From a virus: DNA of 42,155 nucleotides. A model generated the notes under the pieces. That model did not search any database, was not told the origin of the DNA, and saw nothing but the letters and a program-made list of their open reading frames with translations. Both the position numbers and the translations under genes were made by a program. How positions within the stretch are numbered: the first letter of the stretch is position 1; each line of letters opens with the position of its first letter. Where the stretch lies: positions 1 to 42,155 of IMG/VR virus record IMGVR_UViG_3300042310_000739; one strand, given 5' to 3'. Below, piece after piece: positions 1 to 42,155 of the stretch.

Positions 1-71
1 TAGCAGGACCGGGAGTTGAACCCGGAACCCAAGGTTATGGGCCTCGTGAGATACCGTTTCTCTATCCTGCA
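1..71 (-). tRNA. tRNA-Met (anticodon CAU), initiator-like
   Basis: The minus strand folds as a tRNA: acceptor TGCAGGA against TCCTGCT, U8 A9, D arm with the loop GG, anticodon stem CGAGG/CCTTG with loop CCCATAA, and a perfect T arm (CCGGG, TTCAACT, CCCGG) with A73 at position 1. The anticodon is CAU. Two points are odd: bases 1 and 72 are U and U, a mismatch that recalls initiator tRNAs, and position 33 is C instead of the near-universal U. Only two of the three G-C pairs expected in an initiator anticodon stem are present. It could also be an Ile tRNA with a modified CAU. Any encoded CCA lies outside the window. Confidence 0.85.
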
Positions 72-74
72 TTC

Positions 75-127
75 AAAAAGGTTGGGAGGGGAGCCGCCGC
101 AGCCCGGCTAAACGGCCCCCCTCTCCC
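75..127 (-). terminator. Rho-independent terminator after the major capsid gene
   Basis: An inverted repeat with arms at 84-96 and 113-127 (GGGAGGGGAGCCG against CGGCCCCCCTCTCCC) lies just downstream of the capsid stop codon. In the minus-strand transcript it is followed by a run of five T (75-79). It would end the late operon before the tRNA gene. Confidence 0.7.
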
Positions 128-129
128 TA

Positions 130-1125
130 TTAGAGCCCAGTCGTAAGGAGACGGGCCGAATTTGGGTTGATGAGTTTGATGGTGCGGTTCGAGCGCACAC
201 GGATCTTGTCGCCGCGGCGAGCTTCGTCGCGGTATTGATCCGTGGTGAAGAGGCCGCCTTCGCTGTCGCCATCCCAGATGATCGTGCGGCCTGCGCCGCC
301 GTTCATGAAGTCGCCGCCTTGCACATCACCGATCCAGATGTGGCTATTGCCCCAGACAGGAGCCACGGTGGCCGCGGAGGACTTGCCTTTGATAGCGGTG
401 TCGTGGCTCTTTTTAGCGACGATCACATTGGCGATACCGAAAGCGTCAGCAATGATCTGGCTGGTGATATTGGATCCGCCTTGAGTGGTATTCAAGTGGC
501 CGTAGAGGTAGGTTTGAAGCTTCTTCGAGCGCTTAATGCGATTGAAGAGGGACAAACTCATGACCATCGTGTTTGGCTCCTCACCCACGAGGGTAAGTTG
601 CTCAATGACGGCATTGATATCCGCAGGCACATCCATGAATTCAAGGTTGGCCTCAGCGTAAGTAGCGGTTCCTGTAGGCGTAGATGTAGCGACAAATTTG
701 CCATCGACGCCAGCATTGGAGCTAGGAGTCATCATGGCGGCAGCGGCCTCGACTTCATAATCCAGCATGAGTTTATTCATGCAGAATTTCGCCGTGACCA
801 TTTCGGCGTCGAAGAAGTCGCGCATTTGTTTGCGAACGACATCATCGATGCGTTTCTCGTGGCCGTATTCGACGGTCTGGTAGCTGTCCCACTCGAAGAC
901 CTCATCGGACTCGTTGTAGGTGCCGGTAGCGCCGCGCTTCTGGCTTTCGCGCTTGAGGAGTTCGCCTTTGCCGATGGTGAATTTCGGGTAGCGACCCACT
1001 TCGCGCTCGCTGCCGTAGATCGGCAGAAGCATGGAAGCGATGTAGTGTTTTTCCTGGTGGACGGCCTCCATGAGGAGAGTGCTGATGTCCTGCCGCGGAA
1101 CGGAATCTGTGGTATTGTAAGCCAT
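130..1125 (-). CDS. Major capsid protein (lambda gpE-like family)
   Basis: A 331-residue protein of the size and style of phage major capsid protein E. It opens with a short N-arm (TTDSVPRQDISTLLMEAVHQ), has a helical middle with RIDDVVRKQMRDFFDAEM, then an EANLEFMDVPADINAVIEQL region and a beta-rich C-terminal half (WGNSHIWIGDVQGGDF, then TDQYRDEARRGDKIRVRSNR). Members of this family build the icosahedral shell. Its place supports the call: it directly follows the decoration protein and the protease-scaffold gene and is the last protein gene before a terminator. The start ATG is preceded by an AT-rich leader with no obvious Shine-Dalgarno site. The assignment rests on pattern and context, not on a profile search. 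Confidence 0.88.
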   Translation of the reverse strand: MAYNTTDSVPRQDISTLLMEAVHQEKHYIASMLLPIYGSEREVGRYPKFTIGKGELLKRESQKRGATGTYNESDEVFEWDSYQTVEYGHEKRIDDVVRKQMRDFFDAEMVTAKFCMNKLMLDYEVEAAAAMMTPSSNAGVDGKFVATSTPTGTATYAEANLEFMDVPADINAVIEQLTLVGEEPNTMVMSLSLFNRIKRSKKLQTYLYGHLNTTQGGSNITSQIIADAFGIANVIVAKKSHDTAIKGKSSAATVAPVWGNSHIWIGDVQGGDFMNGGAGRTIIWDGDSEGGLFTTDQYRDEARRGDKIRVRSNRTIKLINPNSARLLTTGL

Positions 1126-1155
1126 ATTGGTTTATCTATTTAATTGTAATTTGTT

Positions 1156-1518
1156 TTAGAGCAGGATCGCGCGAATTTGGCCGCCGTTATTGCTGCCACC
1201 GGGAGCCGCTTCGATAGCGAGCGCAGTCACTTGACCAGCGCTTTTCTTGATATAAGTTCCGCCAGCTGCTTGCTCCAGCTCGTCGCCGACTGCGAGAGCC
1301 GTGGTTTGAGTGCTGCCGATGCGGACATAATGGAATCCATTAGCTTTTAGAAAGACATCGACGGTTCCACCTGCGGCAGCGCCTCGGATGACGGTGCCGA
1401 TCACGCGATCGGTAGCGCCTGCGACATCCACGCCGGTTGCGGTGAGTTTGACTGCGGTATTCTCCAAACCGGCGAGATTCACGGCGGCGGGGAGCGAAAC
1501 AACATTATTGAAGTTCAT
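1156..1518 (-). CDS. Head decoration protein
   Basis: A 120-residue beta-rich, Gly/Ala/Thr-rich protein with the look of small capsid-stabilising decoration proteins (lambda gpD-like or DUF2190-like): a short N-arm, VIGTVIRGAAAGGTVDVFLKANG, then ALAVGDELEQAAGG. Such proteins bind as trimers or monomers on the expanded shell. It lies between protease-scaffold and major capsid protein, the usual lambdoid position (protease, scaffold, D, E). No Cys, no membrane segment. The exact family is not certain. Confidence 0.75.
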   Translation of the reverse strand: MNFNNVVSLPAAVNLAGLENTAVKLTATGVDVAGATDRVIGTVIRGAAAGGTVDVFLKANGFHYVRIGSTQTTALAVGDELEQAAGGTYIKKSAGQVTALAIEAAPGGSNNGGQIRAILL

Positions 1519-1537
1519 ATATTATTATCCTTGGTAA

Positions 1538-2851
1538 TTATTTGCTTTGCTGCCGGATCCAATCTTGGTGGGCTTCCGGATTTTCTTTGTGGGCGAGCAT
1601 CACGGCTTGTGCGTGGGTCTTGCCCAATTCGGTGTGAGTTTTCACACGGCTCTCGAACTCATGGAGTTCGCCATGGCTGCCAGTGGTGGCGCGGCCCTCG
1701 GCGCTGAATGCCAGCGGGCGGGTGCCAGTTTTCACGGCGTGACGAAGAGCCTCGTTCTCGGCTTGGAGTTTCTCGCTGAACTCGGTGAGCGCAGCTTTCT
1801 CCTGGGCGAGGGTGGTGAGGTTGCCCTCGATGGTTGCGAAATAGTGTTCGATCTCGGCGTTCTCGGTCGCGGCGTCTTCGCGCTCGAAACGGGCGCTGAG
1901 TTCCTTGACTTGTTTTTGAAGCGCGGAGAGTTCGGCGGAAGATCCTGTGGAGGAGCTATCCGAACCGGCGCCAACGCCAGCGAGTTCGCCTTCGGCTGGC
2001 TCGTCTTCGCCTTGGCCTTCAGATTGCTCGGCCTCGATGGCGGCAACGACTTCGGCTTGGTAGGCTTTGATCCCAGCGGCGTCCTCTTCGGAAATTTCAC
2101 CGGCTTGAAGAAGCGCAAAAATGTCTTCGTCGGTGAGATCCATGATCTCCTCGATCGAGATATCCTCGGCCTCATTGTTTTCCGCACCGTTTTGCAGGGC
2201 GGCGATAGTCTCTTGCTGGGCAGTGACCTGCTCAGAGAGTTGGTTCAGGGCTGCGAGAACATCCTTCAAGGAGGGCTCATCCGCCACTGCGTTGGTGTTT
2301 GTGTTGGTATTTTGATCCATACGGTTTGTGGTTAGTGTGTCAACTTGCGAGGCGAGTTCCGTGGACTGCTCTGGCATCTTCGCCTCGAAGAGGCCGTTAG
2401 GATTCGCGGCGGGTTGCGCCACGAGATCCACGGAAATCAACTCCGAGCAGCGCGCCTTTTTGACGCCGCCGCTCATCTCGTCCTCGCCCATGAAGGCGGC
2501 GGAGAGGCCCACATTGCGGGGCATGCGCTCGGCCATTTCGATCGCTTGGCCGAATTGCGAGTGGCTTTTGAGAAGGTGCCAATCGCCGAGGAGTTTGCCG
2601 CCCTCGATGCGGAAATTTTCCAGATACCCCGCCACGGCATCCGCGCCGGTGCGGTGATTCCACTTCACGGGAACCGTGCCGAGCTTCTCGGCACATTCTT
2701 TAATTTGAGATAGGGTGGTGCTATCGACTTCGAGATCATGCCCGCGGGCTTTGATGCCCGAGGTGATCACCGAGACGCCGTAGATGATCCCATTGGCCGG
2801 ATCGACCTTCTGGGTAATGAAGGGAGCGAAAAATTCTTTGAGGTCTGCCAT
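1538..2851 (-). CDS. Prohead serine protease fused to scaffold
   Basis: 437 residues with two parts. Residues about 1-160 resemble prohead proteases: GVSVITSGIKARGHDLE, a candidate catalytic His66 in WNHRTG, a candidate Ser117 in NVGLSAAF, and the typical ISVDLVAQPAANPNGLF end of the protease domain. Residues about 165-437 are acidic, Gln/Glu/Ala-rich coiled coil with a low-complexity linker, as expected of an internal scaffold. Proteases of this type mature the prohead by cutting scaffold and other internal proteins. The fusion of protease and scaffold is common in phages. A small inverted repeat (GCCCC, GGAAA, GGGGC) lies immediately upstream of the ATG and could hold the ribosome-binding site. 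It precedes decoration and capsid genes in one operon. Confidence 0.82.
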   Translation of the reverse strand: MADLKEFFAPFITQKVDPANGIIYGVSVITSGIKARGHDLEVDSTTLSQIKECAEKLGTVPVKWNHRTGADAVAGYLENFRIEGGKLLGDWHLLKSHSQFGQAIEMAERMPRNVGLSAAFMGEDEMSGGVKKARCSELISVDLVAQPAANPNGLFEAKMPEQSTELASQVDTLTTNRMDQNTNTNTNAVADEPSLKDVLAALNQLSEQVTAQQETIAALQNGAENNEAEDISIEEIMDLTDEDIFALLQAGEISEEDAAGIKAYQAEVVAAIEAEQSEGQGEDEPAEGELAGVGAGSDSSSTGSSAELSALQKQVKELSARFEREDAATENAEIEHYFATIEGNLTTLAQEKAALTEFSEKLQAENEALRHAVKTGTRPLAFSAEGRATTGSHGELHEFESRVKTHTELGKTHAQAVMLAHKENPEAHQDWIRQQSK

Positions 2852-2881
2852 GCCCCTTTCCGGGGCGCGTCAACAAAAAGA

Positions 2882-3121
2882 CTATTCTTCCTCGTCTTCC
2901 TCGTCGTTTTCCTCTTCCCCGCCGCCCTCGATACAGCCCCTGATCTGATCAATCATCCCATCTACCGTGAAGGAATTGCCAAATTTGAGCGTCACAAAAC
3001 GCGTCTCGCCGCCTTCCTCCCACGAAAAGATGCCGACACCGGCATCAAAATGCTCCGCAAAGCGACCCTGCAACTGCACAACAACCTCACTTCGGTCGGA
3101 AGGCTTGCCGCGCGGCGACAT
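2882..3121 (-). CDS. Small protein with very acidic C-terminal tail
   Basis: 79 residues if started at the ATG at 3121, which leaves a 2-bp gap to the gene before it; a longer upstream extension would overlap that gene heavily. The N-terminal part is beta-rich (VVVQLQGRF, GIFSWEEGGETRFVTLKFG) and the last dozen residues are almost all Glu and Asp. No family is recognised. The acidic tail could bind basic head proteins or mimic DNA; that is inference only. Confidence 0.7.
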   Translation of the reverse strand: MSPRGKPSDRSEVVVQLQGRFAEHFDAGVGIFSWEEGGETRFVTLKFGNSFTVDGMIDQIRGCIEGGGEEENDEEDEEE

Positions 3122-3123
3122 AT

Positions 3124-3603
3124 TTAATCCTCCAAGATGATGTCTCTTTTCTTGAACGAAGCCAGGGAAGGATTCGTCGCGGAGCCATTCTCCCACTCCA
3201 CCGTGAAAACCGATTTTCCCGCATGAACGATCCTGCCGGAATTGCCTCGGCGCGACCTTACTGCCATGCCCACCGCAGGCTTGAGCACCTGGCGCTTGGC
3301 TTTCTTGGCAGGCTTGGGAGCTTTTTCTTCGGGATGCTTTCCCTTCTCGCGATACGCCACGACCTTGATCAACTCCTTGTTGAGCTTGCTCCAGATCACC
3401 ACGTCTCGCCGCTCGATCTTCTTGGAAGTGATCGCACTTTTCAAAAGAGACTGCACTTTATCTTCATGGCACTCCAAGGCCTCCGCCACATGCTCGCGCT
3501 TTTGCCACCCCTGCTTGGCATAAGTCTCCCACATGTATTTCGGATCACTCTCATGCTCCTCGACCATTTGCTGTTTGACGATGCGCTTCCAAAGATTTGC
3601 CAT
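3124..3603 (-). CDS. Putative winged-helix plus SH3/KOW-like protein
   Basis: 159 residues from the ATG at 3603, four bases after the metallophosphoesterase stop. Residues about 30-85 (REHVAEALECHEDKVQSLLK, then KKIERRDVVIWSK) look like a helix-turn-helix or winged helix that reads through to a positively charged linker rich in Lys and Pro. Residues about 115-150 (VRSRRGNSGRIVHAG, then FTVEWENGS) look like a small SH3 or KOW barrel. A nucleic-acid-binding role is plausible but not shown. Its position inside the head operon suggests a morphogenesis or packaged protein. Confidence 0.7.
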   Translation of the reverse strand: MANLWKRIVKQQMVEEHESDPKYMWETYAKQGWQKREHVAEALECHEDKVQSLLKSAITSKKIERRDVVIWSKLNKELIKVVAYREKGKHPEEKAPKPAKKAKRQVLKPAVGMAVRSRRGNSGRIVHAGKSVFTVEWENGSATNPSLASFKKRDIILED

Positions 3604-3607
3604 ATTT

Positions 3608-4606
3608 TTAAGGTTTTTTCTCCGTGCCCTTGAGCAGCATTCCCGCATAGCTCACGCCATCATTGATCGTGACATTGATCATCTGAAACGCCCCGGTCTT
3701 GCGGGAAATGAATCGAATCAGATAGCCATGCGTCCACTCGGTCGGGCGCGTATTCGCATAGAGTGGCTGCCGCTTGCAGAGACAGCCGGGATTCCACGCC
3801 GAAATGAGGCCCAGCCCTGGGATGTTTTTCGGCTTAAAGCTCGCGCGGTGCGTGTCGAAGTAACAGATATTGCCCCCCGCTTTCGCCATCGCCACCTCCG
3901 CCGCATCGCGGGCGTTCGAGATTTTGTGGACAAAATACATTTTATCCATCTTCACCCAGCCCGGCACATCGCAGTCGCCATGCGTCTTGCCCTGGTGGTA
4001 GTATTTGATACCCCGCTCGGCGAGCTTCAGAACATGCTCGGCGCAAAAAGTTCGGCGCAGCAAGTCGATGTCCTTGTGATGCGCAAGGCGTTGGGTGAGC
4101 GCCCAGCGTTCCACGCGCCACTCATGATTGCCTTCGATGTAATGAATGTCGCCGCAGTTCGAGTAGTGCGCCACGGCATCCAGTAGATCATTCGCCACAC
4201 GAACATCGTCCTCGTAGCTATCCTCCGTCTCAGCCACATAGCCGAGCGTGTGGTGTTCCGCCAAAAACCCGCCGCAATCAATAAAATCCCCGCCGATCAC
4301 AATGCGATCGGGCTGCAAAGTCTTAAGATCCCCGAGAAAAGCCGAAAAAGCCGCTGGGTCATGCTTATTCCCGTGCACATCCGAAAAAATCACTTCCACA
4401 ATGTCGCCCGCTCCCGACTTGGGCGAAGTCGGCTTCGCCTTCACGATCGGGCGAGTGCCTGTGCGTGCCCGCTCCAGCGCCCGCACCGTCTCCGCATGCG
4501 CCTTGCGCTCCGCATCGAGGTCGGCCAAAGCTTGGTCGAGCTTCGACTTATGATCCGCCGCCTGCGCTGCCTGCGCCACCGCCCCCCATTGGGTTGTTTT
4601 TTTCAT
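3608..4606 (-). CDS. Calcineurin-like metallophosphoesterase
   Basis: 332 residues. After a basic, coiled-coil N-terminal segment (1-70) the metallophosphoesterase motifs come in order: FSDVHGN (D76, H78), GGDFID (105-110), GNHEWR (159-163) and later His-containing motifs (GKTHGD, FDTHR) that would complete the two-metal centre. The family hydrolyses phosphomonoesters or phosphodiesters, including nucleic acids and cyclic nucleotides; the substrate here is unknown. The start codon overlaps the stop of the 794-aa gene (ATGA), so it is probably translated by coupling. Phage enzymes of this class are common, though one embedded in the head gene cluster is less usual. Confidence 0.88.
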   Translation of the reverse strand: MKKTTQWGAVAQAAQAADHKSKLDQALADLDAERKAHAETVRALERARTGTRPIVKAKPTSPKSGAGDIVEVIFSDVHGNKHDPAAFSAFLGDLKTLQPDRIVIGGDFIDCGGFLAEHHTLGYVAETEDSYEDDVRVANDLLDAVAHYSNCGDIHYIEGNHEWRVERWALTQRLAHHKDIDLLRRTFCAEHVLKLAERGIKYYHQGKTHGDCDVPGWVKMDKMYFVHKISNARDAAEVAMAKAGGNICYFDTHRASFKPKNIPGLGLISAWNPGCLCKRQPLYANTRPTEWTHGYLIRFISRKTGAFQMINVTINDGVSYAGMLLKGTEKKP

Positions 4607-6987
4607 TTCTTTTTAGCCTCCGTATTTCTCTGGCGGCTGGAGGCATAAGCTCCAGCGCCACCAGCAGCAACCATTGCAGGGGCGGCGAGGCTCATTTTGG
4701 CATAGCCACCCGCCACCTTGGCTTTCGTCATAGCCAATCGATCCAAATACGATTGAACATCGGCGTTTTTGGTATTCGTTGCGACATGGCGGAGAGCCTC
4801 GGACTCACTTAGGCCGCCATCATACATTTTCTGCTTCCACTCGCGGTCGAACCCTTCACGCCCACGAGCCATCGATGCATGCTCTTTTTGAATTCTCTCT
4901 GGAGATAATCCTTTTTTCATCTGGCCTGTCTTGGAATTCACACGCCCCTTGCCTTGCTGATTGATCATCTCCCCGACTTCCCAATCCCAATGATCCAGCG
5001 CGCTTTTCGGGCCTGCACGAAATCGCGCATAGTGGCTTGTCTTAAAGTCACCCCCGAGCTTTTGAGCGATCAGCCCGCCAGGATTCGCCTTGGCATGGCG
5101 AAGCACCGAACCAACAGCAGCCCCATGCACCCCTCTATTCAACGCCGACTGCGAGGCGTCGATGTAATCCGCGACCATTCTTCCACCGCGATTCGCATCC
5201 ACTCCAGGAGGCCGGACAAATTTTTGCAATCCCTTGACCTTGGAAAGACGGCTTCGCCCGCCGCGCAAAATCTCGCGAGCTTGGATTTTCGCCAAACTCA
5301 CAGAAGCAGGAAGAAGACTAGCACCAAGCGCCGCCGCCCCCAACCCAGCCGCCACGCCGACCTTTTGCTTTACTGAAAGCTTCCCATCTTCTTTCTGTTT
5401 TGCGAATTCAACTAATTTGGAAGATTTGGCAGAAAGAAATTTTAGCTTTTGAATAGCGGAATATTCAGCCCAAGCTGGACGAGTGGCTTTATAGGGATTT
5501 GGAGTCACTTGCTCTCTGGCTTTTTTCAAAAAAGCCAGCCTCTCAGCAGGCGGCATATTTCGAGATTCATTAACCGCAGCACGAAGCCGCTTCGCCTCTG
5601 TCGCCCATCTTTTGGGAGAAACTTCTCCGTAAATTTCTTTAGCAAACTTAACAGGGTTTGTAACATTCCAAAATCCCCGCTCAACCTGCGGCTTGGCTTT
5701 TTGATAAATTTTCCCGATATCCTTGCCGACAGCCATAGCATCCTGCGCATCTGCCGCAGTTTGCTTCACCGCTGCCGCAGCCTCCGGGATCGCCGTCTTG
5801 GCGGCATCAGCCACATCTTTCGCCCCCTTGGTCACATTTCTGGCGGCTCGATTTACCGCCTTGGCAACCACGGGACGCAAAAATTTTACTCCCGCCACAC
5901 CTCCCCCAATACCCACGCCAAGACCCAAGCCGAGGGCGCCCAGCTTACTAACACCCCCGCGCTTCTCTTCCTCTTGATAAGGATACGGCTGAACAGCCTG
6001 CCGCGCCAGCTCCCGCAAGCGCAGCTTGGCGGAAAGTTTTTTTTCATGCCGCTGGCGCATTTTTCTTGCAGCCCAACCAAGCCCAGGCAGAGCGGCAACC
6101 GTGGCGTATGTCGGCAGGCCAATAAATGATCCCGCAGAGCGCAATCGACCAGCCCCGAGCTTCCTCATAATCTTATAACCACGCACCGAAGCGTCGATCT
6201 CATTGTGCAGCACAGGAGCAGCCGCCAATGTCCCAGCCGCCGCAATCGCAGAAGCCGCCTTGTCGTTCTCTTTGTTTTTGTTCACGAGAGCGGACGCCAC
6301 CCCGAGCGGAGCAAGCCCAAAAGCCCCACGCAACAGGCGTTGATTTTTACCAAGATTCTGCGCGACATGCCCCGCCTCATGCGCCCGAACAAAGTCCGCC
6401 TCTTGGGCGCTGCGCACAAACGCTCCTTTCCCTTGATGCGATGGCGATGTCCAAGCCACCTGCCCTTTAGGGACAACAGCCGCTGGAACTTTCGCAGAAT
6501 CAAGGCCAACAGAATCTGGAGTGACAGGGATATAACCCTTCCTGCTTGCAAACCTATCCATCACAGCGCTTCGCCTAAACCCCGGCTCATCCCTATGTCC
6601 ATACGGAGCGCCGCTTGAATACATCCCCTGCTGCTTGCTGGCTTGCATCACGCCTAATAACCCTCCAGCAGCAATTGAGTTAGCAACAAGGCCCGCACCT
6701 CCAGCAAGAATCAAACTTTTTGCCCGATCACCTACATCATCCTTATACTTATTCGAAGCCAGCTCCCGCAAGCGCAGCTTGGCGGAAAGAACTTTTTGAT
6801 CCTCTGGCACACTTTCCTCCACGCCATTGCGAACGCCGCGCATCCGGCGGATTTTTTCGATCAGCGAGAGTTTGCGTTGCTCGATGACTTGAGGATTATA
6901 AGCCGTGGAAGTCGTATTGGCATCAATGCCATCGATGCTTTGAGAGGCAAATTGGCCTTGGTTATTACGAGGTCTTGGATCGTTCAT
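4603..6987 (-). CDS. Giant modular late protein with repeated LSAKLRLRELA motif and HEAGH
   Basis: 794 residues, no overall family recognised. It contains three copies of a short motif: LSAKLRLRELA at 67-77, the same at about 319-329, and a variant LSAKSSKLVEF further on. Each is followed within 15-35 residues by a Gly/Ala-rich hydrophobic segment that could cross a membrane. The first two motif copies are encoded by an identical 32-bp stretch (6758-6789, 6005-6036). Residues 203-207 are HEAGH, a zinc-metalloprotease-type HExxH. The C-terminal third has a mixed helical region (RFRAGPKSALDHWDWEVGEM) ending near another Gly/Ala segment. I infer an internal head or ejection protein, perhaps a polyprotein cut by the prohead protease. 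Confidence 0.85.
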   Translation of the reverse strand: MNDPRPRNNQGQFASQSIDGIDANTTSTAYNPQVIEQRKLSLIEKIRRMRGVRNGVEESVPEDQKVLSAKLRLRELASNKYKDDVGDRAKSLILAGGAGLVANSIAAGGLLGVMQASKQQGMYSSGAPYGHRDEPGFRRSAVMDRFASRKGYIPVTPDSVGLDSAKVPAAVVPKGQVAWTSPSHQGKGAFVRSAQEADFVRAHEAGHVAQNLGKNQRLLRGAFGLAPLGVASALVNKNKENDKAASAIAAAGTLAAAPVLHNEIDASVRGYKIMRKLGAGRLRSAGSFIGLPTYATVAALPGLGWAARKMRQRHEKKLSAKLRLRELARQAVQPYPYQEEEKRGGVSKLGALGLGLGVGIGGGVAGVKFLRPVVAKAVNRAARNVTKGAKDVADAAKTAIPEAAAAVKQTAADAQDAMAVGKDIGKIYQKAKPQVERGFWNVTNPVKFAKEIYGEVSPKRWATEAKRLRAAVNESRNMPPAERLAFLKKAREQVTPNPYKATRPAWAEYSAIQKLKFLSAKSSKLVEFAKQKEDGKLSVKQKVGVAAGLGAAALGASLLPASVSLAKIQAREILRGGRSRLSKVKGLQKFVRPPGVDANRGGRMVADYIDASQSALNRGVHGAAVGSVLRHAKANPGGLIAQKLGGDFKTSHYARFRAGPKSALDHWDWEVGEMINQQGKGRVNSKTGQMKKGLSPERIQKEHASMARGREGFDREWKQKMYDGGLSESEALRHVATNTKNADVQSYLDRLAMTKAKVAGGYAKMSLAAPAMVAAGGAGAYASSRQRNTEAKKK
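6005..6036 (-). repeat. LSAKLRLRELA-coding repeat (second copy in the 794-aa gene)
   Basis: Identical over 32 bp to 6758-6789 and in the same reading frame of the same protein. It sits just before a Gly-rich hydrophobic segment of the protein. Confidence 0.8.
6757..6789 (-). repeat. LSAKLRLRELA-coding repeat (copy in the 794-aa gene)
   Basis: A 32-bp stretch at 6758-6789 is identical to 6005-6036 and nearly identical to 12838-12869. All three are read in the same frame and encode SAKLRLRELA. The conservation at DNA level suggests recent copying of a short module between late genes. Confidence 0.8.
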
Positions 6988-6990
6988 AAA

Positions 6991-9900
6991 TTATGCAGCC
7001 CTAAAATTAGGATCACTTGAAATGGGCGTGGGCTGAGTTTTCTTCCACTCATCATTTGCCTCTTTTGTTGGCGTCTTCCCTTTTTGTTTTTTCTTCCAAG
7101 CAGCCGCCGCTTGAGCCTGCCGTTGCGCAGCCTGCTCATTTGCCATTTTAGTCATAGCCTCCACTTTGGCCTTCATATCCGCTGGATTTGCCGCCGTAGG
7201 CGATTTCGACTTCATTAGAAAATTCGGAACAAGCGATTTCCCCTTAGCCAAGCGATAAACGCCCAAGGCCCCCGCTCCACCGAGCACAGCAGCCCCCGCG
7301 GCTCCTGCCATCCAAAGCTTGCGCTCATTCTCAGTCTTTTCATGCCATTTCTTCTCGCGGCGCTCGCGGCGACGGCTGCCGGGCGCAAAGACTCGGGCGG
7401 AGCGGCCCCGAGGATCCCGCAAATCCCAACCAGCAGAATCCGCAGCATCATCAAATTCCCGCAGCTTCCGAGCCAGTTCCCGAATTTTTAGGCCATCGGT
7501 ATTTTTCCCTCGGGAATTTTCCGTATAAGTTTGCGTGCCACGCATAAAATCACCTGTGACGCGGCGGAAATCTTCCGTAGTTTTTTTCACTCCTTGCTTA
7601 ATCCCACCAACGACTTTTCCAAGGCCGGAATTAGGATTCCTGGATCCTTTACGCCACAGAATCGCTCCGCCCAGCGTGGCGGCACCGATTCCTACATTCG
7701 TGGCCATATTGTTGAACCAGCTTTTCTCCCACTCGCGCTTCTTGATGCGCCCGCTGGCATCGCGCTCCCTTTCCTTACCTTGAAGCACATCGCTGACATC
7801 CTTGGTGAGCCTGCCAGTTCTCTGCAACGGCACGCGCGCCCGAGCGGCATGCGCCATGGCGGAATTTACAAGCTGCGGAGAATCCGGCGCCCAATCGCCC
7901 TGAGTTCCATCAGGATTGATTTTAATCAACCGCTTGCCCGTCGCCCAAGACCACAGAGGATCTTTGTATTGCTTGGTCGTAGGATCGCGAGGCTGGTCAG
8001 CCCTCCCAAAAAGTTTCAACCCGCGAAGCTTGCGTGACAAATTATGTTTCTTTTTCCACATATCTCTCATTCTGGCGGCGGTATCGCGCTCGCCTTCGTT
8101 TTTAGATTCCTTGGCCATGCGATCCATAGCGCGCCATTTTTCCCAGACATCCTCTTTAGCAGTGCCTACATGAGGGTTGCGATCTTCGCCGGTTCCCTGC
8201 GCCCTGGATCTCGGCGGCGGGGTGTAATCCTTCGATCCCGTTCCGCTTTCAGCACGATAGCTGGAGGAGGAAGCCGAGGATCTGGACTGCTCTTGACGCC
8301 ACTTCTTGGCAGCGTCCGCGCTTCGTTTGGCGTAATCACTATCATAGCCGCCGCCAGAACGATAGGATGAACTCCCAAAGGGATTTGACCACCCCTCAGT
8401 TTTCGGGCCGCTACTACGAGGGCGATCCTGCGAGGCCTTCTTGGCACCCTCGGCAGCGTCCTGCCAAAACCTTGCCTTCTTTTGAGCGGCAATTTTTTCA
8501 GCATTCACAAATCCGCGGCCCAAGCGAAATCCTGCAACACCAGTCAAACCAATCGCCCCCAAAATGCCAACTCTCTTCAAGAAGTCGGAACGCTCACTGG
8601 ATCGCCGCGAGCGAGTCGCCTCCATAGGCTCCACATTAGGAAGCGGGGAGACTTGGAATTCTTTTTTCAAATCCTTACGCAGATTGCGAATCGAATCGAC
8701 TTGTTGCCCCTCGTCCGCCCCCATGGCGCCGCCGTAGATGCCACCGCCGAGAGCGCCGATTCCCGCCGCGCCAACGATAGGCGTCTTGCGAAGCCACATA
8801 GCAGGCCGCGAGAAAGGTTCGGTCTTTTTAGAAGCTCCGACGAGCGCCCTGGCACCGCCTTTGGTTTTGCGGAGCAAAAGCGCCCCGGCAAGCCCAGCTC
8901 CCGCCCCTACCAACGAGCCGCCGATAGCCGCCCGCTTCATAAAGGGAGCCGACTCCTCCGAGCGGGGATCGCCCACGATCTTACTGCCGAGCAACGCCCC
9001 GCCACCGACGATTCCCGCCGAAGCCAAGCCGAGCTTACCCGCCGTCTTCGCCGCGCTACGGAATGAGGCCCCCCGACGAAGCAGAGCCAGAGAACCCAAC
9101 GCAGCCCCGCTGCCGAACCCCGACAACGCAGCGCCCACATAGGGGTTTAGACCGCCTTTTTCCTTTTTCTCGAAAAATTTTATAGCGCGGAGGCGGGAAG
9201 AAAACCGCTTGCCTGTTTTTACATCATAGCCTGAAGTGATTTCAACAGCGCGCGGCTCTGGGAATATGCCTGCCTTTGCTAACTGCCTTCTTCGTATATA
9301 CCCTTTAAGCCACTCCCTCTTTTTATCTGGAGTATTAGCCTCTGCTGGCCAACCCATAGATGGGTTCCAATACCTTGTAAATTCCTTCACGCCGCGCAGC
9401 TTTGCTGACAACCCTTTAAAGCGCCGCATCCCGAGCCACGCCGCCGCCCCGAGACCGCCCACGGCGGGAATCAACTCGGCGCGCTTGCCCCCGCGATTGC
9501 GCTCGCCGTAAATATCTCGATCGTTATTCGTGAGAGCGCGGATGCCAATTACCCCCAATCCTCCCGCGCCAGCGCCGATCAAGGCACGCTTACCTCGGGA
9601 AAGGCCGCCACGGAACATTAACCCCGCCAACGCCCCTGCGCCGCCAGCGCGCAGGATATTCGCATCGCGGCGATCCAAGTCCTCATCGCGAATTTTCTTC
9701 ACGAACCGATCTCGCGCCACGCGCCCTGTGAGAGGGATGCCTGCCTCGTCATTCTGAAAATCAAATTCTTTAGGAACTTCTGCCGAGGAAAACTTCATGC
9801 TGTCAAGTTGCTCCTTAGTGATTTTCCCTTTATTAAATGCCGACCTAGCGCGAAGGTAATTGGAATATTTTTCAGGCGGAGCCGCAGCAGCCTTCTTGAT

Positions 9901-10662
9901 CGGAGCCTCTGGAACCGCCGAAAAAACATCCTCTGGAATTTCCGTTTTAGGAACTGAAGGCGCGGAAACGGGCGCCTTTTTCTTTGCTGCGGCAGACGCC
10001 TCGCGAGCCACCCGCTTATTCGCAGCACTTGCGGGATCGTAGTAAGCAGTCGCTGTTTTATTAAATTTCTTTGCTGCCGCGACATTGACGGCTTCGGCGG
10101 CCTTTTCGCCCTTGGCTGCAACAGCCGCTGCCGCTGCTTGACGCTTCTCGCGAAGCCCTTGAGAGAAAATAGAAGCGTCTTGAGCCGATTGCTTGGCCGC
10201 TCCGCGGGATGCCGCTGCGTCCCTGGCTTTCTGGCCAAGATTCGTCCTTTGCCCATGGATTTTCTTTACAAGCTTTTCCAAACGATCGGCGCGCCGCGCA
10301 TAAGAAGACAACCCAGACTTATACAACCCCAAGCCTGCCAGCCCTCCAGCAGCAGCAATGCCCCCAGCCAGAAGCCCCGTCCGCAACAACCCTCGGCGCT
10401 CCTCTTGAGGAGTAGGCGCATCATATCGAAATTCTTTCAAACGCTTCATCCCCACCCACCGCCGCGTCAACAACCGCATCTGCCCATTGTCATCTAGCCA
10501 CGGCCCTGGCTTACCGCCATTAGCGCGAAGGATTTCCCGCAATTTGGACTTCGCATCCTCCCAATTCGCAGGATCAGTAACCGGCGTGGACTTGGGAGCC
10601 AAGTGCGGTTTCTTTTTTAAAAGGAGACTCTTCTGGATGGCCTTGCGGATGAACTCGCTCAT
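6991..10662 (-). CDS. Giant Gly/Ala-rich multi-segment protein (1223 aa), putative ejection protein
   Basis: 1223 residues. It has about ten glycine/alanine-rich hydrophobic segments (for example LLAGGIAAAGGLAGLGLY near 85-102, LIGAGAGGLGVIGIRAL, SLVGAGAGLAGALLL, MAGAAGAAVLGGAGALGVY near 1140) separated by highly basic, Ser/Arg-rich linkers. Variants of the late-protein motif recur: MKRLKEF, LSAKLRGVKEF, FSSRLRAIKFF, LSRKLRGLKLF and IRELARKLREF. Several lie shortly before a hydrophobic segment. The architecture suggests an internally packaged protein able to enter membranes at DNA injection, like pore-forming ejection proteins of other phages; this is inference. It follows the 210-aa gene and precedes the 794-aa gene with gaps of only 3-4 bp. 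Confidence 0.85.
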   Translation of the reverse strand: MSEFIRKAIQKSLLLKKKPHLAPKSTPVTDPANWEDAKSKLREILRANGGKPGPWLDDNGQMRLLTRRWVGMKRLKEFRYDAPTPQEERRGLLRTGLLAGGIAAAGGLAGLGLYKSGLSSYARRADRLEKLVKKIHGQRTNLGQKARDAAASRGAAKQSAQDASIFSQGLREKRQAAAAAVAAKGEKAAEAVNVAAAKKFNKTATAYYDPASAANKRVAREASAAAKKKAPVSAPSVPKTEIPEDVFSAVPEAPIKKAAAAPPEKYSNYLRARSAFNKGKITKEQLDSMKFSSAEVPKEFDFQNDEAGIPLTGRVARDRFVKKIRDEDLDRRDANILRAGGAGALAGLMFRGGLSRGKRALIGAGAGGLGVIGIRALTNNDRDIYGERNRGGKRAELIPAVGGLGAAAWLGMRRFKGLSAKLRGVKEFTRYWNPSMGWPAEANTPDKKREWLKGYIRRRQLAKAGIFPEPRAVEITSGYDVKTGKRFSSRLRAIKFFEKKEKGGLNPYVGAALSGFGSGAALGSLALLRRGASFRSAAKTAGKLGLASAGIVGGGALLGSKIVGDPRSEESAPFMKRAAIGGSLVGAGAGLAGALLLRKTKGGARALVGASKKTEPFSRPAMWLRKTPIVGAAGIGALGGGIYGGAMGADEGQQVDSIRNLRKDLKKEFQVSPLPNVEPMEATRSRRSSERSDFLKRVGILGAIGLTGVAGFRLGRGFVNAEKIAAQKKARFWQDAAEGAKKASQDRPRSSGPKTEGWSNPFGSSSYRSGGGYDSDYAKRSADAAKKWRQEQSRSSASSSSYRAESGTGSKDYTPPPRSRAQGTGEDRNPHVGTAKEDVWEKWRAMDRMAKESKNEGERDTAARMRDMWKKKHNLSRKLRGLKLFGRADQPRDPTTKQYKDPLWSWATGKRLIKINPDGTQGDWAPDSPQLVNSAMAHAARARVPLQRTGRLTKDVSDVLQGKERERDASGRIKKREWEKSWFNNMATNVGIGAATLGGAILWRKGSRNPNSGLGKVVGGIKQGVKKTTEDFRRVTGDFMRGTQTYTENSRGKNTDGLKIRELARKLREFDDAADSAGWDLRDPRGRSARVFAPGSRRRERREKKWHEKTENERKLWMAGAAGAAVLGGAGALGVYRLAKGKSLVPNFLMKSKSPTAANPADMKAKVEAMTKMANEQAAQRQAQAAAAWKKKQKGKTPTKEANDEWKKTQPTPISSDPNFRAA

Positions 10663-10666
10663 AGGA

Positions 10667-11299
10667 TCACCATTTCACAACATTCGACCAATGTGCCGCG
10701 CTCATTTTGCCCTTGGCGATGTTCTTCGCATGGCGGGCCTTGAAGGACTCCCGCCGCTTGCGGTAGGAATCGGACTCGCCTTTTTTACGCGGACTGCCCG
10801 AGACTCCTTGCTGGCCAAATCGGATCGTCTTCACTTGGTCGCCGGACTTCGCCACGACCACATGGGATTTTGTGGGGTGGTCCGGAGTGCGCTTGGGTTG
10901 ATTAAATCCCGAAACGCCCGCGCGTTCAAGGCGCGGATCTTTAAATTCTACGAGTCGTTCACTGCGAGCCGCCAATACCTTTTCCTGCGGTTGATTTTTT
11001 TTGCCAAGCCCAGCAGAGTGATAAGTCGCCCCCACGCCAATAGCCGTGGTCGCAACCGGGGGCAAAATGCCCGCTCCGAGAACCAGACGATTCGTGCTGC
11101 GATTATCCCGAACAAACGCCGCTCGCGCCGCGATCGCCGCATCAGGACTCACTTTTTTGGCTTGGTTGATAGCGATATCTTGCAGCGCGCTCATATTCTC
11201 GCCGCGATACCACCGCGCCGCATTTTTCAACGCGCCAAATTCTACGAGTCGTTCACTGCGAGCCGCCAGCTCGCGCAGGGCTTGTTTATGCTTTTCCAT
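10667..11299 (-). CDS. Late protein with LAARSERLVEF motif twice and KTIRFGQQG C-terminus
   Basis: 210 residues from the ATG at 11299, which has GTGGAT about nine bases upstream; a GTG at 11311 is an alternative. LAARSERLVEF occurs near the N-terminus and again near residue 108, each encoded by the same 32 bp (11237-11268 and 10943-10974). Between them is one hydrophobic segment (VLGAGILPPVATTAIGVGA). The C-terminal 60 residues (KTIRFGQQGVSGSP, then RRESFKARHAKNIAKGKMSA, ending AAHWSNVVKW) match a motif I recall from many marine and gut phage structural proteins, of unknown function. Confidence 0.82.
   Translation of the reverse strand: MEKHKQALRELAARSERLVEFGALKNAARWYRGENMSALQDIAINQAKKVSPDAAIAARAAFVRDNRSTNRLVLGAGILPPVATTAIGVGATYHSAGLGKKNQPQEKVLAARSERLVEFKDPRLERAGVSGFNQPKRTPDHPTKSHVVVAKSGDQVKTIRFGQQGVSGSPRKKGESDSYRKRRESFKARHAKNIAKGKMSAAHWSNVVKW
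10943..10974 (-). repeat. LAARSERLVEF-coding 32-bp direct repeat, distal copy
   Basis: Identical to 11237-11268 and in the same frame of the same gene. Encodes the second LAARSERLVEF motif. Confidence 0.85.
11237..11268 (-). repeat. LAARSERLVEF-coding 32-bp direct repeat, proximal copy
   Basis: Identical to 10943-10974. Encodes the first LAARSERLVEF motif of the 210-aa late protein. Confidence 0.85.
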
Positions 11300-11549
11300 A
11301 ATTAAATCCACTTTTCCAAATTTTTGCCGCCAGATAATTTTTTTGAATCTGTCGGCGATCCGCCGTTTGCCGCCAGAAATAAGCCTCCGCGCGCTCCATT
11401 TCGAACTTGAGACGCTCCCCCCACTTCATCTCCCTCCATTCCGAAGATTGATGCACCTTGAATTGCTTGGCTTGATTAGCCGAGAGGCAGCCCGTGCCTC
11501 TCAAAGAAGTTTTACCTGCCAAGCTGGGGCGAGAACGCTTTTTCTTCAT
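11286..11549 (-). CDS. Small basic protein, unknown
   Basis: 87 residues, strongly basic, starting KKKRSRPSLAGKTSLRG, with a helical, aromatic-rich second half (WREMKWGERLKFEMERAEAY). It overlaps the next gene by 14 bp, which fits the compact operon. No family recognised. The Lys/Arg-rich start could bind DNA inside the head. Gene reality is likely but rests on frame, spacing and overlap. Confidence 0.6.
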   Translation of the reverse strand: MKKKRSRPSLAGKTSLRGTGCLSANQAKQFKVHQSSEWREMKWGERLKFEMERAEAYFWRQTADRRQIQKNYLAAKIWKSGFNYGKA

Positions 11550-11676
11550 TCCCCGAAGAGCGCGTGGTCAACAGCGCCAACCTACCCTTCACTTCCACTC
11601 CCCATGCTCACATCGCGCCGCCACCGCTTGCTTTTCTTCTTGAGTAAAGCATGTCACTCGCTCGCCCCTCCAGAGC

Positions 11677-11955
11677 TTAACCCTTTTCGCCCTTGTCCAC
11701 CGCTTCGCGTCGTTCCAGTCCCCTCAGATTAAATTCCTGCAAAACAGTCATAGAGTCGCAATGCGAAGCGCATACGACCTTCGAGCGATCAGTCACAGCC
11801 CTCAACCCCTCTTTATCTTTTTCAATTTCCTCTACACAAGCCATGCAGTGATATGTCTCTCCCGCATCACTTTCATTAACGGGATCATTAAGCACTTTAA
11901 AACACGGAATTTCGGGAGTCCGAAATAAATGCTCGCAGATAATTACCATTTTCAT
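11677..11955 (-). CDS. Small cysteine-containing protein, unknown
   Basis: 92 residues from the ATG at 11955; a TTG at 11961 overlaps the upstream stop and is an alternative start. Cys residues are spaced as C-x-H near the start, CMAC in the middle and CASHC near residue 65, which could bind zinc. The segment between this gene and the next (11550-11676) holds no complete gene in frame; see the out-of-frame stretch at 11589-11723. Confidence 0.6.
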   Translation of the reverse strand: MKMVIICEHLFRTPEIPCFKVLNDPVNESDAGETYHCMACVEEIEKDKEGLRAVTDRSKVVCASHCDSMTVLQEFNLRGLERREAVDKGEKG

Positions 11956-11957
11956 AC

Positions 11958-13169
11958 TCAAATCGAACCCTTAGCACTGAGCACGGCCTTAAATGTCGGA
12001 AACAGCCGCTCCACAAGACCTCTGCCGGGCCTTCTTCGATTTTCTGCGGCGTAGGCGCCCACCTCGGCGACATATCGCTTGATTGGGTTCATCATGCCTC
12101 TCACATAGGACTTCCCTTGGGAGGCCGCCTTGGCCCTTTGGATCGAGTGGATCAGCTCGTGCCTCAACACGCTGCGCTTCGCATCCGCTGCGCGAGTCAA
12201 GCCGTTTTCTTGGGCAATCGCCCGCCAGCCTCCCTTCGTGGTCTTCTTGAGGCCGACTGAGATGACGCCGCCTTTTCTGGCTTTTGCTATTGCCGCTTCT
12301 TGGCCCCGAGCAAAGCTTTCTCCTTGGTTGTTGAGCCTGAATGCCTCAGGAGCCTCGTATGCGCCCTCCCCTCTCGGTAGCCTGCGGTCGCCATAAATGT
12401 ATGGACGCGAATATTCGAGGGGATGCCCCAGCAGCCCAAACTCCCGCAAGCGGAGCTTGGCGCAAAGGATGCGCTCAATCCCCTCAGCCCTCACGATCGG
12501 TTGTCCAAGCATTCCTTTTTTGACTGACCAAGATTTGCCACGGGCAGCGTGTTTATTGAGATTGTCGATGACATATTTCGTATCCCGCGATCTTTTTGGA
12601 AAATGGTGGGCCTCGTCATACTCATCGACTATTGTAAGCCCTGGCGTATCCTTGAATTTGGAAGACTCCCTCAAATTCGGATCAGCCAAAATTTCTTTCC
12701 GCACCCGCTCGATCTCCTTCCCCGCTGGATTGCTTCGATAATAACGCAACTTTCCAGCCCCCTTGGCGGCCTCGGTTGTCCCTCGCGCGGGAACAAGGTC
12801 GGAATACCCAATCACCTGCCGCAAAAAATCTCCACGCGCCAACTCCCGCAAGCGCAGCTTCGCGGAGAATCCGAGATTCCGATCTTTTCTTTTCTTCCAA
12901 TCAACGGCATACGCAATCGCGTTTTTTTTGCTACGGAAGCTTTCGTGGGTCAGAGGGGCACTTCCCTGAAAAATGGAAACCCGATATTTACCTTCGATAC
13001 CCCCCTTTCCTATAGCGCCGAGCTTTGAAGCAGCCGGATCTGTAGTAGTTGCCCTTATGTTTCCAATAGAAGCATTTTTAGAAACTAATACCCTATTCGG
13101 ACCACCGCCCAGCAGACCACCAAGCTCGGGATCATGGATTTCAAGTTTTAATCCGAAGGGCTTTTTCAC
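11958..13169 (-). CDS. HELIH-motif late protein with two LSAKLRLRELA-type motifs
   Basis: 403 residues, GTG start overlapping the portal stop. Motif copies are at 101-111 (FSAKLRLRELA) and 235-245 (LCAKLRLREFG). Near the C-terminus, SVLRHELIHSIQ (HELIH at 337-341) followed about 28 residues later by AEVGAYAAE resembles a gluzincin-type zinc protease centre (HExxH plus downstream Glu369). The segment between the motifs is unrecognised. It might be a packaged protease, a cell-wall or host-directed enzyme, or a structural protein with a coincidental motif. Its place right after the portal fits a head or neck component. Confidence 0.82.
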   Translation of the reverse strand: MKKPFGLKLEIHDPELGGLLGGGPNRVLVSKNASIGNIRATTTDPAASKLGAIGKGGIEGKYRVSIFQGSAPLTHESFRSKKNAIAYAVDWKKRKDRNLGFSAKLRLRELARGDFLRQVIGYSDLVPARGTTEAAKGAGKLRYYRSNPAGKEIERVRKEILADPNLRESSKFKDTPGLTIVDEYDEAHHFPKRSRDTKYVIDNLNKHAARGKSWSVKKGMLGQPIVRAEGIERILCAKLRLREFGLLGHPLEYSRPYIYGDRRLPRGEGAYEAPEAFRLNNQGESFARGQEAAIAKARKGGVISVGLKKTTKGGWRAIAQENGLTRAADAKRSVLRHELIHSIQRAKAASQGKSYVRGMMNPIKRYVAEVGAYAAENRRRPGRGLVERLFPTFKAVLSAKGSI

Positions 13170-14890
13170 TTCCTACCCTCCGTGTTCTCCGTGTCCTCCG
13201 TGGTCAAACCCTTCTTCTGAACCGGCCCATCAGGAATCATCTTCTCAGCCGCATTCCTCTCCACGCCATACAGGTTCATCAAATTGATAATCGCGCTTTC
13301 GCGATCCAAAATCCCTTCGCCCACATTTTTCAGCAACTCCAAAAGCGGCTTCACATCCAGCCCCTGCGGAACGAGGCCTGGCGGCGGCGGCTGTGGCGGC
13401 TCGGCCATAGCGGCAAGGGCTTGGGTCGGATTCGGGATGCGTTGATTAAAGAGTTCGATCGGCACACCCGTCTCGGTGGCGACTCGCTGCATATAGGCCA
13501 CCTCGCTGGCGCTGCGGCGCACCACTTCCTCGAAGCTCTGGCCCGTCTCGGAAATCAAGTCCGAGGCGGTGACGAGTCCACTTTGGAGCATCTGCAAATT
13601 GGCCGAAGTGTCGTGGCCGTAGTCTCCTGTGAGCGAACGCCCGAATCCCCACCGCCCATTGCGCCATTGAGGGTGCGGCGGCAACTCGCCCATGCCGATG
13701 CCGTAGCCAATCACGGCATCACGGACGGGATTCAATGCCCGCTCGCCGACGAGCTTTTGCAGGCGGCGGATGCCGCGCATGGCCTGAGCGATCTCGATGC
13801 GCCCTGTGTGACCGCTGAAAGCCGTCATGTCGTAAAGGAAGCCGTAAGGCATATTCAGCCCGCTCGAAATCTCGCGAACCAATACCTGCACCAGCGCCAT
13901 GAACGCCCCTCCGGGACGATTCGTGCCGGGCGCAAAAGTGATGTCTTCGCCCGCCGCGAGCTTTTGGATTTTCCCTGGGGCCACTTCCATTAAGCCCATG
14001 TTCGTCTGCGATTTGTTCCCCATGGTCGTGCCGTTCCACGCGCTCACGCCGCCATCACCCCGAGTCGGATCGGGCGTCTTCAAGAACCCCGCATAGCCCG
14101 CCTGCCACTTCGCGGCGGTCTTTTCAAATTGGTAAATCTCGTAGAGATCGCGGGCGGGCGCAATCGCCGTAGCCAAGGCTGTGACGCCGCGATACTGATC
14201 CACCCGCTGAGGGTCAAAGATATGAATGAACTGATCGGCAGGAATCTCGCGGTCAAACGAATACATCGCCGTGCGGCGGTCGCGCTTGAAGATTTTGTAG
14301 CTCAACGGGCGGCCCACAGGATCGACTAAAATCCCGCCGATATTGCTCTCCTCGCCGGGGGCAATCGGGTTGTTCGGGTCGCCGATTCGATCCGCTTCGA
14401 TCGGTTGAATTTTAGGCACTTGCTTGCCATCCTCATCCACCGAGACAATATGCCAGCCGTGATCGCCATCCACGATCATCGCCCACACCATCATATTCAC
14501 CAGATCGCCGAGCCGGTGACGCCCCGTGATGTCGGCCCGCTCGCACCATTGATGGAAGAAGTCTTGGTAAAGGGAGTCGATTTCCTCATCCCCCGTCTGC
14601 GACACATACTGCACGGTATCCGCCACATACTGCACGATGCGAGCCACGATGCCACGCAGGAGAGCGAAGTTCCGCACCACATCCCGCGCATCCCACATCA
14701 AGATCACCCGATCCCGCTGCATCCGCCAAGTCTCGGACGAGGCATTTTTGTTTCTGCCACCGCTCCCGCCACGCGCCGCGCCAGGATGCGCCGCATCGTA
14801 GCCGAACGCCTTGAGCTTCTCCCGCGCAAACGCCCGCTGAACGCCCGCTTGGGGATTGAGAAACGAAACCGCACGATCCAGAAAGTTCAT
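13166..14890 (-). CDS. Portal protein (lambda gpB-like family)
   Basis: 574 residues, slightly longer than lambda gpB. Features typical of this family are the N-terminal RDRVILMWDARDVVRNFALL region, WAMIVDGDHGW, IQPIEADRIGDPNN, the FDREIPADQFIHIFDPQRVDQYRG block and the stem and clip region (REISSGLNMPYGFLYD followed by AFSGHTGRIEIAQA). The portal is the dodecameric gate for DNA packaging and exit. The last 12 residues (LTTEDTENTEGRK) come from an ACGGAGGACACGGAGAACA-type repeat and look like an added low-complexity tail. The gene is followed at once by the HELIH protein. Confidence 0.9.
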   Translation of the reverse strand: MNFLDRAVSFLNPQAGVQRAFAREKLKAFGYDAAHPGAARGGSGGRNKNASSETWRMQRDRVILMWDARDVVRNFALLRGIVARIVQYVADTVQYVSQTGDEEIDSLYQDFFHQWCERADITGRHRLGDLVNMMVWAMIVDGDHGWHIVSVDEDGKQVPKIQPIEADRIGDPNNPIAPGEESNIGGILVDPVGRPLSYKIFKRDRRTAMYSFDREIPADQFIHIFDPQRVDQYRGVTALATAIAPARDLYEIYQFEKTAAKWQAGYAGFLKTPDPTRGDGGVSAWNGTTMGNKSQTNMGLMEVAPGKIQKLAAGEDITFAPGTNRPGGAFMALVQVLVREISSGLNMPYGFLYDMTAFSGHTGRIEIAQAMRGIRRLQKLVGERALNPVRDAVIGYGIGMGELPPHPQWRNGRWGFGRSLTGDYGHDTSANLQMLQSGLVTASDLISETGQSFEEVVRRSASEVAYMQRVATETGVPIELFNQRIPNPTQALAAMAEPPQPPPPGLVPQGLDVKPLLELLKNVGEGILDRESAIINLMNLYGVERNAAEKMIPDGPVQKKGLTTEDTENTEGRK

Positions 14891-14942
14891 ACGATTGTGG
14901 CCGGGCGGTCAACGGGCAGGCAGCGAGAAAGTTTTCCCTTTG

Positions 14943-15272
14943 TCATGTTTTCCATGATGAAGGTTTCTGCCCCATCCAACCCGGCATATTCAGCGCGGCA
15001 TCCGGGCCGGCGCGAAGCTGCGAAGCCCGGTGCTTGTGATACATTTTTAGCGTGGTAAGACTTAAAGCTCGTCTGCGCTTTTCGTGTGGAGATATCCATG
15101 GAATCTCTTTTGCCCAATAATTATCCAATTCAGGGAAGATACGGTTGTTCAGTTCTTGCTGCCAAATTTTGTGCTGCGCTCGCCCTACACGATAAAGACG
15201 ATTAAAACTTCCGCTTCCAAACTCTCGCACCGATTTCGCCGCCAGTTCTTTGATTCGTGTTTTTATGTTCAT
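14943..15272 (-). CDS. Small basic late protein with AAKSVREF motif
   Basis: 109 residues from the ATG at 15272; the open frame extends further upstream but would overlap the previous gene. The N-terminus MNIKTRIKELAAKSVREFGS carries a version of the recurrent late-protein motif. The rest is basic and aromatic with no known domain (QQELNNRIFPELDNYWAKEI, then LRAGPDAALNMPGW). It lies just before the portal gene. Confidence 0.65.
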   Translation of the reverse strand: MNIKTRIKELAAKSVREFGSGSFNRLYRVGRAQHKIWQQELNNRIFPELDNYWAKEIPWISPHEKRRRALSLTTLKMYHKHRASQLRAGPDAALNMPGWMGQKPSSWKT

Positions 15273-15349
15273 AAGAGTGGATTTGCGGATCAACGGACGG
15301 CCAATTCGCGGAGGCGGGTTTCCCAATTCATACCCCACCCGCAGCCCGG

Positions 15350-15664
15350 TCAACGCTCGTCCAGCTTCATAGCGATGCTCTTGAGCCACAGCGGGGACTC
15401 CTTGGTGACGACGAGCCCCCATTCTTTCATCGCAGGCGGGTAAGGGAGGGGAGCGGTCTTCTTCGGCTTGATCTTCTTGGGCTTGGGGAGTTTTTTTTCT
15501 GCCGCCTTGGGCCTGCCCGCCGCTCGGCCTTCCACGAAATACTCGGGAGCCTGCATCGTGTAGGAGAGATGACCTTTAGGACATTTCCGACGGCGCTTAA
15601 CTTCCCCCGAAAGGGATCGACTATCCACCACCCTTGTCGCCTTGCCACAGGTAGGGCAATTCAT
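15350..15664 (-). CDS. Zinc-ribbon protein with NrdR-like N-terminus
   Basis: 104 residues. The N-terminus MNCPTCGKATRVVDSR, then RRRKCPKGH, is a four-Cys zinc ribbon much like that of NrdR, but the ATP-cone domain is missing and replaced by a Lys/Pro-rich basic linker and a short helical end. Many phages carry such stand-alone ribbons; a transcription or DNA-binding role is possible. ATG overlaps the stop of the gene before it. Confidence 0.75.
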   Translation of the reverse strand: MNCPTCGKATRVVDSRSLSGEVKRRRKCPKGHLSYTMQAPEYFVEGRAAGRPKAAEKKLPKPKKIKPKKTAPLPYPPAMKEWGLVVTKESPLWLKSIAMKLDER

Positions 15665-15864
15665 TCCTTGGAAATATCAAAGGTGGCATTCGCATGGACT
15701 CGGATCTGATCGCTCCGAAAATGCCGCACTTGCCCGCCCTCCTCCATAGCCACGGCCCACACATCATTTTCCCAAGTCCCCCCATCCCGCACATAGATGG
15801 CATACCCACCCCCCACAGGAGTCACGACCGGCAGGGGGTTGCGGAACTCGTGGAGGCAACTCAT
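15661..15864 (-). CDS. Small beta-rich protein, unknown
   Basis: 67 residues, beta-strand pattern (GGGYAIYVRDGGTWENDVWA, then VRHFRSDQIRVHANATF). Overlaps its neighbours by ATGA on both sides, so it is translated in a coupled series with the two zinc-binding proteins. No family recognised. Confidence 0.7.
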   Translation of the reverse strand: MSCLHEFRNPLPVVTPVGGGYAIYVRDGGTWENDVWAVAMEEGGQVRHFRSDQIRVHANATFDISKE

Positions 15865-16040
15865 TCGTCTCCCCAGCGGGGGAAATGTCCGAAATCCCTC
15901 GGCTCAGTCACCGAGGCTTTCCGCCCGCACACATCACATTCCTCCTCATGCCAAGTAGCCACCCCTGGAGCGCGACGCCCATGCTTGAGGCCGCACTCCA
16001 TACAGACCCAGTTAGGATACTCGGGCTTAGCCTCTTTCAT
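15861..16040 (-). CDS. 59-aa zinc-ribbon protein
   Basis: 59 residues. CMEC near residue 13 and CDVC near residue 35 form a likely Cys4 zinc ribbon; the spacer is His/Arg-rich. Start and stop both overlap neighbouring genes by ATGA (the RNA ligase upstream, the 67-aa gene downstream), which supports a real gene despite its size. Function unknown. Confidence 0.75.
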   Translation of the reverse strand: MKEAKPEYPNWVCMECGLKHGRRAPGVATWHEEECDVCGRKASVTEPRDFGHFPRWGDE

Positions 16041-16678
16041 ACCGATTTAGCCCCGTCATTGCCGAGGGTTTTTTTGAATCCCACATTCCCCGCCACATGA
16101 AAAACGACGATGCCTTCGGGATTCATAAACCCTGGCGCGGCCTTACTGCCCCCCATCCGCAACTCGTCCAGCGCCAATTCGCATTGCAGAGTCGAAAACA
16201 CCCCCCGATGCAGCACCGGCACCAGATCGCAACACTCGGGCAATACCTCCTGGTATTTCTCGACGCGGGGATCCGCGGAAGGAATGCGCTGCGGCTCCTG
16301 CCCGTGCAAGCACCAGCGCGAGACATTGAAAAGGCTCCACAGCTTCCGCTTCTGGCCGTAATTCCGCTGAATGCCGCTCCCCCACCATTCCCCGAAATGC
16401 CTGCCAAATCCTAAGGTGAAAAGCTCCTGCGCGTGATCCCTCACCCACGCCGCGAAACCGAAATTGTCATTCTCCGGCGTGAGATACCGCGAGCGCGACC
16501 CCGCCAGCATCACCGCTGGATTCCCGTCGCAAGCTCCCTCGGCAATCACAAAGGCGGGTGGGAAACTCGTGCCAAGACCAGCGATAAACACCTGGGCATT
16601 CGTGCCATCGATCTTCTCCGTCACGATCATCTCGCGCGAAAGGCGGGCCATTTTGGGGAATTCTTGGAACTCGCTCAT
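16037..16678 (-). CDS. RNA ligase-like nucleotidyltransferase
   Basis: 213 residues from the ATG at 16678. EKIDGTNAQV (Lys22) is motif I of covalent nucleotidyltransferases; PEGIVVFH (187-194) is motif IV and KK (202-203) the likely motif V. The length fits a catalytic domain without appendage, as in small Rnl2-type phage RNA ligases. The enzyme would adenylate itself at Lys22 and seal RNA nicks, for example in tRNA cut by the host. It overlaps the exonuclease stop by ATGA and the next zinc-ribbon gene likewise. Confidence 0.82.
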   Translation of the reverse strand: MSEFQEFPKMARLSREMIVTEKIDGTNAQVFIAGLGTSFPPAFVIAEGACDGNPAVMLAGSRSRYLTPENDNFGFAAWVRDHAQELFTLGFGRHFGEWWGSGIQRNYGQKRKLWSLFNVSRWCLHGQEPQRIPSADPRVEKYQEVLPECCDLVPVLHRGVFSTLQCELALDELRMGGSKAAPGFMNPEGIVVFHVAGNVGFKKTLGNDGAKSV

Positions 16679-17232
16679 GCCTTCACCCCGTCCATGCACA
16701 GCATCTTAAAGCACGCCATCGTCAGCAGGGCGTCCTCCAGCGCATCATGCTTATCCCCCGAACGGCTCAAACCCAACGCCCCCGCGATGCTATCCAGCGA
16801 CAACTTGGGGTTCCCATCCTTGCCGATTTGAAGCTCCAGCCCCTGCGTCTCGTAGGCCAGCCACGCCGCCGCACGGAGATCGAGCGAACGGCCCGCGTGC
16901 CACGCGACCCCGCACCGCTTCGCCGCCGCCTCCAAAAATGCCGCATCAAACGCCGGATTCGCCCCTGCAAAAAGCGCCTTGCGCGCCTGCATCCAGATCA
17001 CAAATTCCTGCATCACCACCGACTCCGCCCGACCCGCATCCCGCAAAAAATCCAACGACAACCCATTCACCTTGAGAGCCTCCTCATCCACCAGCCAATC
17101 CGCCGAGGGGCGGATCAAGGAATGAAAGGCATCACCCCCCAAGGAATCCACCGCCGCAATCGAGAGCAACGCATGGCGATCCGCCCGCAAGCCCCCCGTC
17201 TCCGTATCCACCACGACCATTCGAGTCTTCAT
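16675..17232 (-). CDS. DnaQ-like DEDDh 3'-5' exonuclease
   Basis: 185 residues, the size of a stand-alone exonuclease domain. Motif ExoI is VVVDTETGG (D9, E11), ExoII lies around ANPAFDAAFL (D96), and ExoIII is KHDALEDALL (H162, D167). These four acidic residues bind two metals and remove nucleotides from 3' ends of DNA or RNA. It is the first gene downstream of the KorA-like operator region and begins a run of ATGA-coupled genes. It may act with the RNA ligase in end repair. Confidence 0.9.
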   Translation of the reverse strand: MKTRMVVVDTETGGLRADRHALLSIAAVDSLGGDAFHSLIRPSADWLVDEEALKVNGLSLDFLRDAGRAESVVMQEFVIWMQARKALFAGANPAFDAAFLEAAAKRCGVAWHAGRSLDLRAAAWLAYETQGLELQIGKDGNPKLSLDSIAGALGLSRSGDKHDALEDALLTMACFKMLCMDGVKA

Positions 17233-17265
17233 CGCCCCTTTACGGACGGGTCAACGGGCCGACCT

Positions 17266-17312
17266 TATAGCAAGTTTATCGCGGTTTAGCTAAACTTGCT
17301 AAACTTACTATA
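17266..17312. promoter_or_regulatory. KorA-like operator cluster
   Basis: GTTTAGCTAAAC at 17284-17295 is a perfect 12-bp palindrome identical to the operator bound by KorA of IncP plasmids. It is flanked by further half-sites: TATAGCAAGTTTA (17266-17278), TAAACTTGC (17291-17299) and TAAACTTACTATA (17300-17312), the outer two forming a second, near-perfect palindrome. The cluster sits in the 75-bp gap upstream of the exonuclease gene, where it could control the rest of the late operon. No KorA homologue is seen in the window. Confidence 0.6.
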
Positions 17313-17499
17313 AATGCGCCACGGACGGCGCCTTGTTTGCCTGGATATATTCCGCCAGCCCCATCTGTCGGACTTTTGGCTCTGGCTTTGACTCCACGCG
17401 CTCCTCGATGGCAGGCGGCGCGGGACGCTTGAATTTCTTACGAAGCTCTTGAAAGAAAACTTCCCGCCCTGTCGCGCGATGTTTTTCCGACCACTTCAT
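17308..17499 (-). CDS. Small basic protein, unknown
   Basis: 63 residues from the ATG at 17499, preceded by GGGGAGG at good spacing; a longer frame reaching 17652 would run into the previous gene. Basic helical start (KWSEKHRATGREVFFQELRK), Pro-rich middle, and an amphipathic end (QMGLAEYIQANKA). No family recognised. Confidence 0.6.
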   Translation of the reverse strand: MKWSEKHRATGREVFFQELRKKFKRPAPPAIEERVESKPEPKVRQMGLAEYIQANKAPSVAHL

Positions 17500-17515
17500 G
17501 CCACGCCTCCCCAAC

Positions 17516-17758
17516 CTACATCCCCGAAAAGTCGGGGACTCCCCAAGAAGGGTTTTGCCCGCCGACCACCCGCCGCTCGCTCCGCACACGGATGGCGGCA
17601 TGGAGCCGGTTCTGCACCATTTCCAAAGACTTCTGGTATCCCTTGTCCCCAATGTTTTGGGCGGTGTAGAGCGTGGCTTCCTGCTTCAATTTCGTGATCT
17701 CCGCATCCAACTCCACAGGCGAGTAGTCTCGGTAAATCTCGATCCAATCATTGCTCAT
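17516..17758 (-). CDS. Small helical protein, possibly gpW-like
   Basis: 80 residues from the ATG at 17758 (a TTG at 17779 is possible). The pattern DAEITKLKQEATLY followed by EMVQNRLHAAIRVRSERRVV is a helical hairpin with a basic end, loosely like the head-completion protein gpW or small phage adaptor proteins. It is the first gene I can support in the leftward operon. The family assignment is weak. Confidence 0.6.
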   Translation of the reverse strand: MSNDWIEIYRDYSPVELDAEITKLKQEATLYTAQNIGDKGYQKSLEMVQNRLHAAIRVRSERRVVGGQNPSWGVPDFSGM

Positions 17759-17856
17759 GCCATTCCGCGAAATGGTCAACCATTCACCGACAAGAGACGG
17801 ACGGCCCCTTTCACCAATTCCAGATGGACGGCCCCCTCACACATTTGAAATCGACG

Positions 17857-17888
17857 GATATATATACTTATGTATAAGTATGTATATC
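17857..17888. promoter_or_regulatory. 32-bp AT-rich imperfect palindrome
   Basis: Arms GATATATATACTTA and TAAGTATGTATATC pair with one mismatch around TGTA. It lies about 100 bp upstream of the leftward operon start and just before the tandem repeats. Likely a protein-binding operator or an unwinding element. Confidence 0.6.
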
Positions 17889-17916
17889 TCGGGAAGTGGA
17901 TTGCCGGGCGCGCCGG

Positions 17917-18147
17917 GCGCGTTTCAATGCGTGCCACGCTTTGTATTTATAGTGCGACCTTCGCGCGGTTTTCCTGCGCGCGGGGCGCGCGGGGCGCGTT
18001 TCAATGCGTGCCACGCTTTGTATTTATAGTGCGACCTTCGCGCGGTTTTCCTGCGCGCGGGGCGCGCGGGGCGCGTTTCAATGCGTGCCACGCTTTGTAT
18101 TTATAGTGCGACTCGCGCGCGGTTTTTTACTTGCGCGCGGGGCGCGC
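17917..18147. repeat. Three 77-bp tandem direct repeats (iteron-like)
   Basis: The unit begins GTTTCAATGCGTGCCACGC at 17921, 17998 and 18075, an exact period of 77 bp. Copies 1 and 2 are identical through the unit; copy 3 diverges after TTTATAGTGCGAC. Each unit holds the palindrome GCGTG-C-CACGC, an AT-rich TTTGTATTTATAG stretch and a GCGCG-rich tail. The whole period repeats, not just a short piece, so it is not a CRISPR array. Iterons of an origin, or tandem promoters or operators for the rightward operon, are the best guesses. Confidence 0.85.
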
Positions 18148-18166
18148 TTTGATAAATTGAAATCCT

Positions 18167-19090
18167 ATGCAAGACCTTAAAACAAAACCAATAGACGACC
18201 TCGCGCGCATCATCGCGCGGCGACTCGAAACCCTACACATGGGCGGACGCCTTCGCGACAAAACGGGCGCGCCCGTGAATTCCACGGGAACGGGAATTCC
18301 CCTTTCCACCATAGACCGCGAGGAAATTTTCCTCGCGGCAAGGTGCGGCGTAATCTGCGCGAAGCATCGCGAGGATGATTTCCTCGCACAATGGCGCGCG
18401 GCATCGCGCGAAGCGCGCGCGGCGTTGTATCGGATCACGAAGTGCCCGACCTTTTCCACGCGCGCGGCGGCCATTACGGGCGGCGAACGGGCGCGCGAGC
18501 GTTTCGAGGAAACGCTCCCCGAGGCGGAAATTTCCGAACGGGCGCGACTTGATTTCAATCCGCCTGACCGCGAGGAAAAACCCTTCGCGGTTTTGTATCG
18601 GGGCGCGCGCTCCGCTTTATTAGAGCATTGGCGGCACAAAACCGCCTTCGCACATTACAACCGCATCGCGAAGGATTTTCGCGCGAGCATGGAATTACTT
18701 TCCAAGCTCGCGCGCGACTCGCGCGACGGGCGTTTTGTCCTCGCGCACGGGCGCGGCAGGAACAAAGCGGAACAAAACCGCATTGAACGCTTGCACCAAT
18801 GCGTTTTGCACGGGCGGCGCATTCTTGAAATTTCAAAACCGCGCGACCGCGCGCCACGCCGCGAGGCTATCGGCGCGCTTGCGCCACGCGCCACGGGAAC
18901 GGCGCAAGCGGCGAAAATCATCATCATCGGCGGGCGCGCATCATCGCGCGCGCCACTAACCGCATTTGACTGGGAAGCCACGCAAGCGGCGCGCGACCTC
19001 GCGAAAAATTTTCCAAGCATCGCGAGGAAAATCGCGCCACGCGCCACGCGCGGCGAAATTGAATCCCTCGCGGCACATTTCCACGCATAG
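18167..19090 (+). CDS. Unknown 307-aa basic protein of GCGCG-rich composition
   Basis: 307 residues, Arg- and Ala-rich (DDLARIIARRLETLHM, ALYRGARSALLEHWR-like helical blocks), no known domain. Its Ala codons are largely GCG and Arg codons CGC, giving dense GCGCGC runs unlike most genes in the window; nearly every 60-base stretch has a GCGCG word. It directly follows the 77-bp repeats, so a replication-initiation or repeat-binding role is tempting, but no Rep motif is visible. The composition suggests foreign origin or selection on the DNA itself. The gene ends at a strong GC hairpin. Confidence 0.7.
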   Translation: MQDLKTKPIDDLARIIARRLETLHMGGRLRDKTGAPVNSTGTGIPLSTIDREEIFLAARCGVICAKHREDDFLAQWRAASREARAALYRITKCPTFSTRAAAITGGERARERFEETLPEAEISERARLDFNPPDREEKPFAVLYRGARSALLEHWRHKTAFAHYNRIAKDFRASMELLSKLARDSRDGRFVLAHGRGRNKAEQNRIERLHQCVLHGRRILEISKPRDRAPRREAIGALAPRATGTAQAAKIIIIGGRASSRAPLTAFDWEATQAARDLAKNFPSIARKIAPRATRGEIESLAAHFHA

Positions 19091-19096
19091 GAAACG

Positions 19097-19149
19097 CCGC
19101 GCGCGCGCGAGCATCGCGCGCGCGCGGTCTTATGCGTAAGACTTTTTTT
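19097..19149 (+). terminator. GC hairpin followed by palindrome and T7 run
   Basis: Arms 19097-19109 and 19115-19127 form a perfect 13-bp stem of alternating C and G with the loop AGCAT; alternating CG of this length can adopt Z-DNA. It runs straight into GTCTTATGCGTAAGAC (19127-19142), itself a hairpin, and seven T (19143-19149). The second hairpin plus T run reads as a rho-independent terminator. Confidence 0.75.
19127..19142 (+). repeat. GTCTTA-TGCG-TAAGAC palindrome, copy 1
   Basis: First of the family of 16-18 bp palindromes restricted to about 19.1-29.6 kb. Here it is followed by T7 and could terminate transcription. Confidence 0.85.
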
Positions 19150-19180
19150 AAATAGATAAAACATTCCATCCGTCAAATTT

Positions 19181-19834
19181 ATGAGATACATCATTCACAT
19201 TCAAACCGCCCAACGGAAATCCGCTGGCGCGCCGGTGTCGATACACGGGCGCGGCCTGACCGATACCCCCTCTGGGCCGTCCGAAATTATTAGCGGGAAA
19301 TACAAAACCGCGAAACCCGAGATCATCGCGAAGACCAAGCGCGCCGCCGCCATCGCCGAACTTAAAGAGCAAACCGCCACGGCGCGCGCGCGCTTTTACA
19401 CGGCAAAATTAAAAGGCATGGAGCGGCCATCCGCCCCCGATTACACCTGGGCCGAACCCGCCCCGCGTGTGCAATGGGAGGATTGGAAAATAGACTTCGG
19501 GGCCGACGAAAAACCACGACCCGCCGCCGCCGCCGCTCCCGACTTTTCCATTGAAAGCGGCCCCGCTTATTTCCCGACTGGCAAGACCAAGAAAAACAAA
19601 GCTGGGGAAACGAAACCCGAAATGCTTCCCGCTGGCGAAAAGGCGGTTGTGACCATCGGCCAGCGGATTTACTCCGTCCTCACACGATCCAAGCGTGTGA
19701 CCTCCCGCTTTGGAAATTGCAAGCAATCCATGCCGCTGGCGCAAGCCGTGAAAAACATCGCGCGCATGGCTGGCGAGCAAGCCGCGCAAGACGCGCGCGC
19801 CGCCTTCCTCGCGGCGGCTCCGGGGCTGGAATAG
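19181..19834 (+). CDS. Unknown 217-aa basic protein
   Basis: 217 residues from the ATG in context AAATTTATGAG. Basic N-terminal half, Pro/Ala-rich middle (KPRPAAAAAP) and a C-terminal helical region (VKNIARMAGEQAAQDARAAF). The segment VTIGQRIYSVLTRSKRV followed by TSRFGNCKQSMP looks folded. It shares the GCGCG-rich codon use of the preceding gene, more weakly. No family recognised. Confidence 0.65.
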   Translation: MRYIIHIQTAQRKSAGAPVSIHGRGLTDTPSGPSEIISGKYKTAKPEIIAKTKRAAAIAELKEQTATARARFYTAKLKGMERPSAPDYTWAEPAPRVQWEDWKIDFGADEKPRPAAAAAPDFSIESGPAYFPTGKTKKNKAGETKPEMLPAGEKAVVTIGQRIYSVLTRSKRVTSRFGNCKQSMPLAQAVKNIARMAGEQAAQDARAAFLAAAPGLE

Positions 19835-20041
19835 CCCCGCGAGCATTTTTCCCCCTTCACTTTCTGCCGTCGATCCCAACTTGGTGATCGGGCACCCCAC
19901 GCCGTCCATCTCGGATTGGTGATTTTTGATTTTCTGCGCAATGCGGATCCCGCCCGTATTGTGTCTGCGCTCCGCTTCGCGAGTCTTATTCGTAAGACTC
20001 GCAAGTGAGAGTTTTCAAAGCGGGCTGTTAGAAAACTGAAT
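19835..20041. other. Intergenic region with UUCG-loop palindrome
   Basis: 207 bp without a gene. A near-direct repeat around TTGGTGAT occurs twice (near 19880 and 19915), and one copy of the palindrome family (19979-20002) lies 40 bp before the next gene. A promoter is likely but none is distinct. Confidence 0.5.
19979..20002 (+). repeat. GCGAGTCTTA-TTCG-TAAGACTCGC palindrome, copy 2
   Basis: Same arms as the other copies but a stem of 10 bp and a TTCG loop instead of TGCG. UUCG and UGCG are both UNCG-type RNA tetraloops, which hints at a folded RNA. Confidence 0.8.
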
Positions 20042-20917
20042 ATGCCGAAACGAAATACCACAAGCGTCCCGTGCGCTATCACATTCGCGGAGGCTGAGGG
20101 ATTATCCCAAGCCGAACGCATTATGAGATTCAAAATCGAATCAAGTGCCGGTCAGCGAGCTTTCGCTGGCATGGCGAAACTATTCCGCGCTATGGAGGCC
20201 AATCTAGCTCCTGGCGAAGCCATCTTCCCGCTCCTTATCGGAGCCGGAATCAAGAAGGGAACCGTGAGCAATGCCTCCATTGCCGCCTCCGTGTATGATC
20301 TTGTCCGCGATGGCAAGATGCTGGAGACGGAGTTTGACCAGCTCTCCTTCAACGATTGCTGGCAGACCAAGCGAGTCCTCTCCAAGGGATCGAAGAAACA
20401 GCTCTCCGTGGATGCCGTCGTGACGGCTATCCGCGAGCGAAACGACTTCGCCGATGAGTTTGCCGCGCTCTATGAGCATGGCATGACCGCCGAGCAGAAA
20501 GCCGCCAAGGAGGCCGAGGCCAAATCCGCCAAGGAAGCCAAGGAGGCCGAGGCCAAGAAACAAGCCGATGCCGACAAGAAGGAGCTGGAAACCCTGCGGG
20601 CTCGGGAGGCGGAACTCAAGAAGCAAGCCGACCAAAAACCCAAGGAAATCGAAGCAAAATCCGACGCTCCGCCAGCAAAATCCAGCAAACCCGATGCAAA
20701 ATCCCAGCCGCCCGAGCCTCCCGAGGAGGAGGAATTGGCGGAACCGCTCACGGCGGAGTTGCTTATCGAGCAACTCACCGAGATCGAGCTGGCGATGGCG
20801 CAACTCTCCGATGGGGAGCAATCCATTGTCGGGGCCAAGCTGGTCGAGATGGCCAGCGCGTTTGTCGAATCTGGCAAACCCGTGGCCAAGCGCAAGAAAC
20901 AACTCCTTGCCGCCTAA
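20042..20917 (+). CDS. Unknown protein with coiled coil (291 aa)
   Basis: 291 residues. Residues 1-140 look globular and helical (FPLLIGAGIKKGTVSNAS, then VYDLVRDGKMLETEFDQLSF). Residues about 148-215 are a Lys/Glu/Ala coiled coil built on EAKSAKEAKEAEAKKQAD. After a Pro-rich linker comes a helical end (LLIEQLTEIELAMAQLSDGE). It opens the rightward section that holds the Ub-like cassette and is closed by a strong terminator. It does not resemble PRTRC protein E as I know it. Function unknown; a scaffold or DNA-associated role is possible. Confidence 0.75.
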   Translation: MPKRNTTSVPCAITFAEAEGLSQAERIMRFKIESSAGQRAFAGMAKLFRAMEANLAPGEAIFPLLIGAGIKKGTVSNASIAASVYDLVRDGKMLETEFDQLSFNDCWQTKRVLSKGSKKQLSVDAVVTAIRERNDFADEFAALYEHGMTAEQKAAKEAEAKSAKEAKEAEAKKQADADKKELETLRAREAELKKQADQKPKEIEAKSDAPPAKSSKPDAKSQPPEPPEEEELAEPLTAELLIEQLTEIELAMAQLSDGEQSIVGAKLVEMASAFVESGKPVAKRKKQLLAA

Positions 20918-20924
20918 AGTAAAA

Positions 20925-20957
20925 GGCGGGGCGCACACGCGCCCCGCCTCTCTTTTT
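20925..20957 (+). terminator. Rho-independent terminator
   Basis: Perfect 10-bp stem GGCGGGGCGC / GCGCCCCGCC with the loop ACAC, then TCTCTTTTT. It lies 8 bp after the stop of the 291-aa gene. Confidence 0.92.
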
Positions 20958-20989
20958 CCTAAAACACATTTTATCCGTCCATTTGATTT

Positions 20990-21187
20990 ATGAGTAAAAA
21001 TGACTTTCTCTCCACCGCCGAGGATCTGGCGGTATCCATCGCTGGCCAATCACTCAACGCCAGCCCCAAGGAATTTTCCACCGGCAGCGTAGGCTACCAC
21101 ATCAACGGAAAAATCACCCTCGCCGACGGCACACGCCTCCAAGTGAGCGGCAATGCCGTGGCGATTGGGTCGAAAGATTGGGAATGA
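20990..21187 (+). CDS. Small beta-rich protein, unknown
   Basis: 65 residues, ATG in context GATTTATGAGT. A helical start (FLSTAEDLAVSIAGQSL) and a beta-hairpin (GYHINGKITLADGTRLQVSG). Its TGA stop shares its last base with a palindrome copy. No family recognised. Confidence 0.65.
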   Translation: MSKNDFLSTAEDLAVSIAGQSLNASPKEFSTGSVGYHINGKITLADGTRLQVSGNAVAIGSKDWE

Positions 21188-21204
21188 GTCTTATGCGTAA
21201 GACT
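21187..21204 (+). repeat. AGTCTTATGCGTAAGACT palindrome, copy 3
   Basis: 18 bp, begins on the final A of the preceding TGA stop codon. Arms AGTCTTA/TAAGACT, loop TGCG. Confidence 0.9.
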
Positions 21205-21225
21205 TGACGCAAGCAAACGATATGC

Positions 21226-21291
21226 GGCGGCGTCCGCGCCGACTGGAACTGATAGAACTCCATGGCGGTTCAACCCCGCCTGCCGCCGCCA
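21226..21291 (+). ncRNA. tRNA-like element with acceptor and T arm, reduced middle
   Basis: 5' GGCGGCG pairs with TGCCGCC (one G-U), followed by G and an encoded CCA (21289-21291). A perfect T arm (GGCGG, TTCAACC, CCGCC) is at 21264-21280. Only about 29 bases lie between T8-C9 and the T arm, too few for normal D and anticodon arms, and I find no clean anticodon stem. It may be a decayed tRNA, a tRNA mimic or a regulatory RNA. It sits 7 bp before the next start codon. Confidence 0.5.
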
Positions 21292-21298
21292 AATCTTT

Positions 21299-21559
21299 AT
21301 GAACCCTTCCTCCGAGTTAGCCATCGAAACGACGCCGCTGTTCTGGGATTGCGAATGTGCCGAAGAATACATCCACCCCGCAACGCAGGACGAGTGCGAG
21401 CATTGCCATGCCGAAAAAGAAAATAGCCCAGACGCCCGAGTGTCAGAGGTGGAGAGGCTTTTAGCTCCCAGCCGATGCACTCCGCAAGAATCTCAAGACG
21501 CTATAAATCTCATGGCCAAGTATTTCACGCCAAACATCACAGCTTACTTCACTCAATAG
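21299..21559 (+). CDS. Small cysteine-rich (zinc-binding) protein
   Basis: 86 residues. WDCECAEEYIHPATQDECEH, then CHAEK, gives Cys pairs C-x-C and C-x-x-C with nearby His, a likely zinc site. The C-terminal half is helical (AINLMAKYFTPNITAYF). ATG in context TCTTTATGAAC. No family recognised. Confidence 0.65.
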   Translation: MNPSSELAIETTPLFWDCECAEEYIHPATQDECEHCHAEKENSPDARVSEVERLLAPSRCTPQESQDAINLMAKYFTPNITAYFTQ

Positions 21560-21561
21560 CC

Positions 21562-21690
21562 ATGCGCCGCCAAAACCTACTTTGGGAAACACCCCGCCAG
21601 CGCGAATACCGCGCCGCGAAAGAGAAGTTCTTTAACCGACTGATGCTGCTGATACTGATTATCTGCGCCATCATTTTCATATCGTTATGA
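21562..21690 (+). CDS. 42-aa single-pass membrane protein
   Basis: 42 residues: a basic N-terminus, then one hydrophobic segment LMLLILIICAIIFISL at the C-terminus. Starts two bases after the preceding stop and overlaps the next gene by ATGA, which supports translation. Confidence 0.6.
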   Translation: MRRQNLLWETPRQREYRAAKEKFFNRLMLLILIICAIIFISL

Positions 21691-21857
21691 AAATCCAAAC
21701 CGCGACCCACCTGGATCTGTGGAAACAGATCCGAAAGCCAACTCCTCCCCCGACCCGAGCGCACAAGCCAAGAAAAGAAGAATTCATGGATTGCCGCAGG
21801 GAGATTGCTGAAATTTTAGAGGATTTGACTAAAAAAATCCGCCATGTCGATTACTAA
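21687..21857 (+). CDS. 56-aa small protein, unknown
   Basis: 56 residues, basic and Pro-rich first half (RKPTPPPTRAHKPRK), helical second half (CRREIAEILEDLTKKIRHV). Coupled by ATGA to the membrane peptide and overlapping the next gene by 14 bp. Confidence 0.55.
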   Translation: MKIQTATHLDLWKQIRKPTPPPTRAHKPRKEEFMDCRREIAEILEDLTKKIRHVDY

Positions 21858-22059
21858 CCGCGCCCGAGCCCATCGCGCCAAAAAATCCCTAAAACACTAC
21901 AAACGCCGCCACCTCAAAGAAGGCGGCTCCCCCTGCGAAGACACTTTGACCGACTTTCTCACGGATACCATGCACTTGTATCCGATCAGCCAAATCGCGG
22001 CCTGCCTCCATGCCGCCAAGCTGAATTACCTTGCGGAAGCTAACGAGCCGAGGGCCTAA
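21844..22059 (+). CDS. Small basic protein, unknown
   Basis: 71 residues. Basic N-terminus (NRARAHRAKKSLKHYKRRH) and a helical end with DTLTDFLTDTMHLYPISQIA. The stretch TLTDFLTDTMHL looks like a conserved phage small-protein pattern, but I cannot name it. Confidence 0.65.
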   Translation: MSITNRARAHRAKKSLKHYKRRHLKEGGSPCEDTLTDFLTDTMHLYPISQIAACLHAAKLNYLAEANEPRA

Positions 22060-22195
22060 CGAGCCCTAGTCAGCACCCACTGATGAGATGAAGCTGGTCG
22101 TTCCAGCAATAAGGGGGGTGGCGACCGCCGTGCCCGCTGCCGGCCAGCGATAGCTTGCTTCGCCCTCACAGGCTGAAGCAAGCAGCCGCTTTTTT
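22060..22195 (+). promoter_or_regulatory. Structured leader with terminator-like hairpin before next gene
   Basis: 136 bp without a gene but with several hairpins: GCTGG-TCGTT-CCAGC (about 22091-22105), CACCC (about 22074) pairing with GGGTG (about 22117), GCTG-CCGGC-CAGC (about 22137-22149), and GCTTGCTTC / GAAGCAAGC (22153-22161, 22175-22183) with GCC/GGC inside. The last hairpin is followed by AGCCGC and a T run ending at the ATG of the next gene. It could be an attenuator or a small structured RNA. I do not recognise a known riboswitch. Confidence 0.5.
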
Positions 22196-22384
22196 ATGAA
22201 AAATCAATTCCTCGTCGTCGCTAAAAATGATGACGATTGCGAAGCCCCGCTCGCGCTCCTTACCCGCAGGGTTTTCCCATCTTACATAGATGCCAAGCAT
22301 TATGCGGACGAACAGGAAATTGCGCACCGGAATCCGCAAGTCGTGGAGTGCCATTTCCCCATCCCTCCCGACCTCTACATATAA
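22196..22384 (+). CDS. Small protein, unknown
   Basis: 62 residues starting KNQFLVVAKNDDDCEAPLAL, with a helical YIDAKHYADEQEIAHRNPQV part. Such short strand-helix proteins that end in YIDAKHYADEQ-like helices are frequent in phages. Its ATG follows the T run of the leader hairpin, so expression may depend on read-through. Confidence 0.6.
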   Translation: MKNQFLVVAKNDDDCEAPLALLTRRVFPSYIDAKHYADEQEIAHRNPQVVECHFPIPPDLYI

Positions 22385-22464
22385 CCCCCCTTCACTTTCG
22401 AGCCCGCTGGCTCACCTCGCCGCGTGTCGAGTTATTAACACGCTGATTAGAAAGGGAAACGATC

Positions 22465-22689
22465 ATGTTGATCAAACTCAAATCCGGCCTCAACGCGCTG
22501 GATGTGGATGTGCCCGAGGGCACGACTGTTGGGCAGATCCTGTCCAACGCAAACTACGCCGCCGTGCTGAACTTCGACACTTCGAATGTCGAGGGTCTGA
22601 TCGGTGGCGCCAAGGCGAACTCCGACACCGTTCTGTATACGGGAGACACTCTCCTGATTCAGAAGCTGGCGCACTCGAAGGCCGTCTAA
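22465..22689 (+). CDS. Ubiquitin-like beta-grasp protein (PRTRC protein C-like role)
   Basis: 74 residues with the beta-grasp pattern: strand 1 MLIKLKSG, strand 2 ALDVDVPEGT, helix TVGQILSNANY, then the late strand TGDTLLIQKL typical of ThiS, MoaD and ubiquitin-like folds. AGGGA lies just upstream of the ATG. The next genes are E2-like and E1-like, which strongly supports its being the protein that is activated and transferred. The C-terminus reads AHSKAV and has no Gly-Gly; either no conjugation through a diglycine occurs, or a different end or an unprocessed tail is used. Assignment rests on pattern and neighbourhood. Confidence 0.72.
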   Translation: MLIKLKSGLNALDVDVPEGTTVGQILSNANYAAVLNFDTSNVEGLIGGAKANSDTVLYTGDTLLIQKLAHSKAV

Positions 22690-22700
22690 AAACCACGATC

Positions 22701-22745
22701 GCCGCGCTCGCAGAGTCTTATGCGTAAGACTTTGCGTTGCGCGGC
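22701..22745 (+). repeat. Long imperfect hairpin around palindrome copy 4
   Basis: AGTCTTATGCGTAAGACT at 22714-22731 is embedded in outer complementary arms GCCGCGC (22701-22707) and GCGCGGC (22739-22745), with CGCA/TGCG between them. It sits between the Ub-like and E2-like genes and could attenuate or protect the transcript. Confidence 0.8.
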
Positions 22746-22768
22746 GGTTCGTTTTTAAAAAAAACCAA

Positions 22769-23467
22769 ATGGACTCTACTTTCTACATCATCGACCAAGA
22801 CGGACGCCTTGGCCGCGCCAACATCACCCGCGTGGATAATGCAGGCACACTACTCAAGAACATCGCCCGTGAGGCGCCGGTGGTTTTGCGGAATTTCCCC
22901 GACGAGGGGTATCACTTCAAAGCCAGCAGCACCGACTTGATTCTCGCCAAGAAGCTTAACTCGATCAAGCTCACCACGCATTTCGCTCCGATCACGCTGC
23001 CCGATGGCACTGCTCGCATTACGCCGGTGTTTTACGACAACGGCATGAGCATCGAGCAGAGCATGGACTTCACCCCGCCGTCGGGGCATGAGTTCTGGTT
23101 CTTCGTGCGCTTTGATCAACTGCAACAACCCAAAGACGAGTTCTTGGCTTGGCACATCCTAGACGACAACATTTACCGACCGCCTTTCTCCAACACCTAC
23201 GAAGATGGCCGCATCTGCATGGGGAATACCTATCAGCGCAACCTCCACCAAGGTAGCATCAGAGCCAAGTTCGACGCGGCCTTGGAGTGGTTCCAAGGGG
23301 CCAAGTCCAACTCCGACTTGCGACCCGACGCTCCGCCCATTCCGTTTCTGCTATGGGATCCCACCAGCATGGAGCAAGACAACCGAGGTTTTTCTCCAAC
23401 AAATGCCCGTAACTGGCTTCGCCCCCGCAGCTTATCTGGATACACCTTTGACGGATTTTTCTCATGA
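22769..23467 (+). CDS. E2-like ubiquitin-conjugating protein (PRTRC protein B-like)
   Basis: 232 residues. The block PPFSNTYEDGRICMG (Cys150) matches the E2 active-site neighbourhood, where a conserved Asn and G-x-I/V-C-L/M precede the catalytic Cys. Upstream, EFWFFVRFDQLQQPKDEFLA forms the central strands. The length and late position of the Cys fit PRTRC system protein B, which has been described as E2-like. The expected role is to accept the Ub-like protein from the E1 as a thioester. A palindrome hairpin lies upstream; the next gene overlaps by ATGA. Confidence 0.8.
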   Translation: MDSTFYIIDQDGRLGRANITRVDNAGTLLKNIAREAPVVLRNFPDEGYHFKASSTDLILAKKLNSIKLTTHFAPITLPDGTARITPVFYDNGMSIEQSMDFTPPSGHEFWFFVRFDQLQQPKDEFLAWHILDDNIYRPPFSNTYEDGRICMGNTYQRNLHQGSIRAKFDAALEWFQGAKSNSDLRPDAPPIPFLLWDPTSMEQDNRGFSPTNARNWLRPRSLSGYTFDGFFS

Positions 23468-23700
23468 GTAACTTATTTAACCGCCTAGAAGACGCTTACT
23501 GGGCCGCCGCCCCGTATTCCAGCCCGTGGGATGAGCGCGAACAAGCCGAGGAGTTCATCCACGAAATCGTCTCCGATTTCAGCCCAGCCGATATCATTGA
23601 ACTCAAAAAAGCATGGCAGGTGCGAAGCGCGCTGCCGCGCCCTAACGATGAAAATGAAAATGCCGTGAATGCCCTGCTATCAACTCTTGCCCACTTATGA
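23464..23700 (+). CDS. Small protein between E2-like and E1-like genes
   Basis: 78 residues, acidic and helical (DEREQAEEFIHEIVSDFSPA, then DIIELKKAWQVRSALP). It overlaps the E2 stop (ATGA) and ends 4 bp before the E1-like start, so it belongs to the cassette transcript. No family recognised. A partner or substrate of the system is possible. Confidence 0.7.
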   Translation: MSNLFNRLEDAYWAAAPYSSPWDEREQAEEFIHEIVSDFSPADIIELKKAWQVRSALPRPNDENENAVNALLSTLAHL

Positions 23701-23704
23701 ATTT

Positions 23705-24403
23705 ATGAAGACACACATTATTGGCTGCGGCGGCGTGGCCAGCTATTTTCTGCCGCCGTTTCTTAAAACATTGCGCTACGACGCCAATCACAAGCGCCGA
23801 CGCGCCGTGATCCTGCACGACGGCGACGCCTTGGAGGAGCGCAACTTGCAGCGGCAGAACTTCGCGCAATCCGCCATTCGCGCCAACAAAGCCGAGGCCC
23901 TCGCCTTGCAATTCGACTGGTATTCCACCTTGGAAGTCAGCCCGCGCTATATCGACGCCGCCTTCCGCGTGGATGAGTGCGATACCATTATTATCATGGC
24001 CGACAACCACCTGGCTCGCCGCCATGCACTGGATGCCGCCGACCGCGCGGCAGGCGTTCATGTTCTTTCTGCCGCCAACTCCACGATTGGCGCAGAGGCA
24101 TGGTGGTATGACGCCGATCGAGACAAAGACTCACCCCGCGACCCGCGCGTGCGCTGGCCGGAAATCTTGACCGATGAGAGCGGATCCCCCATCCATGCCG
24201 AGGGGTGCGCCTCGGAGTCCCGACTTCGCGATGTGCCACAAACTCCGATCGCCAATTTTATGGCGGCAAGCCACCTGCTGCTGCTCTGGAATTTCGTATT
24301 CAATGAGCGGCCCAAGCTCGACGCCAAGATGACCCGCGATTTCTGGCCGATCTCCTTCTCCAACACCGCCACCTCCACCGAGACTCTCCGCTACGCAGCG
24401 TGA
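23705..24403 (+). CDS. ThiF/E1-like adenylating enzyme (PRTRC ThiF family)
   Basis: 232 residues from ATG at 23705. A nucleotide-binding start IIGCGGVASYF (GxGGxx), then HDGDALEERNLQRQNF, the E1/MoeB/ThiF signature with the D, N and RQ that bind ATP and Mg. DTIIIMADNHLARRHAL follows, then NSTIGAEAW. Cys168 in EGCASESR, a short way before an N-x-M-A-A helix (IANFMAASHLLLLWNF), is the candidate thioester Cys, as in PRTRC ThiF proteins. It would adenylate the Ub-like C-terminus. Stop codon shares its A with palindrome copy 5. Confidence 0.88.
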   Translation: MKTHIIGCGGVASYFLPPFLKTLRYDANHKRRRAVILHDGDALEERNLQRQNFAQSAIRANKAEALALQFDWYSTLEVSPRYIDAAFRVDECDTIIIMADNHLARRHALDAADRAAGVHVLSAANSTIGAEAWWYDADRDKDSPRDPRVRWPEILTDESGSPIHAEGCASESRLRDVPQTPIANFMAASHLLLLWNFVFNERPKLDAKMTRDFWPISFSNTATSTETLRYAA

Positions 24404-24420
24404 GTCTTACGCATAAGACT
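24403..24420 (-). repeat. AGTCTTACGCATAAGACT palindrome, copy 5 (reverse orientation)
   Basis: Reverse complement of copies 3 and 4. Begins on the A of the E1-like TGA stop and ends 2 bp before the next ATG. Confidence 0.9.
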
Positions 24421-24422
24421 TT

Positions 24423-24986
24423 ATGAGCAATCCAATCGAAGCCCCGCGCCCCGAAGCGCCACCCTACACTTGGCCCAACCAAGACCTCAAGAACCTCGTG
24501 CAGCTCGCACCGATGTCCCCCTACACCCGAGCTTTGCTGCGCATCAAATTCAACCGCCCTGTCCCTGATGCCTGCACCACCTTCGAGCAGATCGAAGCGT
24601 GGCTCGCTACATTCCCCAAGGCCATTCAGCCCAAGCCGACTTCCCGAGACGAAGACTCTCCGTGGCGTCGGCGAGCTGCGGAAATAGCGCGCAGCGAATA
24701 TATCGCCGTGGAAGCCACAATGAGTGGATCGGAAACGCGATATGTTCCGTGGAGCAAATCGGGAACCATAGATGTGCCCCTTTCCGTATGGGAAAGCGGC
24801 CAGCGGGCCGTGGAAGAGTTTGTCGAATCGGAGCTGAACGACTTCGATTCCGATTATGACGAATATAACATAAATTACGGCGACTCCGACACCGATGATT
24901 TTACGATAGAAGATGATTTGGATGACCTTATGGAAGAAGCCGAAGCCGCCATCCGCGCGCGCGACGGCGTTGAAGACGAAGATTAA
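24423..24986 (+). CDS. Tandem paralog A of unknown function
   Basis: 187 residues. Residues about 4-62 (from IEAPRPEAPPYTWPNQDLKN to EQIEAWLAT) are identical to the next gene; the rest is only loosely similar, with shared anchors (SEYIAVEA/GEYLAIEA, VPLSVWE/VPLSIWE) and a very acidic end (DSDTDDFTIEDDLDDLMEEA). No known family. Position between E1-like and JAMM genes suggests a target or adaptor of the Ub-like system, but this is inference. Palindromes flank the gene on both sides. Confidence 0.75.
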   Translation: MSNPIEAPRPEAPPYTWPNQDLKNLVQLAPMSPYTRALLRIKFNRPVPDACTTFEQIEAWLATFPKAIQPKPTSRDEDSPWRRRAAEIARSEYIAVEATMSGSETRYVPWSKSGTIDVPLSVWESGQRAVEEFVESELNDFDSDYDEYNINYGDSDTDDFTIEDDLDDLMEEAEAAIRARDGVEDED

Positions 24987-25003
24987 GTCTTACGCATAAG
25001 ACT
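24986..25003 (-). repeat. AGTCTTACGCATAAGACT palindrome, copy 6
   Basis: Begins on the last A of the TAA stop of paralog A and lies 9 bp before paralog B. Confidence 0.9.
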
Positions 25004-25012
25004 CTTAAAAAA

Positions 25013-25561
25013 ATGAGCACAACAATCGAAGCCCCGCGCCCCGAAGCGCCACCCTACACTTGGCCCAACCAAGACTTGAAGAACCTCGTGCAGCTCGCAC
25101 CGATGTCCCCCTACACCCGAGCTTTGCTGCGCATCAAATTCAACCGCCCTGTTCCTGACGCCTGCACCACCTTTGAGCAGATCGAAGCATGGCTGGCGAC
25201 TTTGACGCCACCAAAAAGAACGCCCGCTCCGTATGTCGATCCATACGCCGAGCAACACTTACGCGAAACCCTAGAAATCGAACGCGGCGAATACCTGGCA
25301 ATCGAGGCCAACCAAGAAGGGTGGGATCTCCGGAAAGAGTTCTGGAGGAAACGCGAACAGATTAAAGTGCCGCTCAGCATTTGGGAGGAAGGGGAATGCG
25401 CCGTAATAGAATACGCCGAAGAATGGCTCAATAATTGCGATCAAGATGTTTATGACTCAGATTACGGAGGAGACGGCGACTCGGACGATATCTGGATACG
25501 AGATTTTGGCGACCTCATCCAAGAAGCCGAAGAGAAGATCGCAGAGCGAGACGAAGATTAA
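25013..25561 (+). CDS. Tandem paralog B of unknown function
   Basis: 182 residues, paralog of the preceding gene. The 59 shared N-terminal residues are identical, and all nine base differences over those codons are synonymous. The C-terminal part is divergent but of the same design (GEYLAIEANQEGWDLRKEFW, then VPLSIWEEGECAVIEY) with an acidic tail (YDSDYGGDGDSDD). Flanked by identical palindromes, which may have promoted the duplication. Confidence 0.75.
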   Translation: MSTTIEAPRPEAPPYTWPNQDLKNLVQLAPMSPYTRALLRIKFNRPVPDACTTFEQIEAWLATLTPPKRTPAPYVDPYAEQHLRETLEIERGEYLAIEANQEGWDLRKEFWRKREQIKVPLSIWEEGECAVIEYAEEWLNNCDQDVYDSDYGGDGDSDDIWIRDFGDLIQEAEEKIAERDED

Positions 25562-25578
25562 GTCTTACGCATAAGACT
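25561..25578 (-). repeat. AGTCTTACGCATAAGACT palindrome, copy 7
   Basis: Begins on the last A of the TAA stop of paralog B and ends 2 bp before the next ATG. Confidence 0.9.
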
Positions 25579-25580
25579 CA

Positions 25581-25838
25581 ATGAAAAATGCTTTTGTCTT
25601 TTTAATTTTCTTTGCCGCCTCCTTCTTTATCGGGGCAGCTCCGATTCTGTTAGTGATCGGGGTGATCTGGCTGCTTGCTTGCTGGCAAGCGAAGGATGGC
25701 CCAGACGACGGCGGCTCCGAAAGCTACACGCCCCCACCAACACCACCCACCCATCACTACACCCCGCCACCTCAACCACCCCGTTACCGCCGCACACGAT
25801 CTTCCCCTAGAACAAGAAACACAAGTCCCATAATATGA
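25581..25838 (+). CDS. Small membrane protein with Pro/His-rich tail
   Basis: 85 residues. Two adjacent hydrophobic stretches (AFVFLIFFAASFFIGAAPIL and LVIGVIWLLACW) are followed by an Asp/Gly linker and a tail rich in Pro, Thr, His and Arg (TPPPTPPTHHYTPPPQPP). Probably an inner-membrane anchor with a cytoplasmic or external Pro-rich tail. The stop overlaps the start of the JAMM gene. Could tether the system to the membrane; inference only. Confidence 0.7.
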   Translation: MKNAFVFLIFFAASFFIGAAPILLVIGVIWLLACWQAKDGPDDGGSESYTPPPTPPTHHYTPPPQPPRYRRTRSSPRTRNTSPII

Positions 25839-26899
25839 CTATACTCCAACACGACAAGAAGTTCTACGAGCTTCGCAACCTCGGCAATGGCTTTATCGGC
25901 CATGTGCCATCATCTGTCACGATCATCGACGGCGCGCCTGCCATGCGGTGGTCTGGTTCAAAAATCCCGCAAGCAGTCTGGCGAGAAATCGTCGGCTTCT
26001 TCCAATGGAGCCAAGAGGAAACCAAGTCCGAGACGCAAGTGCGCCTCCTGCTCAACGCCGATACCGGCGAGTTTAAAGCGTGGGCATTCCCACAAAAATA
26101 TGGCACTGGCATGACGGCCAAAGAACTCTCCGACCACGCAGATTACGAGCGCCAGCTCAACGAGCAGATGGCGGGCGGCAACTGGATCAAGTTTGGCACT
26201 GTCCACCACCATTGCTCCGTGGGCGCCTTTCAGTCTGGCACCGATTCCTCCGACGAAACAGAAATGGGCATCCACATCACACTCGGCAACATCGGAAGTC
26301 CGCGCCACTCCATCCACGGACGAGTCAGCCTCACCATCCCTGGCACACTCGCCCCCGACGGCGCACTCGCCACCAAAGCCTCGCACGCCTACTATCCCGC
26401 CGTGTTTTCCGACTGGTTCGACTCCCCCGAAATGCCGATCCCACTTTCCGAGAATTTGCGCGAGGAAATCACGAAGCACATCCTCTGCACTCCCGTAGAA
26501 AAACCAGAGTTCCCACCCGCTTGGGCTGAGAATTTGATCAAAGACATCCCTCTCGCCATCGCGGCAAACGCACCGCTTGGTCACTGGAAAAGCCAAAATC
26601 CAACTACCCTCGAATACTACGACGACGAATATCGCATCCGAGACGCAGAGGAATACCACAACCGAGCCCGCTATTACAATAGCTACCCCACCGCCAATTT
26701 AGATCAAGCGGACATTATTGTAGAAGAAGTCATGAAAAAAGAAGGACTCACCCAAGCCATGCTATATGGCATGATTGTCGCCGACCCTCACCTGCTTACA
26801 AAAGATGAACAAGATGTGATAGATTCACTTCAAGAACAACTAGATAAGGTCGGTGCCACATATCAAGACTACTTAGAAAATTGCGGTTATGTTGTTTGA
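25835..26899 (+). CDS. JAMM/JAB-domain metalloprotease (PRTRC protein A-like)
   Basis: 354 residues. GTVHHHCSVGAFQSGTD carries H124-x-H126-x7-S134-x2-D137, an exact match to the JAMM zinc motif; a Glu around 62-66 in QEETKSETQV is the candidate fourth catalytic residue, before the LLLNADTG strand. JAMM enzymes cut isopeptide or peptide bonds after Ub-like proteins. The C-terminal 170 residues are extra and unrecognised, ending in an acidic helical part (QDVIDSLQEQLDKV). With the Ub-like, E2-like and E1-like genes just upstream it completes a conjugation and removal set. Confidence 0.85.
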   Translation: MTILQHDKKFYELRNLGNGFIGHVPSSVTIIDGAPAMRWSGSKIPQAVWREIVGFFQWSQEETKSETQVRLLLNADTGEFKAWAFPQKYGTGMTAKELSDHADYERQLNEQMAGGNWIKFGTVHHHCSVGAFQSGTDSSDETEMGIHITLGNIGSPRHSIHGRVSLTIPGTLAPDGALATKASHAYYPAVFSDWFDSPEMPIPLSENLREEITKHILCTPVEKPEFPPAWAENLIKDIPLAIAANAPLGHWKSQNPTTLEYYDDEYRIRDAEEYHNRARYYNSYPTANLDQADIIVEEVMKKEGLTQAMLYGMIVADPHLLTKDEQDVIDSLQEQLDKVGATYQDYLENCGYVV

Positions 26900-27098
26900 A
26901 ATTTCCAGAGACGATCAAGAGCGGTTGCTGCGCATGGCGGCAGCCGCCGCCGCCAACTTGGCGGTGGAGGTGATCTTGGCTACCGAGCCCTTCAAATCCT
27001 CCCTCCCACCACGCCACCAAGTCATCGAACTTCCCGCGCCCAAGCCCGTGCGCAAGCGCAAGCCCAGCAAACGCAAAAAGCCAAATGTATCAGCCTAA
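26889..27098 (+). CDS. Small basic protein, unknown
   Basis: 69 residues, overlapping the JAMM gene by 11 bp. Helical Ala-rich start (RLLRMAAAAAANLAVEVIL) and a Lys/Arg/Pro tail (PVRKRKPSKRKKP), so possibly DNA- or RNA-binding. No family recognised. Confidence 0.65.
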   Translation: MLFEISRDDQERLLRMAAAAAANLAVEVILATEPFKSSLPPRHQVIELPAPKPVRKRKPSKRKKPNVSA

Positions 27099-27231
27099 AA
27101 CAAAAACGCCTTGCTCATGCAAGCGTGGAGTAGAACGCGATAACTGCCCTGCTTGCGAAGGCACGGGACGGCGAATCGACTTTGCGGCCATACGAGCACG
27201 CACCAATCCAACCAATAATGAAAAGCAGTAA
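27085..27231 (+). CDS. 48-aa DnaJ-type zinc-finger peptide
   Basis: 48 residues. CSCKRGVERDNCPACEGTG contains two Cys pairs with the CxxCxGxG flavour of DnaJ central zinc fingers. It overlaps both neighbours by 14 bp. Short phage zinc peptides like this are common; function unknown. Confidence 0.6.
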   Translation: MYQPKTKTPCSCKRGVERDNCPACEGTGRRIDFAAIRARTNPTNNEKQ

Positions 27232-28273
27232 TTTACTGCAGTCCTTGATGGCCGCCGCGAAAGCCCACGCCACGGCCCCAGGAGATTTCGAGCACGCTGC
27301 CGCGCATTTCAACGAAATGTTCCCGAAAGATGCCGAGTCTTACAAAAAGACTTCCATGCGCGAAAAAGTGGAGATGGTCGAGCAAGCCTTGCCGAAAGTC
27401 TTCTCTCAATACTACCCACGCAAATATGCCGCCGCAGGAGGCTACACTTCCCCAAAAATTCCCGCCGCAGCACTCACCGCTACACAAGTCGCCGCCGAGT
27501 CTTGCCATGCGTATTTTGGCTCCGCGCACAGCGACATCGACCCCGTGCTGAACAACATGGCCACCATGGGGCAAGCCCTTCGCGAGCACTGGATGCCTAT
27601 CTACTGGGTCGGGCGGGATCTCGCTCAATCCGCCCTTGCCACCGAGCCGCCAGAATCCCTCCGCCCGAGCGATCTGAGTATGCCGCTCGACGCCATTTTG
27701 TTCTTGCTCCCCGAAAAAACCCTCCTCACACCGACTGGCGCGGACGCGTCTTGGGTGACTATCTGCAAAGCGGAAACCCACAACGGACACAGCGCCCTCG
27801 CGATCGGAACTTCCTCGCTCGAAGACGATGTATCCTACACAGCCCACCTTAAACACGACGAAACATTATCTGCGCACGAAACTCGACCCACTGGCGAATT
27901 CCACCCCGTCGGAGGGAAGGTGGCCGAACTCAACTCCGAAGACACTGGGTTTTCCAGAAAAATGGTGCGGCTGGCAATCACCCTCGTGATGCTCATGACC
28001 GCCCGACCCGCCTTGGTGGAAACGCCCACCAAAGCCGGGCCGCCGCCTACAACTGGAAAGGCCGCCCGCAAGCTTGCCGCACCAAACTGGATCGGACGCA
28101 CCTACCGCAGCGCCCGCAGCGAATCCGCTGGCGGCACCCACGCCTCGCCTCATGTGCATTGGCGGCGCGGTCATTGGCGTCACCAAGCCCACGGCCCCAA
28201 ACTCTCCCTCCGCAAAGACCTCTGGATCGAACCCATGATCATCGGAGCAACCGCCGAAGCCATGGCCGCATGA
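27218..28273 (+). CDS. Unknown 351-aa protein with RRGHWR C-terminal motif (AcrVA2-like?)
   Basis: 351 residues from ATG at 27218. The C-terminal part reads ASPHVHWRRGHWRHQAHGP, then LWIEPMIIG. This motif, with a Trp-Ile-x-Pro partner some 20 residues later, occurs in a broad phage and plasmid protein group to which, as I recall, AcrVA2-type anti-CRISPR proteins are related; I cannot confirm it here. The N-terminal half is helical and the middle contains LDAILFLLPEKT. A palindrome-like piece (27336-27352) lies inside the coding region. Coupled by ATGA to the next gene. Confidence 0.75.
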   Translation: MKSSNLLQSLMAAAKAHATAPGDFEHAAAHFNEMFPKDAESYKKTSMREKVEMVEQALPKVFSQYYPRKYAAAGGYTSPKIPAAALTATQVAAESCHAYFGSAHSDIDPVLNNMATMGQALREHWMPIYWVGRDLAQSALATEPPESLRPSDLSMPLDAILFLLPEKTLLTPTGADASWVTICKAETHNGHSALAIGTSSLEDDVSYTAHLKHDETLSAHETRPTGEFHPVGGKVAELNSEDTGFSRKMVRLAITLVMLMTARPALVETPTKAGPPPTTGKAARKLAAPNWIGRTYRSARSESAGGTHASPHVHWRRGHWRHQAHGPKLSLRKDLWIEPMIIGATAEAMAA

Positions 28274-28566
28274 AAATCCACCCCCTGCTCGATGCGTTAA
28301 AAGCAATTCAAAACTTGGCCGAAAACACCTCAAAAGCATTCCCTAATGCCCCAGGAGCCAGCGATTGGAAGCAAGTTATTTTTATAGTGGGAGATGCCAT
28401 CGCCAAGCTCGAGCGCGACCAGCTCATCGCTGCCGAGCTTTTAGCCGCCTGCCAGAACGCCGCAAACATCTTAGCCGCGCTCGCCACTGGGCAGCTAACC
28501 GCCATTCAACGCGACAGCTCCGCGCTCTCACAGCTCCGCGCCGCCATCGCCAAAGCCTTGAAATGA
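28270..28566 (+). CDS. Small helical protein, unknown
   Basis: 98 residues, all helical: LLDALKAIQNLAENTSKAF, then QLIAAELLAACQNAANILAA and SALSQLRAAIAKALK. Start overlaps the previous stop (ATGA) and the stop overlaps the next start. The middle resembles phage proteins carrying an LLAACQNA motif; function unknown. Confidence 0.7.
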   Translation: MKIHPLLDALKAIQNLAENTSKAFPNAPGASDWKQVIFIVGDAIAKLERDQLIAAELLAACQNAANILAALATGQLTAIQRDSSALSQLRAAIAKALK

Positions 28567-28763
28567 AACAACCCGACCAAACAACCCAACTCAATGAAGA
28601 ACAAATCTTGGCAATCAAATGCGCCCACGCCGACCTCATTGGCGCGCTGCAAGCCTATGAAGCACTCGACATCCATGTTCATGACTGGAAAGCCCACACC
28701 CGCTCGATTGAAGAACTCGAACAAGCCTTTGATTTCATAGAACCCATGCTAGATAAAATATGA
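28563..28763 (+). CDS. Small helical protein, unknown
   Basis: 66 residues, helical (NEEQILAIKCAHADLIGALQ, then HTRSIEELEQAFDFIEPM). The pattern is that of small acidic phage proteins. Coupled by ATGA on both sides. Confidence 0.7.
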   Translation: MKQPDQTTQLNEEQILAIKCAHADLIGALQAYEALDIHVHDWKAHTRSIEELEQAFDFIEPMLDKI

Positions 28764-29176
28764 GCAAAGCCAGCACCCAACAATACGCCGAAGCCACAGA
28801 AATTTACGAAAAGGCAGGGCAATACGCCGTCTACGATTTTGCCGACGACATAGGGATCACCTCTTGGGCCTATTGCGAAGCCTGCGAAGATTCCACCCCT
28901 GACTGCTCCGACAATTCCTGCTTGGTCTGCGGATCACCAAAAAAACAACCGGCAGGGAAATTCAAAATCCAAATGGCTGCCCCTTTCGGGGAATGGGGCG
29001 ACCTCAAAGGATGCGACGATCACTCGAATTACGAAACAGAAACCTTCTCATCCATAGAAGAAGCACGCGCGACCATCGAAGAACTGCAAGGCGATCTTAG
29101 CGAATACAAAATCGATCTTAGCGAATACAGAATCGTCCCCGAATCACACCCTCAACACATTGATTTCTATGAATGA
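28760..29176 (+). CDS. Zinc-ribbon protein, unknown
   Basis: 138 residues. CEACEDSTPDCSDNSCLVCG carries four Cys in two pairs for zinc. The C-terminal half has a helix and a repeated LSEYKIDLSEYRI segment. It overlaps both neighbours. No family recognised. Confidence 0.7.
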   Translation: MSKASTQQYAEATEIYEKAGQYAVYDFADDIGITSWAYCEACEDSTPDCSDNSCLVCGSPKKQPAGKFKIQMAAPFGEWGDLKGCDDHSNYETETFSSIEEARATIEELQGDLSEYKIDLSEYRIVPESHPQHIDFYE

Positions 29177-29360
29177 AGATTACATTCGGTTTCCTTATTT
29201 TGTCGGCAGACCCATCCTTTCCTCCGAATACCGGATCGCTGAAAGCACCACCGGATTCGGCTGGGTGTGCGTGGAAAAATGGGACGGCGCAAAAGGAAAC
29301 TATACCCCCCTCACTTCTTTCCGCTCTTTAGAGCAAGCCATCGAATTTTGTAATTTATGA
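29169..29360 (+). CDS. Small protein, unknown
   Basis: 63 residues from ATG at 29169. Beta-rich start (YFVGRPILSSEYRIAEST) and a helical end (SFRSLEQAIEFCNL) that looks like the usual single-domain phage accessory fold. Overlaps its neighbours. Confidence 0.6.
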   Translation: MNEDYIRFPYFVGRPILSSEYRIAESTTGFGWVCVEKWDGAKGNYTPLTSFRSLEQAIEFCNL

Positions 29361-29590
29361 AAACAGACTGGGAGAAAAAAGCCAAAGCCTGCCTCGTAGG
29401 CAGGAAAATCACAGGAGTCCGCTGGATGGAACGAGACGAAGCCGACGACATGGGCTGGAGTCGGCGAGCCATCGTATTGCAACTCGACGACGGGAACCTC
29501 ATCTACCCGAGCATGGACGACGAAGGCAATGACGCAGGAGCCTTATTCACCAACGACCCGAAAAACCCCTGCTTCCCCGTATTTGACTAA
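29357..29590 (+). CDS. Small acidic protein, unknown
   Basis: 77 residues. KACLVGRKITGVRWMERDEA, then SRRAIVLQLDDGNLIYPSMD, is a beta-rich pattern resembling small phage proteins with an 'IVLQLDDG' strand. Start lies in TAATTTATGAA and overlaps the previous stop. Confidence 0.65.
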   Translation: MKTDWEKKAKACLVGRKITGVRWMERDEADDMGWSRRAIVLQLDDGNLIYPSMDDEGNDAGALFTNDPKNPCFPVFD

Positions 29591-29608
29591 AGTATTATGC
29601 ATAAGACT
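29591..29608 (+). repeat. Degenerate palindrome copy 8
   Basis: AGTATTATGCATAAGACT: one change in the left arm and TGCA in the loop. It follows a TAA stop at once, and the ATG inside it (29597) starts the next gene, so the element here forms the 5' end of a coding sequence. Confidence 0.75.
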
Positions 29609-29785
29609 TCGATAAAAATCACAGACGCCGACTACATCCTTGCCGAAGGCGCTGGCTGGTTTGAAGTCAAGGGCTTCGCCGTCCGCCTTCACAGCACAGA
29701 TGAAGGCGTCGCCGTAGATATTTACAAAAACAGCAGCGAGGACGAAGACTCCATCGCTTCCTGCTACGCATTCGATTCCGACTAA
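29597..29785 (+). CDS. Small protein starting inside palindrome copy 8
   Basis: 62 residues. ITDADYILAEGAGWFEVKGF, then AVRLHSTDEGVAVDIYKNSS is a beta-rich fold of the same flavour as other small proteins at 41685 and 29357. The first codons (MHKTS) come from the palindrome. Confidence 0.65.
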   Translation: MHKTSIKITDADYILAEGAGWFEVKGFAVRLHSTDEGVAVDIYKNSSEDEDSIASCYAFDSD

Positions 29786-29787
29786 TT

Positions 29788-30045
29788 ATGAAGACCTTTG
29801 TTTTTATCATTAGAGACACCATTCTTAAAACCGAGCACCGCATGGGCATAAAAGCCCCAACAGCTTCGGAAGCCCGCAAGGAAGTCATAAAGGCCTTAAG
29901 GCTCATCACCCGAAATTTTAATAAATATCGAGCGCATTACAGCATTCGACTTGATGCCCCAGATAACGCCGCGCGCCCAATAACCGAATTAACATCTAAA
30001 CAACATCATGGCAACAATACTCATATCCAAAGACACCAACCTTGA
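29788..30045 (+). CDS. Small basic protein, unknown
   Basis: 85 residues. KTFVFIIRDTILKTEHRMG, then APTASEARKEVIKALRLITR resembles small phage proteins in which an N-terminal strand pair is followed by an EARK helix; the same design is seen at 36156 and 38165. Overlaps the next gene by 38 bp. Confidence 0.6.
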   Translation: MKTFVFIIRDTILKTEHRMGIKAPTASEARKEVIKALRLITRNFNKYRAHYSIRLDAPDNAARPITELTSKQHHGNNTHIQRHQP

Positions 30046-30181
30046 ATGCGTGGAGTGCGGCCACACCGCTACCCCCGAAGAAATGAAGGCCGACACAATC
30101 CGCATGTATAAAACCCACAACGGCACACTCTGCGAGTGCTGCTACGACGATTACGAAGAAACTTACGGGGATGATGATTGA
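30008..30181 (+). CDS. 57-aa zinc-binding peptide
   Basis: 57 residues. CVECGHTA and CECC provide two Cys pairs; the tail is acidic (DDYEETYGDDD). It ends 3 bp before the next ATG. Confidence 0.6.
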   Translation: MATILISKDTNLECVECGHTATPEEMKADTIRMYKTHNGTLCECCYDDYEETYGDDD

Positions 30182-30184
30182 AAA

Positions 30185-30793
30185 ATGAGTGCTTCTTTTT
30201 GGCTTACCAAGAAAGGGTTGATCGCATCCAAACCACAATCCCTTTTGAGCGGGAAAACACCCGCCGAAGCCATCGTCATGTCCGAAACACGACGCCTCCT
30301 GCAACTCTTAATCAACGACCCTACCGCCAAAGTCTCCGCAGACCTCCGCATAGCCGCCAAAGGCGCGCTACGCCATCGCTCACGGCGCACGGCACCTTTT
30401 TTACCGCTTTCTCCCGAGCACCGTCTGGGCTGGCTTGATGAATTCAGCCATTTGGAATGCCAAGTAGACCTCCCTGGCGCTTTTTCCACCGAAAATGCCT
30501 ATCGACACAACTGCCACGATGTCCCGACCCGCCGAATCATCGAGCGCAACACGATGAGCGGCGACACCGAGGAGGTCTTGGTGAGCGGCGTGGAAATGCT
30601 GGTGACAATTCACGACGATCTGCGACGCCTCCACGCTTTTGCGAATTTCGAGGTTCCAGAAGACCCAAGAATTCACGCCATTCACGACCTGCAAACCCTC
30701 CTAATCCATTTCAAAATCCCCAAAGCCCCAGACATCACCAAAATCCTGCCAGCCACGCACAAAAAACTCATTTCCACCCTGCAAGCTATTTAA
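30185..30793 (+). CDS. Unknown 202-aa protein
   Basis: 202 residues, mostly helical and basic in the first 90 residues (RRLLQLLINDPTAKVSADLR, GALRHRSRRTAPF), then acidic helices (EEVLVSGVEMLVTIHDDLRR). No domain recognised. It ends the palindrome-bearing section and is followed by a strong terminator. Confidence 0.7.
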   Translation: MSASFWLTKKGLIASKPQSLLSGKTPAEAIVMSETRRLLQLLINDPTAKVSADLRIAAKGALRHRSRRTAPFLPLSPEHRLGWLDEFSHLECQVDLPGAFSTENAYRHNCHDVPTRRIIERNTMSGDTEEVLVSGVEMLVTIHDDLRRLHAFANFEVPEDPRIHAIHDLQTLLIHFKIPKAPDITKILPATHKKLISTLQAI

Positions 30794-30807
30794 TGGGACA
30801 AACAAAC

Positions 30808-30841
30808 AAGGCCGTCGGTCATGCCGACGGCCTTTTTCTTT
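30808..30841 (+). terminator. Rho-independent terminator
   Basis: Stem AAGGCCGTCGG / CCGACGGCCTT (11 bp) with a 5-base loop, followed by TTTCTTTT. It ends the transcript of the Ub-like section. Confidence 0.93.
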
Positions 30842-30848
30842 TCAAATT

Positions 30849-31196
30849 ATGAACAACACCGTCCGTCTTTACGAGGAGATCAACCAATCGGGAATCACCC
30901 ACGGGCCAAAAAAGCTCGCCCTCATGCAGCAAGCCTGCCGCCTCATGGAGGTTCCCACAAGCAACTTGGATTCCGACCTCTTGCGCGTCAAACTCTTTGA
31001 TCCCTGCGGATCTTGGACTTGGTATGTGCAAGATTGGGACGGCGAGGACATCTGTTTTGGCTGGGTCGAAGGGTTTGAAAACGAATGGGGCAGCTTTTCC
31101 CTGCGAGAACTCTCCGAAATCAAAGGCCCGCTGGGCATCGGCATCGAGATCGATGTCTACTTCACGCCAACGGCAGCCAAAAACATCACAATCTGA
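30849..31196 (+). CDS. DUF2958 family protein
   Basis: 115 residues, typical family length. VKLFDPCGSWTWYVQDWDGE, then FGWVEGFENEWGSFSLREL and GPLGIGIEIDVYFTP match the DUF2958 pattern (KLF.P.GSWTWY ... FG.V.G.E.E.G.FSL.EL ... GPLGLGIERD). This family is widespread on plasmids and in conjugative elements, with unknown function. ATG in context AAATTATGAAC, right after a terminator. Confidence 0.85.
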   Translation: MNNTVRLYEEINQSGITHGPKKLALMQQACRLMEVPTSNLDSDLLRVKLFDPCGSWTWYVQDWDGEDICFGWVEGFENEWGSFSLRELSEIKGPLGIGIEIDVYFTPTAAKNITI

Positions 31197-31197
31197 A

Positions 31198-31219
31198 GTA
31201 ATCTGTCTGGACAGATTAC
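31198..31219. promoter_or_regulatory. 22-bp perfect palindrome (operator-like)
   Basis: Arms GTAATCTGTC and GACAGATTAC are perfectly complementary around TG. It lies in the 31-bp gap after DUF2958, 8 bp before the next start. No T run follows, so an operator is more likely than a terminator. Confidence 0.75.
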
Positions 31220-31227
31220 GCAAACAA

Positions 31228-31449
31228 ATGAAAGACACCACAATACTCAACAACTACCTGGAAGCGGTTATAACCCGAGCAGAGGTAGCAGGAGACGATA
31301 AACTCGGGGTCGCAATGGGGTATGTTTTTGACACTCTCCTTGCGCTCAAGCTTCAGACCTACGAACTCGAAACTATCCAGAGACTTACAGATTGCATAGA
31401 AGCTGATACCAAAACAAAAACCAAATCTCGCCCAAGCAGCATAATATGA
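31228..31449 (+). CDS. Small helical protein, unknown
   Basis: 73 residues, helical with an AVITRAEVAGDDKLGVAMGY stretch and a basic, Ser-rich end. Just downstream of a 22-bp palindrome; overlaps the next start by ATGA. Confidence 0.65.
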   Translation: MKDTTILNNYLEAVITRAEVAGDDKLGVAMGYVFDTLLALKLQTYELETIQRLTDCIEADTKTKTKSRPSSII

Positions 31450-31916
31450 TAGACATCCAACAACTCGACTACAAAGAAGCCGCCAAAATCCTTTCCGAGG
31501 AACTCATAAATCTCGGCATCACGGCTTCCATTCGCGGCGGCTACCTGGTCGCGGATACTTATCCGAAAGATGAGCGCTGGGAGCACTACCGCTTCAATAT
31601 AGAATTTCGCCTAGGCAATTCCGTCGTCTCCTTTGATTGGAGGCAAGGCACTGGGATTAGCACCACAAATTCCGCTGGGAAAAGGATCCCCAAACGCCCG
31701 CAGCCTGCCGAGGTTTTAGCCAATGTATGCCGCGACTACTGCGACGCCGCAGAGACCCCGTATCTCGAGTGGGCATCCAATTTTGGATATTCCTATGACT
31801 CAATAAAATCCCGCAAGATTTACGACACCTGCATCGAAGAAGGCGAAAAGCTCCGCCATCTTGGGCTTTCACGAAGCACAATCAACCACCTAACCGAATT
31901 GGCACGATGCCTATGA
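31446..31916 (+). CDS. Unknown 156-aa protein
   Basis: 156 residues. Beta-rich middle (WEHYRFNIEFRLGNSVVSFD) followed by RQGTGI, then a helical region (PQPAEVLANVCRDYCDAAET, FEEWASNF-like) and LGLSRSTINHLTELARCL. The combination of a helical 'PAEVLA..C.D' block with a preceding strand domain occurs in phage proteins, but I cannot name it. Confidence 0.7.
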   Translation: MIDIQQLDYKEAAKILSEELINLGITASIRGGYLVADTYPKDERWEHYRFNIEFRLGNSVVSFDWRQGTGISTTNSAGKRIPKRPQPAEVLANVCRDYCDAAETPYLEWASNFGYSYDSIKSRKIYDTCIEEGEKLRHLGLSRSTINHLTELARCL

Positions 31917-31920
31917 AAAA

Positions 31921-31972
31921 ATCCCCGCATAAACCCTGACCAAGCTTTATGCACAAGTTACACTTTTATGAA
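31921..31972. repeat. Intergenic direct repeat, copy 1
   Basis: About 50 bp (starting ATCCCCGCATAAACCCT and including TTATGCACAAGTTACACTTT) lies directly before the gene at 31968 and recurs at 32325-32376 with four mismatches. It may carry a promoter or translation signal shared by the two genes. Confidence 0.85.
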
Positions 31973-32336
31973 AACAAAATTAACAACCCTTGAAAAACGA
32001 GCGCTTGCTTTCTGCAATGAAATCCGAAGTTCAGGCGGGCCTTACCCCATAAATGTGGAATGGAAGAAGTCGCCCACTTGGGGGCTTTGCCCATCCATAC
32101 GCTCCGGAGGTGAAAAGATAGCGCACGCCTCCGGCTGTGGATATTGCAAGCTCTCCACCGTTCTTGCCGCAGCCTTGTGCTTCATTACAGGAGACCCAGA
32201 GAATCCTGCGCGCCTCAGCGGCGGCGCCGGTGTTCCCGTAGTCACACAAAGACTTAAAGAACTCGGCTGGGATTTGCGGTGCGTGGCGTCAAGTGGCACA
32301 TTCGACGGCTTCACTATTACCAAGATCCCCGCATAA
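31968..32336 (+). CDS. Unknown 122-aa Cys-containing protein
   Basis: 122 residues. KKSPTWGLCPSIRSGGEKIA, HASGCGYCKLSTVLAAALCF has several Cys near a Gly-rich turn; the end (GTFDGFTITKIPA) forms strands. No family recognised. Its ATG sits at the end of the 50-bp direct repeat. Confidence 0.65.
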   Translation: MKTKLTTLEKRALAFCNEIRSSGGPYPINVEWKKSPTWGLCPSIRSGGEKIAHASGCGYCKLSTVLAAALCFITGDPENPARLSGGAGVPVVTQRLKELGWDLRCVASSGTFDGFTITKIPA

Positions 32337-32376
32337 ACCCTCACCAAGACTTATGCACAAGTTACACTTTCATGAA
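32325..32376. repeat. Intergenic direct repeat, copy 2
   Basis: Near-identical to 31921-31972. Its first 12 bases overlap the end of the preceding gene, including the TAA stop, and it ends at the next ATG. Confidence 0.85.
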
Positions 32377-32551
32377 ATACATCAACGCTAAATCCTGCCG
32401 CGAACTGGCTCTGCACCTTGCAGCCCAACATCGCGCCCACGGGTTCAATCGCGTCTCCAAAGAGTTTCTGGAGCGCGTCGATGTCAGAGTCCGAAACCTC
32501 ATCCTCAGCGAAGTGACAGCCCACCCAAGCAAAGGGAAAACATTAAAGTGA
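32372..32551 (+). CDS. 59-aa basic protein, unknown
   Basis: 59 residues: KSCRELALHLAAQHRAHGFN, then RVSKEFLERVDVRVRNLILS. Basic helices; the design resembles small phage DNA-associated proteins. Starts at the end of the second 50-bp repeat. Confidence 0.65.
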   Translation: MKYINAKSCRELALHLAAQHRAHGFNRVSKEFLERVDVRVRNLILSEVTAHPSKGKTLK

Positions 32552-32859
32552 AACCCATACCCGACGAAGAGAAAAAACGAAAAGAACGCATTAAAGACGG
32601 GATACGAAATACCATGTCCCTCTTTGCAAAGCCTCCCGCGCCGCCAACAGCGAAACCCAAATACAAAGTCATGATCGCCGTGAATGTGCCAGCGTATGCC
32701 GAGGTCGAAATCGAAGCCGAGTCCCAAGCCGACGCCGAGCGCAAGGTCGCCAAGGAACTTGATGAATGCGAAGACGAGTTTGCCAGCCGCTTTTGGCAAA
32801 ACTCAGTCTTCAACCCCGACTGGCAACAAGCCGAGGACTTCCGAATCGTTGAAGGATAA
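32548..32859 (+). CDS. Small phage protein with strand-helix module
   Basis: 103 residues, GTG start overlapping the previous stop. A basic helical start is followed by YKVMIAVNVPAYAEVEIEAE and SQADAERKVAKELDECE, a beta-alpha pattern common in small phage proteins. Acidic end. No named family. Confidence 0.65.
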   Translation: MKPIPDEEKKRKERIKDGIRNTMSLFAKPPAPPTAKPKYKVMIAVNVPAYAEVEIEAESQADAERKVAKELDECEDEFASRFWQNSVFNPDWQQAEDFRIVEG

Positions 32860-32863
32860 CAAT

Positions 32864-33142
32864 ATGAACCGAGCAGAGCGCACCAAAGGCAAGAAAACTA
32901 AAACAAACAACCCCGCCGTCACATTCCACACCGACTTCCAAGCCCTTCGGGCCAAGTATCCGATGGTTTATCTGGAGGCATGGACTCCCGATGACTTCGT
33001 TGTCGATGAGGATGGAAACGGTTCGCCTGAACCTGTGGACTGGAACGACTCGGCCCACATCGCAACCGCAGACAACCTAGATCGCCACTTCGACGCCGAG
33101 TATGGCACGAACTGGGAGCGAGTTAGAGACGCAGCAAACTAA
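32864..33142 (+). CDS. Small acidic protein, unknown
   Basis: 92 residues. Basic start (AERTKGKKTKTNNPA), then FHTDFQALRAKYPMVYLEAW, TPDDFVVDEDGNGSPEPVDW and SAHIATADNLDRHFDAEYG. The last part resembles phage proteins that end with a D..FDAE.G.NW helix. It is 5 bp from the DNA ligase gene. Confidence 0.65.
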   Translation: MNRAERTKGKKTKTNNPAVTFHTDFQALRAKYPMVYLEAWTPDDFVVDEDGNGSPEPVDWNDSAHIATADNLDRHFDAEYGTNWERVRDAAN

Positions 33143-33147
33143 GAACC

Positions 33148-33771
33148 ATGATCCCATCCTACCCACTCCGACCCATGAACGGCGGCCCGCTCCATCGCGC
33201 CCGCCCCAAACGCGGCACCTGGGCCTACGAACCCAAAGTCAATGGCTGGCGGGCACTCGTCCACGCCCCCACCAGCCGAATGTGGAATCGGCGCGGCAAG
33301 CGCCTCTCCATCGAGCACGAATTTACCGCCGTGCTGGAAGCGATCCGCAATGCCGACTTGCCACCCGAAATGGAGTGGCTCGACTGCGAAGCCTTGGAGC
33401 GCCGCCACGACCTCGGGCGAGGCAGTCTCGTCATCCTCGACTACCTCGCCCCTGGCAAGACCACCTACGATGAGCGCAAACTCTCACTTGCAGACGCAAT
33501 CCATCCATGCGGAGAAATCCGCAAAGGATTTGAACGCTGGCAGTTTGATCGCGTGCCACCCCCATCAGATCGCGCCCTCCTTTTTCAAAGCCCATTCACC
33601 GCGTCTGACCTAGACCACTATTGGCAAGCCCTACAAGACCTTAACAAACTTTGGAACGCCGAGGTTTTTGAAGGCTTTGTTGCCAAGCGCCTCGATTCCA
33701 CTTACCCACGCCAACTCCGCTCTCCGAACCTCGAAACACCCCACTGGATCAAACACCGCTGGGAATTTTAA
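33148..33771 (+). CDS. ATP-dependent DNA ligase-like protein
   Basis: 207 residues, catalytic nucleotidyltransferase domain only. EPKVNGWRALV (Lys30) is motif I, here K-V-N-G in place of K-x-D-G; EMEWLDCEALE is motif III or IIIa; EVFEGFVAKRLDS is motif IV; HWIKHRW is motif V. The usual oligonucleotide-binding domain is absent. The change of D to N in motif I is uncommon, so activity is not assured. With the RNA ligase it makes a second ligase in the window. Confidence 0.8.
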   Translation: MIPSYPLRPMNGGPLHRARPKRGTWAYEPKVNGWRALVHAPTSRMWNRRGKRLSIEHEFTAVLEAIRNADLPPEMEWLDCEALERRHDLGRGSLVILDYLAPGKTTYDERKLSLADAIHPCGEIRKGFERWQFDRVPPPSDRALLFQSPFTASDLDHYWQALQDLNKLWNAEVFEGFVAKRLDSTYPRQLRSPNLETPHWIKHRWEF

Positions 33772-33784
33772 CCCGTAGCATCAA

Positions 33785-34678
33785 ATGAACATCACAAACC
33801 TTAAAGATTTCATGTCCCATGTCGGCGGAGATACCGCCTACCGAGCAGGACGCGGCATCTACAAATATACCGGATGCGGGCCATGGATCGTGTATCTTGT
33901 GGAAGAAACGCCGAAGCGTAGCACCACCCTGCAAGTCTCAGTGCGTCTCAAAAGCAAGAAACTTCAAGCCTCTGTCGAAGAATCGTTATTCGACCACGAG
34001 AACGCACAAGCCCCAGAAGCATTGAGCTTACTTGGCTTTCACGCGGATGGCTCACCCCGCCGTGAGGACAAGATCGGCAGAACCCTCGACGCTTATCGCC
34101 GAATCATCGAGAACTTTCTCAAGAAAGACCGAGTTAATGGAGTGAGCAACACGATCGGAGCCAGCACAAATCCATACACGCTACTACTTCACCCCGAGCG
34201 ACAACCTGAACCGGGCATGGGCCGAGGCGTTAAGCAGGTATGTATTACCCTACACCGCATCGAGGACCCCTCTTATCGTGAAGTTTACTACGAATCAGAC
34301 GAAGCAAAGACGCTCGCCGAGTGCGCTGGCATTAAGATGGGCAGCATCGTGGAGGGCAGCGAAGCCTATGTGGATCGCGACCCGATGATGTTTCCATTCA
34401 CAGGGAAGGAGTTTGATAAATATGTCAAAGGCATCGACGACGAAGCGAGCTTCTACTGGAACAGAGACAACCTTGACCATTACTCCATCACAAATGGCAA
34501 GAAAAAATACTACATAGAATCAGGCTGGGGCGGAGAGATGACCAAACTCCCCACGAAACTACGAGGCATTGTAACAAAGTTTATCCAAGAAAATGACTTG
34601 GAGGAAGACAAGCCAACCACAATTCCATCCACCAAGATCGAGATCACGAAACTCTCCACCGATGACTGGTGCTACTGA
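33785..34678 (+). CDS. Unknown 297-aa protein
   Basis: 297 residues, mixed strands and helices. Pieces that look folded: DTAYRAGRGIYKYTGCGPWI, SLLGFHADGSPRREDKIGRT, GVKQVCITLHRIEDPSYREV and HYSITNGKKKYYIESGWGGE. The acidic C-terminus has EENDLEEDKP. I do not recognise a family. It is expressed in a series after the DNA ligase. Confidence 0.7.
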   Translation: MNITNLKDFMSHVGGDTAYRAGRGIYKYTGCGPWIVYLVEETPKRSTTLQVSVRLKSKKLQASVEESLFDHENAQAPEALSLLGFHADGSPRREDKIGRTLDAYRRIIENFLKKDRVNGVSNTIGASTNPYTLLLHPERQPEPGMGRGVKQVCITLHRIEDPSYREVYYESDEAKTLAECAGIKMGSIVEGSEAYVDRDPMMFPFTGKEFDKYVKGIDDEASFYWNRDNLDHYSITNGKKKYYIESGWGGEMTKLPTKLRGIVTKFIQENDLEEDKPTTIPSTKIEITKLSTDDWCY

Positions 34679-34684
34679 CCCCAA

Positions 34685-34873
34685 ATGAACACAAATATGA
34701 CTGGAAAACTTGGAAAATACACTTGGGCCGTCGATACGGCAGGTTGGACTACCGTATGGGTCGGCCCGAAGGAAAACGATGAAACGCTCTGCGACGGTTT
34801 TGTAAAAGGCGAACCAGAAGAAGCGATTATCAAGATAATCGCCGCAAACGAAACCCTTGAAAAGCCAAGATAG
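34685..34873 (+). CDS. Small protein, unknown
   Basis: 62 residues with a beta-rich KYTWAVDTAGWTTVWVGPKE and a helical EAIIKIIAANETLEKP end. Followed by a terminator. No family recognised. Confidence 0.6.
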   Translation: MNTNMTGKLGKYTWAVDTAGWTTVWVGPKENDETLCDGFVKGEPEEAIIKIIAANETLEKPR

Positions 34874-34903
34874 AAATATCTTTAAATCAACAAAAAACAA
34901 CAC

Positions 34904-34924
34904 CCGCCAATTGGCGGTTTTTTT
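34904..34924 (+). terminator. Rho-independent terminator
   Basis: CCGCC-AATT-GGCGG followed by seven T. Lies 30 bp after the preceding stop and 22 bp before the next start. Confidence 0.88.
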
Positions 34925-34946
34925 ATGCCTTGAAACAAACTCTTTT

Positions 34947-35621
34947 ATGAAAACCGCAACCAAACCCAAGTCGGTCCCAAAAGCCGCACCCGCGCCTGCC
35001 TCGGCAGGCATTAAGAAAATCAATCTTGGCGGCATCGCCATCAAGAAAGACAAGCAATCCACCGCATACCCCGCGCTGCCCGACCCATCGGGCGATGCCG
35101 CCATGCTCACCAGCGACATCCTCTCGGAGTCACGGGAGATGGAGGCCTTGGGAGCAAGCCTCAATGCCAAAAAATCAGAACTCCGCGCCCTCGCGCAAGG
35201 GTTTTACTTTGAGCATTTCCACGGGAAGCACGACATCCTGAGCAGCGTGGAGGCTACTGGAATGAATCCAGAGGAGAAGGTCTTAGTGACTTTCACCTCC
35301 AAATACTCGGCCATGACCGATGAGACCCCTCTGATCGAAGCGATCGGCCCCGACCGAACCGCTCAGTTTTTCCGACAATCCTTTGAGCTAAAGATCGATG
35401 GCGACAAAATCCCAGCCGATAGCGCAGAAGACCTCATCGAAGCCATCCAAGCCCTCTTTGCCAAATACAACTGCAATGAGGCATTAACCGCGAAAGCCGT
35501 CATCAAGCCAACCCCCGACTTCCACGAAGCGCGGCACATCGCGCTCTCCGTCGAGGAAAACCGAGCCGTGGATCTGGCCTGCCCTATCGGAGTGCAAATC
35601 AAAACGAAAGGAAGGAAATGA
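34947..35621 (+). CDS. Unknown 224-aa phage protein
   Basis: 224 residues from ATG in CTTTTATGAAA. Basic, Pro/Ala-rich N-terminus, then AYPALPDPSGDAAMLTSDIL, a helical stretch, and EKVLVTFTSKYSAMTD and FFRQSFELKIDGDKIPADSA. This two-part pattern recurs in phage proteins of unknown role next to replication genes. It opens the last transcript of the window after a terminator. Confidence 0.7.
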   Translation: MKTATKPKSVPKAAPAPASAGIKKINLGGIAIKKDKQSTAYPALPDPSGDAAMLTSDILSESREMEALGASLNAKKSELRALAQGFYFEHFHGKHDILSSVEATGMNPEEKVLVTFTSKYSAMTDETPLIEAIGPDRTAQFFRQSFELKIDGDKIPADSAEDLIEAIQALFAKYNCNEALTAKAVIKPTPDFHEARHIALSVEENRAVDLACPIGVQIKTKGRK

Positions 35622-35833
35622 GCGCAGAAGAACTCATCGAAACTATTACCGACACAGGGAGGGAGCCAGAGCGCTACTCCGGCAGAGGAATGTATGGCCG
35701 CGAATGCGTAGCCGTCTCCTTAGACCAAGACGACAACGGGCACGATCTCCCCGACGAAGGTTGCCGAACCGACTCACTCGGACTCGGCAAAATCATCTAC
35801 TGGCCATGGGCCAAACCTACCGAACACTTATGA
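35618..35833 (+). CDS. Small protein, unknown
   Basis: 71 residues. RYSGRGMYGRECVAVSLDQD, then GLGKIIYWPWAKP. The first part (E.YSGRGM.G..C.A.) resembles small phage proteins with a conserved YSGRGMYG motif. Coupled by ATGA on both sides. Confidence 0.7.
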   Translation: MSAEELIETITDTGREPERYSGRGMYGRECVAVSLDQDDNGHDLPDEGCRTDSLGLGKIIYWPWAKPTEHL

Positions 35834-36159
35834 GCCTATCCTTATTCCCACCCGCACCCAAGCAAGCCCCAAACGAGCACGGCGTCTTCACAGACGCCCA
35901 AGAGCATTGGGTGATGAAAACCAAGCAAGTCAGCGTGAAAGCCAGATTTGCCAAGTCAAAAGCCGGGTTCCACTGGGGGCTGGATATTAACGCTCCCACG
36001 CACGGCATGTGTCACGGCCCATCCGTTCACCAAGCAGTAAAAACGCAAGCCAAAGCCGAACTGCTTGCGCTGAAAGAAGCTCAGTCCTACCTAAATCAAT
36101 ACAATATAACGAATAAAGACATAGATTCGTTTGTTCGCACGCTAACAAGCCTCGCATGA
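35830..36159 (+). CDS. Unknown 109-aa protein
   Basis: 109 residues from ATG at 35830 that overlaps the previous stop. VKARFAKSKAGFHWGLDINA and THGMCHGPSVHQAVKTQAKA suggest a small mixed fold with a conserved GMxHG turn. The end is helical. No family recognised. Confidence 0.65.
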   Translation: MSLSLFPPAPKQAPNEHGVFTDAQEHWVMKTKQVSVKARFAKSKAGFHWGLDINAPTHGMCHGPSVHQAVKTQAKAELLALKEAQSYLNQYNITNKDIDSFVRTLTSLA

Positions 36160-36512
36160 GAACACACGCAATCCATAAACAAATGCCAATAAAAATATAC
36201 CGGGTGCAAGTCCCCGCTGCAGTTTACATCAGCGTGCCAGCCGAAAGCGAAAACCAAGCCAAACGCATCGCCGCCGCCGTGACATACACCGACACAACGC
36301 CTCTATGGGGCTGCGACGACAAAGGATCGCTCGGGGTTAGCGTGTGGGTCGATGATAATACTCAAGAAGACCCAGTAAAGCATTGCGAAGTGCTCGATGA
36401 AACCGAACTAACCGAGCCGCCAATGGGTTACGCACTTCGATGGCTTGATCCTCTGCGCAAGTTTGCAGAACTCAACAACAACACCGCCGAACTGGAGGCC
36501 GCGCTACGCTGA
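36156..36512 (+). CDS. Small phage protein with strand-helix module
   Basis: 118 residues (or 109 from a second ATG at 36183). IYRVQVPAAVYISVPAESEN, then QAKRIAAAVTYTDTTPLWGC is the same beta-alpha design as the protein at 32548. C-terminal helix. Ends 2 bp before the methyltransferase. Confidence 0.65.
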   Translation: MRTHAIHKQMPIKIYRVQVPAAVYISVPAESENQAKRIAAAVTYTDTTPLWGCDDKGSLGVSVWVDDNTQEDPVKHCEVLDETELTEPPMGYALRWLDPLRKFAELNNNTAELEAALR

Positions 36513-36514
36513 AA

Positions 36515-37288
36515 GTGAATGAGTTGGCTCTTTTCGCGGGCGCTGGCGGAGGCATACTCGGCAGCACCCTCCTCGGATGGCGCACCGTTTGTGCCGTCGA
36601 GCGCGACCCCTATGCCGCAAGCGTTCTTGTGTCCCGTCAAAATGACGGATGCCTGGAGCCGTTTCCCGTCTGGGATGATGTGCGCACATTTGACGGAACC
36701 CCATGGCGAGGAATTGCTCAAGTGGTATCTGGAGGTTTCCCGTGCCAAGACTTGTCCCGAGCAAAAACCCACGACAGCGGCGGCAAGTATGTGGCCGATG
36801 GATTGGATGGGGAACGCTCGGGATTGTGGTCCGAAATGGCAAGGATCGTTCGCGAAATACGACCCCGCTTCGTCTTCGTGGAAAATGTCACAGCTCTCCT
36901 TGATGGATGGCTGGGATACCTTCTCGGGGACTTGGCCGAGATGGGGTATGGTGCTCGCTGGGGAGTCTTTCCAGCTTCCTCCCTTGGTGCCCCGCACCAC
37001 CGCGAAAGAGTATTTCTTCTTGCTGACTCCGAGTGCATCGGATGGCAAGAAAAGATATTCATTCCGAGCCAGTTCTCTGGCAGGGCGCTACCGCAAACAC
37101 CCAAACGGGAATTTAGCCGAACAGGCCTCGTTTCTGGCGCAGGAGCGTGGAGTGCAGGATGGCCGATTGAATCCTCTCTTCTGGGAGTGGATGATCGGGA
37201 TGCCGCTGGGATGGACAGACTATCGTGCTGCGGCAACGGACAAGTTCCAGCAGTGGCAACAATCGCATGGAAAATACTAAGCCAATGA
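36515..37288 (+). CDS. DNA cytosine-5 methyltransferase
   Basis: 257 residues, GTG start. Motif I is LALFAGAGGG (SAM binding), motif IV is SGGFPCQDLS (Cys77 nucleophile), motif VI is FVFVENV, motif VIII is HHRERVFLLA and motif X is GNGQVPAVAT. The protein is short for the family, with a small target-recognition region, but motifs I, IV, VI, VIII and X are all visible. It would methylate cytosine in phage or host DNA, perhaps against restriction. Another recognisable protein is encoded over the same stretch in the +1 frame (36519-37280). Confidence 0.88.
   Translation: MNELALFAGAGGGILGSTLLGWRTVCAVERDPYAASVLVSRQNDGCLEPFPVWDDVRTFDGTPWRGIAQVVSGGFPCQDLSRAKTHDSGGKYVADGLDGERSGLWSEMARIVREIRPRFVFVENVTALLDGWLGYLLGDLAEMGYGARWGVFPASSLGAPHHRERVFLLADSECIGWQEKIFIPSQFSGRALPQTPKREFSRTGLVSGAGAWSAGWPIESSLLGVDDRDAAGMDRLSCCGNGQVPAVATIAWKILSQ
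36519..37280 (+). CDS. Overlapping-frame phage protein (SSWK, WPRWG, GWTD motifs)
   Basis: 253 residues in a different frame from the methyltransferase, starting four bases later. It carries the landmarks of a phage protein family that I recall from genomes near cytosine methylases: MSWLFSRALAEAYSAA, SSSWKMSQLSL, FSGTWPRWGM, LNPLFWEWMIGMPLGWTD and FQQWQQSHG. Its function is unknown. The agreement with a known family over the whole length argues that it is translated and not a chance open frame. A nested overlap of about 760 bp on one strand with two real families is remarkable. Confidence 0.72.
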   Translation: MSWLFSRALAEAYSAAPSSDGAPFVPSSATPMPQAFLCPVKMTDAWSRFPSGMMCAHLTEPHGEELLKWYLEVSRAKTCPEQKPTTAAASMWPMDWMGNARDCGPKWQGSFAKYDPASSSWKMSQLSLMDGWDTFSGTWPRWGMVLAGESFQLPPLVPRTTAKEYFFLLTPSASDGKKRYSFRASSLAGRYRKHPNGNLAEQASFLAQERGVQDGRLNPLFWEWMIGMPLGWTDYRAAATDKFQQWQQSHGKY

Positions 37289-37485
37289 AAAGACCTGGAC
37301 GATCAACAAACCTCTCCAATCAAAAATTAATTAAATACGCATCTATGCTCGGGTTCACTTTCACCAATGAAACCTGCAAGGAAATCAGACAAACCTCATT
37401 TACTGGAGAAACAATCTCCTCAGCAGTGAGAGATTATTTAAATGCGTATGAATGCCCAGTGCCTTGGAAAGGATTTAAAAAATGA
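37285..37485 (+). CDS. Small basic protein, unknown
   Basis: 66 residues. Start ATG overlaps the methyltransferase stop. KLIKYASMLGFTFTNETCKE and TISSAVRDYLNAYECPVPW. Ribbon-helix-helix flavour is possible in the SNQKLIKYASMLGF, AVRDYLN parts, but not established. Confidence 0.6.
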   Translation: MKRPGRSTNLSNQKLIKYASMLGFTFTNETCKEIRQTSFTGETISSAVRDYLNAYECPVPWKGFKK

Positions 37486-37775
37486 CACAACACACCCTTA
37501 GCCCCTGGAAAACTAAAGACCAATGGGGATACATAAAAGTGCATTCCGCAGACAAAGGGGTATGCGTAGTCCACGGCCTTGATTCCAAATCACGAGCCAA
37601 CGCCAATCTCCTTGCTGCTGCCCCCGAGTTGCTGTTGGCTTTGGAATATTTGCTTGAAGACCATAAGCGTATGTTTCCAGAAGCCCACCCGCATTCGGCG
37701 ATAAAGTGGGACGAGTGCGCGGAAGTTAGCTTCACTCAAAAAACAATCGCCAAAGCAAAAGGAGTATCCAAATGA
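37482..37775 (+). CDS. Conserved phage protein with ANANLLAAAPELL motif
   Basis: 97 residues. The motif RANANLLAAAPELLLALEYL is the hallmark of a very common phage protein family (NARLIAAAPELLEAL); function unknown. The N-terminal part (PWKTKDQWGYIKVHSADKGV) carries the usual strands of the family. Coupled on both sides by ATGA. Confidence 0.8.
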   Translation: MTQHTLSPWKTKDQWGYIKVHSADKGVCVVHGLDSKSRANANLLAAAPELLLALEYLLEDHKRMFPEAHPHSAIKWDECAEVSFTQKTIAKAKGVSK

Positions 37776-38146
37776 ACAGCGCAAACACACCAACATACCC
37801 GCACTTCGTCCAGCACGACGACCCATACATTGATTACGAGATTCACCATGAACTCCCGTCATTCGATGACCCCGCTGCCGACTCGGCAGCCAACGAACAC
37901 TCCGTCAGAATTCGATTTACTTACGACACGGACCTCAAGAGCGCCTACTGCCTCGTGAGTTACGAGCAGAACGGAGAACACGAAGACATTGGAGACCTCA
38001 AACTCACCAACGAGCAGTTCTACCGGATAACCAATCACCCTATCCGCCCCGATGACAAGCTCGCCAAGCTCCGAAAAATCAACGGCTCCGTAAGTATCCA
38101 AAACGGAGTCGCCACCTTTGAAGACGGGGCAACCCTTACACTCTAA
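37772..38146 (+). CDS. Unknown 124-aa acidic protein
   Basis: 124 residues, beta-rich (HSVRIRFTYDTDLKSAYCLV, SYEQNGEHEDIGDLKLTNEQ) with an INGSVSIQNGVATFEDGATL end. No family recognised. Overlaps the previous gene by ATGA. Confidence 0.65.
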   Translation: MNSANTPTYPHFVQHDDPYIDYEIHHELPSFDDPAADSAANEHSVRIRFTYDTDLKSAYCLVSYEQNGEHEDIGDLKLTNEQFYRITNHPIRPDDKLAKLRKINGSVSIQNGVATFEDGATLTL

Positions 38147-38164
38147 CTACCGATAACTGAAAAC

Positions 38165-38341
38165 ATGAAAAAATACACTTTCTACATCGACGGAATAAAC
38201 AAAACCCGCTCAGCAATTGCAGATGATGAAAAATCTGCCCACAAAGCCATCTGGGAAGGCCTTTCTGATTCTGAAAAAAATTGCACCGCCTGTATCGATT
38301 GCATTGATGAGATCGAGGTTGCTGAGTCCCTAGAAACTTAG
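38165..38341 (+). CDS. 58-aa protein with strand-helix module
   Basis: 58 residues: KKYTFYIDGINKTRSAIADD, then EKSAHKAIWEGLSDSEKNCT and an acidic end with CIDCIDEIE. The start resembles the small proteins at 29788 and 36156, with strand, turn and AHKA helix. Confidence 0.6.
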   Translation: MKKYTFYIDGINKTRSAIADDEKSAHKAIWEGLSDSEKNCTACIDCIDEIEVAESLET

Positions 38342-38343
38342 CC

Positions 38344-38493
38344 ATGCTCGAAGTAAAAATGCAATCCACAGAGACGGGGCGCGTTTGGGATGAAATTATT
38401 CATTCCACAGATCTGCCAGAAGTAGAATTAAAATGCAAACTACACGGAATTAAAATCATTAGCATATTTCCCGCTTGTAATCCAGAAGCTTAA
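38344..38493 (+). CDS. 49-aa small protein, unknown
   Basis: 49 residues: MLEVKMQSTETGRVWDEII, then VELKCKLHGIKIISIFPACN. Located 2 bp after the preceding stop and 21 bp before the helicase gene. Small beta protein; real by position only. Confidence 0.5.
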   Translation: MLEVKMQSTETGRVWDEIIHSTDLPEVELKCKLHGIKIISIFPACNPEA

Positions 38494-38514
38494 TTCCCTC
38501 CACAAAAACACACA

Positions 38515-40491
38515 ATGACACTTAAACCATTCCAAGTCGAAGACCTCGCCCGCGCCGCTTTACAAGACGGTGCGATCATCGCCTGGGAACCCGGCATGGG
38601 CAAAAGCCTCGCCGCGATCGCTTGGCCGCTCGCCAAGAAAGCGCGGCGCACCCTGCTGGTGGCCCCTGGCTCCTTGCATCGCCAGCTCTCGATCAGCGCG
38701 GCGAAGTTTTTTAATGTGTGCCTGAATCCCATCAAGTGCAAGGAGGACTTCTTCAGCCACCAACTCCACAAGCCCGCCCCCGCGACAGGGCCGCCGAGGT
38801 TTTATCTGACAACCTACACGGCCTTGGGCGTGAATGAAGCCGACGAGTGGAACGACAGCTTCGGCCACAAGGGCAGCCCAAAGCCCAACAAGATACTGCT
38901 GAAGCGGCGCAAGCTATGGTGCGCGCGCCATAAAGTGCGCTACGACCCCGACTGCGGCAAGACTCTTGGCGAGGCCCCCAACGGCATCACCTGTATCTGG
39001 ACACCCACATTGGCTCGACTCGCGGAAGCCTACCAATCCTTTGATTGTGTCGTCGTGGATGAGGGCACTCGCCTACAAGCCACAGAGTCCCGCATCGGCG
39101 CCAGCGTGCGCATCTTGCAGCCCAAGCTGCGCCTTGTCCTCACCGGCACCCCGATCAAGAATCGGCTGGAATCCATCTTCTGGCTGTGTGCGTGGGCTAC
39201 GGGACACACTGGGCGCTGGCCCTACGCCTGCACAGAGGCCGCTCGCGAGCGGTTCGCAAATACCTTCCTCCAAAAAGAACGCTACCTCACCCGCGAGACC
39301 CTCGCCGCCGCGCGCGGCGAATCCCGCTCCATCACCAAGCGCTCGAACCGAATCTGCTCGGTTCATCGCTTATGGAAAACACTTGCACCCGTAATTATTC
39401 GCCGTAGAAAAGCAGACTGCGGCGAGGAAATCATGAAAAAAACAGTGACACCTATCATCGTCAGCCCTGGAACAGCTCAACTCGCCGTCTACAAACACCA
39501 CCTCACAAACCCGCCGATCTGCGGCAAGAAACCGGGAGCCAAACCAGCCCACCGGCGCACCCAAGTCGGGATGCAGATCAACAATCTGAGGCTCGCCGCC
39601 CTCTGCCCCCACTCCCAAAACCTCGCCGACTCGATCACTCTGGGCAAAGGCCCCAAGCGATCTTGGACGGACTGGACGCCCAAGCTCTTTGCCACGCTCC
39701 AGATCGTTCGGGAATGCCTTGCAAACGGCAACCAAGTCGTTATCGGATCCCCGTTTCGCGACTTCAGCCATGCTCTTTACTCCAAGCTTCAAGAAGCCGA
39801 AGTAGGCGCTGTGCTCCTCGATGGCGATACCTCTCCAGAACAACGCGGACTCCTCGCCGACGAGTTCAAGCAACGCAAGCACGCCGTCCTCGTAGCAGGG
39901 CTGAAGGCGATGGGGGAGGGGCACAGCTTCGAAAATTGCTCGCACCTCATCCTGCCAGCGCTCTCCTACGCCTACGACGAGAACGAGCAGTTCATCCATC
40001 GCGTGTGGCGGATCAATAGCCCGAAGCCCGTGACCATTTACCCAATCACCCTGGAAGGATCGATCGATCAGAACCTGCAAGAAATCTTCACAGAGAAAGG
40101 CGAGTCCTCCAATCTTGCCATTGACGGCAGGCTATTTGCAGACCCAGACCCCGACATCAATATGGAATGGCTCCTCAGCGAAGCGATCCGTATTTTCAAA
40201 CCTGGCATTCAAAGCATCGATGAGCAAAACCTCATCGACCAATGGGATCAAACCCTCGCGCGGCAACTCAGCCATGCCTACCAACAATTCTCGGAACATC
40301 ACCCGCACAACGGCCCAGACGCCAACGAAATGTCCAGCGCAGTAGCCAACATCAAAACGCCATCCCCCACGCAATTCACCGTGGATGTGCAGCGCAAACA
40401 CCTCAAATCCAAAACCTACAAAAAAATCACAGCCTCCACACTAAAGTCACGCATCACCAACCTCAAAACCATTAACAAAAAGAAGAAATGA
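38515..40491 (+). CDS. SNF2-type DEAD/DEAH helicase
   Basis: 658 residues. Motif I is WEPGMGKS (27-31), motif II is VVVDEGTRL (182-185, DEGT where DEAH or DEGH is usual), motif III is LTGTPIKNR (209-217). The second RecA-like lobe shows LVAGLKAMGEGHSFENCSHL with QFIHRVWRINSPKPV, the SNF2 motifs V and VI. Between I and II an insert with C136-H139-C147-C160 could bind zinc. The C-terminus is basic. Phage SNF2 proteins remodel or displace DNA-bound proteins in replication or packaging. Next gene overlaps by ATGA. Confidence 0.85.
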   Translation: MTLKPFQVEDLARAALQDGAIIAWEPGMGKSLAAIAWPLAKKARRTLLVAPGSLHRQLSISAAKFFNVCLNPIKCKEDFFSHQLHKPAPATGPPRFYLTTYTALGVNEADEWNDSFGHKGSPKPNKILLKRRKLWCARHKVRYDPDCGKTLGEAPNGITCIWTPTLARLAEAYQSFDCVVVDEGTRLQATESRIGASVRILQPKLRLVLTGTPIKNRLESIFWLCAWATGHTGRWPYACTEAARERFANTFLQKERYLTRETLAAARGESRSITKRSNRICSVHRLWKTLAPVIIRRRKADCGEEIMKKTVTPIIVSPGTAQLAVYKHHLTNPPICGKKPGAKPAHRRTQVGMQINNLRLAALCPHSQNLADSITLGKGPKRSWTDWTPKLFATLQIVRECLANGNQVVIGSPFRDFSHALYSKLQEAEVGAVLLDGDTSPEQRGLLADEFKQRKHAVLVAGLKAMGEGHSFENCSHLILPALSYAYDENEQFIHRVWRINSPKPVTIYPITLEGSIDQNLQEIFTEKGESSNLAIDGRLFADPDPDINMEWLLSEAIRIFKPGIQSIDEQNLIDQWDQTLARQLSHAYQQFSEHHPHNGPDANEMSSAVANIKTPSPTQFTVDVQRKHLKSKTYKKITASTLKSRITNLKTINKKKK

Positions 40492-40970
40492 AAAAACAAG
40501 CACTAACCCTAGATGAAATCCTACAACCTGGACGCCGCTTCGAAACCGATAAGCAAAACTACAACCTAAATGAAATCCCTTTCAATGAATGGCTGGACTA
40601 CGAACATCTCCACCTATACATCCCAGACAACTGCCCAATCAGCTCAGTATCGGAAGCATGCGCATGGTTAGAAGTATTCTACGGGTTCAAGAAAAAAAAA
40701 TTCAAAGCATACATCACCAGCGATCACTATACACCAGATTCAAATTGGCACCCAGACCCTAACAAGGAATCTGGATTTTATTTTGTAGCTGGAGACACAT
40801 CCGATGAAGATGACCTAGCAAGTGAGATTTACGAAAAATGGGTAAAAGAAGGAAAGGCAGACAGGGAAGGCCACACTAAAGCCGACGCGGAGAACCAAGC
40901 AGCCAAGATTCTATTCGATATAGAATTTGAAAAAGAAATATCCAAACAAGAACCCGAAAAAGAACTGTGA
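40488..40970 (+). CDS. Unknown 160-aa protein
   Basis: 160 residues, acidic. LDEILQPGRRFETDKQNYNL, FNEWLDYEHLHLYIPDNCPI, SVSEACAWLEVFYGFKKKKF and SDHYTPDSNWHPDPNKESGF. The second half ends in a charged helix. No family recognised. It follows the helicase by ATGA and precedes the HTH regulator. Confidence 0.65.
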   Translation: MKKQALTLDEILQPGRRFETDKQNYNLNEIPFNEWLDYEHLHLYIPDNCPISSVSEACAWLEVFYGFKKKKFKAYITSDHYTPDSNWHPDPNKESGFYFVAGDTSDEDDLASEIYEKWVKEGKADREGHTKADAENQAAKILFDIEFEKEISKQEPEKEL

Positions 40971-41437
40971 AACGAATTGAACGCGAAGGCCCCATCGCGC
41001 TTACTTACGCTGTCACGGCAAAAACAAAAAAGAAAGCTGCGACAACCGAGGAAACTTACAGGGAAAGGGAGGTCATTCGCCTGATTGCCCTTGGCCTCTT
41101 GAATAAGCAAATCGGAGACACTCTACAAATCAGCATCAAAACCGTGGAAAAGCATCGGCAGAATGCCATGCAGAAATTGAACCTCAGAAACACCGCCGAC
41201 ATCACCCGATACGCTGTGGCTGCCGGGCTCATTAAAATCAAACTGCTCACCCCAAAAACCATAAAAAAAACCATGAAAGTCCGAATCGCCTACACGATCA
41301 AACTCACGGAAAACGACATTTCCGCATTTGAAAAACTGTTCAAAGAAAAACCCGCATTCAAAAAAGTAAAAAAATACTTTGAAGACGCCTCAATCGAAAG
41401 CACCACCCGCGCGCTAGAGAAAATCAAATCGCTATGA
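40967..41437 (+). CDS. LuxR/GerE-type HTH regulator
   Basis: 156 residues, GTG start. Residues about 48-105 (EREVIRLIALGLLNKQIGDT, QISIKTVEKHRQNAMQKLNL, RNTADITRYAVAAGLI) are a standard GerE helix-turn-helix: TVEKHRQN is the recognition helix region. There is no receiver domain; the short basic N-terminus replaces it. The C-terminal 40 residues (FEKLFKEKPAFKKVKKYFED) are an extra basic helical part. It probably regulates phage or host genes. Confidence 0.85.
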   Translation: MKRIEREGPIALTYAVTAKTKKKAATTEETYREREVIRLIALGLLNKQIGDTLQISIKTVEKHRQNAMQKLNLRNTADITRYAVAAGLIKIKLLTPKTIKKTMKVRIAYTIKLTENDISAFEKLFKEKPAFKKVKKYFEDASIESTTRALEKIKSL

Positions 41438-41688
41438 CCCTCCAACTCACCCCATCGCTCCAACTCACTACAGAGCACTCCGCCAGCAGCCAGGGCATCC
41501 CTGTGCTGGTGCGAGACAAATCCCAACTCACCGGCGAAGGCGAAGGCTACTCTGTCCACGACCCAGCCGATGTCTTCGAATACGGCGGTCAATTCTGGCC
41601 AGCTGCCAAGCATGTGCTTCGCTTCGCTAAGCTCCACCCCGACAACGCGGAACTCCAAGAGGCCGCAGCAACCTTCTGCCGGATATGA
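41434..41688 (+). CDS. Small protein, unknown
   Basis: 84 residues. GYSVHDPADVFEYGGQFWPA, then AKHVLRFAKLHPDNAELQEA. The last stretch looks like a phage small-protein helix. Overlaps the HTH gene and the next gene by ATGA. Confidence 0.65.
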   Translation: MTLQLTPSLQLTTEHSASSQGIPVLVRDKSQLTGEGEGYSVHDPADVFEYGGQFWPAAKHVLRFAKLHPDNAELQEAAATFCRI

Positions 41689-41963
41689 AAATCACAAAAA
41701 TCCACGCAGATCACAAAGCCAATTTCCCCGCAGGCGTCTCAATCGAAATCAATGATTGCGGCGCGGACTTCTACGCCGACGGAACCCTCTACGCGTGGCA
41801 GGATAATAATGGAATGTTCAATGTCTCCGGCGGCCACATTGATTGCTATGTTCCTGTTGCGGATGTTCGCGCTGCCATCGCAGCAGCCGAAAGCGAGCTT
41901 GGCATTTCTTTTCAAGTTGGCGCTTTAAAAGAGTTGGAGGATTGCACGAATCTATTCACGTGA
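41685..41963 (+). CDS. Small protein, unknown
   Basis: 92 residues. ITKIHADHKANFPAGVSIEI, DCGADFYADGTLYAWQDNNG, then VADVRAAIAAAESELGISFQ. Beta-rich start and helical end. Coupled to the next gene through a GTGA overlap. Confidence 0.65.
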   Translation: MKITKIHADHKANFPAGVSIEINDCGADFYADGTLYAWQDNNGMFNVSGGHIDCYVPVADVRAAIAAAESELGISFQVGALKELEDCTNLFT

Positions 41964-42155
41964 AACTCGAAAACCAACTCCAGAAAATCGAAACCACGCT
42001 CCTCGCCGCCGTGGAGACCCGCAACATAAACCCTCCGGTGCGCCAAGCCCTCCGAGACGCGCTCGACGCCGTTGTCCGAGCCCAGCGTGAAATGAACGAC
42101 ACGATGTATCCCTACGCGATGAGCTACACAGAAGGACGACTATACAAGGCCGACG
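41960..42155 (+). CDS. Small helical protein, cut by the window edge
   Basis: 65 residues visible from a GTG start that overlaps the previous stop; no stop before the window ends. Helical: KLENQLQKIETTLLAAVETR, then ALRDALDAVVRAQREMNDTM. No family recognised. Confidence 0.6.
   Translation, partial: MKLENQLQKIETTLLAAVETRNINPPVRQALRDALDAVVRAQREMNDTMYPYAMSYTEGRLYKAD

Follow-up and report, generated by a model that had tools for sequence, protein, structure and literature searches.

The stretch of DNA analysed here (the window) is an IMG/VR virus record in its entirety, 42,155 bases long. Matches of minus-strand genes to a major head protein (130-1125; phrog_1005, E = 4e-33) and to a portal protein (13166-14890; phrog_21, E = 1e-49) identify it as a tailed phage, and from about position 19,000 the plus strand forms a separate module that holds a divergent ubiquitin-like cassette. 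Within this cassette, two genes follow each other in direct tandem on the plus strand, paralog 1 (24423-24986, 187 aa) and paralog 2 (25013-25561, 182 aa), both with the same two-part build of a homogenised N-terminal half and a divergent C-terminal half with a pI of about 4. The homogenised segment comprises codons 5-63 of paralog 1 (IEAPRPE...WLAT; 24435-24611) and positions 25025-25201 in paralog 2. At the DNA level, the repeat shared by the two genes extends over 191 nt (24423-24613 and 25013-25203) and is 94% identical.

From I5 to T63 the two proteins are identical at 59 consecutive residues, and the nine bases that differ, located in eight codons, are all synonymous. After T63, 49 of 116 aligned residues match (42%), and the motifs RGEY, VPLS[IV]W and DDL..LM..AE are common to both C-terminal halves; the paralogs are therefore homologous over their full length and are not unrelated tails on one front. 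A previous sequence-only reading had correctly delimited the two ORFs at 24423-25561 as tandem paralogs and had counted the 59 identical codons and their nine silent base differences as we find them. It was also right that the C-termini diverge, but its description of what they share as scattered anchors does not hold in view of the 42% identity and the common motifs.

Distribution of the paralog family

Besides the window, four IMG/VR contigs (L007, L008, L009 and L012) carry the family, which amounts to nine genes including those of the window in a sample of only four distinct lineages. Paralog 2 of L007 is 98% identical to paralog 2 of the window. Two copies are present in L007, L008 and L012 and one in L009. 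A profile scan with the N-terminal half only returned the same four contigs and none further, and no relatives of the paralogs were detected in sequenced genomes, phage records or plasmids. Further copies and other C-terminal variants, which the sequence-only reading had proposed to look for, were thus found as members of the family in four contigs, and no loose C-terminal cassettes were seen. A single-copy relative devoid of N-terminal conservation would have spoken against a constrained N-terminal module; the single-copy L009, however, keeps 51-52 of the 60 N-half residues. Two other IMG/VR records, L033 and L034, picked up with a degenerate DNA pattern for APMSPYTRA, are chance antisense matches and not relatives. 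In all five contigs the genes come in the same order, E1, paralog(s), small membrane protein and JAB, and in L008 a 62-aa ORF separates the E1-like gene from copy 1.

AlphaFold2 models of the two paralogs, calculated from an alignment of nine sequences, are of middling confidence (pLDDT 71.6 and 77.2, pTM 0.46-0.50). Both models predict helices at residues 20-28, 33-43 and 54-63, followed by a weak, low-confidence linker at about 64-76. Beyond the linker come a helix, a long beta hairpin, further helices and one more at the C-terminus, and this region is modelled as alpha-beta-beta-alpha. The homogenised stretch ends where the first modelled, helical domain ends. Neither Pfam profiles, applied to every member, nor NCBIfam profiles match the paralogs, PDB sequences give nothing at E<=10, PHROGs give nothing convincing and PADLOC gives no match. 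Foldseek searches with these models of limited confidence have best E values of 0.35 in the PDB and 0.013 in BFVD and suggest no convincing fold. By these comparisons the libraries searched contain no description of the family, which is seen in one small group of tailed phages and not outside it.

Resemblance of the cassette to PRTRC-type systems

That the pair is situated inside a ubiquitin-like cassette, as had been proposed from the sequence, is supported by profile and hhalign comparisons of its plus-strand neighbours. A candidate for the ubiquitin-like protein (22465-22689, 74 aa) has no profile match of its own and ends in AHSKAV without a terminal glycine; this C-terminus reads AHSKA(A/V) in all five contigs. 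An E2-like gene related to Prok-E2_D and PRTRC_B (22769-23467), with an invariant cysteine in DG(R/K)ICMG, comes next, followed by a gene for a small protein of 78 aa (23464-23700) and by the ThiF-type E1-like gene (23705-24403). The 78-aa gene, in whose position L008, L009 and L012 have a similarly sized gene, is fast-evolving (dS 0.24 between the window and L007) and ends just upstream of the E1-like start. The E1-like ORF called mechanically opens at 23669, and comparison with relatives fixes its start at 23705. On the other side of the pair, and always after the paralog(s), lies a gene for an 85-aa protein of small membrane type with a hydrophobic N-terminus and a Pro-rich tail (25581-25838). 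It is followed by a JAB/JAMM-like candidate (25835-26899) with an invariant HHHCxxGAFQSGTD and a hypervariable C-terminal tail, the signature HxHx7SxxD being invariant in the four lineages. With this JAB-like protein as query, no relatives were found in genomes and phage records.

The E1-like protein matches PRTRC_ThiF with E = 4.3e-7 (29.5 bits, cut-off 144.75), and hhalign aligns it with the PRTRC ThiF of Sulfuricystis at 97% probability and 31% identity over 180 columns. For the E2-like protein, the L009 ortholog scores 25.4 bits against Prok-E2_D, over the Pfam cut-off of 25, and the window copy scores 19.9; with its invariant active-site cysteine the protein is an E2-like protein of the B (Prok-E2_D) kind, at a score below the PRTRC_B equivalog cut-off. 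The JAB-like protein has no Pfam match and matches PRTRC_A weakly (E = 0.0043, 16.6 bits, cut-off 101.8). The ubiquitin-like candidate does not match PRTRC_C and has no C-terminal glycine, whereas canonical PRTRC_C ends in GTKG. No match to PRTRC_E, PRTRC_F or ParB was obtained among the proteins scanned, which are a subset of the ORFs.

The window cassette shares with PRTRC systems, or operon type 6d (Iyer et al., 2006; PMC1779556), an E1-like ThiF protein, a Prok-E2_D/PRTRC_B-like E2, a small ubiquitin-like candidate and a JAB-like protein. Operons of type 6d carry an extra protein that is rapidly diverging and largely alpha-helical (Iyer et al., 2006), and the fast-changing paralogs are reminiscent of it. 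In contrast to PRTRC systems, the proteins of the window cassette score far under the NCBIfam cut-offs, its gene order differs from the order E-C-hp-hp-B-A-ThiF of Sulfuricystis pSTJ1, and it is carried by a tailed phage. Its paralogs match no PRTRC component either; as candidates for E, F, C or hp they were rejected after hhalign comparison with seven proteins of the pSTJ1 PRTRC region, none of which exceeded 15%. The cassette therefore looks like a divergent PRTRC-type cassette that is not assigned as a PRTRC member, most thresholds being missed, and presumably it works like a PRTRC system. A search of the open literature for PRTRC returned incidental mentions only.

Orthologs of the gene at 20042-20917 are located upstream of the cassette in L007, L008 and L012; its product of 291 aa has a charged tail rich in Ala, Lys and Glu and weakly matches a DNA-binding protein of plasmid replication. 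A DNA polymerase sliding-clamp-like protein is encoded downstream of the cassette in L008 (11936-13009; phrog_947, E = 1e-20) and L012 (9156-10229), and the PRTRC cassette of the Sulfuricystis plasmid also adjoins dnaN.

Bil ubiquitin-like conjugation systems employ E1, E2 and JAB components with the same logic as the window cassette. PADLOC E1-E2 models match the E1-like protein weakly, and no match to a CD-NTase was obtained among the proteins scanned. Type II CBASS (PMC10097602) follows this E1, E2 and JAB logic as well; unlike in Bil and in type II CBASS, the window has separate genes for E1, E2 and the ubiquitin-like candidate, and these reside in a phage.

Homogenisation of the N-terminal halves

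Within one phage, dS between the N-halves of the two copies is 0.21 in the window, 0.18 in L007, 0.31 in L008 and 0.10 in L012, and between the C-halves it ranges from 1.15 up to saturation, a range that indels in the C-half alignments can inflate. Codons for the same residue point in the same direction: silent differences affect 8 of 59 such codons in the N-half versus 22 of 49 in the C-half of the window pair (Fisher p=0.00045), 11/59 versus 22/45 in L008 (p=0.0014) and 2/54 versus 24/51 in L012 (p=1e-7). In comparisons between distant lineages, the silent contrast between N- and C-half is not significant. There, N-half dS (window versus L008, L012 and L009) amounts to 0.8-1.9, so the silent sites of this segment are free to change, and a pure codon or RNA constraint is ruled out by these differences between phages.

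Phylogenetic trees of the two halves conflict. The N-half tree joins the two copies of L012 (support 99/98), and grouping of L008 copy 2 with L012 copy 2 is rejected (AU p=0.005). The C-half tree joins precisely L008 copy 2 with L012 copy 2 (support 90/94), and marginal AU tests disfavour joining the two copies of L008 (p=0.037) or those of L012 (p=0.0498). The L012 copies also have in common an identical run of 129 nt and the same derived T-to-N change. The features of concerted evolution are thus found, in that silent likeness within a genome exceeds that between orthologs and trees of converted and unconverted parts clash. The conflict between the trees and the silent-site identity argue for partial gene conversion atop purifying selection, and we are confident that partial gene conversion has acted on this two-part protein. 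In N-half trees of the window and L007, copy 1 groups with copy 1, with weak support, which suggests that the last conversion there is older than the split between these two phages.

The junction between the copies, palindrome included, is common to L008 and L012, and the duplication therefore predates the split of these lineages, so that conversion must have followed duplication. Alternatively, the gene might have been duplicated recently in each phage, one of the copies then receiving a new back half by recombination with another phage, in which case the fronts would simply be young duplicates. Such a history would agree with the single-copy state of L009 and with the C-half of copy 1, which looks non-orthologous between L008 and L012, being saturated beside flanks that have diverged little. 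However, not only the junction but also the two-copy layout is common to L008 and L012, and their copy 2 C-halves group together; several independent duplications at the same place would be needed, and we consider this course of events unlikely.

Conversion is not the only force on the front half. Between distant lineages its dN of 0.07-0.20 is far below dS, and 45-54 of 60 residues are kept, which indicates that purifying selection, too, acts on the N-half protein. Extreme protein constraint alone, with no exchange of DNA between the copies, would fit this conservation between phages but is very improbable as the source of the N-half identity, given how much lower dS is within a phage (0.10-0.31) than between phages and given the lineage-specific residues shared by both copies of one phage. 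Both suggestions of the sequence-only reading, an N-terminal module under strong constraint and a 5' half repeatedly homogenised by gene conversion, are thereby borne out, and it is the second that accounts for the silent-site identity.

Evolution of the C-terminal halves

When dN/dS is calculated by segment between the window and L007, a check that had been recommended along with the original observation, the C-halves of the two copies give 0.83 and about 1. Over whole genes the paralogs give 0.59 and 0.67, and the other whole cassette genes 0-0.35. The excess of amino-acid changes in the C-half is significant (Fisher p=0.004) and, judged by these rates, little else in the cassette evolves as fast as this part; the substitution counts are small and compatible with relaxed as well as with diversifying selection. 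Between L008 and L012, silent sites in the C-half of copy 1 are saturated, with 25 of 47 same-residue codons differing, in contrast to 72 of 380 in the E1 gene, both N-halves and the membrane-protein gene (p=1e-6). C-terminal parts, including the C-half of copy 1, have probably been exchanged with unsampled phages, a signal that misalignment at low identity can exaggerate.

The JAB-like protein (25835-26899) is a second protein of the cassette with a constant front and a variable end, its tail after residue 230-240 or so being hypervariable beside a conserved catalytic part. Silent sites of this C-terminal tail are saturated between the L008 (8839-9909) and L012 (6809-7888) proteins (29/57, p=8e-7).

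Paralog families with a constant N-terminus and a variable C-terminus that are kept by recombination are known from the shufflon pilV and from phage Bro/KilA-N proteins. The present pair resembles them in its conserved and recombination-homogenised front and its diverse back. It differs from them in consisting of two complete genes in direct tandem, with no loose C-terminal cassettes seen, in the context of a ubiquitin-like cassette. A literature search on gene conversion of tandem phage paralogs retrieved nothing relevant.

Possible roles of the paralogs

On balance, we lean towards an account in which the two genes are old tandem paralogs of a new two-domain family built into a divergent PRTRC-type ubiquitin-like cassette. 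The front part of 60 codons has been copied between them, its protein being under purifying selection as well. The acidic back part escapes conversion and changes fast, and for copy 1 the probable route of this change is exchange with other phages. The front helical domain might be a docking part that fits one constant partner of the cassette (E1, E2, the ubiquitin-like protein or JAB), the back domain might meet variable partners, and the pair could serve as alternative adaptors, or specificity factors, leading the cassette to two different targets. The sequence-only reading had named targets or adaptors as candidate roles. That of paired adaptors, suggested by the position and evolutionary pattern of the paralogs, is the likeliest of the roles considered here but is put forward tentatively, and we would sooner doubt than assert it. 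Since L009 manages with one copy, two adaptors would not be obligatory. More doubtful still is the wider picture of a tailed phage with its own ubiquitin-like conjugation cassette and a pair of interchangeable adaptors, whose front domains would stay identical through gene conversion so as to fit the enzymes and whose swappable back domains would select host proteins.

Fast evolution of the C-half, its pI of about 4 and the 21-31 D/E among its last 60 residues would also suit acidic decoys, or anti-defence proteins of a DNA-mimic kind, that merely share the operon and whose C-halves vary in step with the defences of the host. We give this limited credence, because the genes keep a fixed place between the E1 and JAB genes in five contigs, a strictly conserved, non-acidic N-half would be left without a role, and matches to PADLOC, PHROGs or known folds were not obtained. 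The paralogs could, in turn, be substrates of the ubiquitin-like system, the N-half being a recognised tag and the C-half its cargo; they adjoin the E1-like gene, and the conserved N-half has two invariant lysines, K23 and K42. Yet the C-halves are poor in lysine (1-5, with almost none in the last 60 residues), and rapid change in a mere substrate would be left unexplained, which makes this role quite improbable.

Target choice in bacterial ubiquitin-like systems is still largely an open question. If the paralogs are adaptors, the boundary between the converted and the diversifying part already separates a putative enzyme-binding part from a putative target-binding one, both short enough to be used directly in pull-downs. 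The locus documents partial gene conversion on tandem phage genes and a phage-borne relative of PRTRC cassettes, neither of which was found in the papers and collections searched.

Dispersed hairpins

Three palindromes of 18 nt lie before, between and after the paralogs, at 24403-24420, 24986-25003 and 25561-25578, the first starting on the last base of the E1-like stop codon and the second on that of the paralog 1 stop codon. They are identical (AGTCTTACGCATAAGACT), as the sequence-only reading had noted; however, they are not specific to the pair and belong to a dispersed set at ORF ends. Further sites of the hairpin AGTCTTA-N4-TAAGACT, confined to the rightward module, are found at 19126-19143, 19982-19999, 21187-21204, 22714-22731 and 29591-29608, the set at 19126-29608 comprising seven good copies and one degenerate copy where 0.01 would be expected by chance. 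In four of the eight copies the first base of the hairpin is the last of a stop codon, and in another the hairpin starts 1 nt after the stop codon. As AGTCTTA-N(3-4)-TAAGACT it is found repeatedly in the rightward module of each of the five contigs, often starting at the last base of a stop codon, with a spacer of mostly 3 nt in L008 and L012 and mostly 4 nt in L007 and L009. The copies at 19126 and 22714 have a terminator-like context, with a T-run after them and a larger GC stem around. From this distribution, the element looks like a sequence-specific RNA hairpin at ORF ends or an operator.

The palindrome between the copies is also present in L007, L008 and L012, and the one after paralog 2 is absent there in L008, L009 and L012. 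At the paralog locus, L008 and L012 have the middle palindrome only, yet their N-halves are homogenised, and judged by its placement the hairpin is without evident part in conversion. Identical 18-mers on all sides of the window copies might be taken for sites of recombination or mobility through which the gene was moved or duplicated in cassette form, but this is highly improbable and the palindromes were rejected as cause of the duplication, given the same hairpin at many unrelated ORF ends, the terminator-like contexts of two copies and the state of L008 and L012. Elsewhere in the window, a GC-rich unit is repeated in tandem at 17870-18140, where the ORF reads GARGARFNACHALYL / RPSRGFPARGARG repeatedly and CGCGCGGGGCGCGCG palindromes are present.
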